A DNA stretch of 64,000 nt from Clostridia bacterium (GTDB lineage: Bacteria > Bacillota > Clostridia > Oscillospirales > CAG-272): the NCBI GenBank assembly GCA_017473085.1, contig JAFUNF010000021.1, forward strand, positions 62,001 through 126,000, in the 5' to 3' direction. The notes below the pieces were generated by a model. It saw only the letters and a program-made list of their open reading frames with translations, was not told the origin of the DNA and made no database searches. Of the stretch, positions 1 through 64,000 are shown in pieces. Both the position numbers and the translations under genes were made by a program. The first letter of the stretch is position 1. The number at the start of each line of letters is the position of its first letter.

Positions 1-705
1 TTCCTGTACTGTAAAAATGGTAAATGTAAAAAGCAAAAGGGCGGAAACGAGAAAAAGGGAATGCCTTTGGAGGAAATCAGCGCTAAGGAATATAAGTGTA
101 ACACCTGCGGAGCAAAGCTTAGCAAGAGATTCAGCGAGGATGGTGGCTATTACTGTCTTTCCGAAAGCAATCACGCAAAGGGAAAGCTATATAGAATTAA
201 AGAGCCAGGAGCTAAGAATACCATAGTGCTTGGATGCTCTAAGCTATGTATAATCAAGCGATGCAAGAAAATTGCGGGCTTTGGAAAAAGCGGTAGCACA
301 GCCGAGCCATGCCTGATTATCAAAAACAAGATTGACGATATCAACGAGGCAAGAGCGATTTGCAAAAGGTGTCCTAACCTTGAAAACGGCGAGTGTAGTG
401 AGTATTGCTCTGCGCTTATGGAAAACAGCTTCGAAAAATGCGGAAGCTGTAATAATGCAGAATGTACACCAAAGCCACATAAGCTATACTTCAAAAACGA
501 CGTAGCACAATGTCCTGTTTGTCAAAGAGGCAAGCTTAAGGCGTCTGGCACAAAAACCTTTGCCTCCTATATGTTCCAATCCTTTGAATATGGTAAAAAG
601 GGCGGAATAAACGGTACCTTCTGTAACAAGCTCATACTTGATACAAGAAACGTTGAGGATATAAGAGAAATTTTAGACAGAAAAAATCAACAGGTTAAAG
701 ATTAA
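1..705 (+). CDS. Cys-rich zinc-ribbon protein, 5' end outside window
   Basis: The frame stays open from base 1 through the ATG at 61 to the stop at 705, and the stretch before that ATG already carries a YCKNGKC cysteine pair. I therefore read this as the 3' part of a longer gene rather than a gene starting at 61. The visible 234 residues contain many CxxC-type pairs: KCNTCG soon after the ATG, a Cys-dense centre (CKRCPN, CGSCNN) and a late CPVC pair followed by a second zinc-ribbon-like segment ending near FCNKLIL. The last ribbon resembles topoisomerase-I-type zinc ribbons in layout, which is only a visual comparison. No membrane segment or signal peptide is visible. The next gene starts 25 bases downstream, so it belongs to the operon running to 19201. 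Function is unknown; metal-stabilised nucleic-acid or protein binding is an inference. Confidence 0.7.
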   Translation, partial: FLYCKNGKCKKQKGGNEKKGMPLEEISAKEYKCNTCGAKLSKRFSEDGGYYCLSESNHAKGKLYRIKEPGAKNTIVLGCSKLCIIKRCKKIAGFGKSGSTAEPCLIIKNKIDDINEARAICKRCPNLENGECSEYCSALMENSFEKCGSCNNAECTPKPHKLYFKNDVAQCPVCQRGKLKASGTKTFASYMFQSFEYGKKGGINGTFCNKLILDTRNVEDIREILDRKNQQVKD

Positions 706-730
706 GCATAGGATTTGAAAGGATAAATAG

Positions 731-2476
731 ATGCATACAGTAAAGATTAAACACGGAGACGAGTGCTTTAAAAGCTTAATCAAGCTTTACGATAGTGGAA
801 CAGGCTTCGGAAAGGGCATATACACCGTTAAAAACAATACTATTGAGTTTAACGGATATACCTTCGTTATGCAGAGCGGGGATGATAACGACTCTAACGA
901 ATCCAATGGTGGTATTTATCCAATGGAGGCGGATGGTGCGCCTTGGTTTGCCAATTTCCGCAGAAGCGGAGAGGAAATAGAAACCAATATGGCAAAATGG
1001 AAGGAGCTGATTACTGAGGTAAGCAGAAGCTTCCATCAGACACATACATGGTTAAGATACGATACCTCAAGCACGGATGCAGACGAGGATACAATTAAAA
1101 GAGACAAGAATAAAATTCAGCATATAATTGATAAGCTTTGGTATGACCTCGGTGTCGGCTCCGTAGAAATCGAATACAAGCAAAAGCCTAATATCAAGGA
1201 CGAAATCACAACGATTTATGGTGCAAGCTTAAGGCTTGGTATATGCGTTGAGGAGCCTAAGGAGGAAATTCCCATCGTCGGTAGAATTTACTTCAAAAGA
1301 GGTCAGGATAACAGCCTGGAGCCACTGTCCTACAAGGTAGCAGAGAGGATTTCCCAAAAGCTCAAGGTAATTGACGGCTCAAGCAACGAGGGCTCAAGAG
1401 GCACTGACGAGGACAACTATTCCTTTAACGAGTTGGAAACTGCCCTTCGTGGAGGAATAAGAGCCTGCCTTGATTCCGATAACGGAAACGGACTATCGGA
1501 TTATTTGCTTATAAAGTCCGAAAAAGATGACGACGGCATAAGTATAGACGATAACAAGGTAATAGAGGAGCTTATAACAGAGGCGGACGATGACGTTAGT
1601 GAAATTGTTTGTAAAAATATGAAAATCCTCTACATATTCCAGGTCAGAACAAAGAACAGAGTTTACGAGATAAAATACAATAATCAGCCCGTTTTAAGCG
1701 TAACAATAGATATGAATGAGGAGCTTTCAATAAGATGCCTAACCTGTAATGAGCCAGAATTGTTAATTGAAAGAAACGCTGTTTCCTTCAGACAATTTGG
1801 TGAAAATGGTAAGGAGGAATCCGTTGAAAGATTAGTACTGGACTTTGATGAAGCAACAAGCTTTGGCTTATCACAAGATGCTGATAAAAATGATTTTAAA
1901 AGAGTTAAAAGTAAGCTAAGCGACCATGCTATGCTGATAGATTGCAGTGAGATTAACGGATGCACAAGGGTAAAGTGCAGGAGTAATGTTGTACCTGACA
2001 GCGAGATGGGTGGAAATCGTAATAGAAATTATTGTGACGACTGTTCAAGGTGCGAGGTTATTTATCGTATTAATGGAAAGCCATACTGTACTAAGGGGCT
2101 TGTATATGACTTTCAGCTGAAGGATCTTATTGTACCAAAGAAGGGTCAGGTATGTAAGGTTTGCGAAAGAAGGTATTTTAACTCAAGTCTTGTTGACGAT
2201 ATGTGCGACTTCTGTTATAGAAGAAACGAAACAGACGAAGAGAAGAGAAAATCAAAACAGCTATATTATACTTATTCCGATGCACTCGCTCCCTTTACAA
2301 GACTAAAGCATCTATTTTCAGATAAGAGCTGCTATGAGGATGAGGAGATAATTGTATTCAAGTTAGGAAATGAGTACTATACAATTGATAAGCTTCAAGC
2401 TATGGGAAATGATAAAAAATTCCTACCAACAGCTATCTTCAAGCATAGAATGGCAGTTAAAGCCAACAAAGAATAA
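731..2476 (+). CDS. Hypothetical protein with C-terminal cysteine clusters
   Basis: The 581-residue soluble protein belongs to no family I recognise. The N-terminal two thirds is acidic and mixed alpha/beta with no obvious catalytic motif. The final third carries a run of zinc-binding-type pairs (a CTRVKC pair, then CDDCSRC, CKVCERR and CDFCYRR), so it probably ends in two treble-clef or ribbon-type zinc modules. The start at 731 follows a GAAAGGAT purine stretch. It lies 25 bases after the preceding Cys-rich gene and 44 bases before the large membrane protein, so co-transcription is likely. The shared wealth of Cys pairs in this gene, the one before it and the one at 7429 suggests that several parts of the system bind zinc. 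No role is assigned. Confidence 0.75.
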   Translation: MHTVKIKHGDECFKSLIKLYDSGTGFGKGIYTVKNNTIEFNGYTFVMQSGDDNDSNESNGGIYPMEADGAPWFANFRRSGEEIETNMAKWKELITEVSRSFHQTHTWLRYDTSSTDADEDTIKRDKNKIQHIIDKLWYDLGVGSVEIEYKQKPNIKDEITTIYGASLRLGICVEEPKEEIPIVGRIYFKRGQDNSLEPLSYKVAERISQKLKVIDGSSNEGSRGTDEDNYSFNELETALRGGIRACLDSDNGNGLSDYLLIKSEKDDDGISIDDNKVIEELITEADDDVSEIVCKNMKILYIFQVRTKNRVYEIKYNNQPVLSVTIDMNEELSIRCLTCNEPELLIERNAVSFRQFGENGKEESVERLVLDFDEATSFGLSQDADKNDFKRVKSKLSDHAMLIDCSEINGCTRVKCRSNVVPDSEMGGNRNRNYCDDCSRCEVIYRINGKPYCTKGLVYDFQLKDLIVPKKGQVCKVCERRYFNSSLVDDMCDFCYRRNETDEEKRKSKQLYYTYSDALAPFTRLKHLFSDKSCYEDEEIIVFKLGNEYYTIDKLQAMGNDKKFLPTAIFKHRMAVKANKE

Positions 2477-2520
2477 ATCAGAATTAATCAAATAAGGACA
2501 AATTTAAAGGAAAAATCGAA

Positions 2521-5500
2521 ATGAACAACTATTCTAACATGAGCTTTGACCAGTCGACTAAGAAAAGCTTGTTTGGTTATAAGGCTTGGGCACGTATCGC
2601 AATAATAACCAGTATGATAGCTGATTTTGTTGCGTTTCTATATCTTATATTGCTAACGGGAAGCCTTGGCTATGCAATAATTCCCTTGCTTCTTTTGTTG
2701 GTTAGCGGTGTATTTGTTGCCCTCTCCTTTGTAATCGATTATCGCTATGCTTATTCAGTTTGGTTTACAGTGGGATATATACTTCTTCAAACGGTAGGAG
2801 TAATTAGCTTGCTATATTACACAGGTGTGAATGTGGATGTTACTATGAGCACGCCTGCATATATAGTACATATCATTACACATCTATTTGCTATTGCATG
2901 CTACGGCATAGTAGCATATGCCACAAACAAGATAGATAAAAGCAAAAAAAGGACAGGAGTCGCTTTTGTAATAATAGCAACGTTGGCTTCTGTTGCATCC
3001 ATCTTATATACCTGTATCTTTGGCTTTTTCGGACAAAACATAGGCTTGTTTGATAATGAAATGGTTCTTGTTTATGAGAAAAACGAGGACAATACATACG
3101 AGGTAAAGGACATTCTATACGGACGTGGAGATACAGTAGTAATTCCTGAAGCCTTTGATGGCAAGGATGTTACCAGCATTTGTGCAGAGGTATTTTCAAA
3201 GAGAGCAATAAAGAAGATTGTAGTAGAAAACAACAAGGAGCTCAAGGTAGAAAATATAGAGGCACTTTCCACAGAGCTTCAGAATGCTCCACAAATTCAA
3301 GTTCATCTTGAGCTAATGGATTATTACAGGGAGATTCTATTTAACGCTTCAATTGAGCTAAATTCAAAGTCAGCAATGGAGCTTTGTAATCAAGTTACCT
3401 ATATTTCTTGTCCAGAGGATAAGGCTGTTGTAAGCTTTAATTATAATTTTGATAATTTCCCTGAAATGGCAAGAAAAAAGCCTTTTCCAACGATAATACT
3501 TGATAAGGGAAGCATATTCAGCTTAGAAAATTATATTAGCGATGTTTCATATCTTTCCTTTGTTGATGCAGATACAGAGGAAGAAGTGTTAGCCTCATAT
3601 TATCAGGGCGTTGGCTACTACCTAAGCTCTCCAATGATAGATGATAATAAATATCTTGATGGTGTGACAGTAAATTCAAGCATTGATGTTTTACCACTTT
3701 CCTTTGGAAGAGTGTTCCTAATTGAGGTAACAAGTGGAAATGATGAGAAATACGAAGTACCACAGGAGCTAAGCACAATTGTAAAGGATACTGACAAGGG
3801 TAAGCTTGTAAAGGACAATCAGATTTCAACATATATTGCAAGCATTAACAATCTTGTTAAAAGAGAGGGCTTTGACGTTGAATATAAGGTAGATGGCAAC
3901 GCTCTATCTAATGAGACACTGCAAGAGTCCTTAACGAGTAAAAGCAATACAACAATAGTACCTAACTGGACTATTCACACACCTAAAATCACAGGCATAG
4001 ATGGAAGTAAAACATATACCTATGGAGATGAATTACTTTCATTGACAATTAATGCCGAATCTGTTCACAATTTAAAATATCAGCTTGTAGGAAGTGATGC
4101 CTTAATTGGTAATAATAACGTTTTTACAAAGGCTCGTCCCAATCCAGCTGATTCAGACACATACACCTTCAGAGTTTACATTGACGATGAAAAAACAGCG
4201 CTAACAGCTGAAGCAACACAAGAAATTTCAATATTGGTAAATAAGAAGAAGGTGGAGGCTAACTGGACAATACCAGAAAATGCAATCTATAATGAGAATG
4301 CACATTCCGTGAGCGCAATCGTTTCTGATAGCTCTATGGCATTTGAGGATTCCTCAATCGTTGTAACCGATATATTTGATGGCACTGGCGAGAAGGTGAT
4401 TACTCCTGTAAATGCAGGTATATACAGGATGCAGGTTTCCTTTGCCGATGAGGACTTGAAACAGCTTTATACCATAATCAATGCTACACAGGAATTGAAA
4501 ATTGCAAGGTGCAGGGTTGATGCAATATGGACTAACACAAGCCTTATTTACACAGGTAAGCAAAATGCACCAAGTGTGTTAGTTAATGGCGTTAGTCAAG
4601 CTCTTCCAACTAAAATTATTAGTGATAGCATAAACGTAGGCGACTACACTGCATACGTTGAGCTTGTAAACGATATTGACAAATTAAACTATTCAATTAA
4701 CAATATTTCACAGGATTATACAATTTCACCTAAGGTTATAAACGCATATTGGAGCAACTCAACTCTTCAATATAATGACACCGACCAAGCACCTGAAATT
4801 ACAGGCTTTGAGAGTAACTCACTTTGCGAGAATGATACCTTAGATTTAACGCAAATCGAATACAACGGCTTGGAAAGGAATGTAGGTGCAGGCTACACAG
4901 TAGTAGTAAGCGAAAACTTCCAAAACTATGATATTTCAAGCAGTACATCAAGCTGTGATTTCCAAATAACAAAGGCTCCACTTTTGGTAAATGTAGCAAG
5001 CAAGGAAGTAGTCTACGATGGCAAAATCTTTGACGATGTGCTTGATGTTAAATGCGATGGACTTTTAGGTAACGACACACTAACAAGTGTAATTGCACAG
5101 CTTTACTATGGCGACTCCGTTGCTAACGCACAAAACGTAGGCGATTACGTAATTGAGCTATCAGCAAAGAGTCAAGGCGCCGACTTTGGAAACTATGAAA
5201 TTACATATCAACAGGGTCAACGTGTAACAATTGCTCAAGCAAGAGCTAATGTTAAATGGGGAAGTGGCATGCTTACCTATACAAGCCAAGAGCAACACCC
5301 AAGCGTAAGCATAACAGGTGTTAGCCAAAATGCACTTGAGCTTGTGCTGACAGGTGCAATGACAAACGTAGGTCAGGACTACAAGGCAGAAATTGCACTT
5401 AAGAATACACTTGACATACAAAACTACTATATTGCACAAGAGGACTTGAGCCTTGACTACGTAATCAATCCAAGGACACTTACAATTACAGCAGAGGACA

Positions 5501-7413
5501 AGACAAAGACCTATGATAGTAAGGTATATACAGACTTTACCTATACATACCAAGGGTTAGGTACAAACGATACCTTTGAAGAGGTAATTAGCAAAATTGA
5601 ATTTGGCTCTGTTGCAAAGGATGCAATTGACGCAGGCGAATATCCAATTCAAATGACAGCGACCAGTGGAGAAAAGAGAGCCAACTATGATGTTGTGCTT
5701 ATAAATGGTAAGCTTGTAATTAGTAAGGCAACTGCAAGTGTTACTGCTACAAATAATAGCTTTGTATTTGATACAACCGAAAAGCTTCCTACAATCAAAA
5801 TTGATGGAGCTTTGCTTGAGAGTGGCGAGTATGAAAGCGTAAGCTTCAATGCCTATGCAATACAAAATAATCAAAGAGTAACCGCTATAAACGTTGGCAC
5901 ATACAGTGTAGAAATTGAGCTGACTAACGATAACTACAAGATAGGTAGCTACAATATTTCACTTGAAATTACACCAGCCACAGCAAGCGCAGAATGGGGC
6001 GAGACAACCCTTATCTACACAGGCGAAAAACAGCTTCCAACAGCTACTGTAAAGGGAGTTGGTGGCGTATTGGTTGACTTTACTCTTTCAACAGATGACG
6101 GACTTGATGCAATCAACGTAGGTGACTATGTGGCGAAAATCACACTAAACGATAGTAACTATGTGCTTGACAATTACATCAAGGACTTTACAATTACACA
6201 AAAATCCATCACTCCAGCCTTTAAAAATACAACACTTACATATAATGACAAGGCTCAGCTTCCTTCATTCGTATTTATGGGAGCTAAGGGCGAGACAGTT
6301 GAATACAGTGTTGCAACCAAGGACGGACTTGATGCAATCAACGTAGGGGATTATGTAGCAGTTGTTACTCTTAAAAATAACAACTATAAGCTTGATAACA
6401 ATGAAATAGATTTCAAGATTGAGCAAGCTGAGTTAAGTGTTGAATGGGGCAATACAACTCACACCTACAACAAGGAATCATTTGCACCATCAGTAACACT
6501 TAAGGGTGTAAATGATACAGTAGTTGAGTCCTTGGTATCAGGTGCTGAGGTAAATGTAGGAAATAACTACACAGCAACTGTATCAATTAAGAATGTAATC
6601 GACCAACAGAATTACTGCATCAAAGAGGACGACAAGAGTATAAGCTTTGAGATTACACCTGCCACAGCAAGTGTAGAATGGGGCGAGACAACCCTTACCT
6701 ACACAGGCGAAAAACAGTTTCCAACCGCAACTGTAAAGGGAGTTGGTGGCGTATCAGTTGACTTTACTGTTTCAACAGTTGATGGACTTGATGCAATCAA
6801 TGTAGGTGAATATGTAGCAAAAATCACACTAAACGATAGTAACTATGTGCTTGACAGCTACACTGAGGAATTTAAAATTACAGTAGCACAGGTAAGTGTA
6901 AGCTGGGATTACAGTGAGCCATATACCTACAATGGAGCATCTCAAAAGCCAAGCGTAACAGTTACAGGTATAAACAATAATAATGTTGATGTAACAGTTG
7001 AATATAAGGAGGCTGGCACGGAAGCCATAACAGATTCTGTAAATGCAGGCACCTATGTTGCAATAATTACATTAAACGATACAAATTATACAATCGACCA
7101 ATCCGACAAGGAATTAACCTATGTAATCAATAAAAAGGACCTGACAATAACAGCCAATAATCTAACCGTTGATTATACAGGAAATAGCTTTGACGAAAGG
7201 CTTACATACGACCATGAGGGCTTAGCTCAAGGCGAGGAGCTAAGTGATGTAGTAGAAATCAACTTAATAGGCGATGCAATCGGTGCTATCGAGGTAGGAA
7301 GCTACACAATCGAGCTCTCAAAGACAGTAATCAATGACCAAAACTATAATATCATTTTGGCAAACGGCACGCTTACTATCAATCAGGTAGTAAGCGCCCC
7401 TGACCAAGAGTAG
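2521..7413 (+). CDS. 5-TM membrane protein with giant MBG/YDG-repeat ectodomain
   Basis: The protein has 1630 residues. Five hydrophobic segments lie roughly at 24-46, 49-70, 78-98, 110-132 and 146-168. Lysine-rich stretches at the N-terminus and between TM4 and TM5 place those parts inside, which puts the C-terminal ~1450 residues outside the cell. Just after the membrane part is a short leucine-rich-like stretch (VVIPEAF...VFSKRAIKKIVVENN), as in BspA-type surface proteins. From about residue 490 to the end run a dozen or more ~75-residue beta modules of the MBG/YDG type, with recurring Y-tG/Yd-k, aINVGdYvA and NYxi motifs, which are common in bacterial adhesins. There is no LPXTG signal; anchoring is by the N-terminal bundle, which is unusual. 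It sits mid-operon among cytoplasmic-type genes and is probably the surface or sensor part of the system (inference). Confidence 0.85.
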   Translation: MNNYSNMSFDQSTKKSLFGYKAWARIAIITSMIADFVAFLYLILLTGSLGYAIIPLLLLLVSGVFVALSFVIDYRYAYSVWFTVGYILLQTVGVISLLYYTGVNVDVTMSTPAYIVHIITHLFAIACYGIVAYATNKIDKSKKRTGVAFVIIATLASVASILYTCIFGFFGQNIGLFDNEMVLVYEKNEDNTYEVKDILYGRGDTVVIPEAFDGKDVTSICAEVFSKRAIKKIVVENNKELKVENIEALSTELQNAPQIQVHLELMDYYREILFNASIELNSKSAMELCNQVTYISCPEDKAVVSFNYNFDNFPEMARKKPFPTIILDKGSIFSLENYISDVSYLSFVDADTEEEVLASYYQGVGYYLSSPMIDDNKYLDGVTVNSSIDVLPLSFGRVFLIEVTSGNDEKYEVPQELSTIVKDTDKGKLVKDNQISTYIASINNLVKREGFDVEYKVDGNALSNETLQESLTSKSNTTIVPNWTIHTPKITGIDGSKTYTYGDELLSLTINAESVHNLKYQLVGSDALIGNNNVFTKARPNPADSDTYTFRVYIDDEKTALTAEATQEISILVNKKKVEANWTIPENAIYNENAHSVSAIVSDSSMAFEDSSIVVTDIFDGTGEKVITPVNAGIYRMQVSFADEDLKQLYTIINATQELKIARCRVDAIWTNTSLIYTGKQNAPSVLVNGVSQALPTKIISDSINVGDYTAYVELVNDIDKLNYSINNISQDYTISPKVINAYWSNSTLQYNDTDQAPEITGFESNSLCENDTLDLTQIEYNGLERNVGAGYTVVVSENFQNYDISSSTSSCDFQITKAPLLVNVASKEVVYDGKIFDDVLDVKCDGLLGNDTLTSVIAQLYYGDSVANAQNVGDYVIELSAKSQGADFGNYEITYQQGQRVTIAQARANVKWGSGMLTYTSQEQHPSVSITGVSQNALELVLTGAMTNVGQDYKAEIALKNTLDIQNYYIAQEDLSLDYVINPRTLTITAEDKTKTYDSKVYTDFTYTYQGLGTNDTFEEVISKIEFGSVAKDAIDAGEYPIQMTATSGEKRANYDVVLINGKLVISKATASVTATNNSFVFDTTEKLPTIKIDGALLESGEYESVSFNAYAIQNNQRVTAINVGTYSVEIELTNDNYKIGSYNISLEITPATASAEWGETTLIYTGEKQLPTATVKGVGGVLVDFTLSTDDGLDAINVGDYVAKITLNDSNYVLDNYIKDFTITQKSITPAFKNTTLTYNDKAQLPSFVFMGAKGETVEYSVATKDGLDAINVGDYVAVVTLKNNNYKLDNNEIDFKIEQAELSVEWGNTTHTYNKESFAPSVTLKGVNDTVVESLVSGAEVNVGNNYTATVSIKNVIDQQNYCIKEDDKSISFEITPATASVEWGETTLTYTGEKQFPTATVKGVGGVSVDFTVSTVDGLDAINVGEYVAKITLNDSNYVLDSYTEEFKITVAQVSVSWDYSEPYTYNGASQKPSVTVTGINNNNVDVTVEYKEAGTEAITDSVNAGTYVAIITLNDTNYTIDQSDKELTYVINKKDLTITANNLTVDYTGNSFDERLTYDHEGLAQGEELSDVVEINLIGDAIGAIEVGSYTIELSKTVINDQNYNIILANGTLTINQVVSAPDQE
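5967..6865 (+). repeat. Recently duplicated ~205-bp module inside the MBG gene
   Basis: Segments at about 5967-6175 and 6657-6865 are nearly identical at the DNA level, including silent positions, and encode copies of the module that begins ITPATAS.EWGETTL and ends NDSNYVLD. The period is 690 bp (230 residues, three modules). The intervening module at about 6322-6380 shares part of the same sequence (DGLDAINVGDYVA). This points to a recent duplication or gene conversion within the repeat array. Confidence 0.8.
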
Positions 7414-7428
7414 GACAAGGAGGAACAG

Positions 7429-8703
7429 ATGAATAATTGCTCAAGCTGTGGGAAGCCATACTCACAAACACTAACAAGCTTTTTAGGTGTTGAGTGTTGT
7501 CCACATTGTCATAAGGGAACATTTCCCAGCAAAAATACAATTTTAAAAATTACTCCCGAGAGCAGATCCTTCTATGCCCAAGCTGAAAGACTTTTCAAGG
7601 AAGGGTATCTTTTAGAAGGGTTCGCCCGTTTTGGATTCAAGAAAAAAGAGGAAGCCCTTGAAAGAGCAGTGGAAAAGAATAAGCATGCTGGCTTAATTCT
7701 TCACGACCCATATGCACTTAACTTACATGCGTTGTTCTATGAAAATGGTTACGTAAAGGATACCAACGACAAAACGGTTTCATGGAAGAAAGCATTGACT
7801 CTTTATGAAACAGTTGGCTTGAATGAAGAAAAGGACAATTCGTTTAAGTGTTATAGCAGTGACAACGAAAGGCTATCTACTGTATCACAAATGGAAACAA
7901 GAGAGAAATATGAAATACAGCATAAGGCGTGTATTGGAATCTTAAGACTCTTAAAAAACACTCCACACCGATTCAAAAATGATGAAACCATCAGCATTGT
8001 AAAGGGCGCATTAAAGAAATTAGATGAAATATCCTCAAGCTACCCCAAGATGATAAGCAAGGTAGAAAAATCGTTAATTGAGTCCACGAAAGATACTTAC
8101 AATAATGATGCACCTAAAAAACCAAATATTATTGGCTTAGAGAAAATAACAGATTTGATTTTGGATATTGTAGCAGATAAAAGTAAGTTCTTTATGCTTG
8201 TGGCTAACGTGACAAAGGAAGCCTTTTGTGATCTTTGTGATTATAAGCGTAAGATTGTTAGAAAAGGAGAAGAGATTCACTTTGGAAATGCAATAAAAAA
8301 AGAGGGCTTGTTGATATATGCAGGTGCTATGGAGAAGGATGACATACATAAAAATCCAATTACCTTCTTAAATAACAAAAGAGGCTTTGTAGCCATGAGC
8401 GACTATAACAATGAACATGGTAAAGAGTTAACCGAAAGAACCGATATCGATATTTACTTTACTATTATAGCAATTGACATGGCAAAGATGCTGAAGGCAT
8501 GTGGTAAAAAGAGCATAAACAGAGAGTTAGACGATATTTTGAAACAAATTGAGAACAATAACTCGAAGATTCTTGATAGTCTCAGTAAGAGTAGTGCATA
8601 TAGCGAGTATAGCTTTACAACTGATGATTTAATTCTTGCAAAAGAGAAGGATCCAATTAAGGCAATAGAAAAAATAATAGAACGCATTTCAGAAATTCAT
8701 TGA
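7429..8703 (+). CDS. Zinc-ribbon protein with helical body
   Basis: This 424-residue protein opens with a clear zinc ribbon: CSSCG at residues 4-8 and CCPHCHKG about 16 residues later. The remainder looks helical. The segment around residues 50-130 (LFKEGYLLEGFARFGF, then DPYALNLHALFYENGY) has the spacing of SEL1/TPR-like helical hairpins. No catalytic motif or membrane segment is visible. It begins 15 bases after the MBG protein with an AAGGAGG site directly in front, and its stop overlaps the upstream region of the next gene. It is the third zinc-binding-type protein in the operon. A cytoplasmic adaptor or scaffold role is possible but unproven. Confidence 0.75.
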   Translation: MNNCSSCGKPYSQTLTSFLGVECCPHCHKGTFPSKNTILKITPESRSFYAQAERLFKEGYLLEGFARFGFKKKEEALERAVEKNKHAGLILHDPYALNLHALFYENGYVKDTNDKTVSWKKALTLYETVGLNEEKDNSFKCYSSDNERLSTVSQMETREKYEIQHKACIGILRLLKNTPHRFKNDETISIVKGALKKLDEISSSYPKMISKVEKSLIESTKDTYNNDAPKKPNIIGLEKITDLILDIVADKSKFFMLVANVTKEAFCDLCDYKRKIVRKGEEIHFGNAIKKEGLLIYAGAMEKDDIHKNPITFLNNKRGFVAMSDYNNEHGKELTERTDIDIYFTIIAIDMAKMLKACGKKSINRELDDILKQIENNNSKILDSLSKSSAYSEYSFTTDDLILAKEKDPIKAIEKIIERISEIH

Positions 8704-8732
8704 TAAAACTATTTATAAAAGGAGAAAAAATT

Positions 8733-10511
8733 ATGGATAACATGAATTTTAAAGAGCCTGAGCAGAAAAACGTAACCCCTGAAAGAGAGGTAATAGCTTC
8801 ACAGATGCAACTTGAAAAATATGAGGACAGGGATATAAAAGACGGCATCGAGCTTAGCGAGATTAAGGATAAAATAGGAGTATACACTAAAAAAATAGGT
8901 GTTAATCCAATCGGCAATGACGATAATTACAAGAACAATCGTGATATTGAGTCAGTTGTAAGAAATGCATATAATGTTGTTCGTCGCATTATGATGGCTC
9001 GTATGTATGAGGATAAGAAGGTATTTCTCATATTCAAGGACAATTCCTATAAAAAGGATATCAAGAAGCTTATTTCACTTATCAATGTTTTGGAAAGAAA
9101 GATGCAATTCAATTCCAAGGAAATAGATAAGACTGTTGAGGCAATTGACAGAGTTGTGGATAGGATACAAGAAAAATATCAGATTCCACCTGACGAAAAG
9201 AACCAAATTGTATCACTTGACAAATATATCAAGGACACAATGCTTTGCTTAAGAAAGACTCAAGAGATAAAGAATAGGATTGATTCTCGTATATACAAAA
9301 ATGCAATGGAAATTCTTTACAAGATGAGAGTTCAGCTCAATACCACCATCTGTGATGGCTTCTCTGTAAATGCTGAGAAGTGCTACGAAAAGGTAGCTAT
9401 GGCAATTGGAAACTTAAGAGAAAAGGCAATTGTGGATATCTATTGTGATAATACAGAGCTTGAAAATGCTCTTGAAGTAATACAAGGTGAGTGGGCAAAT
9501 CTTAACTCAATTCCTAAGAACAAGGATAGAATTGATGAGCCAACACCAATTGTCTATAACGATGCAATCAGCTTCGCAAAGGAGTATGAGCCTGTTGAAA
9601 GACTCGTAAGCACCTTCTTTAATGTTGTAAATGAGTTTATGGAAAAATATGAGAAGCTAAGTGAGCCAACCGAAAATCAAATCAACGAAAAGGAAGATGA
9701 GAGGCAAAGAATAATTCAACAGCTTGATGAGCTTGACGAGAATGCAATAGATGGATTGATTACAGTTGATCAGCATATAAGAGAGTCAAGAAAGCTAAAG
9801 GATAGAATGTATTATATCGAGGACGAAATTATGGACCTTGAGGATACCCTTGATGCCGACGAGATGGAAATTGAGAATATGCGTGACATAATGCGTCCAA
9901 TAGACGAAATGCGTAGATGTAAGGATAAAAGCTCCCGCCTTGGCTTGATAACTGAAATAGTTGCTATGTTCAAAGAGGGACAGGATATCAACTACGCAGA
10001 AATTATCACCCTTTTACAGTCAGTTAACACTCTTAGCAACGAGCAAAGCATTGTAATCAGTATGAAGATTAAGGCATTAATCGATTCATACAGACAAAAA
10101 AGCGAAAGAGTTGCTGAGGTTAGTGATAGATTTAGAAAAATTATGGACGACTTGAACAAGGAAACCGTAAGAAGCAATCAAAAACATGCCGAGGCAAGAC
10201 ACGCTTACAATTTAAAGAAGGCTGAAAGACGTCTTCAAAGACAAAAGGATAGAGAAGAGTCGCGCAAGAAAAGAGAGCATGAGCGTGCAGAGTACGAGAA
10301 GGCAATGAACGAGCTACGTGGAGAGGGTGATCTTAACAATGCTGGCGAGAAAAATGCAGAAAGAGATCGTACTTACCTTGAAAACCTTAACAAGAAGAGA
10401 AATGAAAAGTATATGCAGAATAATGGTCAGGAGGATCCACTAATGGGTCAAAAATCTGGACTTGCTAAGAAGCGTATACCTAATTCTGGAAATGTAGGCG
10501 AAGAAAACTAA
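8733..10511 (+). CDS. Long coiled-coil protein
   Basis: The open frame reaches back to 8700, but the ATG at 8733 sits behind an AAAGGAGA site, so I take that start and 592 residues. The protein is almost wholly helical and highly charged. Strong heptad-like segments lie around residues 290-420 (rich in E, D, R and I/L) and 455-555, where a K/R/E-rich helix (AERRLQRQKDREESRKK) dominates. The C-terminal ~60 residues look disordered. No enzyme motif or membrane segment is visible. In an operon with a Vps4-like ATPase, a long helical protein could be a filament, scaffold or remodelling substrate, but nothing in the sequence proves that. Its start lies 29 bases after the preceding stop. Confidence 0.75.
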   Translation: MDNMNFKEPEQKNVTPEREVIASQMQLEKYEDRDIKDGIELSEIKDKIGVYTKKIGVNPIGNDDNYKNNRDIESVVRNAYNVVRRIMMARMYEDKKVFLIFKDNSYKKDIKKLISLINVLERKMQFNSKEIDKTVEAIDRVVDRIQEKYQIPPDEKNQIVSLDKYIKDTMLCLRKTQEIKNRIDSRIYKNAMEILYKMRVQLNTTICDGFSVNAEKCYEKVAMAIGNLREKAIVDIYCDNTELENALEVIQGEWANLNSIPKNKDRIDEPTPIVYNDAISFAKEYEPVERLVSTFFNVVNEFMEKYEKLSEPTENQINEKEDERQRIIQQLDELDENAIDGLITVDQHIRESRKLKDRMYYIEDEIMDLEDTLDADEMEIENMRDIMRPIDEMRRCKDKSSRLGLITEIVAMFKEGQDINYAEIITLLQSVNTLSNEQSIVISMKIKALIDSYRQKSERVAEVSDRFRKIMDDLNKETVRSNQKHAEARHAYNLKKAERRLQRQKDREESRKKREHERAEYEKAMNELRGEGDLNNAGEKNAERDRTYLENLNKKRNEKYMQNNGQEDPLMGQKSGLAKKRIPNSGNVGEEN

Positions 10512-10520
10512 AAAATTATT

Positions 10521-10548
10521 TTCCAAGGGGCAAGCTTGCCCCTTGGAA
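10521..10548. promoter_or_regulatory. Perfect 28-bp palindrome in the operon
   Basis: A 14+14 perfect inverted repeat with centre AAG/CTT lies directly after the coiled-coil gene and before the ribosome site of the HExxH gene. On the sense strand it lacks a following T-run, so it is not a normal terminator. As RNA it would form a very stable hairpin ending about 17 bases before the start codon. It could be a processing or stability element, a translational control hairpin, or a protein-binding site. Confidence 0.7.
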
Positions 10549-10565
10549 GAAAGGTAGAAAATCCA

Positions 10566-12530
10566 ATGATTGATTTTACGAGTAAATTCGAAAGAATACT
10601 TAACAAGGCAAACGATACTTATCATAATTCCGTTGACAAGGATGAGCTTATCATTGCACACAAGAGTCTTAGTCCGATTATCAAGGCTAAGGACCCTGAG
10701 GGAAAATATGCAGAGCTAATTACCAACGCAAACGGATTAAGTATTCGTATAGGTATAAAAAGAATAGCACTCGACGCAATAAAGGACAATCTTGAGTGTA
10801 ATATTGAGTGGTCCTTGGAAAAGCTTGCAGAGCTTGAGGGCTCTGCAAACGAAAAGGGCTTTAGCAAAACCTCAGCACTTGCTGTACGCGTTAAAAATTT
10901 AATTACCAGTCTTCAATGGATATATACACAAAGCATGAAAATAAGCTCCAGTTATCTGAACGATAGAGGAAGAAACAACGAAAGCATTATTACAAAAGCT
11001 AAGGAGCAATATAGCGAGCTTTACAAGGAATGTGATATGTTGCCAAGCGAGGCAGACGTTTTTGTAGGAGTTTCTTTTCTTGACATACGTGCAGAAACAC
11101 GTGAATTTATAGATAGCTTAATTGAGGAGGCTGAGGGAATACACAAAAGACTTACCTCTGACAGAATAAACGAAAGAATAAACGGGATAATAAATAGTCT
11201 TCCAAGTGAATGGAAAACTGGGTACAGCTTTTCTCCAACCGTGTCAAACAACAATAACAAAATGATGTTAGTGCTAACACCATTTAAGGATGAGTTCTCC
11301 TTCCTTGCATACTCTTATGCAAGACAAAACGGCGCTCGTGCAACTGCTATTGATATTAATTCAAAGGTTTTTGGTGGTTGTCCTGAGAGCGATATAAATG
11401 CTATATTTGAGTATTTAGGCACAACTGCTGACGTCTTAGCGATTACAGGACTTGCTATGTACCACGACGACAACAAGCCCTCAATTCTAAGGGCACTTTA
11501 CAAGATAGCATGTAGCAAAAAGGGAATAGGTGTGTTTATTCATGATTATAATAGCACACTATCTCTTTGGCAAGAGATAGAGGACGCACTTCCTAAGGCA
11601 TATGACATATATTATATGTACCTAAAGCTTCCATCCTTCAGAGCAACTGTGGATGCAATAAAGGACGCAAGTGTGCGTGAAATTGATGAAATTTTTATTA
11701 AAAAGTGCTGTGCATATCTTGGATACTTAGGAGTAAACGAGGTAATTCAAAAGCTTAAGGAGGATTACACCTTCGATTATACAGAGCTTGCTGAGCAAAG
11801 GTCCCTTGAGAATTACAGTAAAATTTTAACCTATATTATGAACCTGAAGAGTCAAGCTCAGCTTGTAGATTCAAGCTGGGGTATATCCTTCGATTGCTTT
11901 GAGGACAAAAGCTTCGAGCCAAGGAGGGACTTTGGTGGATATGATTACGATACAAAAAGAATACTCAATCCACAAAACCTAAAAATGATAATAGATATGG
12001 AAAATATCTTGCTTCCTGCGAAGTGTGGACTTGCTGTAAATTATTGCTTGCTTTGTGGAGACGATGCATCTGTATGGAAGGAGCTGTCAAGAGAAGACCA
12101 GCTTTACAGATTATCAATAGCTAATAAGACAGTTGCAAAGCTTCTCAATACTCAATACGACCCAGAGGTTGTTATTAAAAGCATTGAGGGTAAGGCTGGT
12201 GCATATTGTTCTGGTGGTGGAAAGCAGATAGTTTATTCTGAAGCATCACTTAACAATTATAGCTGGCTTGCTGATGCTGTTTGCCACGAAATGTTCCACG
12301 CATTTCAGCATACTGCAATCCACGGAGGCTGGAAGAGATGGTACGCGAGCGAGCTTATGGTAAACGAGCAAAGAGTGGCTGAATGGGCATCCTGTGGTCA
12401 AAAATATATATCAATAGATGAGAACCAAACAGCATATGAAATTCAAGGCTATGAGGTGGATGCTCGTGTATTTGCCTCAGAGGCAATGGACGGCTTATCA
12501 AAGCATTGGTCAAGCCTAAAATTACTCTAA
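10566..12530 (+). CDS. HExxH zinc-metallopeptidase-like protein
   Basis: I chose ATG 10566 (654 residues) because AAAGGTAG precedes it; the frame also opens upstream at a TTG inside a palindrome. Residues ~570-585 contain HEMFHAFQH, the HExxH zincin motif with an extra downstream histidine. About 25 residues later come SELMVNEQRVAEWA and then YEVDARVFA, each offering a glutamate that could be the third zinc ligand. This arrangement fits a gluzincin. The N-terminal half is helical (coiled-coil-like from ~30 to 230) and may be a recognition or oligomerisation part. There is no signal peptide, so the protease domain should act in the cytoplasm unless otherwise exported. Operon context: between the coiled-coil protein and the helicase, 15 bases from the latter. 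Substrate unknown. Confidence 0.75.
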   Translation: MIDFTSKFERILNKANDTYHNSVDKDELIIAHKSLSPIIKAKDPEGKYAELITNANGLSIRIGIKRIALDAIKDNLECNIEWSLEKLAELEGSANEKGFSKTSALAVRVKNLITSLQWIYTQSMKISSSYLNDRGRNNESIITKAKEQYSELYKECDMLPSEADVFVGVSFLDIRAETREFIDSLIEEAEGIHKRLTSDRINERINGIINSLPSEWKTGYSFSPTVSNNNNKMMLVLTPFKDEFSFLAYSYARQNGARATAIDINSKVFGGCPESDINAIFEYLGTTADVLAITGLAMYHDDNKPSILRALYKIACSKKGIGVFIHDYNSTLSLWQEIEDALPKAYDIYYMYLKLPSFRATVDAIKDASVREIDEIFIKKCCAYLGYLGVNEVIQKLKEDYTFDYTELAEQRSLENYSKILTYIMNLKSQAQLVDSSWGISFDCFEDKSFEPRRDFGGYDYDTKRILNPQNLKMIIDMENILLPAKCGLAVNYCLLCGDDASVWKELSREDQLYRLSIANKTVAKLLNTQYDPEVVIKSIEGKAGAYCSGGGKQIVYSEASLNNYSWLADAVCHEMFHAFQHTAIHGGWKRWYASELMVNEQRVAEWASCGQKYISIDENQTAYEIQGYEVDARVFASEAMDGLSKHWSSLKLL

Positions 12531-12545
12531 ACAGGAGAAAAAACG

Positions 12546-15500
12546 ATGAATAAGAATGACATTATCAAAAAATACATAGTAGAGTTCCTTCACGTAAACG
12601 AGGAAGCCAATAATCGTATGATGGACCTTTACGGAAATGGTAAGACTACCTATATCACTATTGATATAAGTGATAGTAGGTCAAATCAAGACAAGCTTTA
12701 TGATCGTATTGTATCAAGAATAAAGGATAGATATGGTAAGCCCGCAATTACCGCACTTCGTGATAGCTCCTTACAGGGGACTGTTGGTAACGTTGATGAA
12801 ATTAACGTGCTTGATTGGACCATTTACAGAAACGAAGGAGCAGACAATGACACAAAGCTTAGACTATTAAATAAGCTTGCAAACAACTCCTTAGCAGAGC
12901 TTAAGCAAAAGGGCGTAAACTCCTTGTTTATGTCTGTTGGTGCAATAAAATGGGATGTACCAGACCCTAATGATAATCAAAAGACAATTAGCATAACAAC
13001 CCCACTCTTAATTTTCCCAATTAAGCTTGTTCGTGCAGTGGGACTAATGCCTGTTATGATTGATTTTGTAGCAGATGACATAAGATTAAACCCTTGTCTT
13101 ATTGAAAAAATTAATCGTGTGTATAATGAGGAGCTTGCGACAAAATTCCCAAGACCAAGACTTGTTGAGGGCTCAGTAGATATAAATGCTCTTGATATTG
13201 TAGATTATTTTTCGAGTGTAAATACATATATCGGTGAAAATTTCAGAGATTCAAGAAGAGAATTTAAGCTACTAAATAATAGTGTGGCTATTTCAAGCTT
13301 TAACAGTCTTGATATAGCTATGTACTATGACCTTGTAAACCATCAAAAGCAGCTTGAGGATAGCCAAATGATAGAAAAGCTATTTTCAAATGTTGCAAGA
13401 ATAGATAACGAGCAAATCGAAAAGCCACTTATCACATTGCCAGCTGATACTGTTCAGGAGAAAATTCTTGCAAGAGCAGTAAACAATGATGATATAATAA
13501 TTAAGGGCCCTCCAGGTACAGGTAAAACACTTACGATTGCTAACCTTATAGCATCGCTTATGGGTGCAGGTAAAAGGGTAATGTTCGTTTCTGCTAAAAC
13601 CTCAGCACTTGCAGAGGTATGTAATAAGCTACCTGAGTGCTTAAGACCATTTGTGCTGGAGCTTTTCTGTGAAAGCGAGGCAGAGGCAGCAAACTTCAGC
13701 GTTGTTGACCTGACAAACTCCCTAAGAAGGGCAAGAGATGCAGAGCCTGTTAAGGATGAAAATCTTCTTTTACATGAAATTCAAGGCTATAGAAATAGGC
13801 GTGACGAGGCTGTCAACTATCTCAATAGCTATAAGGAATACTACTTTACAAATCCCGATCCCGTTTCAGGTCATGCCTTCTATTCTACAATCAACAAGGC
13901 ATTGAAGTATGACGGCGACCCACAGCTAAGAGGTGCATTTATTGGAAGAACCTCAAGAATAACAGTTGAGGATTACGACAAAATGCACAGTGCCACAGCT
14001 CTTTGCGAAACTAATCTAAACCATATAGCAAACAACGGTCAAAAAATAGCTGTTGATAGTCCTTGGTATGATGCTGAGGCTAAGGTTACTCCATTGATGA
14101 TTGAAAACGAAATCAAGAGGGTAGTAAGTGGACTTGAGGTTATTTCGAAAAGGATTAGAGAATTTCTTGACGAACTGGGTATTAAGGACAAGGACGACAC
14201 ACTACCACTTTCCTTGTTTATGTCAATTATTGAGGCTGAGTTCAGCAAAGAGGAAATTAATAAAATTATTGTAGGCAACATTCGTCCATCACTGCTTCAG
14301 TCACTTGAGGAAAAGACAATGGAGTTCTATATGGACACGAGCCTTGACGATTATCTTACTAAAGCAATTAACTATAAGCTAACTCTATCCTGTCAGGATG
14401 AGGAGGGCGTTAAAAAGGCAATTGAACAGCTTAAAGATAAGGCTAAGTCAAAGAAGAGTGTAAGAGAGCTTCGTGAAATAAAAGGCTCTATCGAAAAGAT
14501 GAACCTTGCAGTTTCCGACTCCTGCGACATCGTTTTAGATGTATTCGAGAGATATAGCGAAAAGAACAAGGAGCTCGAAGAAATCGACGAAGAAATTGAC
14601 AAGCTTATCGTTGTTGTAGGAAAGCAAAGAGATACTCGTCGTGAGCTTCTCGAAAAGCATTTTGAAACTCTTGCCAAGTATGCTCAAAAGGACATTCAAA
14701 AATTCGGCATTTTTGATAGTAAGGCTAAAAAGGCTTACGAGGAAATTGCACGACTTCCTATCAATAAGACACCTTCAATCAACGAGGTAACTAAGGCTTG
14801 TCAGCTTTATGAAAAGCAAAAGATTACGGAAAAGGAAAAGCAGAGCGTGTTCAATCGCTTTGTTGAAATGTTCGGTGATGAGGTTACTGAGGAGGATGTA
14901 ATCAAGGTAGAGTCCTTCATTAGCGTCGGTGGCGATAAGGCTTCAAAAAAGATAATTCTCAACAATCTTTTAGAGGAAGCTGTTCTTATGGAAAAGGCAA
15001 GAGGTATGATAAGCTCTTCCCTTGAGAGAATAGATGACGAACTTAACGATAAAAATGCAAATGAGCTTTCAAGCTATTTGATTTGTGCACTTGAAAGAGC
15101 AAGAATTGAGGACCTTTATAACTTAGCATGTAAGGAACTGGGACTTGCGAACAAGGAGCTTAAGGACTTAGAGGAGCCAAATACGATAATTGCTCTAAGA
15201 AAGCTTACTGAATACTTTACGTACAATCAGACAAGAGTTGATACAATTTGCAGGTTTATAAAGGAAAATGAAAACGTTTTAAATGGTTTGGTTGCGTTAA
15301 AGGAATTTGCTCTTGAATACGAGCTTAATCCTAAATATACCGACATAGAGAGCTTAACTCTTGCTGATATAGATCGCTTTATTGAGGATATTGCAGATGC
15401 AAGAATCAGTAACGCCTGTCAACAGCTAAAGCAAACAATGAACGAGGATACTCACGGATGCTTTAAGGCATTCCTTGAATATTTTGCAACAGGAAAGTCT

Positions 15501-17159
15501 CCACTTCCAAAAAGAGGCGAGTTAAATATGACACAGCTTCTTGAATATGCATACTTTAATGCATGCACTATTGATAGAGAGGGTGCGTTAACAAAGCAGG
15601 GCAATGCTGTTTATGATGGCACCAAGCTAAGAGCAATGGAGAAAAACCTTATTTCTGCAAGCACAATGCTTGCAAGAGGTCAAGCTAAATATATTGCTCA
15701 TAAGCTGAGCATTAAGGACAAGACGTCGCCAAAATATGCATTTCTTAACAATGAAAAGCCATCTAATATAAGTGCAAGAGTATTCTTTAAGGAAAACGCT
15801 AATGCTATACTTTCTCTTGCAAGATGTATGGTATTGTCTCCATACTCTGTAAGTGTATTTATGAAGCCACAGGAATATTTCGATTATGATGTGCTAATTG
15901 TTGACGAGGCATCTCAGCTTCACGCAAGAGAAATTTTGCCTTGTGCTATTCGTGCAAAGCAGGTAGTTTTAGTAGGTGACCAAAACCAAATGCCACCAAT
16001 TAACTACTTCCAAAGAAAGGATAATGCACCACGCAAGGAGGACGATGAGGAAGAGGGTAGCAATATGTCACAGGCAGATTCAATCCTTGACCTTGCCATT
16101 AAGAATAAGTCTATTGCTACTGCTGAATTGCTATGTCACTATCGTAGTAGAAATGAATCCTTGATTGCATACTCACAAAAGAGATACTATGAAAGCATGA
16201 CAACATTCCCAACTGCAAATCCTGAAGAGGATGGACGTGGCTTGGTAGATGTATTTGTTGATGGTGGACACATAGATAGCGTAAACGTCATTGAGGCAAG
16301 AAAGGTTGTAGAGCTTATAGAACAACATTTCGATACTTACTTCGACGAGGATGCACAGATGCTTCGTGAATCGCTTGGTATAGTAGTATTTGGTCAAAAA
16401 CAGCTTGAGAGTATCGCAAGGCTCATAGATAGAAGCCCAGTAAGAGACAAGATAAAGAAGGCGAGAACAAACACAAGAGATAATCCAGACAAGACTTATT
16501 TCATCACAGCCGTTGATGCGGTACAGGGTCAGGAAATTGAGCATTTAATCATCTCCTTGACTTACTGTAAGAGAGAGGCTGATGGTAAGGTTAAGCAAAG
16601 CTTTGGTATGCTCAACAGAACTGATAATGGCGAGCGACTTGGTGAAAGAATATTCAACGTAGCTGTAACTCGTGCAATTAAGTCCTTGACGTTTGTTCAC
16701 TCAGTTCACTCACACGAAATTACAAAGCCAACACTTTCTCACCTTCGCGAGTATCTCGAAATGCTTGAATCCTTGGGTAGCAGAGATGAAGAAGCACAAC
16801 CAAAATTTGTTTCTAATAAGGACAAGGTTGACGAATTTGCTCTGAGCGTTAAGAAAGCAATTACTGAGCTTATTGCTGACGAGGATAGAATAGTTTATGG
16901 TTATGGTGTAACAGAAAAATCCTTGAGAATTCCAATTGTAATTCTGAATAAGGACAAGACCCATGCCGACCTTGGTATATTCTGCGAAACTGATATAACA
17001 GACGGAGAAAGATACACAGACACTTGGGTTAACTATCCTGAAACCCTTGAAGCACGTGGCTGGAAGCTTCACAGAATGTATATCCACGACTGGTATTTCA
17101 ATCGTGAGGCAGAGCTAAAGGCACTAAAGAACGCAATTCAAGCATTTATCACAGAATAA
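12546..17159 (+). CDS. UPF1-like SF1 helicase with C-terminal nuclease-like domain
   Basis: The protein has 1537 residues. Walker A KGPPGTGKT lies near residue 320 and motif II (VDEASQLH, followed by LVGDQNQMPP) near 1119. Late SF1 motifs are AVDAVQGQE (~1322) and NVAVTRA (~1370). The DEAS box and split architecture match UPF1/Dna2-like helicases such as the DUF4011 family. Between the two RecA halves is a ~700-residue helical and coiled-coil insert. The last ~120 residues (from FALSVKKAI, through RYTDTW and ARGWKLHRMYIHDWYF) match the layout of the Vsr/DUF559-like nuclease domain that often ends such helicases. The usual acidic metal-binding residues look partly replaced (ADLGIFCE), so catalysis is uncertain. 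A role in nucleic-acid processing or defence is inferred. Confidence 0.85.
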   Translation: MNKNDIIKKYIVEFLHVNEEANNRMMDLYGNGKTTYITIDISDSRSNQDKLYDRIVSRIKDRYGKPAITALRDSSLQGTVGNVDEINVLDWTIYRNEGADNDTKLRLLNKLANNSLAELKQKGVNSLFMSVGAIKWDVPDPNDNQKTISITTPLLIFPIKLVRAVGLMPVMIDFVADDIRLNPCLIEKINRVYNEELATKFPRPRLVEGSVDINALDIVDYFSSVNTYIGENFRDSRREFKLLNNSVAISSFNSLDIAMYYDLVNHQKQLEDSQMIEKLFSNVARIDNEQIEKPLITLPADTVQEKILARAVNNDDIIIKGPPGTGKTLTIANLIASLMGAGKRVMFVSAKTSALAEVCNKLPECLRPFVLELFCESEAEAANFSVVDLTNSLRRARDAEPVKDENLLLHEIQGYRNRRDEAVNYLNSYKEYYFTNPDPVSGHAFYSTINKALKYDGDPQLRGAFIGRTSRITVEDYDKMHSATALCETNLNHIANNGQKIAVDSPWYDAEAKVTPLMIENEIKRVVSGLEVISKRIREFLDELGIKDKDDTLPLSLFMSIIEAEFSKEEINKIIVGNIRPSLLQSLEEKTMEFYMDTSLDDYLTKAINYKLTLSCQDEEGVKKAIEQLKDKAKSKKSVRELREIKGSIEKMNLAVSDSCDIVLDVFERYSEKNKELEEIDEEIDKLIVVVGKQRDTRRELLEKHFETLAKYAQKDIQKFGIFDSKAKKAYEEIARLPINKTPSINEVTKACQLYEKQKITEKEKQSVFNRFVEMFGDEVTEEDVIKVESFISVGGDKASKKIILNNLLEEAVLMEKARGMISSSLERIDDELNDKNANELSSYLICALERARIEDLYNLACKELGLANKELKDLEEPNTIIALRKLTEYFTYNQTRVDTICRFIKENENVLNGLVALKEFALEYELNPKYTDIESLTLADIDRFIEDIADARISNACQQLKQTMNEDTHGCFKAFLEYFATGKSPLPKRGELNMTQLLEYAYFNACTIDREGALTKQGNAVYDGTKLRAMEKNLISASTMLARGQAKYIAHKLSIKDKTSPKYAFLNNEKPSNISARVFFKENANAILSLARCMVLSPYSVSVFMKPQEYFDYDVLIVDEASQLHAREILPCAIRAKQVVLVGDQNQMPPINYFQRKDNAPRKEDDEEEGSNMSQADSILDLAIKNKSIATAELLCHYRSRNESLIAYSQKRYYESMTTFPTANPEEDGRGLVDVFVDGGHIDSVNVIEARKVVELIEQHFDTYFDEDAQMLRESLGIVVFGQKQLESIARLIDRSPVRDKIKKARTNTRDNPDKTYFITAVDAVQGQEIEHLIISLTYCKREADGKVKQSFGMLNRTDNGERLGERIFNVAVTRAIKSLTFVHSVHSHEITKPTLSHLREYLEMLESLGSRDEEAQPKFVSNKDKVDEFALSVKKAITELIADEDRIVYGYGVTEKSLRIPIVILNKDKTHADLGIFCETDITDGERYTDTWVNYPETLEARGWKLHRMYIHDWYFNREAELKALKNAIQAFITE

Positions 17160-17172
17160 TAGGAGAAAAACT

Positions 17173-17880
17173 ATGAAAAAAGAACAAAAAGCACCACTTG
17201 GTGCAAGACCGATGAACGACGGAAAAATTCACATAGATGAAAAAGCACTTCTTTTAGCTAAAATTGAGGACAAGGAAAAAGAATCAGACGAAAGATTGGC
17301 TGATTTAGTGGAAAGGCTAAAGGGTATTGAGGAATCTCATAGCGCAAATAAAAGCGTGCTCAGAGAAACTATAATTAGTGTAATTAATATGATTGCACAA
17401 TTCAAAGAACTCATTCAAGAGGTTAGAGTTGTTCAAATAGCCTTTGAGACACTAAGCACTACTCTTGGTATTGTAGAGGATGTTTTCAAGGTAATTGATT
17501 TGATAATTGATGGTCAAATCAAGGAGGACCCAGGTGCATTTTCTTCCTTCAAAATGTCAATAAAGGTAAACAGAATGGGAAGATCTATTCGCAGACGCTT
17601 TTCAAGAATGCAACAAACTATCAATGTTCTGCCTAAAATGCTGAGCTTTATGAGTGGCTTTAACAAGACATTAGGTAGCTCTATGGGTAAAATGAACAAG
17701 AAGAGCAAAAGGGACGTGGATAATTTTCAGGAGTCTGGCTCTGGGCTTACTCCAAGTGCACTTGACATGCTTAAGGATGCAGGCATAGATTATGAACCCA
17801 AAAAACCTTTAGAACCTAAGGAAAAGAAGTCAGACGATGGAGACGACGGTAACAGAGACGATCCATACGGAGGCATCTAA
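17173..17880 (+). CDS. Small helical protein next to Vps4-like ATPase
   Basis: This 235-residue protein has no family I can name. Residues ~25-105 form charged then hydrophobic helices. A basic patch follows (NRMGRSIRRRFSRMQQ, ~135-150), then a methionine-rich helix (LPKMLSFMSGFNKTLG). The last ~45 residues are a disordered acidic tail ending DDPYGGI. This order of core helices, a Met-rich helix and a flexible acidic tail recalls ESCRT-III subunits, and the Met-rich part is loosely like CHMP2/Vps2 sequences. However, in ESCRT-III the basic region is N-terminal, so the resemblance is incomplete. The gene starts 13 bases after the helicase stop behind a TAGGAGAA site and is followed by the Vps4-like ATPase. 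A membrane- or filament-associated partner of that ATPase is my inference. Confidence 0.7.
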   Translation: MKKEQKAPLGARPMNDGKIHIDEKALLLAKIEDKEKESDERLADLVERLKGIEESHSANKSVLRETIISVINMIAQFKELIQEVRVVQIAFETLSTTLGIVEDVFKVIDLIIDGQIKEDPGAFSSFKMSIKVNRMGRSIRRRFSRMQQTINVLPKMLSFMSGFNKTLGSSMGKMNKKSKRDVDNFQESGSGLTPSALDMLKDAGIDYEPKKPLEPKEKKSDDGDDGNRDDPYGGI

Positions 17881-17892
17881 TCAAAGCATTTT

Positions 17893-17938
17893 TGAGGATC
17901 TCTGTGTGCTACGCCAGTAACACACAGAGAATATCTCA
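17893..17938 (+). promoter_or_regulatory. Stem-loop between helical-protein and AAA genes
   Basis: Within the 85-base gap a 10-bp perfect stem (17899-17908 with 17921-17930) is flanked by an outer TGAG/CTCA pairing. No T-run follows, so it is unlikely to end transcription completely. It may set the mRNA ratio of the upstream genes to the ATPase through processing or partial attenuation. Confidence 0.6.
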
Positions 17939-17965
17939 TAACTAACAAAAAACGGAGGCAAACAA

Positions 17966-19201
17966 ATGGGAAAGGTAAATAGAACAGACAACAATGGTTA
18001 CGATGCTGTTGACGAGAAAAACAGAAGACGTGACGAGCAAAATACCGAGCTTCAAGCAAACATAGCCGAATGTCTTAGACTAAAGGACGAAATAATAAAA
18101 AAGAAAAAAGACAGTAAGCAAATGTCTCCTGAAGAAAAGGTGGAGATAAGAAAGCTTTATAACAAGATATTTAGTCTTGCGAAAAAGATAACTGAAATGG
18201 CTACCTGTCAGGAAACTATTAAAATACACGAAAAGCTTCAAAAGACAGCTGCTGCAAGAGCAAGAGAATATGGCTCTGCAATAGTTGGCGAAAGCCCAAA
18301 GACAAAGATGGAGGACATTCAAGGTCTTAGTAATGTAAAGGAGCTTATAAACAGCTTCTTGTTTATGCTTAAGAATAATGAGCTTGTAGAGTACTACAAC
18401 GTTGAGGGTGGATGCAACATGCTTATGTATGGTGCCCCTGGTACAGGTAAAAGTATGTTTGCAGAGGCTGTTGCAAATGAAATGGGACTTCCTATTTACA
18501 AAATAACACCTGCTGACATTTTCAAGCCATACGTGGGTGAATCCGAGGCGTCTGTAAGAAATCTTTTTGCAGAGCTTGATACCTGTGATGATGGTGCAGT
18601 TTTGTTTATAGATGAATGTGAGTCAATATTTAGTGTAAGAAAAGCAGACACAAACGAGGCAAAGGAAGCTGTTACAACTGAGCTTTTGCAAGCAATGAAC
18701 GGATTTGGTGTTGACAGAAGAAAAATAATCATAATGGCAGCAACCAACTGTCCTGAAAAGATAGACCCTGCTTATCTTCGTTATAAGCGTTTCTCTCATA
18801 TAGTACACGTTACACCGCCAGATACAGATGCAATAAGAGCATTAATAAAGAGAAAGCTAAGAGTTGACAATACCGAAGCAAAATGGGGCAAGCCTGTGCC
18901 TGAAAACAAAAAGCCTATAAAATTGAACACAGACGTAACAGTAGATTATATTACAAATGAGCTAATAAAAAGACAGAAGTATATAAACGGTTATCCAATG
19001 TTTTACTACACTCCTGCCGACATAAACGGAATTATCGAGGAGGCTTGTCGTCAAGCACTTGTTTATATTCAAGAAAACAAGCTTTCAGAACCAATCTCAC
19101 TTTCGAAAGAAATGTTCAATAAAGCCTTTGATAAGGTTCCACCAAGTGTAACAAGAGAAAAAATTCAAGCACTTGAAAGATTCAGAGAAAATAATAACTA
19201 A
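17966..19201 (+). CDS. Vps4/VAT-like classic AAA ATPase
   Basis: This 411-residue protein carries a single AAA module. Walker A GAPGTGKS lies at ~155-162, a pore-loop-like KPYVGES at ~188-194, Walker B VLFIDECES at ~211-219 and sensor AATNCPE at ~257. The lid has the TPADINGII-EA pattern. The C-terminus VPPSVTREKIQALERF is the hallmark PSVs helix of the CDC48/VAT/Vps4/katanin clade. Residues 1-110 are helical and charged, about the size of an MIT-type three-helix domain plus linker, though I cannot prove that fold. The clade's paired arginine finger after sensor 1 is altered to YLRYKRF. The site GGAGG precedes the ATG. It is the last gene of the operon. Such enzymes thread or disassemble protein assemblies; the partner is probably the neighbouring helical or coiled-coil protein (inference). 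Confidence 0.85.
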   Translation: MGKVNRTDNNGYDAVDEKNRRRDEQNTELQANIAECLRLKDEIIKKKKDSKQMSPEEKVEIRKLYNKIFSLAKKITEMATCQETIKIHEKLQKTAAARAREYGSAIVGESPKTKMEDIQGLSNVKELINSFLFMLKNNELVEYYNVEGGCNMLMYGAPGTGKSMFAEAVANEMGLPIYKITPADIFKPYVGESEASVRNLFAELDTCDDGAVLFIDECESIFSVRKADTNEAKEAVTTELLQAMNGFGVDRRKIIIMAATNCPEKIDPAYLRYKRFSHIVHVTPPDTDAIRALIKRKLRVDNTEAKWGKPVPENKKPIKLNTDVTVDYITNELIKRQKYINGYPMFYYTPADINGIIEEACRQALVYIQENKLSEPISLSKEMFNKAFDKVPPSVTREKIQALERFRENNN

Positions 19202-19202
19202 C

Positions 19203-19236
19203 AAAAAACTCCTGTGGATATCCACAGGAGTTTTTT
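19203..19236 (+). terminator. Rho-independent terminator of the first operon
   Basis: A perfect 17+17 inverted repeat centred on GGATATCC starts two bases after the AAA gene stop and ends in a run of seven T. It closes the nine-gene operon. Confidence 0.9.
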
Positions 19237-19489
19237 TGCTTAAAATAGACACAGGGTAATAGTTTTTGGGGCTAAGAGGCGAGGGGCTGTGGTAAATTTG
19301 TGGAATTTATAGCTTTGAGGTAAAATGTAATAAAAAAGGCAAAAATGCGACACTGGGTGGGCGTTTTTGAGGAAAGTGGGCAAAAAGCCCACTTTTTTGA
19401 TTTTTTGGATTGCTTCAAGGGGGTGGTTAGGGCAAAATTGAATATTTTGTAACATTATGCAAAATGGTTGGACAAATTGAGAAAAATTA
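19237..19489. other. Intergenic region between two operons
   Basis: No credible gene is seen. It contains a second hairpin with a T-run (19373-19398). Short open frames here have no ribosome site or recognisable product. Confidence 0.6.
19373..19398 (+). terminator. Second terminator hairpin
   Basis: AAAGTGGGC pairs with GCCCACTTT around a five-A loop and continues into T6. It is a backup terminator for readthrough, or the end of an unrecognised short transcript. Confidence 0.65.
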
Positions 19490-19518
19490 TTGACTTAAAA
19501 GCTATATTTTGATATAAT
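19490..19518 (+). promoter_or_regulatory. Sigma-A promoter of the MoxR/vWA cluster
   Basis: TTGACT at 19490-19495 and TATAAT at 19513-19518 are separated by 17 bases, a near-consensus promoter 67 bases before the first gene of the cluster. It shows that this cluster is transcribed separately from the preceding operon. Confidence 0.85.
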
Positions 19519-19584
19519 TATTCTGACTATTTATTTATATTTATATTTTATAAATTATATTCTATTAAATTCGAAAGGATTCTT

Positions 19585-21123
19585 ATGGGCAATTTTTTCA
19601 ACAAAATTAAGCAAAAGGCACTTGCTATTCGTGTGATTAAGGCTTTTTTGTGTGGCTTAGCTGTGGGATTACCTACAATTGGTGTCTTGCTATTGCTATA
19701 CAGGTTTGAGCTTGTAGCCTTACAGCCTGTTGCATCAAGTCTTATAGGCGTGGGCTTGATTATAGGCGTAGGCGTGCTTGTGTACCTTTTGTTAAATCAA
19801 AGCGACAAGTCCTTAGCCATCAGGCTCGACAAGGAAAAGGGACTAAGCGAAAGAATACAGACAAGCCTTGCATTTGCCGACCAAAGTGGTCCTATGATTG
19901 ACCTACAAAGGCAGGATGCTGACAAAAAGCTTATGGAGGTTAAGGATGTAGGCTTAGGCTTAAAGAAAATTTGGATTTACATATTGGTTGCCGTAATCGG
20001 CATTGGCTCCTTTGGTATCTCCTTTATTTTTAATCCACCACCTGTGGAGCCACCTCCACCTCTACCAGAAACACCCTTTAAGGTTACCGAGCTACAATTA
20101 CTTGCACTTGAGGAGCTTGTTGAATATGTAAGTGCCTCAGAAATGGACAGTCCCTACAAGGAAAGCATTGCTACAGCACTTACAACCTTTATCGACGAAA
20201 TAAAGGTAGCAGAAAATGAAACTCAAAGAGACGTAGCCATTGAAAAGGCTATGGACGAGATTTTTAAGCAAACCAGCGATAGCTCCTATGGTTACGAGGT
20301 CATAACCTCCTTGTGGTCAACGGGTATTGATACTTGTAGGCTTCTTGCAAAGGCGCTTAACTATTACGAATGGCCAAAAGAGGACGAATGGGATAGATTT
20401 GTTGAAAAAATGACCGATTACAGAACAGGCTTCGTTCACATTGATTCAACAACCGAGAATCCCGACGAGGAGAAAATGAAGGAAGACGTAAAAACCCTTC
20501 TTTTGTCTGCAAGTCAAGGAATTGACCTTGCCCTTCAAGGCTCAAAAATACCAAACGAAGACCCGCTTAAGCTTGTCCTTACACGACTTTCCACAGTAAA
20601 TGAAAGTAATGCAGATGGTACAAGAATATACGGACTTTATGTCCTTGCTGATTTTATTGAGAAAAATGGTTATACCAAGGCACAAAGAGAGTTAGACGCA
20701 ACAATCTCTGCCTTAAGCCCTGAAATCTTCAAGGCACTTTCCCAAAACGCTATAAACACACAAACAGGCGAGTATGCTATGCTCCAGTTAGCAGGCATAT
20801 TCGGTGTAAAGGCACCTGAGCTTGAACGCCCTGAGCTTTACGAATCAACTGACTCTGACCAACCAAGTGGCGAGGGTGGTGGAGGCGGTGGTGCAATCGG
20901 TGGCGGACCTACCTATGGTAGTGACGACAAGGTTTATGACCCCTTTACCAACAAATACGTTGAATATGGTACAATCTTAGATAAGTACTACGACATAATG
21001 TTCGGTGGATTGTCAAGTGGCGATTACACCGACGAGGAAAAGAAGGCACTTGAGGAATACTTCCAAATCCTATATGGTGGCTTTGAGGAAGTCCCAGAGG
21101 AAAGCGAAAACGAGAATAATTAG
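19585..21123 (+). CDS. Membrane protein heading the MoxR/vWA cluster
   Basis: The 512-residue protein has hydrophobic segments at about 18-38, 46-70 and 130-152, then a proline-rich linker (PPPVEPPPPLPETP) leading into a long helical, acidic domain to ~420. A glycine run (GEGGGGGGAIGGGPTYG) and a short C-terminal domain with YDPFTNKYVEYG and YDIMFGGL follow. Without family assignment, its position and architecture match the membrane proteins that often accompany MoxR-DUF58-vWA operons in Firmicutes. The large soluble part probably faces outside. It starts behind GAAAGGATTC and ends 19 bases before the MoxR gene. Confidence 0.75.
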   Translation: MGNFFNKIKQKALAIRVIKAFLCGLAVGLPTIGVLLLLYRFELVALQPVASSLIGVGLIIGVGVLVYLLLNQSDKSLAIRLDKEKGLSERIQTSLAFADQSGPMIDLQRQDADKKLMEVKDVGLGLKKIWIYILVAVIGIGSFGISFIFNPPPVEPPPPLPETPFKVTELQLLALEELVEYVSASEMDSPYKESIATALTTFIDEIKVAENETQRDVAIEKAMDEIFKQTSDSSYGYEVITSLWSTGIDTCRLLAKALNYYEWPKEDEWDRFVEKMTDYRTGFVHIDSTTENPDEEKMKEDVKTLLLSASQGIDLALQGSKIPNEDPLKLVLTRLSTVNESNADGTRIYGLYVLADFIEKNGYTKAQRELDATISALSPEIFKALSQNAINTQTGEYAMLQLAGIFGVKAPELERPELYESTDSDQPSGEGGGGGGAIGGGPTYGSDDKVYDPFTNKYVEYGTILDKYYDIMFGGLSSGDYTDEEKKALEEYFQILYGGFEEVPEESENENN

Positions 21124-21142
21124 AATACGAGAGGAAAAATAG

Positions 21143-22147
21143 ATGAGTAACGTAATAAACAACCAAGAAATCGAAAAGGTACAGATGTTCAGCCAAAAGG
21201 TTGAGAAGGTAAAAAGCGAGCTTGCCAAGGACGTAGTAGGTCAGGCAGATATAATCAACAACGTAATAATTGCAATCGTAGCAGGTGGTAACGTATTGCT
21301 TGAGGGTATTCCAGGTGTTGGAAAGACAAGACTTGTTCGTTCGTTAGGTAGAGTTTTGTCCTTGCCATTCTCAAGAATTCAGTTCACCCCTGACCTTATG
21401 CCATCGGACGTTACCGGTACAAACATCGTTGAAAAGGACGAAAACGGAAGACTGGTAACAAGCTTCAAAAAGGGACCTATCTTTGCTAATCTGGTGCTTG
21501 CCGACGAAATTAACCGTGCAACTCCAAAAACCCAATCAGCTATGCTTGAGGTAATGCAGGAGCACAAGGTAACAGTATCAAACCAATCCTACAAAATTGA
21601 GGAGCCATTCTTCGTGCTTGCAACTGAAAACCCAATCGAGCAGGATGGTACATATCCACTACCTGAGGCACAAATGGACCGTTTTATGTTCAAGCTAATG
21701 GTAAACTTCCCATCTGACGAGGAGCTTGTTTCTATCGTAAAGATGACACAGATTACTATGGCAGAAACAGCTGAGCCTGTAATCAATGGCGAGGAAATTC
21801 TTGAAATGAGAAGGCTTGCCTCAACCGTGCCTGTTGTTGACGAGCTAATCCTTTACGCAGTAAATCTCGTATCTAATACCCACCCTGAGCTTCAAGCAAG
21901 CCCAGCCTCTGCCAAGAAGTACGTAAAATATGGTGCATCTCCACGTGCAGCACAGGGCTTAATTACTGCTGCAAAGGTACGTGCTCTTATGTGTGGTCGC
22001 TACAACGTAGCCTACGAGGATATTGATGCACTTGCATACCCTGTACTAAGACACAGAATTAAGATAAACTACACTGCAATCAATGAAAAGTTAGGTGTAG
22101 ATGACGTTATCGAAAAGATTATTAAGGAAACTAAAAAAGGAAACTAA
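21143..22147 (+). CDS. MoxR-family AAA+ ATPase
   Basis: This 334-residue protein has the typical MoxR length. Walker A GIPGVGKT lies near residue 56, followed by QFTPDLMPSDVTG, Walker B LVLADEINRA, sensor ATENPIEQDGTYPLPEAQ with the family-typical arginine finger region (QMDRFMFKL), and a helical lid. MoxR ATPases are cytoplasmic chaperone-like enzymes that work with vWA proteins in assembling or activating membrane and metal-containing complexes. Here the partners are the DUF58 and two vWA membrane proteins directly downstream. The start at 21143 follows GAGAGGAAA, 19 bases after the previous stop. Confidence 0.95.
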   Translation: MSNVINNQEIEKVQMFSQKVEKVKSELAKDVVGQADIINNVIIAIVAGGNVLLEGIPGVGKTRLVRSLGRVLSLPFSRIQFTPDLMPSDVTGTNIVEKDENGRLVTSFKKGPIFANLVLADEINRATPKTQSAMLEVMQEHKVTVSNQSYKIEEPFFVLATENPIEQDGTYPLPEAQMDRFMFKLMVNFPSDEELVSIVKMTQITMAETAEPVINGEEILEMRRLASTVPVVDELILYAVNLVSNTHPELQASPASAKKYVKYGASPRAAQGLITAAKVRALMCGRYNVAYEDIDALAYPVLRHRIKINYTAINEKLGVDDVIEKIIKETKKGN

Positions 22148-22154
22148 AAAATAG

Positions 22155-23036
22155 ATGAAAATGGTAATAGACGAGGCGTTTCTTTCAGAGCTTGAGGCTC
22201 TGCAATCGCTTCTGAGAAATAATATTGCCGGTATGTTTGGTGGTAACCACCAATCCAAGAATTTTGGTTCCTCCTGTGAATTTGCTGACTATCGTGATTA
22301 CGTCCCAGGGGACGATATGACAAAAATCGACTGGAATGTATATGCACGCTTTGATAAGCTTTATCAAAAGCTCTATCTTGACGAAAGGCAAATGCACACA
22401 AAAATCTATATAGATGCAAGCCGTTCTATGAAGCACAATAGCGAGGAAAAGGCAGACCAAGCAATCAGAATTGCCGCATCCTTTGCTTATCTTTCTGTGT
22501 GCGAAATGGATAAGGTTTCTATATACGTAATCCGTGGTAATCAAATCGAGGAGGTCATATCAGGCATGGTAGGAAAGGACTCATACCTTACCTACATAAA
22601 CAGACTAAATGACATCGAATTTGACAGCGATGTATCTATCAGCGAGGCAATTTTGCCAAGCAAGGTGGGACGTGGCGACGGATATTCTATCCTTATCTCC
22701 GACTTCCTTACTGACAACGATTATGAAAGAGCAATCGATAAGCTTGCCGAGAGCCGACGTGATATACTTTGCATACAGGTTTTATCTCGTGATGAGCTAA
22801 ATCCTCAGTTCAGAGGAAAAATGCATCTTTTTGATTCGGAAAACCCAGGACTTTTCTTCCGTAAAAAGATAGACAAGGACCGTATCAACGCATACAAGGA
22901 GGCACTACAATTCGTAGTAAACAGAATAAAAAATTACTGCGAAAGTCGTGGTGGCTTCTATATGTTAGTACCTGGCTACGAGAAGCTTTTTGATGTGTTC
23001 TTTGGAAAAATGACGGACTTGGAGGTTTTAAAATGA
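22155..23036 (+). CDS. DUF58 (vWA-like) protein
   Basis: The 293-residue protein shows the DUF58 signature in order: CEFADYRDYVPGDDMTKIDW (the family's R-x-Y-x-x-GD...IDW motif) near residues 42-62, then a vWA-like strand with YIDASRSM, a degenerate MIDAS (D-x-S-x-S), around 90-100. No membrane segment is evident. DUF58 proteins are regular partners of MoxR ATPases and are thought to link them to membrane vWA proteins. It starts 7 bases after the MoxR stop without a strong ribosome site of its own, so translational coupling is likely. Its stop overlaps the start of the next gene by 4 bases. Confidence 0.93.
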   Translation: MKMVIDEAFLSELEALQSLLRNNIAGMFGGNHQSKNFGSSCEFADYRDYVPGDDMTKIDWNVYARFDKLYQKLYLDERQMHTKIYIDASRSMKHNSEEKADQAIRIAASFAYLSVCEMDKVSIYVIRGNQIEEVISGMVGKDSYLTYINRLNDIEFDSDVSISEAILPSKVGRGDGYSILISDFLTDNDYERAIDKLAESRRDILCIQVLSRDELNPQFRGKMHLFDSENPGLFFRKKIDKDRINAYKEALQFVVNRIKNYCESRGGFYMLVPGYEKLFDVFFGKMTDLEVLK

Positions 23037-24877
23037 GCTTTTTATTTCCTCTGGGACTACTTGGGCTTATTGGCATCCCCGTTATTATTTTAATTTACGT
23101 ACTTCAAAGCAAATATACCGAGCAAACAGTAAACTCCACTTATATTTGGGCACTTAGTGATAAATTTCTGAAAAGAAGAAATCCACTTAGTGGTATGACA
23201 GGCATTATCAGCCTTGTTCTTCAATTGCTAATGGTCTTGATAATCTCCTTAGCAATTGCAAGACCTGTGTTTGTTTTGCCTGACTCTGCTCATAACTATT
23301 GCTTCGTGCTTGATTCTTCAAGCAGTATGACAACTGAGGAAAATGGTACAACTCGCTTTGATAAGGCTAAGGGCGAAATAGTTAAGGTAATGAAGAGTGC
23401 AAGGGACGGAAGCTCCTTCTCTTTGATTTGCGTATCAAACGAAAGCGTAAGCGTATTTGATTCAGTAACAAGCAAAAAGTCTGCTATTGACTTAGTTGAT
23501 AGTGCTAAGGTTACAAACACAAACGCAACCCATAGCGATCTTTTGAAAACTGCACAGGACGTGTTTGATAATAACACCTCAACGAAAATCTATTTTGTAA
23601 CCGACAAAAATTACGAAAAGCACGACAATATTGAGATAATCGACGTAGGCAACGAGAATGTTGAAAACTATGGCGTTTTCGACGTTGAATATTCCCACGT
23701 TGGTGGCACCCTTACAGCAAGCGCAAATGCTGTGTCCTACAATAGCGACAAGGACCTTATCTTGAATTTAGTAATTGACGGAGAAAAGAAGTCAACCATA
23801 ACTAAATCAGTTACAAAGGGCACGCCCGCTAAGTTCGAAATTTCAGCCCCCTGTGAGAGCTTTTCTGAATTTTCCGTTGTAGTAGAAAATCAAGACGGCT
23901 ACTCGGTTGATAACCAAATAACCACCTATAACAAAAAGAGCGACAAGAGCTATAGTGTTTTGATAGTTAGTGAAACAGGCTTCTTCTTTAAGGCAGTAAT
24001 AGATGCCTTAGTTGACTCTGAAATCAAGGTAATTAAGCCCTCACAATACGAAACTGAAACAGAGAAGTACGGACTTTATATCTTCGACTCCTATGAGCCA
24101 AGCGTATTGCCTGATGGTGCAACCTGGCTAATCAACGCAGATGAAAGCATTGAAAATTCAGGCTTCGGCGTAAGAGGTAAAATGGAAATTCCAAATGGAG
24201 ATACAATTGATAAGTCCACCTCTACCTCAACAAACGTAAGACACCTTTTAAGAGGTGTTAGCAATAGCGACATTTATATAACCAACTATGTAAAATATAG
24301 TGGAATGTATCTCAGCTTCCACACACTCTTTAGCTACGACTCAAATCCACTTATCTTTGCAGGTACTAATGGTACAGGCAACAGACAGGTAGTTTTTGGC
24401 TTTGATTTACATAACTCCGACTTTGCACTAACAACGGATTTTGTAATTCTTATGCGCAATCTACTTGAATACTCATTCCCAGATGTAATTGACAAAACCA
24501 ACTATATCGTAGGAGAAAACGCACTGGTAAACATAGTTACAAACGCAACCAATTTTAAGGCACAGTCCCCCTCGGGCAAGGATATTTATATCGAAACCGA
24601 TGGTGCAACTGCAACAATTGCCTTAGATGAGGTAGGCACATATACGGTATTTATGACAGTTGCAAGCAATGAAACCAGCTATAAGCTATACTCATGTGCT
24701 CATCCTGACGAAAGCACCCCTGCTATAAACGAGGCAGATTTCTCCTTAGCAGGCCAGGCAACATATGAAAGAATAGACGGAGAATACGACCCACTGGTTT
24801 TACTCTTCGTTCTACTTGCTATACTATTTATTGTGGATTGGGGGGTATATTTGTATGATAAATATCAGCTTCGATAA
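23033..24877 (+). CDS. BatA-like membrane vWA protein
   Basis: The 614-residue protein starts with two membrane segments (about 5-23 and 57-77) separated by the linker typical of BatA/aerotolerance-type proteins. A vWA domain with the MIDAS motif DSSSSM follows near residue 93. The middle is a beta-rich region, with a DUF4350/glutamine-amidotransferase-like stretch around 290-470. A final membrane segment (LVLLFVLLAILFIVDWGVYL, ~590-610) closes it. The domain between the membrane anchors should lie on the outer face. It overlaps the DUF58 gene by 4 bases and the next gene's start by about 23 bases, which indicates tight co-expression. Confidence 0.9.
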   Translation: MSFLFPLGLLGLIGIPVIILIYVLQSKYTEQTVNSTYIWALSDKFLKRRNPLSGMTGIISLVLQLLMVLIISLAIARPVFVLPDSAHNYCFVLDSSSSMTTEENGTTRFDKAKGEIVKVMKSARDGSSFSLICVSNESVSVFDSVTSKKSAIDLVDSAKVTNTNATHSDLLKTAQDVFDNNTSTKIYFVTDKNYEKHDNIEIIDVGNENVENYGVFDVEYSHVGGTLTASANAVSYNSDKDLILNLVIDGEKKSTITKSVTKGTPAKFEISAPCESFSEFSVVVENQDGYSVDNQITTYNKKSDKSYSVLIVSETGFFFKAVIDALVDSEIKVIKPSQYETETEKYGLYIFDSYEPSVLPDGATWLINADESIENSGFGVRGKMEIPNGDTIDKSTSTSTNVRHLLRGVSNSDIYITNYVKYSGMYLSFHTLFSYDSNPLIFAGTNGTGNRQVVFGFDLHNSDFALTTDFVILMRNLLEYSFPDVIDKTNYIVGENALVNIVTNATNFKAQSPSGKDIYIETDGATATIALDEVGTYTVFMTVASNETSYKLYSCAHPDESTPAINEADFSLAGQATYERIDGEYDPLVLLFVLLAILFIVDWGVYLYDKYQLR

Positions 24878-27497
24878 CCCCTATTTATTGCTAATTGCAA
24901 TACCCGTTATTGCAGGAATAGTAATCTCCTATTTCATAGTAAGAAACAAGGATAATAAGTCAATCCCATGGCTACTTTCACTTGTATTCCACATAGCAAT
25001 CACAGTTGTGGTTACACTTGCAATTGCAGGACTTTCAAGGACCACGTTGCTTACAGAAACAACGATTTATGTTGTAGCTGACGTTTCTCACTCCTCTGAA
25101 AAAAATCTTGACAAAATTGACGAGTACATAGAGGAAATAAGCCAAAATCTGCCACAAAAAACGAAATTGGGTGTTGTATGCTTTGGCAAAAACCAAATAA
25201 TAACCACACCTGTTGGCAGAAAAATCGTGTCTGTTAAGGACTCAGGTGTTGATGCAAGTGCAACTAACATAGCAAAGGCGCTTGACTTTACCGAGAGTCT
25301 TTTCAAGGGTGACACTCAAAAGAAAATCATTCTGATAACAGACGGAAATGACACCATAAACGAAAACGCAAGCACCATTGCCTCCTGTGTTGAAAGATTG
25401 AGCGAAAATGGAGTGCAAATTGATGCAATCTTCCTTGATAATACTCTGACTGATACGGACAAGGAAATTCAGCTCCTTGAGGTTGAAAGTCCAAAATCCT
25501 CTTATCTTGGAAGTAATGCTGAATCAAAAATTCTTATTCAATCCACCACCAATGCACAGGTTCTTTTAGAGCTTTATTCAAGAAAAATGGGCGAGGATGG
25601 GGCTGAATTTGAAAAGATAACACAAAAAATTGTATCAGTTGAAAAGGGACTTACCACCTCAAGATTAACTCTTGACACTAAGCTATCCGACACCTATGAG
25701 TATAAGGTGCTAATTTCAAGCGATAGCGACACCTCAGAGGTAAACAACGTAAGATATTTCGCCCACACAGTAGAGGGACAGGAGAAAATCCTGCTAATAA
25801 CAGGCAACCCAGCAGACACTAACCTTGTCCAAGCCTTATATGGCGAAAAGGCAGACATTGACTCCTACGTTGTTACAGGTAGCAACACAAGAGTGCCCTT
25901 TAAGCTTGAGGAGCTTGTTGAATATGACGAGTTTGTTATTTCAAGCCTTGATATAAGAAACATCAAAAACGTAAATGCCTTTATTGACTCTCTTGATATG
26001 GTAATTTCCCAATACGGAAAGAGCCTAATCACATTAGGCAACTTAGAGCTTCAAACTAACTCTGACGATGCAATTTTCCAAAAATTTGCAGAATTGCTTC
26101 CTGTAAAATACGGAACAACCAACAGAGACGGCCGTCTTTATACTGTTGTTTTGGACGTATCTCACAGTATGTTTATGGCATCTAAGTTTACAATCGCTAA
26201 GCAATCTGCAATTAAGCTAATCTCCGTTCTTGACGACGAGGATTACGTATGCTTAGTAACCTTCTCAGGCGACGTAAAGGTTCAAACACCTAAAAAGGTT
26301 AAGGAGTGCAAGGAGGAGCTGATTGAATACATAAATAAGCTTACAACTGCACATGGCACGGACATCGGCTTAGGTCTTGAGGAGGCGCTGAAAACCGTTG
26401 AGGCACTTAACCTGACTGAAAATCAGATAATGGTTATATCCGATGGCTTTAGCTTCAGGAGTGAGCACGATGCCGTTGAAATTTCTAAAAAGCTTTATGG
26501 TGGTGGTGCAGTAGTTTCTTCAATCTGTACCTACATTATGGCAGAGGGGGACGGTGGCTACGAGACCCTTAACGAAATTGCCCTGTCTGGTGGTGGAAAG
26601 CCCTGCTATAAAATATCTCGTCCCGAGGACGTAGCAGGCGTTGTATTCGGTCAGGTGGCTGAGGATATTGGCGATGTTGTTATAGAAAAGGAAGCAACCG
26701 TAAGCATTTCTAAGTACAACGACCCAATAGTTAGTGGTATTAGCACAGTGCCAAATGTATCAGGCTTTATAATTTCACTTGAAAAGTATGATGCAACTGT
26801 ACCTCTTACCATAACCTATGAAAAGGCAAATGGCTATCAGGAAACAGTGCCACTTTACGCATATCGTTCCCACGGAAATGGTCGTGTGGCAAGCTTTACA
26901 AGTAACCTGAGCACCAGCTGGACAGCCCTTTGGTCAAGCGAGACTAAGGAGGCAATAGTTTCCAATATGCTATCAAGTAACACTCCTAAGGAAAGAGTGA
27001 ATTACCCATTTACAGTAAATATGGAGAGAAACGACTACTCAGCATATATAGAAATTGTACCAAGCGTGCTGAATCCATCTGCCTCAACGGTAATTGACAT
27101 CATATATCCAAATGGAAGAAAGATTACAAGAACACTTACCTTTGATGCTAAAAAGTATTACTACACCCTTGACTTAGGTCAGATTGGCACCTACACGATA
27201 GACATTAAATATTCCTACGATGATAAAGTCTTTACCACCAGCACAAGCTTTAATATTCCATATACAGCTGAATATAACGAGTTTGTTGTGTGCGATAAGT
27301 TCAGCATCTATGAATTTTTAAGAGGCAACGGCACAATTTCAATTGATGAAATTCCAAGCCTTGAAAACGACGAAACCAAAATTACAACCTATAAGCAAAG
27401 CTTTGTAATTCCATTGTTAATTATCGCAGTGGTGCTCTTTGTAATCGACGTATTTATACGTAAGCTAAGAGCAAAAAGAAAAGCTGTAAAGAAATGA
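24855..27497 (+). CDS. Second membrane vWA protein, BatB-like
   Basis: The frame is open from 24816, but I prefer ATG 24855, which follows a GGGGGG stretch and gives the usual short N-terminus (880 residues). Two N-terminal membrane segments lie at ~10-28 and 42-62. An early vWA-like domain includes VVADVSHSSEK near 78, and a second, complete vWA domain around residue 435 has DVSHSM as MIDAS plus TDIGLGLEEAL. A C-terminal membrane helix (VIPLLIIAVVLFVIDVFI) precedes a basic tail. The start lies inside the end of the preceding vWA gene, so the two are coupled. Tandem vWA domains in one protein suggest a scaffold binding several partners in a cell-envelope complex with the MoxR ATPase. Confidence 0.88.
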   Translation: MINISFDNPYLLLIAIPVIAGIVISYFIVRNKDNKSIPWLLSLVFHIAITVVVTLAIAGLSRTTLLTETTIYVVADVSHSSEKNLDKIDEYIEEISQNLPQKTKLGVVCFGKNQIITTPVGRKIVSVKDSGVDASATNIAKALDFTESLFKGDTQKKIILITDGNDTINENASTIASCVERLSENGVQIDAIFLDNTLTDTDKEIQLLEVESPKSSYLGSNAESKILIQSTTNAQVLLELYSRKMGEDGAEFEKITQKIVSVEKGLTTSRLTLDTKLSDTYEYKVLISSDSDTSEVNNVRYFAHTVEGQEKILLITGNPADTNLVQALYGEKADIDSYVVTGSNTRVPFKLEELVEYDEFVISSLDIRNIKNVNAFIDSLDMVISQYGKSLITLGNLELQTNSDDAIFQKFAELLPVKYGTTNRDGRLYTVVLDVSHSMFMASKFTIAKQSAIKLISVLDDEDYVCLVTFSGDVKVQTPKKVKECKEELIEYINKLTTAHGTDIGLGLEEALKTVEALNLTENQIMVISDGFSFRSEHDAVEISKKLYGGGAVVSSICTYIMAEGDGGYETLNEIALSGGGKPCYKISRPEDVAGVVFGQVAEDIGDVVIEKEATVSISKYNDPIVSGISTVPNVSGFIISLEKYDATVPLTITYEKANGYQETVPLYAYRSHGNGRVASFTSNLSTSWTALWSSETKEAIVSNMLSSNTPKERVNYPFTVNMERNDYSAYIEIVPSVLNPSASTVIDIIYPNGRKITRTLTFDAKKYYYTLDLGQIGTYTIDIKYSYDDKVFTTSTSFNIPYTAEYNEFVVCDKFSIYEFLRGNGTISIDEIPSLENDETKITTYKQSFVIPLLIIAVVLFVIDVFIRKLRAKRKAVKK

Positions 27498-27513
27498 AAG
27501 GAAAAGAGATAAT

Positions 27514-29133
27514 ATGCTAAAAAAGATTTTATCCTTATTATTAGTAGCAATTATGATATTCTCCTTGACCTCCTGCTTAGGAGAATATCAGGTTGGCGTA
27601 AACCAAGGTGGTAACAACGAAAACGGCAATAATACGGGCGATGTTGACGATGAGCTCGGCACTGACGATAGCTACGTGCCACCCACACTAAATGGGGACC
27701 CAACTGACGACTTTGTAGTTACCCTTTATGCAGACGGAGTGCCCTATTCTCCAAGAACGGAAATGTACGCCTATTGGAATGACGGAAGCAGTATTCATAC
27801 AGCGAAGTTTGATAGTAATGGTGTGGCAAGAATAGACGGTCTTGACGGAGATTACCGAGTAACTCTTACAAACGTGCCTAACGAATACACCTATAATCCA
27901 AACGGAAATATGGCAACCAACGACGACAGAAGTATAGTAGTAAATCTTTACACCCTGAACCAATTGGCAGGTGGTGGCACAGGTCTTTACGATTGCTATA
28001 CCTTTAGGAAAACAGGTGTATATTGTGCTACCCTGAACTCAGCTGAGGACGGAATTTACTTCCAATACTCACCAGAGGGCATGGGCACCTACTCAATTGA
28101 AAGCTGGGCAGACGTAACAGCTGACGATATTGACCCCGATATTGACGTTTATATTGGAAGCTCTCAATGGAAGGCGTACGAAAAAACCATCACTGACGGT
28201 GGTCCTATTGGTAGCTACACTATAAACTTTGTTCACGAGGTAAAAATCGCCTCTGAAAACATAAGTGCAGGTGGACAGGCGGTTTATACCTTCGTTGTAA
28301 GGGCAGAGTCCAAAAACGACAAGTACCCAATCACAGTTACCTTTGCAGTAAAGCGTAATGGCGACTTTGAGCTACCCTCAAGTGGTAATGGTACAGGTAA
28401 AACAATGGCAATTCCAACCTACGATTTTACAGATTTCGACGTAAATGACCACGAGTATGGTAATAATTACAAAATCGCATACCCAGAATATCAATATGAG
28501 GGCTTGACCTACGTGTTTGATGAAAGCAGAGTAAAGCTATGGGAAAAGGCGATGGGTGGCGACGATTTCTATCATCTTTATGACGAGGAAAAATACGCCG
28601 ACACAAATGGCTACGGACCTATTCTTTATGCAAATATAACTACCTCAAATCGCTTCCTTGATATTAACTTCAATAGGATTGAGTACAATGCAAATGGTGA
28701 GATTATAAACGCTGCATTGTCTGCAAATGGAGTAAATTACAAGCACTTAATCGAGGGCTATACACAGCTTTCAACCGTTGGCAAAATCACAAATGCAACC
28801 TACTACTGTGTGGACACCTGTCCTTGTCACGATTCAACCGACCCTGTGGGCTGGGCTTGTACTAAGGAATGTACAAAATGTGCCACAGAGTGTCGCAGAA
28901 TTGACGAAAAGCTCATTGGCTTTGAGGGCTATCAAGCCTATGTAAACTCCGACGGAGTAGTTCCTGTTACTAAGGATATCAAGGATTTCTTGCTTGCCTA
29001 CACTAATAAGGAGCTATTCTTCTGGGACGGACGTGGAACCAAGGAGAATGTGCTCATAAGCAACAAATATTTCCAAGCCATAGGAGACTCAGGCTGGCTA
29101 TTTGGCTGTTGCTATTATGAGGAAAAGCAATGA
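27514..29133 (+). CDS. Lipoprotein closing the MoxR/vWA cluster
   Basis: The 539-residue protein has a lipoprotein signal: basic MLKK, a hydrophobic core and the lipobox LTSC (Cys ~22), followed by an Asn/Gly/Asp-rich linker. The mature part is beta-rich. Residues ~65-150 look like an immunoglobulin-like or carboxypeptidase-regulatory module (VTLYADGVPYSP ... GLDGDYRVTLTNVP). Near residues 435-460 is a compact Cys/His cluster (CVDTCPCHD, CTKECTKCATEC) suggesting metal binding or disulfides. It follows the second vWA gene by 16 bases. It should sit on the outer membrane face, so it may be the client or outer component of the vWA complex (inference). Confidence 0.8.
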   Translation: MLKKILSLLLVAIMIFSLTSCLGEYQVGVNQGGNNENGNNTGDVDDELGTDDSYVPPTLNGDPTDDFVVTLYADGVPYSPRTEMYAYWNDGSSIHTAKFDSNGVARIDGLDGDYRVTLTNVPNEYTYNPNGNMATNDDRSIVVNLYTLNQLAGGGTGLYDCYTFRKTGVYCATLNSAEDGIYFQYSPEGMGTYSIESWADVTADDIDPDIDVYIGSSQWKAYEKTITDGGPIGSYTINFVHEVKIASENISAGGQAVYTFVVRAESKNDKYPITVTFAVKRNGDFELPSSGNGTGKTMAIPTYDFTDFDVNDHEYGNNYKIAYPEYQYEGLTYVFDESRVKLWEKAMGGDDFYHLYDEEKYADTNGYGPILYANITTSNRFLDINFNRIEYNANGEIINAALSANGVNYKHLIEGYTQLSTVGKITNATYYCVDTCPCHDSTDPVGWACTKECTKCATECRRIDEKLIGFEGYQAYVNSDGVVPVTKDIKDFLLAYTNKELFFWDGRGTKENVLISNKYFQAIGDSGWLFGCCYYEEKQ

Positions 29134-29206
29134 ATAATTAATCAATTATATTCGCAAAATAATCAATTTTGTGAAAGAAATTGGATAAAAAAATATTATA
29201 TGCATA

Positions 29207-29235
29207 TTGAAATGCAAATATTTGTATGCTATAAT
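29207..29235 (+). promoter_or_regulatory. Sigma-A promoter of the giant lipoprotein
   Basis: TTGAAA (29207-29212) and TATAAT (29230-29235) are spaced by 17 bases. Transcription from here leaves a leader of about 105 bases before the ATG at 29350. Confidence 0.85.
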
Positions 29236-29349
29236 GGTATTATGGTAAGTATTTCTAAAAGCCATTTTTTCTGCTTTTAGGAGTGCCCCAGCTTAATTTT
29301 TGTTTGTTTTTGTGAAAACAAAAAATTTATTTTAAGGAGGCTCTTTGTT
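29236..29349 (+). promoter_or_regulatory. Structured leader with two hairpins
   Basis: The leader contains a stem CTAAAAGC/GCTTTTAG (29255-29280) and a second A/T-rich hairpin (TTTGTTTTTGTGAAAACAAA, ~29303-29322) before AAGGAGG. It matches no riboswitch class I recognise. It may control stability or translation of the large downstream mRNA. Confidence 0.45.
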
Positions 29350-32300
29350 ATGAAAAGAGTATTAGCTATTCTTCTTTGCTTACTTCTTTGCTTAGGTGTA
29401 GTTGCAATGGCTGCATGTAACAATGAAGGCTCAGGAGATCCAGTTGACCCAAATGGGGGACAACAAACTCATGTTCATACATTCAAAACAGATGCCGATT
29501 GGTCAAAGGACGCAAGCGGACACTGGTATGATGCAACATGTGATTGTGCTGACGTTACACTAAGAAAGCTTCAGCACGTAGATGACAACAAGGATGCTAT
29601 TTGTGACGTATGTAAGTTCGAATACGATCACGAGCATACCTACGCAGAGGATTGGACAGCTGACTGTACAAACCACTGGTACACCGCTAACTGCGGATGT
29701 ATAATCGCAGGCGACCAAATTGGTAAGCATGCAGACGAAAACGGAGATGGCGAATGTGACGTATGTAAGTACGTTATTAACGACCTTCACAATCACTACT
29801 ATGCAACTGAGTGGTCAAGCGATGCTGAAAACCACTGGCATGCAGCTCTTTGTGAGCACAGTGTAGAGGTTGCAGACAAGGCAGCACACAACCTTAACGA
29901 TGCAGGCTACTGTACAGTTTGTAACGCAAAGGTAAGAGAAATTGACAGAACAGACCTTCTTGCAGTTCTCAAGGCAGCAGTTGCTAACAACCACAAGGTA
30001 GTTACAGGTACTGTAATTGCTGACGAAATGGTTTACGGCTCAGGTAACGCACTTGAGACAGGTAAGACAAACAAGGTGTTCTTCGTTCTCGGTAATGAGG
30101 ATTCCTACGTTGAGTGGGGCTCCTACGACAAGACAGGCACATTTATCGGTGTTGACGAGTACTATCAGGAAACACTTGCAGATGGCACAATCTTTGCAGT
30201 TCAAATTCCTTACTATGATGGTGCAAGCCGTAACAACGAGCTTAAGATGTTCCCAGTTGATGGCGATCCACATAAGCTAAACGGCTACAACTACACACCT
30301 GGCAACATTCTTTCAGCAGGCTACGACGATAACTCTACACTTGCTCAAACACTTGCAAACCTTTACGACATTCTCGTTCTCAATGTAAATGTTCTTAACC
30401 CTGAAACAAGCTACGATGCAGAAACAGGCAAGTACGCATTCTCATATAGCTTCTTCACTGTAAACAAAACAGAGGGTAACACATCATTGGACGGCTCAGG
30501 CGAGGATATCGTTTCATACTATGTTGAGTACTTCAACGTAAGCGCTGAGTTTACAGTTGATGCTAACTTCGTAATCGACAACGCAACCTTTGAGGTTGAG
30601 TCCTTCAGAAACCTTGATGGCGTTGACGTTGACCTTTCCTACGATCCTGATACAAACACAGTTACACTTCTTTCAACAAAGAGTGCAACAACCTACACCT
30701 ACACAGTAGCTCAAACCTCAGGCGAGAGAACCTACTCAACAATTTATCCAAAGGCTTCTCTTGTACCACAAGGCTTCGAGCTTTACTCTGGTACAGCAGT
30801 TAAGGACCCTGATACATATTCAGTAATCGGCTTCGATAACAAGGTTCTTCTTGGCGACACAGTAACAATTACTGAAAAGGTATACACATACCTTGTACTT
30901 GGCGATCCATACCCAATCACATCCTCATTCTCATTCTTGAATACAGATGATATCAGTGTTACATGGGTAAATAACGATCCTAATAGCACAGGCAAGCTTG
31001 CAACAATGGATCCATACTTTAGCTGGGGTGGACAATATATTGCCTTCTTCCCTAAGGATGATGGCTCATACACAATGACAATCAAAATCGGTGATGTTAC
31101 AAGAGAAATCGTAATCAACATCGGTGAGCAAGCACTCGTTCCACCTGCTGATACAGCAGATACAAAGTATGTTGTAGTAACAGATACAAATACTTGGGTT
31201 GACGAGTACACATTCACAGCACCAGAGGCTGGTACATACACATTTACAATTCCTGCAAATCTCGGTTTCTTTGTGGCAGATGCATCAGCACCTGTAACAG
31301 ACCCATTTGACCCATACTACGTAGCACAAGCAGTTAACTACGAGGTTGATCTTGCACAAGGTCAGACACTCACATTTAACGTTGGTGCTCAGGCGAAGGG
31401 TATCTTCGCAATCGGCGTTGCCTTCACAGCAGGCGAGGTTGGTGGTGGAGACGAGGGTGAAGACTTCGACTACACAACAACAATCGTTGAAGGTAACAAC
31501 ACACTTTACTTCTCACAAGATGAAATCACAGCAGGCACTGCTACAAGACCTCTTACAATTACAGTAGCAGGCGTATATCAATTCAACGGCGACCTATTCG
31601 TTTCAGGCGTAGTTGATAGCAACAACACACCAATTGAAAAGGTTGATGACAAGTTTACACTTGCTCCTGGTAGCTACATAGTTACATTTGGTATGTTTAG
31701 CCTAACAGGTACATCTGCTGACACTGCATGCGCAATTACGCTTGTGAACACAACAGCAGAGGATGATGAAGAGCAGGGTGGCACTACTACAACCCTTAAC
31801 GCAACCTACTATGCTTACCAAGAGGGAAATACAATCCTTACAGTTGCATTTAGTGACGATGGTACAGTAGTATTCTCATACCTACACCCAATGAATCCAT
31901 CTACACTTACAGCTAACTACACAATCGCTGACGGTGTAGTTACACTTACAGACCCAACATCAGGCGATGAGCTTCCACAGATGGCAGCTTATGTAACACT
32001 CACAGCTGGTGTTCCAACAGTAGCTGGTTATAGTGGTTGGGATTACGACCTCTACGCAGAGGGCGATACTCCTTCCGTTGATACTCCTGAGGACGTTGAG
32101 CTTTCAAAGGGCGATAACACAGTTCCTGTAACAGGCGATTCAAACACCATGACAAACGCAACCATTACAGCTGAGGGCACAGGTGTTTACTACATCACAG
32201 TAGGTACAAACGCAGTAGTAATTGCAGATTATGCGACTTATTTGTCTGGCGAAACTGCTATGCTTATAGCTGAGAACGCAGGCGATATTCTTACAATTCA

Positions 32301-34665
32301 GGTTAACTCCGAGGATTTCACCGAGGGTGCGGTAAACGTAAACGTTTCATTCGTAGCTAAGGCTGCTGATGAGCCAGCTAAGGATGAGCTCGAGGGTGTT
32401 TACAAGTCTGGCGACTACACAGTAGAGCTTACACGCCAATACGGCACAGGTCTCTACCTTGTAACAGTTACAAATGCAGATTACAGTGTATGTCTACAAT
32501 TTACATATACTCTAACTGATAATGGCGACAACTCATACACACTTTCTGACCTTGTAAACGTTCCAAATCAATATGGCGATGCAGGTACAGATAAGATTGA
32601 TGAAATCGTAGCTAACGGCATTACATTCTCAATCGATCCTATGAAGGAAGCTATAACAGGCACTTACGTAACAATTGACGACTACGACGTAGGTGTTATT
32701 AAAGAAAATGGCGAATACTTCATCACAATTGCAAGTGGTTGGGATACAACCGTATACTTCACATACACAGTAACCGATAACGGAGATGGTACACTTACAC
32801 TTGACCAAGCATACGTTGAAAGCATAAACGAGGCAATAGGTGAAGGTGTTGACAAGGCTACAACTGTTGCAGAAATGGAAGCACTTGTTATTACAATCAA
32901 CTACGATGCTGAAAAGGAAGCTCTTAACTACTACGAGTACACAGGCATTGACGGTTACACAGTAATGTTCCTAAAGAGCGAGGGCGTATATTATGCATAT
33001 GCATTTAATGCAGATTATACAGTTCAGCTCTACTTCACATACACAATTACAGCTGGCGTAAATGGTACACAGGTAATTGATCTTACCTACGTATCACGTC
33101 AGGACTACGAGTCAGGCGTTGACCAAACAATCATTGACACAATCGAGGCACACTCTATCGTTCTCGGTGGTCTTGAGGGCGAGGGTACATACGAGTCCCC
33201 ATACGTAATTGAAGAAGTAGGCGACTACGTTGCTCCATATCCAGGTGGATACGTATATCCATACTTCCAATTCACAGCTCCTGCTAATGGTTACGTAACA
33301 ATTAGCTCAGCTTATGAATTCTTCAATCTCCAATATGGTAAGGTTATCGACACACCAAGCAACAATATGGGTGAAGAGGGCTACCTAAACGAGATTAAGG
33401 TTTACCTCACAGAGGGCGCAACAATCTACTTTAACATAGCTGACTACAACTTCCCAGAAGAGGCAGTTGACGTTCCATTCACAATTGCATTTGAGGAATT
33501 TGTATCTGACGATACAAGCTTCCTTGAGGGTCAATGGATTGGTATTCAATCCTCTATGTGGGGCACTGCAACTCCATATACCTTCAATTTCGATGCAAAC
33601 GGCACAGGCTCAGGCTCATATACTGAGTGGGGCAGCGCAGTTGAATTCACAATCAACTACACACTCGTTGATGGCAATAGCGTAACAGTTAACGTTACAA
33701 CAAGTGGTATGTGGGCTCAAGAGCTAGACTTCGTATTTACTTACGATTCAGAGGCAGACGAGCTTACAGGTGACTTAACACTTGAAAAGGGTCAATTTAT
33801 AGCACTTGGCAGTATGCAAATCAATGGCTCTGCTCAAAACGGTGTGTACACATACCTTGCAACAGAGGCAATGGTGATTGACCTTTCTGTTGGTGGAGCA
33901 ATCGGTACTGGTGCAATCAATATCACTTACTCTATAAATGGTGCTGAACCAGTTGCAGTTGCTGCAACCACAACAGCTTCAATTGAGCTCGCTATGAACG
34001 ACGTAGTTGTAATTGAAATTGACGTTGCTTCAGACACATACACATCAATTACACTTGCTAAGAATTACCCAGCAGGCTCTGAGCAAAACCCAATCGCAAT
34101 CGAAACACTTCCTTATGATATTGCAGTAAATGGTGCTCACGATAAGTACTATACATACACAGCAACAGAGGATATCGTTCTTACAATTACAGCTCCTGAT
34201 GGATGCTACGTAACAAACAGTAAGGACGTAACAGGTGTTGATGGTGTTTACACAATCTCACTCACAGCAGGCGAGAGCGTAACACTTAACGTTTGGACAA
34301 CTGCAGCTGACGAAATCGACTACACCTACACAATCACAGGCGAAGTGCAATCATCTGGCGATGGCGAAGACGGTGGCGAAGCAACAGGTGCCGTAGTTTA
34401 TATGTCAGAAAAACACACAAGTGGCAGATATCTACAAGTTACTATCGACGAGGCAGCTGGAACAATGACACTTGTTCGTTCCAATATGTCTGGTGGTTGG
34501 GATGCTAGCACATCAACAGCTGAATACACAATTTCTGGTACAGGCGCTAACAGAACAGCAACAAATGTTTCTGGTCAAGCTTGTACAATTGTATTCGGCG
34601 ATGACGGTGTTCCTACATCAATTACATGGGGAGCTGCAGAGTTTGTAAACTTTACACAGCAATAA
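29350..34665 (+). CDS. Giant multidomain surface lipoprotein
   Basis: The 1771-residue protein has a lipoprotein signal with lipobox AMAAC near residue 24. Residues ~38-205 hold three copies of a His/Trp/Cys module (pattern H-H-x-W-s-D-x-x-HW...C-C, then DxNkDg-CDvC), which is frequent in Firmicutes surface proteins and looks metal-binding. The rest is beta-rich. PPC/Ig-like modules appear, as do three ~85-residue repeats between ~1013 and 1270 (patterns YTVELTR..G.YLVTV, YFTYT.TDNGDG). Aspartate-rich linkers separate domains. Thr, Val and Tyr dominate, as expected for secreted beta-sheet proteins. It has its own promoter and terminator and so is monocistronic. Likely roles are adhesion or glycan binding; no catalytic motif is visible. 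Confidence 0.82.
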   Translation: MKRVLAILLCLLLCLGVVAMAACNNEGSGDPVDPNGGQQTHVHTFKTDADWSKDASGHWYDATCDCADVTLRKLQHVDDNKDAICDVCKFEYDHEHTYAEDWTADCTNHWYTANCGCIIAGDQIGKHADENGDGECDVCKYVINDLHNHYYATEWSSDAENHWHAALCEHSVEVADKAAHNLNDAGYCTVCNAKVREIDRTDLLAVLKAAVANNHKVVTGTVIADEMVYGSGNALETGKTNKVFFVLGNEDSYVEWGSYDKTGTFIGVDEYYQETLADGTIFAVQIPYYDGASRNNELKMFPVDGDPHKLNGYNYTPGNILSAGYDDNSTLAQTLANLYDILVLNVNVLNPETSYDAETGKYAFSYSFFTVNKTEGNTSLDGSGEDIVSYYVEYFNVSAEFTVDANFVIDNATFEVESFRNLDGVDVDLSYDPDTNTVTLLSTKSATTYTYTVAQTSGERTYSTIYPKASLVPQGFELYSGTAVKDPDTYSVIGFDNKVLLGDTVTITEKVYTYLVLGDPYPITSSFSFLNTDDISVTWVNNDPNSTGKLATMDPYFSWGGQYIAFFPKDDGSYTMTIKIGDVTREIVINIGEQALVPPADTADTKYVVVTDTNTWVDEYTFTAPEAGTYTFTIPANLGFFVADASAPVTDPFDPYYVAQAVNYEVDLAQGQTLTFNVGAQAKGIFAIGVAFTAGEVGGGDEGEDFDYTTTIVEGNNTLYFSQDEITAGTATRPLTITVAGVYQFNGDLFVSGVVDSNNTPIEKVDDKFTLAPGSYIVTFGMFSLTGTSADTACAITLVNTTAEDDEEQGGTTTTLNATYYAYQEGNTILTVAFSDDGTVVFSYLHPMNPSTLTANYTIADGVVTLTDPTSGDELPQMAAYVTLTAGVPTVAGYSGWDYDLYAEGDTPSVDTPEDVELSKGDNTVPVTGDSNTMTNATITAEGTGVYYITVGTNAVVIADYATYLSGETAMLIAENAGDILTIQVNSEDFTEGAVNVNVSFVAKAADEPAKDELEGVYKSGDYTVELTRQYGTGLYLVTVTNADYSVCLQFTYTLTDNGDNSYTLSDLVNVPNQYGDAGTDKIDEIVANGITFSIDPMKEAITGTYVTIDDYDVGVIKENGEYFITIASGWDTTVYFTYTVTDNGDGTLTLDQAYVESINEAIGEGVDKATTVAEMEALVITINYDAEKEALNYYEYTGIDGYTVMFLKSEGVYYAYAFNADYTVQLYFTYTITAGVNGTQVIDLTYVSRQDYESGVDQTIIDTIEAHSIVLGGLEGEGTYESPYVIEEVGDYVAPYPGGYVYPYFQFTAPANGYVTISSAYEFFNLQYGKVIDTPSNNMGEEGYLNEIKVYLTEGATIYFNIADYNFPEEAVDVPFTIAFEEFVSDDTSFLEGQWIGIQSSMWGTATPYTFNFDANGTGSGSYTEWGSAVEFTINYTLVDGNSVTVNVTTSGMWAQELDFVFTYDSEADELTGDLTLEKGQFIALGSMQINGSAQNGVYTYLATEAMVIDLSVGGAIGTGAINITYSINGAEPVAVAATTTASIELAMNDVVVIEIDVASDTYTSITLAKNYPAGSEQNPIAIETLPYDIAVNGAHDKYYTYTATEDIVLTITAPDGCYVTNSKDVTGVDGVYTISLTAGESVTLNVWTTAADEIDYTYTITGEVQSSGDGEDGGEATGAVVYMSEKHTSGRYLQVTIDEAAGTMTLVRSNMSGGWDASTSTAEYTISGTGANRTATNVSGQACTIVFGDDGVPTSITWGAAEFVNFTQQ

Positions 34666-34675
34666 TTCCTAAATA

Positions 34676-34708
34676 AAAAGGTACGAGGGTAAAACCTCGT
34701 ACTTTTTT
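34676..34708 (+). terminator. Terminator of the giant lipoprotein gene
   Basis: AAAAAGGTACGAGG pairs with CCTCGTACTTTTTT around a six-base loop, 11 bases after the stop. Confidence 0.9.
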
Positions 34709-34720
34709 GTTCGTTCCATA

Positions 34721-34749
34721 TTGCAAAGAATATAACTGTATGATAAAAT
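34721..34749 (+). promoter_or_regulatory. Promoter of the glycosidase pair
   Basis: TTGCAA (34721-34726), a 17-base spacer and TAAAAT (34744-34749) lie 36 bases before the glycosidase start. Confidence 0.7.
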
Positions 34750-34784
34750 TAAGTAAATAAATCTATAATAAGAGGCGAATACAA

Positions 34785-37595
34785 ATGAAACAGGTTGAGA
34801 AAAAATATAGATGCGTCCCCTTTTGGTCCTGGAATGGAAAATTAGATAAGGACCAGCTTGTAAAGCAGGTTGAGTGGATGAACGAAAATGGCGTGGGTGG
34901 ATTTTTTATGCACGCACGTGGTGGACTAAAAACCGAATATTTAGGAAAAGAATGGTTTGAGTGCATAGACGCTTGCTCAAAAAGAGCACAGGAATTAGGT
35001 ATGGAGGCATACGCCTACGACGAAAACGGTTGGCCAAGTGGCTTTGTTGGTGGCAAGCTCCTAAAGGACCCAGAAAACCACGACAGATATTTAACCTGTA
35101 AATATGGGGACTACGACGAAAATGCCCTTGCCTCCTTTGTAGTAGGCAAAAGAGCCTTAAAAAAAGCAAAAAAGGGCGATACTAATTGCTTAAACGTATA
35201 TGAAAACTATTCAACCTCAACTGCCGACATACTAAACCCAGAGGTAGTTGACAAATTTATAGAGCTAACCCACGAGGAATACAGAAAAAGAGATACCTAT
35301 AACCTAAAGGGCTTTTTTACCGACGAGCCTCAATATTTCAGATGGGACGTGCCCTATACTAAGGTACTTCCAGAGTATTTCCAACGAGTATATGGGGAAA
35401 ACCTACTTGACCGAATTGGACTTCTATTCCTTAAAAAGCAAGGCTATCGTGACTTCAGATATAAATATTGGAAGGCTATGCAGGACCTGATGCTAAATAA
35501 CTTTGCTAAGAAAATCTACGATTGGTGCGATAAGTACGGCTACAAGCAAACAGGACACTTTATAGAGGAGTGCTGTCTTTGTGCACAAATGGAGTGCTGT
35601 GGTGGAATTATGCCCTTTTATGAGTATGAGCACATACCAGGTATTGACTATCTTGGCTCTGGAATGGATAACGAAACCGCAGCAAAGCAGGTTGGTAGTG
35701 TAGCAGAGCAGTTAGGTAGAAAACAGGTTTTGACCGAAACCTACGCAGCCTGTGGCTGGGATATTTCCCCAATTGAGCTTAAGAAAATTGCAGAGGCGCA
35801 GTACGTTGCAGGCGTAAACCTAATGTGTCAGCACCTTTTACCCTACAAGGAAAACGGACAGAGAAAAAGAGATTACCCTGCCCATTTTTCAAGCATAAAC
35901 CCTTGGGTAAAAAAGAGCTTTTCCCACTTTAACTACTACTTTTCCTATCTTGGTAAGCTTCTTGCAAATAGTAACGAGGTAGTAAACGTAGGGGTTTTGC
36001 ACCCAATAAGAAGCGCTTACTTTGATTATGAAAGAAATTCAAAGGAGCCCTACGAGGGACTTGAAGCATTGGAAAGACCCTTCTTTGCACTAATGACAAA
36101 AATGTGCAACCTTGGTATAGGTCACCACTACCTTGACGAAACTCTTTTAAGTAAATATGGTAGGGTAAAGGGAAGTCAGCTAATACTTGGTAAATGCAAG
36201 TACGACTATATAGTTTTACCTAAAATATATACAATGGATAAAACAACCGAGAAGCTACTCTCAAAATACGTTAAAAACGGTGGTAAAATCCTTTTAACCG
36301 ATAAAAAACCCCAATATTTAGAGGGCAAGAAATACACCTATAATTACCTAAAATCAAACACGTGCTGGGACGAAATTATAAAAAATCAACCCTATACCAT
36401 AAAGCAAGAAAAGGACACAGACATTCGCTGTGCATACAGAAAAGATAAAAAGGGCAGAGAATTTATTTATGCTGTAAACGTAGGCAAGGAAGCAACTGCC
36501 ACCTTCAAGCTCAAAAATGGCAAGTCCTTTAAGTCCTACGACATAGAAAAGGACACCTACGAGCAAATTTCGACTAAGGTGCATTTTGAAAACGGACAAT
36601 CCTATCTATTGTATATAGATGAGGAAAAGCCAAAAGAAAAAAAGGAGCTAAAGCCACTTTACTTAGATAAGCACTTTACCCTTGATACTCCTGTTGATAA
36701 CTACATAACCCTTGATATGATAAGCTACTCCCTTGACGGCAAGGAATACACACCCCCTCGCCACCATATGTGCGTATTTAGTGAGCTTCTTGACAAGAGA
36801 TACAAGGGTAGAGTTTACCTGAAATATGAGGTAAATATCAACACGTGTCCCACAAAATGCAGACTTTTAGCCGAGGATACCAACACAATTTCAGTTTCTG
36901 TAAACGGAAAAAGGGTACAAAACGAGGGCAATAGCCCTCTTGAACTGGCAGAGCTATGCTATGACATAGCAGACAAGCTAATAAAGGGAAAAAATGAAAT
37001 TATTGTAGAAATAGACTACTATCAGGGCGAAAACGTATATTACGCACTCTTTGGCGAAAACGTAACGGAAAGCCTAAAGAACTGCTTAGCCTACGACACC
37101 GACATAGAGCCTGTTTACCTGATTGGCAACTTTGGTGTTTATGGCGATTTTGAGGACCAACAAAATGGCTTTATAAGTGGCAAGAGCTTTTATCTTGATA
37201 CGCAAAAAAGACAAGTAGAGTGTCTGATTAAGGACGGCTATCCCTTCTTTAGTGGCGATATTACCTTGAGACAAAAAATCAATTTAACCGACACAGACTA
37301 CGCCCTTACAATCCCAGAGCACTTCCTCTTAATTGACGTACAAATAAACGGCAAGGACGCAGGAAAAATGATGCTTTCAAGAAAGTTTGATATAAGCAAG
37401 CACCTAAGAGTAGGAGAAAACCAAATTACTTTGACTCTGACAGTTGGCAATCGTAACCTCTTAGGTCCATTCCACACCTATGGCGAGCACGACTTCATCG
37501 GACCTGAAACCTTTGAGCGTCTCGGTAGCTGGCAAGGTGACGGCTCAAGCAAGCACTTCAACCCCAGCTATTCCTTCAAAAAAACTATAATCTAA
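34785..37595 (+). CDS. GH106-like glycoside hydrolase
   Basis: The 936-residue protein has no signal peptide. The N-terminal half reads as the TIM barrel of the GH106-type (alpha-L-rhamnosidase-like) superfamily: VPFWSWNGKLD, then GVGGFFMHARGGL near residue 40, AYDENGWPSG near 82, GFFTDEPQYF near 178 and VLTETYAACGWD near 318. The acidic residues in the DEP, ENGWP and TETY segments are where catalytic residues of such barrels sit. The C-terminal half holds beta domains, including a galactose-binding-like segment near residues 700-760. It is probably cytoplasmic and acts on imported oligosaccharides containing rhamnose or a related sugar; the exact substrate is not readable. It forms a unit with the gene 24 bases downstream. 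Confidence 0.8.
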   Translation: MKQVEKKYRCVPFWSWNGKLDKDQLVKQVEWMNENGVGGFFMHARGGLKTEYLGKEWFECIDACSKRAQELGMEAYAYDENGWPSGFVGGKLLKDPENHDRYLTCKYGDYDENALASFVVGKRALKKAKKGDTNCLNVYENYSTSTADILNPEVVDKFIELTHEEYRKRDTYNLKGFFTDEPQYFRWDVPYTKVLPEYFQRVYGENLLDRIGLLFLKKQGYRDFRYKYWKAMQDLMLNNFAKKIYDWCDKYGYKQTGHFIEECCLCAQMECCGGIMPFYEYEHIPGIDYLGSGMDNETAAKQVGSVAEQLGRKQVLTETYAACGWDISPIELKKIAEAQYVAGVNLMCQHLLPYKENGQRKRDYPAHFSSINPWVKKSFSHFNYYFSYLGKLLANSNEVVNVGVLHPIRSAYFDYERNSKEPYEGLEALERPFFALMTKMCNLGIGHHYLDETLLSKYGRVKGSQLILGKCKYDYIVLPKIYTMDKTTEKLLSKYVKNGGKILLTDKKPQYLEGKKYTYNYLKSNTCWDEIIKNQPYTIKQEKDTDIRCAYRKDKKGREFIYAVNVGKEATATFKLKNGKSFKSYDIEKDTYEQISTKVHFENGQSYLLYIDEEKPKEKKELKPLYLDKHFTLDTPVDNYITLDMISYSLDGKEYTPPRHHMCVFSELLDKRYKGRVYLKYEVNINTCPTKCRLLAEDTNTISVSVNGKRVQNEGNSPLELAELCYDIADKLIKGKNEIIVEIDYYQGENVYYALFGENVTESLKNCLAYDTDIEPVYLIGNFGVYGDFEDQQNGFISGKSFYLDTQKRQVECLIKDGYPFFSGDITLRQKINLTDTDYALTIPEHFLLIDVQINGKDAGKMMLSRKFDISKHLRVGENQITLTLTVGNRNLLGPFHTYGEHDFIGPETFERLGSWQGDGSSKHFNPSYSFKKTII

Positions 37596-37619
37596 TTAAA
37601 TCGTAATAAAGGAGTAAGC

Positions 37620-39173
37620 ATGAACAGAAAAGCTTTAAGAGATAAGATATTAGGGTGCTTTAATGGTAAAAACGTAGGTGGAACACTTGGTGCTCCCCTT
37701 GAAGGGAAAAATGGCTTTTTCGATATTGAATATTTTATTCAACCGAATATTGTGGGTAATCCCCAGCCCAATGATGACTTGGATTTGCAGATTTCATCAT
37801 TGAATGCCGTAAGAAGATTTGGAAGAAATGTTAATTCGGAAATTTTGGCTGAGTATTACAATATTTTTGTCAATCCCAGCTGGGCAGAATACGGAGTTGG
37901 TAAATCAAATTTAAGACGTGGTATTCCTACGCCAATATCTGGATATCATTCTAATAGCTATAAGGATAGCTGTGGCTCCTTTATTCGTAGTGAAATTTGG
38001 GCTTGCCTTTGCCCAGGTCATCCTGAAATTGCAACTCGATACGCATATTTTGATTCTTCAATCGACCACGCAGACGAGGGAACATACGGCGAGGTCTTTT
38101 GGACTGCTATGCAAAGCTCTGCTTTTGTAGAAAGCGATATTAAAAAGCTTATTGATATCGGACTTAGCTATATTCCTAAGGAAAGTGCCCTTTATAAGGG
38201 AATCACCTTAGTCAAAAACTGCTATGAAAATAAAAAGACCTATGAGGAAACAAGAGATATTATTTTTAAAGAGATTGCAGGTGCTTTTTCGTACCAACAC
38301 ACAAGGCTAAAGGATATTAAGCTTACAGAATACAAGCCAGCCCCTGCGGGGTTTGATGCTCCACAAAATATAGCAATTGCCATTATGGGCTTGCTATACG
38401 GAGAGGGTGATTTTGGAAAAAGCATGCTTCTTGCCGTCAACTGTGGGGAGGATGCCGACTGCTCGGCAGGAAGCTTAGCATCAACCTTGGGCATTATTCT
38501 TGGAAACTCTAAGCTTCCTGAAAAATGGATAAAGCCCATTAATGACGTTATTATTACTGCATCACTTAATACGTTAGATTTTGGTATGACTATGAATATA
38601 CCATTCTTCTTGCCTCATTCCACACAGGAATTGACAGATGAAATTATTCGATGTATTCCAAAAATGCTAACAGGCGATACGTATGATATAACCGACGAGG
38701 GCTTGATAGTATTTCCCAGCGATGATTTTTATTGCAAGGATACCGAAGACGTTTATTATAAAGGGGCATTTGGTAATAGAGGAAGTGAATATTTCAGCAC
38801 AACTCAGCTTATGAGCTTGCCTCATTATTCTATTTTTAAAGAGTTTTCTCTTTTTAAAATGGAAGCAATTTATGAAAACGATTTCTTTTTTGAAAACGGA
38901 AAGGAAACCTCTATCAAATTAAAAATTTACGACAATGGAGAGTCAAAAATTCAACATTGGCTTACCATTCGTGCATATACGTGTGATGGGGTAGAGGTAA
39001 AGGAAAGAGTTACTACTGCACCCTTGAGCAATTGCAATGGCGACGTAATAGAAAAGACCTTCCACATTCTGCCAACAAGGGTAGAGGGAGAAAAATTCGA
39101 TGTAGTTTTCGATATATCTATGGAAGGCCACGCAAGTATGAACTTGTTCAAGCTAAGCTTTTTTGCAAAATAA
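37620..39173 (+). CDS. ADP-ribosylglycohydrolase-fold protein
   Basis: The 517-residue protein begins with the family signature RDKILGCFNGKNVGGTLGAPLEG. It carries both metal-binding clusters of the ADP-ribosylglycohydrolase (DraG/ARH) fold: NDDLDLQ near residue 59 and NCGEDADCSAGSLASTLGIILG near 277. The C-terminal ~140 residues form an added beta domain not present in the core enzyme. Coupled to a glycosidase, a role in cleaving a sugar-linked substrate is as likely as protein de-ADP-ribosylation. It starts behind AAAGGAG, 24 bases after the glycosidase, and shares its transcript. Confidence 0.85.
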   Translation: MNRKALRDKILGCFNGKNVGGTLGAPLEGKNGFFDIEYFIQPNIVGNPQPNDDLDLQISSLNAVRRFGRNVNSEILAEYYNIFVNPSWAEYGVGKSNLRRGIPTPISGYHSNSYKDSCGSFIRSEIWACLCPGHPEIATRYAYFDSSIDHADEGTYGEVFWTAMQSSAFVESDIKKLIDIGLSYIPKESALYKGITLVKNCYENKKTYEETRDIIFKEIAGAFSYQHTRLKDIKLTEYKPAPAGFDAPQNIAIAIMGLLYGEGDFGKSMLLAVNCGEDADCSAGSLASTLGIILGNSKLPEKWIKPINDVIITASLNTLDFGMTMNIPFFLPHSTQELTDEIIRCIPKMLTGDTYDITDEGLIVFPSDDFYCKDTEDVYYKGAFGNRGSEYFSTTQLMSLPHYSIFKEFSLFKMEAIYENDFFFENGKETSIKLKIYDNGESKIQHWLTIRAYTCDGVEVKERVTTAPLSNCNGDVIEKTFHILPTRVEGEKFDVVFDISMEGHASMNLFKLSFFAK

Positions 39174-39189
39174 GCGTGCTATATATAAC

Positions 39190-39220
39190 AAAAAGGTTAC
39201 CCAAAACGAGTAACCTTTTT
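39190..39220. terminator. Bidirectional terminator between convergent genes
   Basis: AAAAAGGTTAC pairs with GTAACCTTTTT around a nine-base loop. It lies between the stops of the converging genes ending at 39173 (+) and 39225 (-) and can serve both. Confidence 0.88.
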
Positions 39221-39224
39221 CATT

Positions 39225-41558
39225 TTAATTTAATACTATACGCTTTGGAGCACGCCATACAGTAATTTTGGACGAAAGAAATTCTTTCTTCGAAAGTCCC
39301 TCAAGGTCTGCAAGGGAGTTTACCTCCTTGTCGCCCAAGCCTACGATTACGTCACAGGGCAAAATACCCTTTGCCGATGCATCTGCAAATTGGTCAACGT
39401 CTAAGACAAGCACGCCATTGTGACCTGCTGTTGCAAATGCTGACATTTCTCCGTCAGTTTCAATATTTTTAATCTTCATATCAAACAGGGTAATGATATT
39501 AGACTTGCTCCTTTTTTGACTTTGATTGATTTTCGGTAAAAGGGGAGTCCTTGCAAGCCTTTTAAGTGGCTCGTATCTTACGCCAAACTCACAAGGGAAG
39601 TCCTCAAACCCACGAATTTCTGGAGAAATCAGCCTGTAATCACTATGCTTTACATTTTTGAAAATGCACCTTGTTTTTATTGAGCCCTTATCCATACCTG
39701 TGATTTTTTCAAGCTCGTGTGCTTTTTTAATACCCTTTGTATTCCTTGAATGTAAAACGTTGAAATCAATGCTTTTTCCAAATCCGTGGTCCATTAATAT
39801 TGGCTGATATTCTGTGAAAATAATATTGTTTTCAACCACGTCCCCGCTATTTTCATACCAAACGTGCAGATGAACGGAGTTATTTACCATTATATTATTA
39901 TGAACGTATCTGCCAAAGCCCTCACGTAGCTTTATACCACCATTTAAGCATAAATTATTGTAAATTTCGTAATTTGATGAGCCATCGTCAAGGTCAATAT
40001 CCCAGCCTCTGTCACAACGGAATCTACTATTTCTTATAATAGTTTTGGAAATACAGTCAAGAGAGGCGTACTTGTAAATTTCGTTTTGTGCAAGGTCGGA
40101 CACGTGCCAGAATCTGTCTCTACCCCAAGAGTTAAAGCTACCGTGGTCGCCTGTTTCCTTAACCGTGTCAAACACATCGCATCCGTCAATTATATGACCA
40201 CCAAAGGTACCCTCGGAAATATTTATTCCTGCACGAGAAGCATCGTAAATGCTTGTATTTATAACATTAATACCATAAGACATTGAAATTTCAACACCAG
40301 TTGCTTGCTTTTCAACTATGCCAACGTGCTCAATTAAGCAGTTTTCAACAGTACAGCCCTTTGGGTATTCATTACTCTTAGGACCTCTTTTTTTGTCTAT
40401 ATCAAGAAAGCTTTGACTCTTGGTAGCCTCAAACAACGGACTTCTTACGGAGTTTGGCTTACCAACAAAGCAAACACCACTTGCCCCTAAGTCCTTGAAA
40501 TGACATTTTGAAATTGTAATATTACTGTTTTTGCCATCAACAAAAACACCATTTGTACCAATATCAAAAAGTGAGCATTTGGAAATGGAGCAGTCACTTG
40601 AATTTGTAAAATAAATCGCCCCACCTCTGTAAATGGTCCAGTCACTTCGTAAAAGTGGCTCGCTTGTGAGCATAAAGGTTCTTTTCGCACGTCTTATTTT
40701 AATATTTTCAATGGTTACGTTTTTGCATCCCTTAAATACAAAAAAGCTTGAGTTTACACAAATCTCAGCATTGTCTAAGCTATGCCCATTCTTTAAAATT
40801 ACGTAAACACGCTTGTTTTCCTTGTCAAAATACCATTCGCCAGGCTCAGTCATTTCCTCACGCACATTTTCAATGTACTTAAAATCGGAGTGCATACCCA
40901 TTTGTCTGTTATTTTGCCATCCGCCAATATAGGTAAGATTTCCGTTTTCGTCCTTGCCCGTTACCTCATAGGAAAAGCCACCCCAATTGTGTAGGTGCAT
41001 TGCGTGAATGTAAGCACCACGTGGGTTTTTCCACTCATCAGCCTTAGCCCTTGACAAAACCTCTCTTGAAAATCCACCAAAAATTCTTATATCGGGATTG
41101 TATTTAGGGAAGCGTGCCATTTGATATTTTTCATCGTTGATATAAAGTGCATCAGCATCATATTCAGTTCTTGCAGAGAATACGCCATTACCCTCATCTA
41201 CCCAGTTATCAATTTTTACACAGCCCTGTATAATGGTATTTTTTTCTCCACGTATCTCGATATTTTCACCCTTAACCAAAATCGCATCAGTCAAATTGTA
41301 AATACCATTTTTTAAACAAATAACTGTCTTTTCGCCCTCCTTGTGACAGGTAAAGCCCTTGGCTTTCTTGCTCTTGATTAACGATGAAAGCCTTGCATAA
41401 GATAACTTTTTCAGACACTCCTCACGACGTTTTGCCTCGCCTTTGTCTCCAAACACCTCAAAATAGCAAAGACCAGCAGGCAATTTTTTATAAAGAAGCT
41501 GTGAGCACACGCCAAAGCCGTATTTTTCCTCGCCCCAAGTTAAATAGGTATAAAACAT
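39225..41558 (-). CDS. Parallel beta-helix protein with GIY-YIG-like N-terminus and PDZ C-terminus
   Basis: I chose ATG 41558, which follows GAGGTGG; this gives 777 residues. Residues 1-65 look like a shortened GIY-YIG module of the UPF0213/YazA type: YTYL, then YGFG, then CYFEVFGDKGEAKRREECLKKLS, which matches that family's conserved end. The middle part that normally carries the catalytic arginine is missing. Residues ~85-660 form a right-handed parallel beta-helix with rung-like repeats (NITISKCHFKDLGASGV, SYGINVINTSIYD), as in pectate-lyase-like and alginate-epimerase-like enzymes. The last ~95 residues are a PDZ-like domain (GVLVLDVDQFADASAKGILPC). There is no signal peptide. Polysaccharide binding or cleavage is likely, substrate unknown. 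Confidence 0.82.
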   Translation of the reverse strand: MFYTYLTWGEEKYGFGVCSQLLYKKLPAGLCYFEVFGDKGEAKRREECLKKLSYARLSSLIKSKKAKGFTCHKEGEKTVICLKNGIYNLTDAILVKGENIEIRGEKNTIIQGCVKIDNWVDEGNGVFSARTEYDADALYINDEKYQMARFPKYNPDIRIFGGFSREVLSRAKADEWKNPRGAYIHAMHLHNWGGFSYEVTGKDENGNLTYIGGWQNNRQMGMHSDFKYIENVREEMTEPGEWYFDKENKRVYVILKNGHSLDNAEICVNSSFFVFKGCKNVTIENIKIRRAKRTFMLTSEPLLRSDWTIYRGGAIYFTNSSDCSISKCSLFDIGTNGVFVDGKNSNITISKCHFKDLGASGVCFVGKPNSVRSPLFEATKSQSFLDIDKKRGPKSNEYPKGCTVENCLIEHVGIVEKQATGVEISMSYGINVINTSIYDASRAGINISEGTFGGHIIDGCDVFDTVKETGDHGSFNSWGRDRFWHVSDLAQNEIYKYASLDCISKTIIRNSRFRCDRGWDIDLDDGSSNYEIYNNLCLNGGIKLREGFGRYVHNNIMVNNSVHLHVWYENSGDVVENNIIFTEYQPILMDHGFGKSIDFNVLHSRNTKGIKKAHELEKITGMDKGSIKTRCIFKNVKHSDYRLISPEIRGFEDFPCEFGVRYEPLKRLARTPLLPKINQSQKRSKSNIITLFDMKIKNIETDGEMSAFATAGHNGVLVLDVDQFADASAKGILPCDVIVGLGDKEVNSLADLEGLSKKEFLSSKITVWRAPKRIVLN

Positions 41559-41796
41559 AATCCACCTCAAATGCTTTTTTCATAATTATATCGCGACAGG
41601 CAAGGAAAGTCAATTATGCAAAGCAAATATTATTTAATTTTCTTGCTAATTCATATAGCATTTCTTGGATTGCATCAGCCTCGCCAAATTCGAAAGATAA
41701 TTAAAAAGCACACCTATGGCATTTTGCAAGAGCAAAACGCCATAGGTGTTTTTAACATTCAATGGAAACAAAGCATCAGACGTACTTATAAAGGCA
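41559..41796. other. Intergenic region with minus-strand coding scar
   Basis: Besides the terminator at 41710-41749, the minus strand around 41616-41690 reads as a short open stretch (FEFGEADAIQEMLYELARK, then a few residues and a stop at the end). It has no upstream part or ribosome site, so it is at most a gene remnant. Confidence 0.35.
41710..41749. terminator. Strong terminator after the collagen-like gene
   Basis: An interrupted 17-18 bp stem (ACACCTATGGC ... GCCATAGGTGT) is flanked by A-runs on the left and T-runs on the right, so it works in both directions. It lies 47 bases past the minus-strand collagen-like gene's stop. Confidence 0.88.
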
Positions 41797-43068
41797 CTAT
41801 CCTATTTGCGTTATCACAAGATGTGCAGATACAGGGCGAGTTCCGCCTGCAAGTGGAGTGATGGTAAGTGCTGCTGCATTGCCTGCAGGATTACGGACCG
41901 TCAAAACCGAATTGACTGCCGTGGTAGTTACGATAGCCATTCCCACGATCTGAGACGTTCCTGTGGCGCGACCTGCAACGGTATACGCTAAGTCTTGACC
42001 ATTCAAGGTCAGGATTAGCTGTCCTGCCTCGGTAACGCTGACCTGGAAGAGTATCTGATATGCTCCGATAGGTCCGAGATTGAAGGATGACGGACCGAGG
42101 CGCCCTATATTTGTGTTGGCGATTGGACCATTCTGAGGGAAGCTGACATCAGTGCCTGGAGCTACCGTTGCCGAGTTATCGGGTGGCATCAAGGCGTAAA
42201 AATCGGCATAGCTCAATACGCCTCCAGGGAGTCCCTGTGGACCTTGTGCACCCGTATCACCAGCAGGACCCTGAGGACCGACAGGGCCTTGTGGACCTGC
42301 GGGACCCGTAGCACCTACGGGACCTTGAGGACCTGTGGGACCTGTATCACCTGCAGGACCTTGTGGTCCAGTAGGACCTTGAGGACCAACAGGACCTTGA
42401 AGACCTTGAGGCCCCTGTGGACCAATGGCGCCAGTTTCACCAACAGGACCTTGAGGACCAATAGGACCAGTAGCACCTGTGGGACCTATGGGACCCTGTG
42501 GGCCTGTATCACCTGCGGGACCTTGAGGACCAACGGGACCTTGTGGACCTGTGGGACCAATTGCGCCCGTCGGACCTTGAGGACCTGCTGGACCTACATC
42601 ACCTACGGGACCTTGTGCACCAACAGGACCTTGTGGACCAATAGGACCTATCGGACCTTGTGGACCCTCGGGACCTTGTGCTCCTGTATCACCTGCGGGA
42701 CCTTGAGGACCTATGGGACCTTGCGCACCTTGTGCACCTGCAGGACCCTGTGGACCTTGTGCTCCTGTATCACCTGTGGCACCCTGTGGACCGATAGGAC
42801 CTCTCGGACCAGTTGGACCTTGTGGACCTATAGGACCTCGTGGACCTGTTGGACCTTGAGGACCAATGGGACCTCTCGGACCTATGGGACCTTGTGGACC
42901 CTCGGGACCTGGGGGACAGACTACGCACGGATTTTTATCTTTATCGTGACAATCGTCACATTCATCACAGCAATTCTGCTGATTGTTACTGTTATTTTGG
43001 TTGTCGTTTTGACAGTTGTTGCAATAGCGATCGTTGGTACTTCGCATAAATGGATTTTGTCTGCTCAT
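41797..43068 (-). CDS. BclA-like collagen-repeat surface protein
   Basis: The 423-residue protein has three parts. Residues 1-50 are Asn/Asp-rich with several Cys residues ([16 protein letters not shown]). About 230 residues of uninterrupted G-P-x / G-x-x triplets follow ([26 protein letters not shown]) and form a collagen triple helix. The last ~135 residues are a BclA-type C-terminal trimerising domain ([15 protein letters not shown] ... [16 protein letters not shown] ... [19 protein letters not shown]). Such proteins make hair-like filaments on exosporia or cell surfaces. An AAAGGAGG site precedes the start. The DNA is clearly more GC-rich than its neighbours, partly forced by Gly/Pro codons, and its C-terminal part is also GC-rich, which hints at transfer. 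Confidence 0.92.
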
Positions 43069-43097
43069 AAAATTACCTCCTTTGTAGATTTTGGTGA

Positions 43098-43110
43098 AGC
43101 ACCATTACAT
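43098..43110 (-). promoter_or_regulatory. Possible sporulation-type -10 box
   Basis: On the minus strand, upstream of the collagen-like gene, lies GCATATAATG. CATATAAT resembles sigma-E/sigma-K -10 boxes, and no good sigma-A -35 is seen 17 bases before it. This would suit an exosporium protein. The call is tentative. Confidence 0.3.
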
Positions 43111-43156
43111 TATATGCTGTTTTTTGACGGATAGATACTAACCCTATAAAAGTGAA

Positions 43157-43185
43157 AAGGCTGACCAATACAAACAGTCAGCCTT
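43157..43185 (-). terminator. Hairpin with minus-strand T-run
   Basis: AAGGCTGAC pairs with GTCAGCCTT. On the minus strand it continues CCTTTTCACTTTT, so it could stop leftward transcription arriving before the collagen-like gene. No gene feeding it is visible in 43190-43300. Confidence 0.5.
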
Positions 43186-43309
43186 CAAAAAATACGGTGT
43201 AGTCAAAGAAAAACACCTTGAAGTTCTGTGCCATAAGGCTTTATATTTCCTTGAGAAATCGCAAAAACAAGAAGAAGTGTGAAATTGGGGTGTGTTTATT
43301 CAAATTTGG

Positions 43310-43338
43310 TTGTATTTGAATTTAATCTATGATATAAT
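43310..43338 (+). promoter_or_regulatory. Promoter of the TIM-barrel glycosidase-like gene
   Basis: TTGTAT (43310-43315) and TATAAT (43333-43338) have a 17-base spacer and lie 35 bases before the start codon. Confidence 0.78.
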
Positions 43339-43372
43339 TCAAAAAAGCAATCAAACTAAAGGAGGCTGAAAT

Positions 43373-45391
43373 ATGGAAAAGCAGGGATATATTCTTAGAT
43401 ATTATCTACCTCTAAAACCTCATTTTGACGAGGAATACACTGAAAAAAGATTTACCCAATTGATAGATTTTTGCAAACGAACATCAGTAGGTGCGGTTAT
43501 GTTTTATGTCGCACTCGATCCAAATTGGTATTATATGCCCGATACTGTTGAATATGCAAGGCAAAACAAGGAACAGATGCTTCCATATATTAAGCGTCTG
43601 CGTGAGGCAGGAATAAGCTATCAGCTCAATTTTCAAAATCTTCTCGGCTCAACTCTTGGAGGCGTTGATTTTACATCGGTATTTAATTGGGAAATGCTTG
43701 TTGATCACAGAGGGCGCAAGAGCCTTGGCTGTGGGTGTCCAATAGGAGAAAACTTTAGAGAGCAAGCAGGTCAGCGTCTACGAATATGGGCAGAAACAAA
43801 GCCTGATGTTATCTGGATAGACGACGATTTTCGATATCACAATCACGGCACTCAAATATTTGCAAGGATAGACGGTGAAGGCTGGTATAACGATTATTAT
43901 TGCTTTTGCGACGATCATTTGCGTCTATTCAATGAAAAATATAAAGAATCATATGACCAAAAAGAGCTTATTTGCCTAATGACTAAATGTGGAGAACCAC
44001 TTGATATAAGAAAAAAATATCTTGATTTTCTTGGTGAAACGATAGCTGAGACCGCCGATTGGGTAAGGCGTACTGTACAGACTATAAGCCCCGAAACACG
44101 CATAGCACAAATGACAAGTGTGCCTGATGTTCACTCTGCCGAGGGTCGAGATTGGAACAGCTTTCTTTGTTCGCTATCTGGGAAATATCCTCCTATTATA
44201 AGAGCACATTTTGGTCCCTATAAGGAGGGCGACCCACGTGATTTTGTAGAATGCTATCGAATGCTATCGCAGACTATGGTTCAGATACATTCAAATTATC
44301 AGGGGAAGGTTGAATATTGCCCAGAGGTGGAAAATACACGCTTTACAGTATGGTCAAAATCAATGGCGTCAACAGCTTTCCAGCTTCGTCTTTCGGCATT
44401 TATGGGATGTAAGAATATCACTCTGTCGCTTTATGACCTTGATGGTGGAGCTCTTTGCGACGAGCCTGCTTATGAAAAAATGCTTATCAAAGAAAAGCCA
44501 TATCTTGATAAGCTTGTAGCTCTTGGACTGGGTGATGCAGTCGAGGAGGGAGTGATTATTCCCATTTCACAAAGTAGCGCAAAGAATTATCATATGAGAA
44601 ATGGTGACAGCTATGAAACACTTGGTGGTAAGGATAGATATATTGATAAATATTTATTGCGTATGGGTATCCCGTGCTGTTATCTGCCACCCGAAAAAAT
44701 ATGTAATGGTATAGTTGCACTTGATAGCTATTCGGCGGGCTTCTTAAGTGACGAAAAGCTAAACGAGATATTATCTGGAGCAGTGCTTATTGATGGTGGA
44801 GCAGCAAGAACACTTGTCGAACGTGGCTTTGGTGATAAGATAGGCATAAAAACACTGAAAAAACAGAATGTATTTGTCAACGCAGAAATTTTCGCATCTC
44901 AAAAGCGTATTGATGGTACATATATTCGTGTTCCTTCAAGGATACCGTTTGGCTGTTGGTTTGATATGGAGCTCAATCCAAAAGTGCAAAAATTGTCTGA
45001 ATTTCTGACTCCTGACGGCAAGAAGCATCCTGCACTTGTGTGCTTTGAAAACAATATGGGTGGTAAGGTCGTTACCTATCCTGCGATAAATGACTTTGGC
45101 GATGGATTTTTTACGCATCACAGAGTCAAAGCCTTCAAGGAGGTCTTAAGAACACTATCTCCGTCCTTGCCACAAATTGATTGCCACAGTTATACACTTG
45201 CTGTAGTAAAAAGAGCAAAAAATGGTGACAGATATTATTTTATTGCAAATCTTTCTACCGATACAGTTGATGAAATAAACATCAATGGTAAAGCCTTCAA
45301 ATGCACAATGAACACTTATGGTACAGTAGTAGTTAAAGAAAAAGACGGTAGTGTGGTGAAAGAATGGCAAAAGGGCTACTCCATGATATAA
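43373..45391 (+). CDS. TIM-barrel glycoside-hydrolase-like protein
   Basis: The 672-residue cytoplasmic protein has no signal peptide. The first ~400 residues alternate helices and strands like a TIM barrel: SVGAVMFYVALDPNWYY near 40, KPDVIWIDDDFRYHNHG near 143, VEYCPEVENTRF near 315 and KNITLSLYDLDGG near 348. The acidic residues in DDDF and PEVEN are plausible catalytic positions. The second half resembles the beta/alpha and beta domains that follow the barrel in GH42-like enzymes. I cannot assign a GH family. It starts after AAAGGAGG and is a single-gene unit with a good promoter. Sugar hydrolysis is likely; the substrate is unknown. Confidence 0.7.
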   Translation: MEKQGYILRYYLPLKPHFDEEYTEKRFTQLIDFCKRTSVGAVMFYVALDPNWYYMPDTVEYARQNKEQMLPYIKRLREAGISYQLNFQNLLGSTLGGVDFTSVFNWEMLVDHRGRKSLGCGCPIGENFREQAGQRLRIWAETKPDVIWIDDDFRYHNHGTQIFARIDGEGWYNDYYCFCDDHLRLFNEKYKESYDQKELICLMTKCGEPLDIRKKYLDFLGETIAETADWVRRTVQTISPETRIAQMTSVPDVHSAEGRDWNSFLCSLSGKYPPIIRAHFGPYKEGDPRDFVECYRMLSQTMVQIHSNYQGKVEYCPEVENTRFTVWSKSMASTAFQLRLSAFMGCKNITLSLYDLDGGALCDEPAYEKMLIKEKPYLDKLVALGLGDAVEEGVIIPISQSSAKNYHMRNGDSYETLGGKDRYIDKYLLRMGIPCCYLPPEKICNGIVALDSYSAGFLSDEKLNEILSGAVLIDGGAARTLVERGFGDKIGIKTLKKQNVFVNAEIFASQKRIDGTYIRVPSRIPFGCWFDMELNPKVQKLSEFLTPDGKKHPALVCFENNMGGKVVTYPAINDFGDGFFTHHRVKAFKEVLRTLSPSLPQIDCHSYTLAVVKRAKNGDRYYFIANLSTDTVDEININGKAFKCTMNTYGTVVVKEKDGSVVKEWQKGYSMI

Positions 45392-45407
45392 TCCCCTTAG
45401 TGTAGTC

Positions 45408-45638
45408 TTGAAAACTTTTTTGTTTTTCAAGTGTCATATCATATTCAAAGCCTTTACCGAGCTTTTGTCAAAGAAGCATTATAATCAAATAACAGTAGTT
45501 GAAATTATTGACAGGGCTGATGTTGGCAGAGCAACATCTATGCTCATTTTGAAACCAAGGATTTTTTGCTTAGGGAGTTCTGACACTAAAAAAGACAAAA
45601 TGATTGAAATCACGAGCTTGCTCCATACATTTGTCTAA
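45408..45638 (+). pseudogene. TetR-family regulator remnant with frameshift
   Basis: The first part reads as a TetR N-terminal DNA-binding domain: AFTELLSKKHYNQITVVEII, then DRADVGRAT. The expected continuation (F)YAHFETKDFLLREF appears in another frame from about 45538 and then stops, so one base is missing at the ATF/Y position. No ligand-binding domain follows. The next coding sequence is the superoxide reductase with its own promoter. It is a dead fragment, although a sequencing error at one base cannot be excluded; even then the protein would be truncated. Confidence 0.8.
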
Positions 45639-45644
45639 AAACAC

Positions 45645-45673
45645 TTGATGTATTTATAAAATTATGATATAAT
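45645..45673 (+). promoter_or_regulatory. Promoter of the superoxide reductase-ferritin pair
   Basis: TTGATG (45645-45650) and TATAAT (45668-45673) have a 17-base spacer. It lies 27 bases before the start codon, with TTTGGAGG as ribosome site. Confidence 0.82.
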
Positions 45674-45700
45674 AAAGAAAAAATTTGGAGGTAGTCTAAA

Positions 45701-46084
45701 ATGTGTGATAACAATAAGTTCTATGTTTGCGAGCACTGTGGCAATCTGATCGGAATGATCCACGATGCAGGTGTTCCTATGATGTGCTGTGGTCAGAAAA
45801 TGACCAAGATTGAGCCTGGCACTGTTGAAGCAAGCCATGAGAAACACATTCCAGTTGTTTCCGTTGAAGGAAACGCTGTAACCGTTAAGATCGGTTCTGT
45901 CGAGCATCCTATGGTAGAGGAGCACAGCATTCTTTGGGTATATCTTCAGACAGACAAGGGTGGACAGCGTAAGTGCCTTGAGGTTGGAAAGGCTCCAGTT
46001 GTGACCTTTGCTCTCGCCGATGAGAAGCCCGTAGCAGCATACGCATACTGTAATCTCCACGGCTTGTGGAAATCAGAAATATGA
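45701..46084 (+). CDS. dfx: Desulfoferrodoxin (superoxide reductase)
   Basis: The 127-residue protein has the normal length and both iron sites. The desulforedoxin-type site I has Cys10, Cys13, Cys29 and Cys30 (CEHC, CC). The catalytic site II has His49 in EKHIP, His69 and His75, Cys117 and His120 (CNLHG). Glu47 of the EKH motif is present. The enzyme reduces superoxide to hydrogen peroxide without making oxygen, a typical anaerobe defence. It is transcribed with the ferritin 17 bases downstream, which would store the iron released under oxidative stress. Codons look more GC-rich at third positions than in the surrounding genes. Confidence 0.97.
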   Translation: MCDNNKFYVCEHCGNLIGMIHDAGVPMMCCGQKMTKIEPGTVEASHEKHIPVVSVEGNAVTVKIGSVEHPMVEEHSILWVYLQTDKGGQRKCLEVGKAPVVTFALADEKPVAAYAYCNLHGLWKSEI

Positions 46085-46101
46085 AAAGGAGAAAAAATAC
46101 A

Positions 46102-46611
46102 ATGAACGAAAAAGTACATGAACTATTAAACAGCCAAATTAACAAGGAGTTTTATTCTGCATATCTTTATCTTGATTTCTCAAATTACTTTGAGGATGCG
46201 GGACTTGATGGCTTTGCAAACTGGTATAAGATTCAGGCACAGGAGGAGCGTGACCACGCAATGCTGTTCTATCAGTACCTCCAGAATGAAAATCAGAAGG
46301 TAACGCTTGAAGCAATCGCAAAGCCCGACAAGATATTTACTTGTCATATGGATGTTCTCAAGGCAGGACTTGAGCACGAGAAATACGTTACCTCGCTGAT
46401 CAACGATATCTATGCGGCAGCATACGAGGTAAAGGACTTCCGTACCATGCAGTTCCTTGACTGGTTCGTAAAGGAGCAGGGCGAGGAGGAGACCAACGCC
46501 AACGATATGATCACCAAGATGGAGCTGTTCGGCTCCGATCCCAAGAGCCTCTATATGCTCAATCAGGAGCTTGCGGCAAGAGTTTATAGTGCACCCTCAT
46601 TGGTGCTTTAA
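46102..46611 (+). CDS. ftnA: Bacterial non-heme ferritin
   Basis: ATG 46102, behind AAAAGGAG, gives 169 residues, the standard ferritin length; the frame opens further upstream without a site. Ferroxidase residues are present: Glu16 in NKEFYSAYLY, Glu49 and His52 in EERDHA, Glu in LEHEKYV, and the Glu-rich KEQGEEE. It should form a 24-subunit cage that oxidises and stores iron in the cytoplasm. It follows the superoxide reductase on the same transcript. Part of the gene (46380-46570) is markedly richer in G and C at third positions than the neighbours, suggesting that the pair was acquired. Confidence 0.96.
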   Translation: MNEKVHELLNSQINKEFYSAYLYLDFSNYFEDAGLDGFANWYKIQAQEERDHAMLFYQYLQNENQKVTLEAIAKPDKIFTCHMDVLKAGLEHEKYVTSLINDIYAAAYEVKDFRTMQFLDWFVKEQGEEETNANDMITKMELFGSDPKSLYMLNQELAARVYSAPSLVL

Positions 46612-46651
46612 TGCTCAAGAAATAGAACAAAAGCTTAAAATACGTATGTGA

Positions 46652-46818
46652 GCTTGCGACTGGAAATACTATGAAGCAGTTGGTGATCCCAATAACGAAT
46701 TTGCTTCTGTCACCAAGCTCGAGTATCTTCCCGAGGTCTTTCGTGCCCTCCTTGCAGAGTAGTCAAGGACATATTCTCGAAAGCCGAAATCGCCAAGCTC
46801 AAAAAACAAAACGCATAA
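46652..46818 (+). pseudogene. Unidentified 3' gene remnant with frameshift
   Basis: After an in-frame TGA, 46655-46762 reads CDWKYYEAVGDPNNEFASVT... through LPEVFRALLAE to a stop. The next frame continues VKDIFSKAEIAKLKKQNA to a stop at 46818. Together they look like the C-terminus of one protein interrupted by a one-base shift and lacking its 5' part. Base composition resembles that of the superoxide reductase-ferritin pair. I do not recognise the family. Confidence 0.5.
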
Positions 46819-46823
46819 AAACA

Positions 46824-46849
46824 GATGGGTGAGCAAACGCTCACCCATC
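46824..46849. terminator. Hairpin after the remnant
   Basis: GATGGGTGAGC pairs with GCTCACCCATC around an AAAC loop. A-rich sequence lies on both sides; the clearer T-run is on the minus strand. It probably ends the superoxide reductase-ferritin transcript region. Confidence 0.6.
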
Positions 46850-47008
46850 AAAATATAATATGGAGTAATCAATAAAAGAACTGAAAGCTGTAAAATTAAA
46901 GCAACTCTTTAATTGGATTTTAGAAATGCTCACTTTAATTTGGTGAAAATATGTTGTATAATTAAGGTACAAAGGCGCTTTTGAATACAACAAAAAGGAA
47001 AATTTATT

Positions 47009-48121
47009 ATGAGTATAGGTGAAAAAATTAGGGATTTGCGAAAAAGCAAAAATATGACACAAGAGGATTTAGCAGAATGCTTGAATGTAACAATTTCTGC
47101 CGTTTCTCAATGGGAAATAGGTAAAACTATGCCTGATATAACAATGATTCCTATTATTTGCAATATTTTTGATGTTTCATCTGATAAATTACTTGAAATT
47201 GATTTGACAAAAAAGAATATAGAAATTGAAAATGTTAGGGCTGAGGCGGGAAAATATTACACCCGTGGCTTTGTTTTAGAAGGAAAAGAAATATTAAAGC
47301 AAGGACTTTTACGATTTCCAAATAACTATGGTATTATGTGTGACTATGTTCATGTGCTTGAATTAGAGAGGGATTTGCTATCTAAAGAAGAGGCAAAAAA
47401 GAACGAGGAAGAAATTATAAGACTTGGAGAAAAGATTGTTGCAGAATGTGATGATTTCAGTATTCGTGCAACCACTATTCAAAAGCTTTGCATGATTTAT
47501 AGTGACATTGGAAATGAAGATAGAGCCATTGAATTAGCAAACAAAATGCCATCTTACCCATTAAGCAGAGAATCTCTTTTAGGATTGATTTATAAGGGCG
47601 AAAAATTAAGAGACTTGGAAACCAATGTTCTGCTTTACGACCATGTGCAAGCGATGGCAAATAGAATAAAGTGGAATTATAAAATGGATTCGGGCGAGTG
47701 GCTATACACAGGAGATGAAAGAGCATTGCTTGTGAAAAAGCAAATCGATTTCCTAAAAATGATTTTTGAAGCCGAGGACTACGGCTTTTATAATGAAACA
47801 CTTTGCGATTCATACAAGGTTTTAGCAAGCCATAGTGCAAGACTAAACGATGAAAATCAAGCGCTATCTTACATTGAGCTTAGTGCAAATCACGCAATTA
47901 AATTTATAGAATATATGGCATGCAAGGAATTTAAATTTTCTTCGCTTCTTTTCAAGGGAAGAACTGAATTTCCAGCTATTCATCTTGATAGCAAATTCAA
48001 TTCTGCATACCATCTTCTTCAATTCTTTAAAGAGCCACAATTTGATTTTTTAAGAACAAATGAAAGATTTATAGAAATAACCAAAGAACTTGAAAAGTAT
48101 GCAGGAGAATGGCAAGTATAA
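47009..48121 (+). CDS. XRE-family regulator with TPR-like C-terminus
   Basis: The 370-residue protein has a classical XRE helix-turn-helix at residues 5-60 (IGEKIRDLRKSKNMTQEDLAECL ... ISAVSQWEIGKTMPD). A long helical part follows, with TPR-like repeats (KYYTRGFVLEGKEILKQGLLRFPNN, AIELANKMPSYPLSRESL). This layout recalls RRNPP-type regulators that sense peptides, although the resemblance is architectural only. A TATAAT at about 46970 lies upstream with a weak TTTAAT -35. It is followed by a strong terminator, so it is a single gene. The target is unknown. Confidence 0.82.
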   Translation: MSIGEKIRDLRKSKNMTQEDLAECLNVTISAVSQWEIGKTMPDITMIPIICNIFDVSSDKLLEIDLTKKNIEIENVRAEAGKYYTRGFVLEGKEILKQGLLRFPNNYGIMCDYVHVLELERDLLSKEEAKKNEEEIIRLGEKIVAECDDFSIRATTIQKLCMIYSDIGNEDRAIELANKMPSYPLSRESLLGLIYKGEKLRDLETNVLLYDHVQAMANRIKWNYKMDSGEWLYTGDERALLVKKQIDFLKMIFEAEDYGFYNETLCDSYKVLASHSARLNDENQALSYIELSANHAIKFIEYMACKEFKFSSLLFKGRTEFPAIHLDSKFNSAYHLLQFFKEPQFDFLRTNERFIEITKELEKYAGEWQV

Positions 48122-48136
48122 TTTCTCGCAGTAAAG

Positions 48137-48174
48137 AAAAAGCCTTGAAAACGCTAAGCTTTCAAGGCTTTTTT
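48137..48174 (+). terminator. Terminator of the XRE gene
   Basis: AAAAAGCCTTGAAA pairs with TTTCAAGGCTTTTTT, 15 bases after the stop. Confidence 0.92.
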
Positions 48175-48177
48175 GCT

Positions 48178-48474
48178 CGAAGTGGTGGGATGACTTCGCA
48201 ACAAGTTGCTCGTAACACATCTCAGCCTTAGATGTGCAGGCACCTCTCGACTTTGCTGCGACTCACTTTGTTCGCATGCATAAGTTCCACTTAGCCAATC
48301 ACACTTCGCATAATGCTCGTGTTCTTGGAGTGTTAATTATCGTTAGGCACACCCAATTCAAGCACAGCTTGAAGGTGGGCTTTCTCCCATAAACATACGA
48401 TAATAAAAACGGCATACCCAAAAAGGTACGCCGCTTTTATGGTCGAAGTGGCGATACCAGAGTCGAACCCACTT
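48178..48474. repeat. tRNA-end-containing structured repeat, copy A
   Basis: This unit shares its parts, in order, with a second copy at 52601-52830. An identical 41-bp block lies at 48178-48218. A 40-bp block with two mismatches lies at 48344-48383 and forms a hairpin TTCAAGC/GCTTGAA. A terminator-like hairpin follows at ~48405-48437, then TTATGGTCGAAGTGG at 48437-48451. The CGAAGTGGTGGGA motif at the start is, on the minus strand, a tRNA-like 3' end (TCCCACCACTTCG). At 48441-48474 the minus strand again reads like a degenerate T-loop and acceptor end (GGGTTCGACTC ... CACTTCGACCA). The unit lies upstream of the small-gene cassette. Confidence 0.75.
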
Positions 48475-48776
48475 GAAAAAGAGGAATTAAGCCTTGTGTT
48501 ATAAGGGTTTATGGTACTTTGAAAAACAGCTGGATTTTGTGAAAAATGTAAAATTACTTGCCAAAAAATAGTAAAATAATTTTGCTCATTTACATTGTGT
48601 CGCATTTTTAAGACAGGTGAAAATTGACAAGAGAGCATCTGCTTGCTATAATTTTATTGTACAAACAAAATAAAGCTTTTAAATTTTCAAAAAAAACAAT
48701 TCCGAAATATGTTTGACGTAAATTAGTAATAATTTGTTAATATCTTTAAGATATAGTAAGCAAAAAGGAGAAAAAT
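48475..48776. other. Intergenic region before the cassette
   Basis: This region is AT-rich with no gene. A weak promoter-like pair (TTGACG near 48713, GTTAAT 17 bases on) precedes the AAAAGGAG site of the first cassette gene. Confidence 0.45.
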
Positions 48777-49460
48777 ATGAGCACTAAAAACAGAATTTTT
48801 TCAAATAAATTTTCTCTTGTCGAGCATAAAGGTAAATTTGGCTTGAATAATGGAAAAAATGTAGTTTTATATCCTGTTTATGATTCGATATGGGAACTTG
48901 ATAGCTTTGATTTTATAATTGAGCAGAGTGGAAAATTTGGATATGCTGAATTTGACGAGCAAAATGAAACAGAGTTGCTTTTGCCCCTTTATGATGTTAT
49001 AATTAAGAAAGAACATGGTCTTTCTCTTGCAAAACGAACAGAGCAAGAAAACGAATATTTTTGGTATGACACAAAATCACATACCTTACATTCAAACACG
49101 ATGTATATTCGCTCATTTAGAGAATACGATTTGTTTGTTTCCACAAAAAAATGTGACTACAAAAAGCCCCCATTCCTTAAAAAATGGGGAGAGAGTATCT
49201 ATCTTGAAATACCCTATGATGTAAATGTGGATATTCTTTACGAAATACCCTGTGGCTCTTTTTCACTTTTTGTTGTGCTTGAGGAGCGTGAAAATGACGA
49301 GTATGAATATTGCCTTTTAATAGTAAAAACGGACGGACGTTACACCTTTACGACCTCGAAGAAAAGTGTTGAGAAACTATATAAAACATTACCGAGCTTA
49401 ACGGAGGAATTAAAATGCAGCTTGAAGAATACGATATGGCTTTTGCCAAGACAGAAATAA
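48777..49460 (+). CDS. WG-repeat-like protein
   Basis: The 227-residue protein opens with a WG-repeat-like motif (VEHKGKFGLNNGKNVVLYPVYDSI), followed by a second (GKFGYAEFDEQNETELLLPLYDVI). WG repeats form beta-propeller-like or solenoid modules of unclear function. The C-terminal half is beta-rich and unassigned. The last ~45 bases overlap the next gene, which has a far better ribosome site, and the terminal SLKNTIWLLPRQK looks like out-of-frame tail sequence. The stop may have been displaced by a small indel. It is the first gene of a six-gene unit. Confidence 0.7.
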   Translation: MSTKNRIFSNKFSLVEHKGKFGLNNGKNVVLYPVYDSIWELDSFDFIIEQSGKFGYAEFDEQNETELLLPLYDVIIKKEHGLSLAKRTEQENEYFWYDTKSHTLHSNTMYIRSFREYDLFVSTKKCDYKKPPFLKKWGESIYLEIPYDVNVDILYEIPCGSFSLFVVLEERENDEYEYCLLIVKTDGRYTFTTSKKSVEKLYKTLPSLTEELKCSLKNTIWLLPRQK

Positions 49461-50071
49461 TTTGCCATGGAGCACGTGCAACAAGAATCGGCGAAAGGCT
49501 TATACGCCAAACATGGAAATATTTAAAGAAAACAGAATTTGTAAAGGGTAATATAAGTGAAAACGAAAGGGAAGAAATGTTTAATTCAATCTCCCTGACC
49601 AGCCTCATTTCTTATCCTGATGACATAGAAAAAATAAACACGGATTGTGACATTGCGTTTCAAATTATATCGAGCGATGACAGAGCCGATAATGTAACTC
49701 TTGCAGAAGACAGAATAAAAGAAATCCCTTCCATAACGCTTGTTGCGGGCGAAGTCGAAAAGGAAATAAAAAACGCCACATATATAAGCATTGATGAAAG
49801 TGAAATTTTGGACACATTCCTCGATTTTTTCTCCGTTTATACCTTCCCACAGGAATATGGCGCAGACTTTGAGGAGCTAAGACCACTTTTTGAACATAAG
49901 GGAAAAATATCAACCGAAAAGAGCGAAAAATTCAATCTTTGCATATTTAGGAAAGCAAGCAGAAAGCACACTCTTGACAATGAAATTAAAAGTATAGAAC
50001 AAAAAAAAGAAAATTATATTCTTGTCAGCAGAATGGCAAGTGAAGATATAATAAAAATTTACAGTATATAA
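49415..50071 (+). CDS. Hypothetical protein of the cassette
   Basis: This 218-residue protein starts behind ACGGAGGAATTAAA, inside the end of the preceding gene. I do not recognise it with confidence. It is mixed alpha/beta. The segment QEYGADFEELRPLFEHKGKIS faintly recalls the FtsZ/tubulin C-terminal motif (DFADV...G), but no GTP-binding GGGTGTG loop exists, so at most it would be a degenerate relative. There is no membrane segment. It sits 14 bases before the SEL1-repeat gene and is co-transcribed with it. Confidence 0.65.
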   Translation: MQLEEYDMAFAKTEIICHGARATRIGERLIRQTWKYLKKTEFVKGNISENEREEMFNSISLTSLISYPDDIEKINTDCDIAFQIISSDDRADNVTLAEDRIKEIPSITLVAGEVEKEIKNATYISIDESEILDTFLDFFSVYTFPQEYGADFEELRPLFEHKGKISTEKSEKFNLCIFRKASRKHTLDNEIKSIEQKKENYILVSRMASEDIIKIYSI

Positions 50072-50084
50072 AAGGAGAACTATT

Positions 50085-50645
50085 ATGGAACAAAAGAAAA
50101 TTGACGAATTACTCGAAAAAATGGAAGAAGAGATTGACGAGGTAAGAGAAAATTCTCTGTATGAAAAAGAAACAATTTTAGAAGAATATGCTGAGATGGG
50201 AATAGCCGAGGCAATTTATCAGCTTGCAGAGCTTGAACGATATGAGCTTGATAATAATGAATATGCGGAAGAGTTATATAATCAAGCCGCTGAAAAGGGA
50301 TACCCAAAAGCATATTGGAAACTGGGAATAATATATTCGACCCCTAAATTCGCAGGGGGATATGAGGATGACGAAAAGGCAAAGGAGCTTTACGAAAAGG
50401 CAGCAGAGCTAGGTTGCGCCGAAGCGTCTTATGAGCTTGGTGAAATTTACAACAGTGGAATCGGAGTAGAGCAAGACAAACAAAAGGCATTCAGCTATTT
50501 TGAAAAATCTGCTGAGGAAGGTTATCCAGAAGCACTTGCAACATTATCCGCATTTTATGCAAACGGAATAGTCGTTGAAAAGGATATAGAAAAGGCATTT
50601 GAGCTTGCATACAAAGCTTATATAGAACTAAATAATAGAGGATAA
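50085..50645 (+). CDS. SEL1-repeat protein
   Basis: The 186-residue protein has an acidic N-terminal coiled coil, then about four SEL1/TPR-like repeats with the typical A...LG..Y..G.gv..D..kA..y..kAAe.G pattern (AKELYEKAAELGCAEASYELG; KAFSYFEKSAEEGYPEALATL). Such solenoids bind other proteins. There is no signal peptide, so it is cytoplasmic. The ribosome site AAAGGAG precedes it. It lies 14 bases after the previous gene and 2 bases before the next. It is probably an adaptor in whatever the cassette encodes. Confidence 0.88.
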   Translation: MEQKKIDELLEKMEEEIDEVRENSLYEKETILEEYAEMGIAEAIYQLAELERYELDNNEYAEELYNQAAEKGYPKAYWKLGIIYSTPKFAGGYEDDEKAKELYEKAAELGCAEASYELGEIYNSGIGVEQDKQKAFSYFEKSAEEGYPEALATLSAFYANGIVVEKDIEKAFELAYKAYIELNNRG

Positions 50646-50647
50646 TT

Positions 50648-51220
50648 ATGAGAGCAAAAGAATTTTGGAAAGAATTTAAGAAACTATTTAGACAAGGTAG
50701 CGAATCGCTGAAGGTTGCTCAAGAAAATTGGGATTGCGAAAGAGATTTTACTAATGAATTTATTAATAAAAAAATCCCTCAAATAATGAGCAATGAAGAA
50801 AAATACAAAACTGAATTTGAGTACTTTCGAATTGATATAATAGCATACACGCAAAGAAAAGAAGAAGCAAAGGCAATCGAATATAATTATAATGGAAAAT
50901 ATTATTTAGAGCCTTATCTTTGGGATTTGGAAATAGCCTTTGAACACGAAAACAAAAATAGAAAGTGGCTTGACGAGATAGTTAAGCTATCACATATAAG
51001 GTGTCCGTTGCGTGTAGTTGTGGGATATGCACCGATTAAAAATCGTGATGTGCATCTTCAATATGCGGCAAATGTTTTGTCTAAAAAGCTTGGAGATAGT
51101 TTGCCAGATAAAGAAGAATTCATACTCATTTTAGGAAAGAGTGGTATAAATGGCAACAAAGTGAACGAGGATACATATAAAGCATACATATATGAAAACG
51201 GAGAATTTAAAAAATTATAA
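50648..51220 (+). CDS. PD-(D/E)XK-like hypothetical protein
   Basis: The 190-residue protein has EFEYFRIDIIAYTQ near residue 58, then WDLEIAFEHENKNRKWLDEIVKLSHI near 97 and LRVVVGYAP near 127. The order D, then ExEN before a helix, then a hydrophobic strand resembles the PD-(D/E)XK nuclease fold, where the ExE/N pair takes the place of ExK. Catalysis is not assured. The start follows the SEL1 gene by 2 bases and the stop overlaps the next ATG (TAATGG). If it is active, it is the only enzyme in the cassette. Confidence 0.7.
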   Translation: MRAKEFWKEFKKLFRQGSESLKVAQENWDCERDFTNEFINKKIPQIMSNEEKYKTEFEYFRIDIIAYTQRKEEAKAIEYNYNGKYYLEPYLWDLEIAFEHENKNRKWLDEIVKLSHIRCPLRVVVGYAPIKNRDVHLQYAANVLSKKLGDSLPDKEEFILILGKSGINGNKVNEDTYKAYIYENGEFKKL

Positions 51221-52308
51221 TGGAACAATTTGTGTTTTTTAACGAATTAGACAAAAAAGAGCCTCGGTTTGATGATGCTTACGAGTGCCTCGGCGATGAA
51301 AAAGTCGATTTTTATATAGTAAAAAGCAAGGATGAGTATTATGCAATATATGCAAATGGTGAGCAAAAGAAATTACCGCCTATTTGTCATAGCCTTTGCT
51401 TTGTAAATGGATTGGGTAAAATTAGAGTTTGGGATAAGTTTGGATTTGTTGATTCTGACGGGAACACAGTGATAGAGCCAAAATATGTAAATGTACATTT
51501 CCCCTATGAAGGCTTGATAGCTGTAACTGAAGCTTGGGAAGAAGGAGTAAGCTTTCTTGATATGCAGGGCAATGAGGTGATACCTCCTAAATTTCGCACT
51601 TCTATTTCATTTAACGAGGGATTAGCTGGCGTTATGGTGCAAACCGAAAGAGGCTATAAATGGGGTTTTATAGATAAAAAGGGTGAAATGGTTATAAAAC
51701 CAAAATACTCTTATGTATCTAGCTTTCATAATGGATTTGCAGAGGTGAGGATAGGTAACAGAGTTACATATATAAACAAGCAAGGCAAGGAGATAAGATA
51801 CTTATCAAAAAGACGCCCGGAATTTAAGTGTGGCAGAATGAGCTTTTGCAAGAATAGACGTCACGGATTTATTAACGAAAACAATGAAATAGTAATTCCT
51901 GCACAATATACAATGGTAAAGGATTTTTACGAGGGTCTTGCGGGAGTAAAAAGAAAAGGCGAAAAATGGGGCTTTATAGACACAGACGGAAACACAGTAA
52001 TAGAGCCTCAATTTGATGATGTAGCCTATTTTAGCGAGGGGCTTTGTGCGGTCAGAATAGGTGAAAACTGGGGATACATAGATAAAACTGGAAATGTAGT
52101 AATAAAGCCTCGCTTTGAGGAAGCAGGCGAGTTTTCTAACCTTTGTGCAGAGGCGGGAGAAAATTATAAGGTAGGAATAATAGACAAAAACGGAAATTAT
52201 TTAATTGAGCCTATGTTTGACATAGTTAGACCATTTGATTATGAAGGGTGCAGAATTGTAAAAATAGGTGAAAAATACGATATTATTAAGGTGAGAAAAA
52301 ATGACTAA
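51220..52308 (+). CDS. WG-repeat protein
   Basis: The 362-residue protein consists almost wholly of WG beta repeats, about seven of them, with the pattern gkwGFIDkdGn.vIePqYd.v..F.eGla.V: KFGFVDSDGNTVIEP, KWGFIDKKGEMVIKP, KWGFIDTDGNTVIEP and NWGYIDKTGNVVIKP. WG proteins are repeat scaffolds thought to bind proteins or envelope structures. There is no signal peptide. The start codon overlaps the previous stop by one base, and its end overlaps the next start by eight bases, so the cassette is translationally coupled. Confidence 0.92.
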   Translation: MEQFVFFNELDKKEPRFDDAYECLGDEKVDFYIVKSKDEYYAIYANGEQKKLPPICHSLCFVNGLGKIRVWDKFGFVDSDGNTVIEPKYVNVHFPYEGLIAVTEAWEEGVSFLDMQGNEVIPPKFRTSISFNEGLAGVMVQTERGYKWGFIDKKGEMVIKPKYSYVSSFHNGFAEVRIGNRVTYINKQGKEIRYLSKRRPEFKCGRMSFCKNRRHGFINENNEIVIPAQYTMVKDFYEGLAGVKRKGEKWGFIDTDGNTVIEPQFDDVAYFSEGLCAVRIGENWGYIDKTGNVVIKPRFEEAGEFSNLCAEAGENYKVGIIDKNGNYLIEPMFDIVRPFDYEGCRIVKIGEKYDIIKVRKND

Positions 52309-52504
52309 GCAAGAATTTATATATGACGGCTGTGGCAGACGAATTGGCTGGATTGAAACAGACGAAAAAGGCAATAAGCGCGCTTGCAGTATGACAAAGG
52401 GTGTTGTTGGCTACTACTATAAAGACACAAATCGCACAGTTGAAGCATCAACAGGTAGAAATGTATCCTTCTGCGATTCTGTAATTTCACTACTGTTTAA
52501 ATAA
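52301..52504 (+). CDS. Small hypothetical protein ending the cassette
   Basis: The 67-residue protein begins inside the end of the WG gene. The N-terminal half (YDGCGRRIGWIETDEKGNKRA) looks like a single WG-like or YD-like beta hairpin unit; the remainder is GYYYKDTNRTVEASTG. The function is unknown. A terminator follows four bases later. Confidence 0.65.
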   Translation: MTKQEFIYDGCGRRIGWIETDEKGNKRACSMTKGVVGYYYKDTNRTVEASTGRNVSFCDSVISLLFK

Positions 52505-52507
52505 CGG

Positions 52508-52539
52508 AAAAGGACTACTCAAATCGAGTAGTCCTTTTT
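52508..52539 (+). terminator. Terminator of the cassette
   Basis: AAAAGGACTACTC pairs with GAGTAGTCCTTTTT around a five-base loop. Confidence 0.92.
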
Positions 52540-52600
52540 CATATCTCTAATTACCCATTTGGGATTAACACTACGCTGGTTCGAATTAGAGACAGGTGGT

Positions 52601-52830
52601 CGAAGTGGTGGGATGACTTCGCAACAAGTTGCTCGTAACACCTCGTGCGTCTTATGAATGCGAGTATTCAACGACTTACTCGCTAGGCACACCCAATTCA
52701 AGCAGAGCTTGAAGGTGGGTTTTCAGCAAACCACAACGATAACAAAAGACCCACTCAAAAGAGTAGGTCCCTTGTTATGGTCAAGTGGTGGGATTCAAAC
52801 CCACGGCCTCATGGTCCCGAATGGCGAATA
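52601..52830. repeat. tRNA-end-containing structured repeat, copy B
   Basis: This is the second copy of the unit at 48178. The 41-bp block at 52601-52641 is identical, and the hairpin block at 52684-52723 has two differences. A terminator-like hairpin (GACCCACTC/GAGTAGGTC) follows at ~52748-52770, then TTATGGTCAAGTGG at 52775-52788. The sequence between the blocks differs from copy A in content and length. Copies A and B, about 4.4 kb apart in the same orientation, bracket the six-gene cassette. Confidence 0.78.
52781..52823 (-). pseudogene. 3' half of a tRNA (Pro-like) as a remnant
   Basis: On the minus strand a perfect T-arm (GTGGG-TTTGAAT-CCCAC) is followed by CACTTGACCA. It is preceded by AGGCC and CCATG and by the anticodon-loop-like TTCGGGA, as in proline tRNAs with anticodon CGG. 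The 5' side of the anticodon stem no longer pairs, no D-arm follows, and the acceptor strand is one base short. It is a fragment such as integrative elements leave at tRNA attachment sites. Confidence 0.6.
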
Positions 52831-53123
52831 GACAGTTTTTGCCATCATTTCCCCTCATCTTGGTACCTTTCCTCTCGGAAAACCATGCTTTCGTGACCTC
52901 TTGTGAACACTGTTTCCACATAGTCCACTCCCGTGTATGGTCTAAAGGTGTGGTCAAACCACAAATTCAACTCAAAAACCCCACCCTGTGTACGATTACC
53001 ACCATATTAACATATAATCCCCAAATTTGCAACCCTGTGTACAAAAAACCACACACCGTTGCATTTTTTCTTTTTGCCAAACCTCAAATTTTGATACGCA
53101 GTAATCAAAGATTAAGCCAACGA
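52824..53123. other. Non-coding stretch beside the tRNA remnant
   Basis: No credible gene is seen. The decamer CCCTGTGTAC occurs twice (~52983 and ~53031). An open plus-strand frame across it is composed of remnant sequence without a ribosome site. Confidence 0.5.
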
Positions 53124-53153
53124 AAAACGAGGAGTGAATTCACTCCTCGTTTT
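53124..53153 (-). terminator. Terminator of the DUF4143 ATPase gene
   Basis: This is a perfect 15+15 inverted repeat, AAAACGAGGAGTGAA with its complement, just past the minus-strand stop at 53161, flanked by A/T runs on both sides. Confidence 0.88.
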
Positions 53154-53160
53154 AACGTAC

Positions 53161-54510
53161 TTAAATTAGCATAGATGAATCATCAAAGCTTTGCTTCAAA
53201 AACATAACGAAATAAATCGGAAGATAAGTTATCTTTTGTACGGATTTTATTTCTCGTTCATTTGACAGAACAAATCCTTCCGAAACAGGATATGATTTGT
53301 TTGAGAGAAAATGATTTAGTGCACTATGGATACTGTAATCACGACCACTCTTTACCTCAACCGGTAAAACAGATAGCTTTCCATAATCATCAATTAAGAA
53401 ATCTACCTCGCCATTTTTGCGATTATCATAATAAAATAGCTTGTGACCGAGAGTCTTAAGCTGACCTGCGACAGCAGTTTCATACAATGCGCCAAGGTTT
53501 ATAGACCTTATATCCTCAAGGATTGGCTTTGTGTTCGTCTTGAATAGAATGTTAGAGAGCAAGCCAACATCGTTCATATATAGCTTTAATAGATTTTTGT
53601 CCTCGGATTGACAAAGAGGGAACACAGGATTTGAAATTGCCTTTACATCAAGTGCAATGCCACTACTAATCAAATAATCGAATTCATCTACATAGTTGGC
53701 AAAGCGCTTTCCCTTGATTCCTTCAATGTCCTTTATTATAATGCGCTTGTTGACACCCTGCATAGTAGAAGGAAGCATATCATAAATTCGTTTGATTTTA
53801 AGCTTTCTTTCCTTGTCGTACTTGCTTGCATCCTCTCCGTAAAATCTTATAATGTCATCTTGTATTTGCCTTATTTTCATAACATTACGAGAGGATAAAA
53901 ATTCATTTACACAGTCAGGCAACCCACCAACAATTAAATACTTTTTGAACAAATCAAGTAGCCTTTCGTGCATAGCTACATCTAAGCTTTGACGAGCATT
54001 AAATTTTTCCTCAAGGGAGCTTATTGCATCAAAGGAGAAGCCGTTGGCAATTAAAAATTCCTCAAAGTCAAGCTGATACATTCTTTTGACCTCAATTGAG
54101 CCAATTGGAATCGAGCTTGTGTCTGCAAGAGTTACACCGAGTAAAGAACCACTTGCAATATATGTGTATTTGTCGTCCTGCTTTAAGAATTTTAAAAGAG
54201 TAATGAACTGAGGATATTCTTGGATTTCGTCAAGAAAAATAAGAGTACTTTTCTTGTCCTTCATTTTATCGCCATGAATTGTACTAAGCGTAAAATAAAA
54301 ATCATCAATAGACCTTACCTTTTCAAATAAACGCTCACCTTGCTTGTCCTCGACAAAGTTAAGCTCAATATAATTTTCAAAAAGCTCCTTGCCACACTTC
54401 CTTACAATATATGACTTTCCAATCTGCCTTGCACCGTCGATAACTAAAATTTTGTTGCTTTCGTTTTGAAGCCAATTCTTAATAAAGCTTTCAATCTTTC
54501 TGTATAGCAT
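53161..54510 (-). CDS. AAA_14/DUF4143 ATPase
   Basis: The 449-residue protein has Walker A DGARQIGKS near residue 26, Walker B TLIFLDEIQEYP near 89 and sensor-like YIASGSLLGV near 117. The DUF4143 C-terminal domain follows, with the PD-(D/E)XK-like end NGEVDFLIDDYGKLSVLPVEVKSG near 385-408 (D, ExK). These ATPases are widespread single-gene accessory loci of uncertain role, often near defence genes. The start at 54510 follows TAGGAGGG. The upstream region carries four repeats of an 11-mer spaced exactly 33 bp, one overlapping the promoter, so the gene is probably tightly regulated. Confidence 0.93.
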   Translation of the reverse strand: MLYRKIESFIKNWLQNESNKILVIDGARQIGKSYIVRKCGKELFENYIELNFVEDKQGERLFEKVRSIDDFYFTLSTIHGDKMKDKKSTLIFLDEIQEYPQFITLLKFLKQDDKYTYIASGSLLGVTLADTSSIPIGSIEVKRMYQLDFEEFLIANGFSFDAISSLEEKFNARQSLDVAMHERLLDLFKKYLIVGGLPDCVNEFLSSRNVMKIRQIQDDIIRFYGEDASKYDKERKLKIKRIYDMLPSTMQGVNKRIIIKDIEGIKGKRFANYVDEFDYLISSGIALDVKAISNPVFPLCQSEDKNLLKLYMNDVGLLSNILFKTNTKPILEDIRSINLGALYETAVAGQLKTLGHKLFYYDNRKNGEVDFLIDDYGKLSVLPVEVKSGRDYSIHSALNHFLSNKSYPVSEGFVLSNEREIKSVQKITYLPIYFVMFLKQSFDDSSMLI

Positions 54511-54524
54511 ATTACCCTCCTAAA

Positions 54525-54634
54525 ACACTTTTCAAACATAGTATAACATACATTTTTACACTTTTCAATAGTTTTAACATAATAAAAAATACACTTTTCA
54601 AATAAATTTCGACCAAAACAAACACACTTTTGCA
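54525..54634 (-). repeat. Four 11-mers with exact 33-bp spacing upstream of the ATPase
   Basis: ACACTTTTCAA occurs at 54525, 54558 and 54591, and as ACACTTTTGCA at 54624; on the gene's strand it reads TTGAAAAGTGT. The spacing is 33 bp each time, about three helical turns, so all copies face the same side of the DNA. The intervening 22 bp are not conserved. Operator-like binding by a cooperative regulator is inferred. Confidence 0.85.
54540..54568 (-). promoter_or_regulatory. Promoter of the DUF4143 gene inside the repeats
   Basis: On the minus strand TTGAAA (54563-54568, the start of the second repeat), a 17-base spacer and TATACT (54540-54545) form a good promoter. The repeat is thus the -35 box, so any protein bound to it would block RNA polymerase. 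Confidence 0.75.
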
Positions 54635-54828
54635 TTTTTCTCACCTAAAACCGAAAGAGAAGCAAATAAAAAAATTTTCAATATTACTTTCTTTCGATAT
54701 TCAAAATTTGCTCCACAGTAGACAAAGAAAAAGCTTGTAACATCACACTCCAAGCCAAAATGACGGAGAGCATGAGACTTAAACTCGCGTGACGTGCCAG
54801 CAGGTAGAAAATATGTAGTTTTTATAAA

Positions 54829-54921
54829 ATATTTTTGTAAAATGTTGTTCGATTCTATTGACTTTACAAAAAAATATAGTATAATATATTTGTATGATGT
54901 TATAAAATGCTACAAAAATAT
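54829..54921. promoter_or_regulatory. Restriction-modification promoter with flanking inverted repeat
   Basis: TTGACT (54858-54863) and TATAAT (54880-54885) with a 16-base spacer drive the regulator and restriction genes. ATATTTTTGTA at 54829-54839 and its exact complement TACAAAAATAT at 54911-54921 flank the promoter. A near copy, TACAAAAAAATAT, overlaps the spacer. These are candidate operators for the winged-helix protein encoded next. Confidence 0.7.
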
Positions 54922-54943
54922 GTAATGATAAGGAGGTGCTTCT

Positions 54944-55240
54944 ATGGTTGAAAATTCAATAAAAGTCTTTGCTTCCGAGGAGTACTTCTTGCTGTTTTGG
55001 CTCTCGGAAAACATGACCAAAAGCAGTAAAAAAATATCTGTAAGATTTTCACAGTCTGAAATCGCCGAAGAACTAAAATGTAGTCCAACAACCATTAACA
55101 AACGAATGCGTTTGTTACAAGATGTGGATTGCATAGAACTTGACGGCAAAAAAGGCTATACGATTACAGATAAAGGTAAAAATGTTATTAAAATAATGAA
55201 GAAAATAGAGAGTCTTGATGGAGGAAATGACCATGGCTAA
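54944..55240 (+). CDS. Winged-helix regulator of the restriction system
   Basis: The 98-residue protein has a helix-turn-helix at ~40-65 (FSQSEIAEELKCSPTTINKRMRLLQ) followed by a wing (DCIELDGKKGYTITDKGKNVI). Its start is behind AAGGAGG. Its end overlaps the start of the restriction-methylase gene by eight bases, so the two are coupled. It probably acts like a controller protein that times expression of the restriction enzyme; the inverted repeat around the promoter is a likely target. Confidence 0.85.
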   Translation: MVENSIKVFASEEYFLLFWLSENMTKSSKKISVRFSQSEIAEELKCSPTTINKRMRLLQDVDCIELDGKKGYTITDKGKNVIKIMKKIESLDGGNDHG

Positions 55241-57695
55241 TGAACAACGAATTAATAATTTATTTGAAGAAAAAATAAATAAAACTGAAGGGTATCCCAC
55301 CACCAAGGATAAACCCAACAAAGAGGGAGTAATAGTATATAAAGAAGACAGCTACAAAGGAAAAGATGAATTTTTGGAAAAAGCTTTTAGTACTGCGTCT
55401 AAAGCTATTATTACCAATGAGCCTGGAAGACCGGATTTTACTATAGACACCCCAAATTTTTATTTAATCATAGAATCAAAATATGCTGAAACTAAAATTC
55501 CAAATGCTGCAAATCGCAAACATAGGCATAGCCGATATACTGATGTAAAACAATACATAAAGCCTAACGCAATTAGAGACGATGAAGTATACGATACAAA
55601 AATGTTGTATATTTCTGCGATAGATGATAGTTTGTTCTATTCGAGCAAAGTAAATTCAAAAAAAGACGTAATATCTATAGCCGTTTCTGGTACCAATGAA
55701 AATGATTTTAGATTAACTTCTTTCTTTCTTCCAAAGGGTGAAAAATTATCAAAAATAGTTTTAATAGAAGATGGCGGCTGGGAAGATACCTTCAAATCAG
55801 TCAAGGACTATCAAAGAGAAATATATAAATGTCTGGGCTATGAAGAAAAGTTGTACCAAGATGTTTATGAAGATTTAAGAAAATATGCCGATGCTTGTGC
55901 AAAATTTTTAAACACTAATGGTATAGATGAAAATGATAGGTTGGGTTTGGTATCCGCAATCGTTCTTGCCTTAACAAATGAAGATTCTATTTTATACAAG
56001 CACGTGATTAATGGAAATTTAGATATTACACCCTCGGAAGTTAAAGATGCATTAATATCTCCTAGTAGACCTTTTGGAGTAGTAATATCGGATAAGTTAC
56101 CCATTGAAAAGCAAAATGTACTTACAGTTTATTTTAATGGATTGTTGGATAAACCGATATTATCAAGACAAATAGTTACAAAAAACAAAAATGGCAAAGT
56201 TGAAGAAGTTAATGCAAAAGATTATTTTGAAGAAGGTAAAGGCTATACGAATACCATAATTTCAAGGGTCGTGTATTCTTTATATAAATTCATAATAAAA
56301 GTTTACGATAAGTATCAAACTAGTAGTATTGATGTTATGGGAACTTTTTATTCTTTGTTTTTACAATATGCCAAAGGTGATGCCAAAAAAGGAGTAGTGC
56401 TTACTCCAAAGCATATCACTGATTTGTTTTGTGAAATTGCTGAATACTATTACGGTAGCAAGTTCATTACATCCGACAAAAACGGAAATGTTAAAAATGT
56501 TGATATACTAGACATATGCACTGGGTCAGGTGGATTTCTAATAGCAGCTCTTAATAGAATGGATAAAGAGATAGAGTCTTTAAGTATTAGTGACGATAAA
56601 AAAGAAGAAACGAAGGAAAAAGTGCGAAAAAATTCCTTAATTGGTGTTGAACTTAAGGATTCCATGTTTGTTCTCGCGTACGCAAATATGAGATTTCATA
56701 GAGATGGAAAGTCTTCATTGTATCATGGTTCTTCTCTCTATTCAAGCAAAGAAATCCTTGCCGACAATAAAACACTAAAAGAGTTATTAATCACGAAATA
56801 CAAAAGTAGTGATAAAACCGGTCCCGAAATTGGTCTAATCAATCCTCCATACGAAGAAGATGTGTTTGAATTTATTGATTCTATGCTTAGATATCTGAAC
56901 GAAAATGGTATAGGAATAGCAATAGTTCCAATAAATACACAGGGCGTTAATGATGAAGTAACATCTAAAAAGAACGATTTACTTTCAAGGAATTCTCTTT
57001 TGGCAAGCATTTTAATGCCCCCAGATCTGTTCAATGGCGTGAGAGGATCAGGATCCGCTACCTCAACATGTATTCTTGTGTTTAGGGCGCATGTTCCACA
57101 TGCCGAATTTCTCAAGAACGGTGGGCTGACATATTTGGCAGACTGGTCTAGCGATGGTTTTAAATTGGTTCCAAAGCATGGAAGATTTGAGCAAGACGAT
57201 AAGTGGTACAATAGTATAGATGGATATAAAAAGCTCTATCTGCAGGATATGAAAAAAGTTTCAAGTGAAGAAGATAGCATATTATCTACATTGTACAAGA
57301 AGGATATTCATAAAGAGGGTGCAGTTAAATCCATAAGAAAGGCAATCCACAAATTTGATAGAATAGAAATAACGCCTGTAGTAAACAAACAAGGCAATCC
57401 TGTTTATAAGAAAAACAAAATACCAAGGATAGATGTAAATACCGGTGAGCAAAAATTAAATAAAAACGGAGCACCACTTTATGACTATATTGACGCCAAA
57501 GATGAAAATGGAGAGTTAATAATAGACACTAAAGAAACCGAGATTTACCTCAATGAAGATTGGAATATTCTTGATTATGTAAAAACAAATTACAACGATT
57601 TAACGGATAATGATTTTGTTAAAACACTTTTAGATTATAATCTGTTTTTATATATGAAAGAGAATAATATGCTATTTAACGATGAAGAGGAATAG
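55233..57695 (+). CDS. Restriction nuclease-methyltransferase fusion (BcgI-like RM subunit)
   Basis: I chose ATG 55233, behind GGAGGAAATG, for 820 residues. Near residues 66-85 the N-terminus holds GRPDFTIDT...LIIESKYA, a textbook PD-(D/E)XK nuclease site (D, then ESK). An HsdM-type helical domain follows (GVVLTPKHITDLFCEIA), then methyltransferase motif I DICTGSGGF (~427) and motif IV NPPY (~537), which identifies an N6-adenine methylase. Nuclease and methylase in one chain, with a separate specificity gene 2 bases downstream, is the layout of type IIB/IIG BcgI-like systems. The C-terminal ~130 residues contain a copied-field-like stretch (NPVYKKNKIPRIDVNTGE). It would cut foreign DNA lacking the host's methyl pattern. 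Confidence 0.92.
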   Translation: MANEQRINNLFEEKINKTEGYPTTKDKPNKEGVIVYKEDSYKGKDEFLEKAFSTASKAIITNEPGRPDFTIDTPNFYLIIESKYAETKIPNAANRKHRHSRYTDVKQYIKPNAIRDDEVYDTKMLYISAIDDSLFYSSKVNSKKDVISIAVSGTNENDFRLTSFFLPKGEKLSKIVLIEDGGWEDTFKSVKDYQREIYKCLGYEEKLYQDVYEDLRKYADACAKFLNTNGIDENDRLGLVSAIVLALTNEDSILYKHVINGNLDITPSEVKDALISPSRPFGVVISDKLPIEKQNVLTVYFNGLLDKPILSRQIVTKNKNGKVEEVNAKDYFEEGKGYTNTIISRVVYSLYKFIIKVYDKYQTSSIDVMGTFYSLFLQYAKGDAKKGVVLTPKHITDLFCEIAEYYYGSKFITSDKNGNVKNVDILDICTGSGGFLIAALNRMDKEIESLSISDDKKEETKEKVRKNSLIGVELKDSMFVLAYANMRFHRDGKSSLYHGSSLYSSKEILADNKTLKELLITKYKSSDKTGPEIGLINPPYEEDVFEFIDSMLRYLNENGIGIAIVPINTQGVNDEVTSKKNDLLSRNSLLASILMPPDLFNGVRGSGSATSTCILVFRAHVPHAEFLKNGGLTYLADWSSDGFKLVPKHGRFEQDDKWYNSIDGYKKLYLQDMKKVSSEEDSILSTLYKKDIHKEGAVKSIRKAIHKFDRIEITPVVNKQGNPVYKKNKIPRIDVNTGEQKLNKNGAPLYDYIDAKDENGELIIDTKETEIYLNEDWNILDYVKTNYNDLTDNDFVKTLLDYNLFLYMKENNMLFNDEEE

Positions 57696-57697
57696 GT

Positions 57698-58810
57698 ATG
57701 AAAAAACATGTTCTTAAAATTACTGCATGGAAAGAATTTCTATTGCACCAAATAGCTAATGTTGACTATGGCACAAAATTGGATATAGGAAAAATGACAT
57801 ACAATAATCCTACAATAAATTTTGTTTCGAGGACATCCTATAACAACGGAGTAAAAGCGGTAGTTGATAAAATAGAAAACATAGAGCCATATCCGGCAGG
57901 TGATATAACCATTGCCTTGGGTGGAAGTATTGGTACTACATGTGTTCAAACAGACCCCTTTTATACCAGTCAAAATGTTGCTGTAGTCCATTTTGACAAT
58001 AACGTTCCTTTTGAAGCAAAACTCTTTATTTGCAGATTAGTGAAAACTGAATGCGATAATAAATTCAAGGCCTTTGGAAGAGAGCTTAATTCTCACATAA
58101 AAAAAGATTTTTCCATAAATCTTCCCCAAACTCAAAAAGGAGAGCCTGATTGGGAATGGATGAGTGATTATATTAAGTCATTAAATGGAATTGTAAAAGA
58201 AAAAATGGATGAAATAAAAGAAATATCATATAGTAATAAATCTTTTAAAACAATCGCTCAAAGTATAGATATAGACGAATTTAAGAAGTGGGCAGGACTA
58301 AAAAACAACCCTTGTCCAAAACAGCAAGCACTATTAGATCTGCAATGGGAAGTATTCAAAATTGGCGATATATTTAAAACATATACAGGCGGAGATTTAA
58401 TTCTTGGCAATGTTGTTGAAGGCCCAATTCCAATAGTAACTCATTCTGCAGAAAATAATGGTATTAACAAGTTTTCTGAAATTATACCTCAAAAAAGACT
58501 ATTTGACCACAAAAGAACAATAGCTCTTGCAGATAGAGGAACATTTTATGCTACAATTCAAGAACAAGATTTTTACATAGGAACACGAGTTAAGGCTTTG
58601 GAATTTAAAGAAGAGTATTGCAGTAGAGAAGTTTTAGCATTTATAACCACCATTATCAATAATGAGTCCTTTAGGTTCAGTTATGGACGAAATTGCACGG
58701 GTGCTTTGGATGATCTAAAAATTAAATTGCCAGCAAAAGATAAAGAGACTCCAAATTATGAGTATATGGAGAATTATATAAAATCTCTGCCATATAGCAA
58801 CAGAATCTAA
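57698..58810 (+). CDS. Specificity subunit (HsdS/BcgB-like)
   Basis: The 370-residue protein has two target-recognition-domain halves. The first (~8-150) has AWKEFLLHQIANVDYGTKLD ... GDITIALGGSIGTTCVQ ... LFICRLVKTECDNKFKAFGRELNSHIKKDFSINLP. The second (~225-360) has WEVFKIGDIFKTYTGGDLI ... ILADRGTFYATIQ-like sequence ... FSYGRNCTGALDDLKIKLPAK. A helical spacer (DYIKSLNGIVKEKMDEIKEI) joins them and the tail (ENYIKSLPYSN) repeats part of it. This is the standard specificity-subunit plan, in which each half reads part of a bipartite target. It starts 2 bases after the fusion subunit. Confidence 0.9.
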   Translation: MKKHVLKITAWKEFLLHQIANVDYGTKLDIGKMTYNNPTINFVSRTSYNNGVKAVVDKIENIEPYPAGDITIALGGSIGTTCVQTDPFYTSQNVAVVHFDNNVPFEAKLFICRLVKTECDNKFKAFGRELNSHIKKDFSINLPQTQKGEPDWEWMSDYIKSLNGIVKEKMDEIKEISYSNKSFKTIAQSIDIDEFKKWAGLKNNPCPKQQALLDLQWEVFKIGDIFKTYTGGDLILGNVVEGPIPIVTHSAENNGINKFSEIIPQKRLFDHKRTIALADRGTFYATIQEQDFYIGTRVKALEFKEEYCSREVLAFITTIINNESFRFSYGRNCTGALDDLKIKLPAKDKETPNYEYMENYIKSLPYSNRI

Positions 58811-58871
58811 AAATTGCTAGACTTTCTCACTTTTCTGTGGTATTGTGTTGTGTTAACAGGAGGTGCATATT

Positions 58872-59078
58872 ATGACCAAAATTATAAAAAATGCAATACA
58901 ATGCAAGCTGTGTGGAGAAGTTATTGAATCCAAGCATGTTCATGACTTTGTGCAATGCAAATGCGGAGCTTGTGCAGTTGATGGTGGACATGAATATTTG
59001 CGTAGGTGCTTTAGAGATAAGGACTGTTACATAGACCTTTCAGAAAGTATTGAAATATCTGAAGAAGATTCGCAATAA
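58872..59078 (+). CDS. Small zinc-binding-type protein (DUF7695-like)
   Basis: ATG 58872 sits 8 bases after AGGAGG and gives 68 residues; a GTG nine bases earlier is inside that site. The protein has IQCKLCGEVIESKHVHDFVQCKCGACAVDGGHEYLRRC, a compact CxxC/CxC ribbon typical of a small gut-Clostridia family. The function is unknown. Confidence 0.78.
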   Translation: MTKIIKNAIQCKLCGEVIESKHVHDFVQCKCGACAVDGGHEYLRRCFRDKDCYIDLSESIEISEEDSQ

Positions 59079-59138
59079 TGCTGGACTTTTGAAAACTTGT
59101 GTGATATTGTGGTGTTACCAAACAAAGGAGGTAGCATT

Positions 59139-59390
59139 ATGATATTAGAAGCGTTGAAAAGTTTGTATCCAAATGCGAGTGAAAAGGTGCTCGTGCTTGT
59201 CGAGAGGGAGCTTGAAAGGTACAGAGGAAAAGGTCTTAAAACGGACGAAATTGTTGAGCTTACGGACAAGCTCGTGACTGCGTATGTAATTAGCGAAGCA
59301 TTAAAAATAGAGGACGATTCAAAGCCGACCTGTGTCGGTAATGAGTCGTCCTTTGTTTCTGTGGAGGACAGTGATGAAATCAATGATTGA
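59139..59390 (+). CDS. Small hypothetical protein
   Basis: I chose ATG 59139, 7-8 bases after AAAGGAGG (83 residues); the frame opens earlier without a site. It is a helical, acidic protein (LKSLYPNASEKVLVLVERELERYRGKGLKTDEIVELTDKL). It overlaps the next gene by 17 bases, so the two are probably translated together. The family is not recognised. Confidence 0.72.
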   Translation: MILEALKSLYPNASEKVLVLVERELERYRGKGLKTDEIVELTDKLVTAYVISEALKIEDDSKPTCVGNESSFVSVEDSDEIND

Positions 59391-59637
59391 TGAGCTGTGG
59401 TATGGAAATGTATCTCCAATGGATGATGTTCGAAACAACACGGAAGAAATGAAGGAGCTGATGAACTACATAGCTCGGCATCAGGAAGAACTAATGGCAA
59501 CATTAACGGACGAGCAGAAATCGATTTTTGAGAAGTTTGATGATTGCTGGAGCGAATACGCAAGCAAGGCAGAAAAGGCGATATTTTTCATACGCCTTCA
59601 AACTCGGAGCAAGGCTTATGCTCGAAGCATTAAATGA
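59374..59637 (+). CDS. Small helical protein (DUF6809-like)
   Basis: ATG 59374 follows GTGGAGGACAGTG and gives 87 residues; ATG 59383 is an alternative. IDELWYGNVSPMDD, then a long helix with EELMATLTDEQKSIFEKFDDC, matches a small family common in gut Clostridia, often found beside the preceding two genes and near mobile elements. The role is unknown. Confidence 0.75.
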   Translation: MKSMIDELWYGNVSPMDDVRNNTEEMKELMNYIARHQEELMATLTDEQKSIFEKFDDCWSEYASKAEKAIFFIRLQTRSKAYARSIK

Positions 59638-59639
59638 TT

Positions 59640-59665
59640 AAAAGCACGGATTAATCCGTGCTTTT
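59640..59665. terminator. Bidirectional terminator
   Basis: A perfect palindrome AAAAGCACGGATT with its complement separates the small-gene trio (+) from the HEPN-like gene (-), serving both. Confidence 0.88.
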
Positions 59666-59676
59666 AATCTGACAAG

Positions 59677-60587
59677 CTAGCTTTCTATTATGTGATTAAT
59701 CATTTTGATGTATTCTTCGTCTCCTAGGAAAATCCTATCTTCTATGTTTAAAAGAATGATGTTTAAATCAAATACTTTGTCTGCAACATCAAATACTTTT
59801 TCTAGATATGAAAAGCTTCTCAAAATTAAAAATAGTTTTAAACAATCCGAATCAGATACCTTTCTTGTGATAATTCCGTGTAGCAATCTGTTTCTGCATA
59901 TAAAAGTCGGTTCTTCGTCTTCTTGAGTTGATCTTTTGTAGTAATTATCGAGCATAAATTGAGTTATCTTTTTATATTCATTTGTAAAAAATTCTATGCT
60001 GATGTCGGGAATTCCTGTCCATTGAGGAATTCTATCAATTATTTTGTTTAGAGCTGAATGTTGTGTGAATTTACTATTTGTGTATTGCGAAAGCATTCTT
60101 GTAAAGTGTTCTATAATAGGAAAAATTGCGCAAGCACAACTGTAAAACTTATGTTCTTTAAACAATAGTTTGCACTCATCAAAATACTGTTGAACCAGAG
60201 AATCCTTTATTTCAAATGAGAAAAATCCATCGAAATATTTTGAATATACAGCAGTGCTGTATTCATCAAGAGAAGCAAATTCATTATGATTTTCAAGGAC
60301 TATCCTTCCGTTTCGCGGATAAGAAAACCACCCAAGCTGTTCATTTGCTGTATTATCGTTATGCTCATATCTAAAGCTTTGGAATAAAAGTATTGAAGAT
60401 GAAAATGCCAATACAGAAATATGTTAAAATACTGATTTCTCCAATCCCATTTTTCGTCATCTGTTTTTGGATTTGACACTAACAAGTTTTTGTCGTTTAA
60501 AATTATTTCCTTCAATTCCTTAGCCTGTTCTAAGTAATCATTACTTATAAAAACAGGACGGGGTGAAAAAACTTTTATTTTTTGCAT
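59677..60587 (-). pseudogene. HEPN-like gene split by a one-base frameshift
   Basis: The first frame starts at ATG 60587 behind AAAGGAGC and reads MQKIKVFSPRPVFISNDYLE to WRNQYF near 60428. The homologous continuation (ISVLAFSSSILLFQSF...) is in a different frame from about 60425 to the stop at 59677. Restoring one base gives about 303 residues. The C-terminal half is all-helical and holds RNRLLH (59878-59895), the R-N-x3-H signature of HEPN ribonucleases found in toxins and abortive-infection proteins. A good promoter lies upstream. Either the gene is recently inactivated or the base is a sequencing error; the intact rest favours a recent event. Confidence 0.7.
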
Positions 60588-60616
60588 TATAAAAGCTCCT
60601 TTTATGTGATATAAAA

Positions 60617-60645
60617 ATTATAGCACATATTTTGGTATCTTACAA
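60617..60645 (-). promoter_or_regulatory. Promoter of the HEPN-like gene
   Basis: On the minus strand TTGTAA (60640-60645), a 17-base spacer and TATAAT (60617-60622) lie about 30 bases before the start codon. Confidence 0.78.
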
Positions 60646-60744
60646 CATTTTGAAAATTATTTAAGGAGCATTGGTAATAACATTTAAGAATTATATTTTT
60701 TCTTTGTCAACTTTAAGGTGTCTTCAAAATGCGACATAACAAAC

Positions 60745-60773
60745 TTGACAATTTTTTGCTAATATTATAAAAT
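60745..60773 (+). promoter_or_regulatory. Promoter of the nuclease-NTPase pair
   Basis: TTGACA (60745-60750), a 17-base spacer and TAAAAT (60768-60773) lie 52 bases before the GTG start at 60826. Confidence 0.72.
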
Positions 60774-60825
60774 ATGAATATCAATTCTATGGATTTTGAT
60801 CAAAGTACGAAAGGAGAGCGATAAC

Positions 60826-62664
60826 GTGAAAGAATTAAAAAAATTATTAAAGAAAAAACAATACGAAAATATAATCAAGTTGTTATTGTCTCTCAATGAC
60901 GAGGATGATATTGATAAAGTTATATGTTTTTTGAAGAAAGAAGAAACATTTGTGGATCGCAGTGGTAAACTTAAACACGACGAAACCATTTCCCGTGTAA
61001 AGACGGACAATCAAAAGATTTTGAGCTATTTTGAGGAATTAAATATAATCAACCTTTTATTTGCTGAAGAAAGAAAAATGCAATCTTTTATAGATATTAT
61101 TCCAAAGAAAAAACGATTGGCAAATGTTTTATATTACAACAATTATAATTATATAGAGTCCAAAAGAAAGATAAAATCTAATAAAAAATTAGATCCAGAA
61201 ATTGAATTGGACGGAGTTGCTATACTGTATAACTCAACGATAAAAACACTGGTGTATGATAACGAAATATGGGATGATGGTTTTTTGTATAAAGGTTTTT
61301 GTTGTTTTTATGATAAGAAAGCAATCAAAAATAGTGTGGAATACACATTTCTTTCGAGAAACACTCATGATTGGGAAACCTTATTCAATGCTTGGAAACA
61401 TGGCTTTGTTACTATTAGCAAAGAAAATCAAAATGTCTATTTAAAATATATAAACTCTCCAAAGCTGGTATGGTTTAGGAATAGTAAATCTAAGCTTCAA
61501 ATTTACAACAACATTTACGAAATGTCGATAGCAATGTTTGCTAGTGTATATCCCAACCATCCTTCAAATGAATTTAATAACGTATATGATAACATAGCTT
61601 TGAATATGGTGAGAAGTTATTTACATATTGATGATTCGAATACGCGAGTAAATAATATACCCATAAAATATTGGGTAATTGCTTATAGAAGTTTGATAAG
61701 GTATTCTCAAAAAGTGAATTTTATTAATTCTATGTATAGTTATAATATCTTGAGATTTTTGCTGAGCAATTTGTTTCTAACGAAAAGAGATAATAGTTGG
61801 AAAAAGTTATTTATTAAATCTGGAATTCCAAAAGAATATGTTGATGAGATTTTTGATGCTTTGGTATTTACCAAAAAATCTACAGATTTATACGATTTTC
61901 CTTTTGTAAAAGTTAAAGAAAAATATATGATTATGCCAGCCTTATTACATTTTGCAGAAGCTGGACAAGTATTAAAATCAAGGGTCAGACAGCAAGATTT
62001 TAATATTTCAGAAAAAGGCAAAGGATTTGAAAAAGAAATAAAAGAAATAATCAAAAGTAATAATATACCGACTATATCAATTCATCGAAAAGAGTCGGGA
62101 AGTGATTATGAGTGCGATTTAGCATTTGTTTTGGACGAAACATTGTTTTTGTGTGAGTGTAAGGATAACGGAGACAAATACATATTTAATGAAATATCAG
62201 ACTTTTATATGGAAGATGTGGATCAATTAAATAGAATAGCTGATTATTACACTGATAATATTGGAATTGTAAAAGAAGAATTCAAAAAAGCTGGTTACAA
62301 AATTAGAGAGTTTAAGAAAGTTTATAGAATCCTTATCTATAACACTGTATTTCATAGTTGCTTAGATGAAAAAGGAGTTAAAATTGTAGATTACGAAAAA
62401 TTCATTGCAATATTTAGACGAGGTGATTTGGATAAACGAATTTGTTCACTCTATAATGGGCCAATAAGTTGTTTGTCAGGTAAAATAACAGAAACAAAAC
62501 TGTTGAAATATTTAAATGATGATTTTATTGTTTGCAACCATGACAAGATAGTTGAAACCACTCATGTAGACATGTCGTTTGGTGACTATTGTCTGAAAGC
62601 CGAGGTCGAGCAGTGCAATATTATTAATAACAAGGAAATTCAAAAAATAATAATGCCATATTAA
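60826..62664 (+). CDS. PD-(D/E)XK nuclease-like protein
   Basis: The start is taken as GTG 60826 because AAAGGAG lies just upstream; an ATG at 60796 in the frame has no site. The protein has 612 residues. The N-terminal ~400 residues are helical with no recognised motif. Near residue 428 comes YECDLAFVLDETLFLCECKD, the D...ECK core of a PD-(D/E)XK nuclease, with a preceding EKGKGFEKEIKEI helix supplying the usual early glutamate. The downstream gene begins 16 bases later with a P-loop NTPase, so the two form a unit. Nuclease plus NTPase in a defence-rich segment suggests phage defence (inference). Confidence 0.83.
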   Translation: MKELKKLLKKKQYENIIKLLLSLNDEDDIDKVICFLKKEETFVDRSGKLKHDETISRVKTDNQKILSYFEELNIINLLFAEERKMQSFIDIIPKKKRLANVLYYNNYNYIESKRKIKSNKKLDPEIELDGVAILYNSTIKTLVYDNEIWDDGFLYKGFCCFYDKKAIKNSVEYTFLSRNTHDWETLFNAWKHGFVTISKENQNVYLKYINSPKLVWFRNSKSKLQIYNNIYEMSIAMFASVYPNHPSNEFNNVYDNIALNMVRSYLHIDDSNTRVNNIPIKYWVIAYRSLIRYSQKVNFINSMYSYNILRFLLSNLFLTKRDNSWKKLFIKSGIPKEYVDEIFDALVFTKKSTDLYDFPFVKVKEKYMIMPALLHFAEAGQVLKSRVRQQDFNISEKGKGFEKEIKEIIKSNNIPTISIHRKESGSDYECDLAFVLDETLFLCECKDNGDKYIFNEISDFYMEDVDQLNRIADYYTDNIGIVKEEFKKAGYKIREFKKVYRILIYNTVFHSCLDEKGVKIVDYEKFIAIFRRGDLDKRICSLYNGPISCLSGKITETKLLKYLNDDFIVCNHDKIVETTHVDMSFGDYCLKAEVEQCNIINNKEIQKIIMPY

Positions 62665-62680
62665 AAACAAAGGAGAAAAA

Positions 62681-64000
62681 ATGGATAATCTTGAATTGAA
62701 CAAATATATTTATAATTATCTAACCAATGATAAGACAAATAGTGCCATTATGCTTACGGCAGATTGGGGAACAGGCAAAAGCTATTATGTAAAGAACGAG
62801 TTGGTTCCATACATAGAAAGCAATAAAGGTAGTTGCATAGTTGTTTCATTGTATGGGTTGGATAGTGTTAAAGAGATAAGCAAAAGCATCTATTTGGAAA
62901 TGCGTGCAAAAAAGCTAAAAAAGAAAACAGAGGCCATTTCTGCAGGAGCAATTTTAGCAAAGACCGTTCTAAAGGGTGTGACTAGCTATTTTGGAATTGA
63001 CATGAGCGTAAGTGAAAAAGACTTACAAAAGTTGTACGAATCAATTAATTTATCAAATAAGTTAATTGTTTTAGAAGATATAGAACGATCTAAAATTGAT
63101 ATCGTAGAGTTGCTAGGATATATTAACAGTTTAGTTGAACAAGATAGCGTAAAAGTTTTGTTGGTTGCCAATGAAAATGAAATCAAAAACAATTCGGAAG
63201 AAAACGAATACTCACGAATAAAAGAAAAAACTATCTCTGATACAATACAATTTTCTTGCGATTTTGATAAGGCAATAGAAAACATACTAAAATTGTTTGG
63301 TAACAGCTATTTAGATACTATTTTAAAGAAGATTAATGATAAGAACGAAAAAATCATTGTTACTGACATAAAGAATATTATGAAGACTGCAAAAAGCTTT
63401 AACCTTAGAGCTCTTATTTATGCTTGCCAAAAAACAGTGGACATGTTGAGTTGTTCAAACAAAATTTATGATAGTGATTTTGTGCAATTTTTACTCTGTG
63501 GGAATATAGCTTTTTCTCTTAGACTCAAAAAAGACGATAAAATAAAATGGGAGAGTGAGCAAGACTCTCCGACTAATTTGGGCACATACAATTTCCCTCT
63601 TTATAAAATGTGTTATGATTATATTAAAATTCAATCTATTAACGCAAGTGATATAGACAGAGAAGAGGGGGCCTTTGTAAAAAGAAAAAAAGCCGAAACG
63701 CGTCAAAAGAAAATAAAAGCAGAATTAGACATAGTTTATAGTTACTACTCAAAAGAAGAAAAAGAAGTAATAACTGCTGTTGGTAAAATTTTGCAAAACT
63801 TAAAAGAAGAAAAAGATATATCTATATATGAATATAGTAAGCTTGGCAACTATTTAATATCTTTAAAGCCTCATGTTGATTGTAAAGAAGAGGTTGAATG
63901 TTGTTTGAGTCAAATGATTGAAAACGTAGAATTGGTTGATGAGGACTTATCAAATCATATTGCTTATCACGATGGTATACAATTAGACACCAAAGAACAG
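62681..64000 (+). CDS. KAP-like P-loop NTPase, 3' end outside window
   Basis: ATG 62681 follows AAAGGAGAAAAA, and the frame stays open to the last base (440 codons seen). Walker A is ADWGTGKSYYV near residues 27-37. Walker B is KLIVLEDIERS near 127, whose D/E-I-E-R ending is characteristic of KAP-family NTPases. A sensor-like VLLVANENEI follows near 160 and then an extended helical region. No membrane hairpin is seen in the visible part, unlike membrane-type KAP proteins. It is co-transcribed with the PD-(D/E)XK protein 16 bases upstream and probably drives or gates it. AT content matches the preceding gene. Confidence 0.85.
   Translation, partial: MDNLELNKYIYNYLTNDKTNSAIMLTADWGTGKSYYVKNELVPYIESNKGSCIVVSLYGLDSVKEISKSIYLEMRAKKLKKKTEAISAGAILAKTVLKGVTSYFGIDMSVSEKDLQKLYESINLSNKLIVLEDIERSKIDIVELLGYINSLVEQDSVKVLLVANENEIKNNSEENEYSRIKEKTISDTIQFSCDFDKAIENILKLFGNSYLDTILKKINDKNEKIIVTDIKNIMKTAKSFNLRALIYACQKTVDMLSCSNKIYDSDFVQFLLCGNIAFSLRLKKDDKIKWESEQDSPTNLGTYNFPLYKMCYDYIKIQSINASDIDREEGAFVKRKKAETRQKKIKAELDIVYSYYSKEEKEVITAVGKILQNLKEEKDISIYEYSKLGNYLISLKPHVDCKEEVECCLSQMIENVELVDEDLSNHIAYHDGIQLDTKEQ

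Follow-up and report, generated by a model that had tools for sequence, protein, structure and literature searches.

The window, a stretch of 64,000 nucleotides, carries most of an operon of ten genes (J-K-B-C-D-E-F-G-H-I), and all features described here lie on its forward (+) strand. The gene order was retained in 3/3 Clostridia genomes: that of the window and those of its relatives, here called L008 and L009. The operon encodes, among others, an Hsp70-like protein, a SNF2 helicase, a membrane MBG protein, an HExxH protein and a DUF4011 helicase-nuclease. A sequence-only reading had singled out H (17173–17880) and I (17966–19201) as a possible bacterial ESCRT-III/Vps4-type module. Both reading frames proved genuine, adjacent and correctly delimited, and a clear AGGAG/GGAGG ribosome site precedes each. 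They look like the last two genes of a rare, defence-like operon rather than a free-standing pair.

J showed weak similarity to Hsp70 proteins (HscA 28 bits, DnaK 20 bits). K, an SNF2-like helicase of 990 aa, starts upstream of the window (G000:C20:59733) and ends within it (1–705), where the open reading frame 61–705 is its Cys-rich end. The 922-aa upstream piece of K matched BrxHI/II (82 bits), DrmD (75 bits) and RapA (65.5 bits), the last two far under cut-off. Gene B (731–2476) encodes a Cys-rich protein of 581 aa with no family over cut-off, and gene C (2521–7413) a protein of 1630 aa matching Pfam MBG_2 (1.4e-17) and MBG_3 (3.7e-9); both have homologs in 3/3 loci. By eye, C has N-terminal hydrophobic segments followed by the MBG repeats, making it a probable surface-exposed membrane protein. 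D (7429–8703, 424 aa) possesses Cys pairs at its N-terminus, a weak PADLOC JetB match (14.8 bits) and a DAM-like match (14.7 bits, cut-off 27). E (8700–10511, 603 aa) is charged and coiled-coil-like by eye and matched no family. F (10566–12530) matched no Pfam family and gave weak ferritin/Dps-type matches alone in the PDB (E 0.3 and above); by its HEMFH motif alone, seen by eye, it is a putative zinc metallopeptidase. We moved its start from TTG 10536 to ATG 10566 because the longer form would include part of a stem-loop and the relatives begin at that ATG. G (12546–17159, 1537 aa) joins an SF1 helicase (AAA_11 2e-14) to a DUF4011 region (4.4e-9), both over cut-off, and to a MTES_1575 nuclease-like end (33.5 bits, just under the cut-off of 38.2). 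G also matched PDC-S37 (397 bits), Hhe (189 bits) and ProA (409 bits, cut-off 1500); by these profiles it is related to DUF4011-type helicase-nucleases and is no equivalog, lying under both the ProA and the Hhe equivalog cut-offs.

The gap between G and H measured 13 bases and that between H and I 85 bases. Eight gaps between genes of the window were folded; strong stem-loops formed at E|F and H|I only, and these two junctions carry them in 3/3 loci, with sequences that are unlike. Gap folding and arm complementarity placed the E|F stem-loop at 10519–10550, with 17-nt arms that are 100% complementary in the window (gap folding −25.1 kcal/mol in the window, −30.7 in L008 and −23.2 in L009). The H|I stem-loop (17893–17938) was compared with shuffles: folding reached −23.4 kcal/mol in the window (z −6.0), −22.9 in L008 (z −5.4) and −22.6 in L009 (z −3.4, with 1/200 shuffles as good), and 29 of the 97 columns in the gap alignment were common to all three loci. 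A terminator-like palindrome (19203–19236) closes the operon, and a separate promoter-like site (19490–19518; 11/12 matches, TG before the second hexamer) belongs to the operon that follows; such sites numbered nine in the region, close to the shuffled mean of 7.3 (sd 2.8).

A gene-neighbourhood survey for conserved pairing, as the sequence-only reading had proposed, found H followed by I in L008 and L009 and the pair linked in 3/3 loci. This linkage counts for less because the pair sits in a collinear ten-gene operon of three related genomes. Base differences were commonest at third codon positions in the orthologs of both genes. H is fast-changing (41 and 48% identity; window versus L008, dN 0.52 and dS 1.77) whereas I is conserved (77 and 63% identity; dN 0.15 and dS 1.49), with dS near saturation and not computable for H between the window and L009.

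The operon is chromosomal, several flanking genes are common to all three carriers, and mobility was not visible. Full-length I was present in only 2 of the 19 genus genomes. H was detected in 2/146 family genomes (its own and one match, E 7.5e-4, with two internal stops) and in 3/394 order genomes (its own and two weak matches with internal stops), and in none of the phages, plasmids or viral contigs searched. I was likewise absent from viral contigs; it matched 821 plasmid and 35 phage records, all at <60% identity and with at least 80% of I covered in 7 and 0 of them, respectively. These were taken as generic AAA proteins, three regions having been inspected. F was not found in plasmids or viral contigs. 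A mobile hotspot at tRNA-Gln was considered and is unsupported, since in genome G882 the stretch from tRNA-Gln to the MoxR operon holds core-like genes by eye and the three carriers share several flanking genes. The ten-gene operon was not recognisable among the papers listed for DUF4011/ProA and for Hsp70-like/SNF2 defence loci.

The H product (235 aa) is probably helical. With helix limits drawn by eye from breaks, it comprises a charged helix (~22–54), a hydrophobic helix (~58–117), a DPGAF elbow, a basic amphipathic helix (~124–152) and a variable tail in which an L(T/S)PxA(L/I)xM segment and a Gly-Ile terminus are retained. The basic patch noted earlier corresponds to the stretch 127–152, with R137, S138, I139, R141, R142 and F143 invariant; the segment R137–F143 is nearly invariant although H as a whole changes fast. 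A Met-rich helix, also described before, was recovered as seven methionines within 128–174. The supposed acidic flexible tail held for the window copy, which is net acidic, and more mildly for L009, but not for L008 (40-residue windows −1 and +3). No family scored above cut-off for H in profile searches, and PHROGs gave weak matches alone. Assignments as a phage tape-measure protein (PHROG 2.9e-4) or a ferritin-like DUF2383 protein (16.8 bits, cut-off 30.8) each came from a single ortholog and were rejected for want of support across orthologs. A role as a GrpE-like co-factor of J was also considered, and H gave no such match.

The I product (411 aa) is a classical AAA+ ATPase with an N-terminal region (~1–105), an AAA module, a lid with two extra segments and a Vps4_C-type C-terminal end. 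It had been described as a single-module AAA protein with a PSV(T/S) C-terminal helix, and so it is: Pfam AAA matched residues 152–282 (2.2e-32), and PPSV is followed by T, T or S in the three orthologs. Vps4_C exceeded its cut-off of 21.3 in two of these (window, 22.1 bits, residues 362–408; L008, 23.6) and fell under it in L009 (16.6). The claimed membership of the CDC48/Vps4 superfamily is supported. The three orthologs share Walker A, R272, R275 and the tyrosine of the pore loop without change and keep the catalytic positions, Walker B included. On the roles that these motifs have in AAA proteins generally, I very probably forms rings and is active as an ATPase. Its N-terminal region is probably helical; residues 1–110 matched no Pfam family over cut-off.

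The survey also revealed a different operon in three other Clostridia genomes (L035, L036 and L037), encoding an SPFH protein, two small helical proteins (E1 and E2) and a Vps4-like AAA. As with H and I, small helical proteins are followed by a single-module AAA, in hosts of the same family or class; unlike the H-I operon, it contains the SPFH protein, E1/E2 and an AAA whose alignment to CdvC is nearly full-length in the two examples scanned. The N-terminus of a sibling AAA weakly matched the PDB entry of chitin synthase 1 (2mpk, E 0.19), a chain that we take to be an MIT domain. No helicase was seen in the stretches fetched. E2 was not found in viral contigs, plasmids or phages, nor in 329 phylum genomes, a sample without any genome known to carry it. 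This sibling operon fits the ESCRT-III/Vps4 idea better than H-I does, with E1 and E2 as candidate ESCRT-III proteins.

ESCRT is the membrane-cutting machinery of archaea and eukaryotes. The proposal that H and I form such a module stood in part: the Vps4_C-type AAA, the small upstream partner, the 3/3 linkage and the helix layout agree with it, whereas the profile similarity of H, its charge layout, a strict MIM and the pore loop do not. By eye, the helices of H (about 33 and 60 residues, then, past the elbow, about 29 and a flexible tail) resemble ESCRT-III, whose hairpin, elbow and alpha4 are described in passages of PMC8281802. None of the three H orthologs showed Snf7/PspA similarity, even with E allowed to reach 10; Snf7 itself passed its cut-off in 0/14 control genomes, Sulfolobus acidocaldarius among them. 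ESCRT-III proteins have basic N-terminal helices and an acidic C-terminal half. H does not have this layout: ahead of residue 120, the charge per 40-residue window lies between −7 and +4, and it peaks at +10, +8 and +10 (window, L008 and L009) at about residues 141–180. Its basic block at residues 120–180 agrees with the earlier remark that the order of basic and core regions differs from ESCRT-III. Strict C-terminal MIM1/MIM2 patterns matched 0/3 H and none of six E1/E2 proteins; the only loose match, MIM1-like, fell within the first helix of H in the window.

For I, the MIT model gave no match in G000, the genome of the window; it passed cut-off in 2/14 control genomes and missed the sibling AAAs too. 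Residues 1–110 of I matched no MIT domain, and none of 22 PDB matches was a chain so named. The CdvC alignment of I began only at profile position 53, beyond the MIT region. It scored 133.6 bits with CDC48, 120.8 with PAN, 109.8 with FtsH and 109.2 with CdvC; CDC48 outscored CdvC for the sibling AAAs as well. Vps4 has a pore loop of the KW type. The loop of I reads KPYVGESE, against SKWVGESE in the sibling AAAs, so that the KWVGESE type was not found in I; nor was a match to AAA_lid_3. In a small tree without named Vps4 rows, I occupied a long separate branch far from the sibling AAAs.

H showed no clear similarity to E1, E2 or PspA. Pairwise z-scores averaged 0.4–0.5 for H-E2 and 0.9–1.3 (up to 3.7) for E1-E2, each over nine pairs, and were about 0 for E2-PspA over three. 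A single pair, H of L009 and E2 of locus L005 (z 3.0 and 3.4), was treated as chance. Profile–profile comparisons of three-row alignments were uninformative because E1 versus E2 fails as well. The ESCRT negatives are weak, since the same tools miss likely positives: neither E1 versus E2 nor E2 versus PspA was clearly detected.

Our preferred reading, offered tentatively, has I as a remodelling motor and H as its target within a nucleic-acid-directed, defence-like complex. The N-terminal region of I would recognise H, and its pore would pull the flexible H tail, so that H or a complex containing it is taken apart and reset. H may serve as an adaptor or scaffold, with its basic amphipathic helix holding a polyanion; such binding is suggested by charge alone. 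The polyanion would most likely be nucleic acid handled by the helicases K and G, or possibly the membrane near C. The H|I stem-loop could allow different yields of H and I, which would suit a substrate and the motor that works on it. The reading is also favoured by the retained gene order, the catalytic positions kept in I, the nearly invariant R137–F143 segment in a fast-changing H and the recurrence of the E|F and H|I stem-loops in all three loci. With two helicases and a nuclease-like end, the neighbours suggest nucleic acids more than membranes, yet C is a membrane protein by eye, and neither C nor F obviously fits a nucleic-acid role. The defence-like part is supported by the likeness of K to DrmD, BrxH and RapA and of G to the anti-phage helicases PDC-S37, Hhe and ProA. 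Counting against it, these defence-type matches are far below the NCBIfam cut-offs, RapA is an RNA-polymerase helicase, and the chromosomal operon shows no visible mobility. In Pseudomonas aeruginosa, according to an excerpt of PMC10250203, a DUF4011 gene belongs to the conserved core that flanks a defence hotspot and not to the cargo.

I might instead be a TRIP13- or IetA-like regulatory defence ATPase that remodels another operon protein (e.g., E, F or G), leaving H as a separate structural subunit. In PADLOC, the AAA module of I matched IetA (96 bits) and TRIP13 (40 bits), and the operon offers many alternative clients. We consider this unlikely: the matches cover the AAA core common to such proteins, no HORMA or serine-protease family was among the matches listed for the operon proteins (Pfam, without the upstream piece of K; PADLOC), and H lies directly 5' of I.

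The full ESCRT-III/Vps4-type account, in which H polymerises on the inner membrane via its hairpin and basic helix and I, via an MIT-like N-domain, remodels the polymer by pulling on the H tail, possibly at C, seems improbable to us. Gene order (substrate, then motor), Vps4_C in two of three I orthologs, the helix layout, the amphipathic basic helix and membrane protein C speak for it. The points against it, all weak, are the missing Snf7/PspA, MIT and MIM matches, the basic block in the wrong half of H, the late start of the CdvC alignment, the position of I in the tree and the lack of a clear match between H and E1, E2 or PspA. No more credible is a housekeeping chaperone-like machine without an immune role, in which J and I, with H as co-factor, serve the assembly or quality control of C; the weak Hsp70 similarity of J, the size and MBG repeats of C and the shared flanking genes suit it, but two helicases and a nuclease-like domain would go unexplained, and full-length I occurs in only 2/19 genus genomes. 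Most doubtful is a diverged ESCRT-III/Vps4 module within a helicase-nuclease defence operon, whose H polymers, turned over by I, would remodel or seal the inner membrane once the nucleic-acid arm is triggered; if true, it would amount to membrane-repair immunity by an ESCRT-type motor in a bacterium.

Whatever the reading, this is a ten-gene, multi-ATPase operon of gut Clostridia not found in the databases or literature searched, and H-I is a clean motor/partner pair that is testable in vitro. The sibling operon makes complete bacterial ESCRT-III/Vps4 systems a directly testable question.

Among known systems, DISARM and BREX are defined by a signature helicase, a methyltransferase and other core genes. 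K is weakly like DISARM DrmD and BREX BrxH; neither a methyltransferase, bar the sub-cut-off DAM-like match of D, nor a second DISARM/BREX core gene was among the matches listed for the scanned operon proteins. The IetAS anti-phage system consists of IetA and the serine protease IetS; here the IetA match is confined to the AAA region of I, and no serine-protease family was among the Pfam matches listed for the scanned operon proteins. G resembles the DUF4011 helicases PDC-S37, ProA and Hhe in being an SF1 helicase with DUF4011 and a nuclease-like end. The ten-gene operon combines an Hsp70-like protein with an SF1 helicase as do CoCoNuTs, which join an Hsp70-like protein to a UPF1-like SF1 helicase in the parts of PMC11090510 consulted; McrB and McrC families were not among the matches listed for the scanned operon proteins. 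H shares with the ESCRT-III superfamily (Snf7/CdvB/PspA/Vipp1) its size, probable helix order and flexible tail, and differs in profile similarity, charge layout and strict MIM. I has in common with Vps4/CdvC a single classical AAA module, a Vps4_C-type end with a PSV motif, a probably helical N-terminus and a small upstream partner gene; it differs in its undetectable MIT, KPYVGESE pore loop, two extra lid segments and lack of AAA_lid_3. Bacterial loci with Vps4-like AAA proteins are described in sections of PMC11237479, some with a TPR/6TM partner replacing Snf7 and others joining Snf7 or PspA with AAA+; the locus described here likewise has a bacterial Vps4-like AAA, and its partner is H, in a ten-gene helicase operon.

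The genes for the 235-aa partner protein, H (17173–17880), and the 411-aa AAA+ ATPase, I (17966–19201), were confirmed as real and adjacent, as the sequence-only reading had described them: both ORFs lie at these positions behind good ribosome sites, and H precedes I in two related loci, L008 and L009. We sought relatives of the pair with a pattern-based scan of 84,980 species (one genome per species), a method that detects close relatives only. Three loci were returned: L008 from a goat cecum MAG, L009 from a roe deer colon MAG, and L010 from Desulfonema magnum, which carries a different AAA protein, not I. At L010:9344–10783, an apparent partial protein-kinase domain (judged by eye) precedes an AAA module that has a PSV C-terminus. 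H was 40% and 47% identical to its two orthologs and I 77% and 65%, and the substitution patterns of both are consistent with purifying selection.

H and I are the closing pair of a ten-gene operon, J-K-B-C-D-E-F-G-H-I, which was complete and in the same order in all three genomes (G000, the window's own, and G874 and G875, carrying L008 and L009). J (692 aa, upstream of the window) has weak Hsp70 similarity, and K (990 aa, beginning upstream of the window) is a SNF2-like helicase. B follows, then C with MBG repeats, the overlapping D and E, F with an HEMFH motif, and G, an SF1 helicase with DUF4011 and a nuclease-like end. A tRNA-Gln gene (ctg; L038:7249–7322, minus strand) lies about 290 bases ahead of the first gene. 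On the 3′ side of I we found a palindromic terminator-like site and a separate promoter-like site for the next operon (19585–29133), which by inspection is of the MoxR/DUF58/vWA type and BatA-like, and lies directly downstream in all three carriers. Its first gene matched 12 of 19 genus genomes, so this operon has a wider distribution than the ten-gene one.

I is narrowly distributed. With an E-value limit of 1e-30, matches were found in 2 of 146 family, 24 of 391 class and 3 of 19 genus genomes. Full-length I was recovered from G000 alone in the family and class searches, and from G000 and G879 in the genus search; the AAA gene of G879 has the coordinates of that in L008, on a contig of equal length, and the two were counted once. 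The third genus match (G880) was partial, within a 1361-residue frame. The other 23 class matches comprised two AAAs of a sibling type described below (G775 and G791), one TPR-type AAA (G629) and 20 in longer frames, with FtsH-type pore loops in all seven inspected; the other family match (G069) was a third sibling-type AAA. F matched only its own genome among the 146 of the family.

Strong stem-loops were unexpectedly present at exactly two junctions, E|F (10519–10550) and H|I (17893–17938), in all three genomes. The H|I gap folded at −23.4, −22.9 and −22.6 kcal/mol in the window, L008 and L009 (z −6.0, −5.4 and −3.4), equalled by 0, 0 and 1 of 200 shuffles. The E|F gap gave −25.1, −30.7 and −23.2 kcal/mol (energies only). 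The other six gaps in the window gave −3.2 (J-K) and 0 (K-B, B-C, C-D, F-G and G-H); F-G and G-H were structureless in L008 and L009 too, J-K to C-D having been folded in the window alone. The two stem-loops share little sequence among the genomes despite their identical junctions, and 29 of 97 columns of the H|I alignment were common to all three. The mechanical TTG start of F (10536) falls within the E|F stem-loop, and ATG 10566 is likelier. The stem-loops likely serve transcript segmentation or dosage control. On this view the transcript would fall into three segments, J-E, F-H and I, and H could be produced in excess of I.

K and G resemble helicase types of DISARM/BREX-like and Hhe/ProA/PDC-S37 systems. 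This resemblance hints at a possible defence-like complex directed at nucleic acids, in which C would be a surface protein and F a metallopeptidase-like component. Against this, the defence-type matches of K and G fell far under curated cut-offs, K matched RapA as well, and PMC10250203 describes a DUF4011 gene of Pseudomonas aeruginosa as a conserved core flank. Within such a complex, I would most simply be a motor that unfolds or frees H or an H-bound assembly.

I is a classical AAA+ ATPase (Pfam AAA, 2.2e-32). Walker A GAPGTGKS, Walker B FIDE, AATN and arginines 272 and 275 were invariant in the three orthologs. The Pfam Vps4_C cut-off was passed by the window and L008 copies and missed by that of L009. 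NCBIfam scores were 133.6 (CDC48), 120.8 (PAN), 109.8 (FtsH) and 109.2 bits (CdvC), all far under curated cut-offs, and the CdvC alignment started only at profile position 53. A 19-row tree (18 of the rows different, none a named Vps4) placed I on a long separate branch; the joining of its neighbour, an archaeal-virus AAA, had weak support and was marked as two long branches meeting.

H gave nothing above cut-off in Pfam, PADLOC or NCBIfam, and only weak PHROGs matches that differed from ortholog to ortholog. Helix breaks place putative helices at about 22–54, 58–117 and 124–152, with a DPGAF elbow and a variable tail, in which L(T/S)PxA(L/I)xM and a terminal Gly-Ile are kept in all three orthologs. 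The proposal that H and I form a possible bacterial ESCRT-III/Vps4-type module was borne out in part: the classical AAA, with Vps4_C above cut-off in two of three orthologs, speaks for it. On the other side, no H ortholog matched Snf7 or PspA (Pfam, E up to 10) or carried a strict MIM1 or MIM2 pattern, the single loose MIM1-like match being in the window copy, within its N-terminal helix. The charge layout also differs from that of ESCRT-III, with a strong basic block at about 120–180 and windows ahead of it at −7 to +4. Negatives of this kind from sequence are of low power: the small helical proteins of the sibling operon, E1 and E2, were likewise not clearly detected as relatives, nor were E2 and PspA, and the Snf7 family cut-off was passed in none of 14 control genomes, Sulfolobus acidocaldarius included. 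H is not assigned to ESCRT-III, nor I to Vps4, but the two may work like that pair.

Closer to what the sequence-only reading sought is the sibling operon, found in G069 of the window's family and in G791 and G775 of its class; the three loci are L035:4666–8424, L036:5435–9301 (minus strand) and L037:3684–7644. Its order is an SPFH/Band-7 protein with zinc ribbons (Pfam 7.9e-14 in G069 and 3.1e-14 in G775; identified by eye in G791), a 123–140-aa protein, a 115–117-aa protein in two of the three, E1 (201–211 aa), E2 (197–201 aa) and an AAA (366–374 aa) with pore loop SKWVGESE, as against FKPYVGESE in I. E2 carries an ESCRT-III-like N-basic/C-acidic dipole and aligned nearly end to end with Snf7 in two of three cases; the scores, 12.0 and 6.4 bits (E 0.16 and 8.5), lie far below the cut-off of 27.3. 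In whole-genome Snf7 searches it was the sole match in G069 and one of two in G775; G791 had none. The two scanned AAAs aligned with CdvC at 212 bits (cut-off 650) over residues 6–361 (G775) and 25–363 (G069). Against an ESCRT-III identity, weak hits to unrelated families outscored Snf7 on E2, e.g., bacHORMA_1 (18.3 bits, G775) and DUF3825 (13.5, G069), E1 of G069 matched SecA_SW (21.8 bits), and a PDB search with E2 returned protein A chains and no ESCRT-III. CDC48 outscored CdvC for both scanned AAAs and PAN for one, and the sibling AAAs gave no MIT match. We regard this operon as a candidate bacterial ESCRT-III/Vps4 system. No paper on it was found in the open-access literature searched.

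PMC11237479 describes operons joining AAA+ genes with bacterial Snf7 or PspA genes, and bacterial Vps4-like AAAs for which a TPR/6TM protein displaces Snf7. L024:15–2370, where an AAA with a TPR-like N-terminus (by eye) adjoins TPR/membrane genes, resembles the bacterial Vps4-like loci described there.
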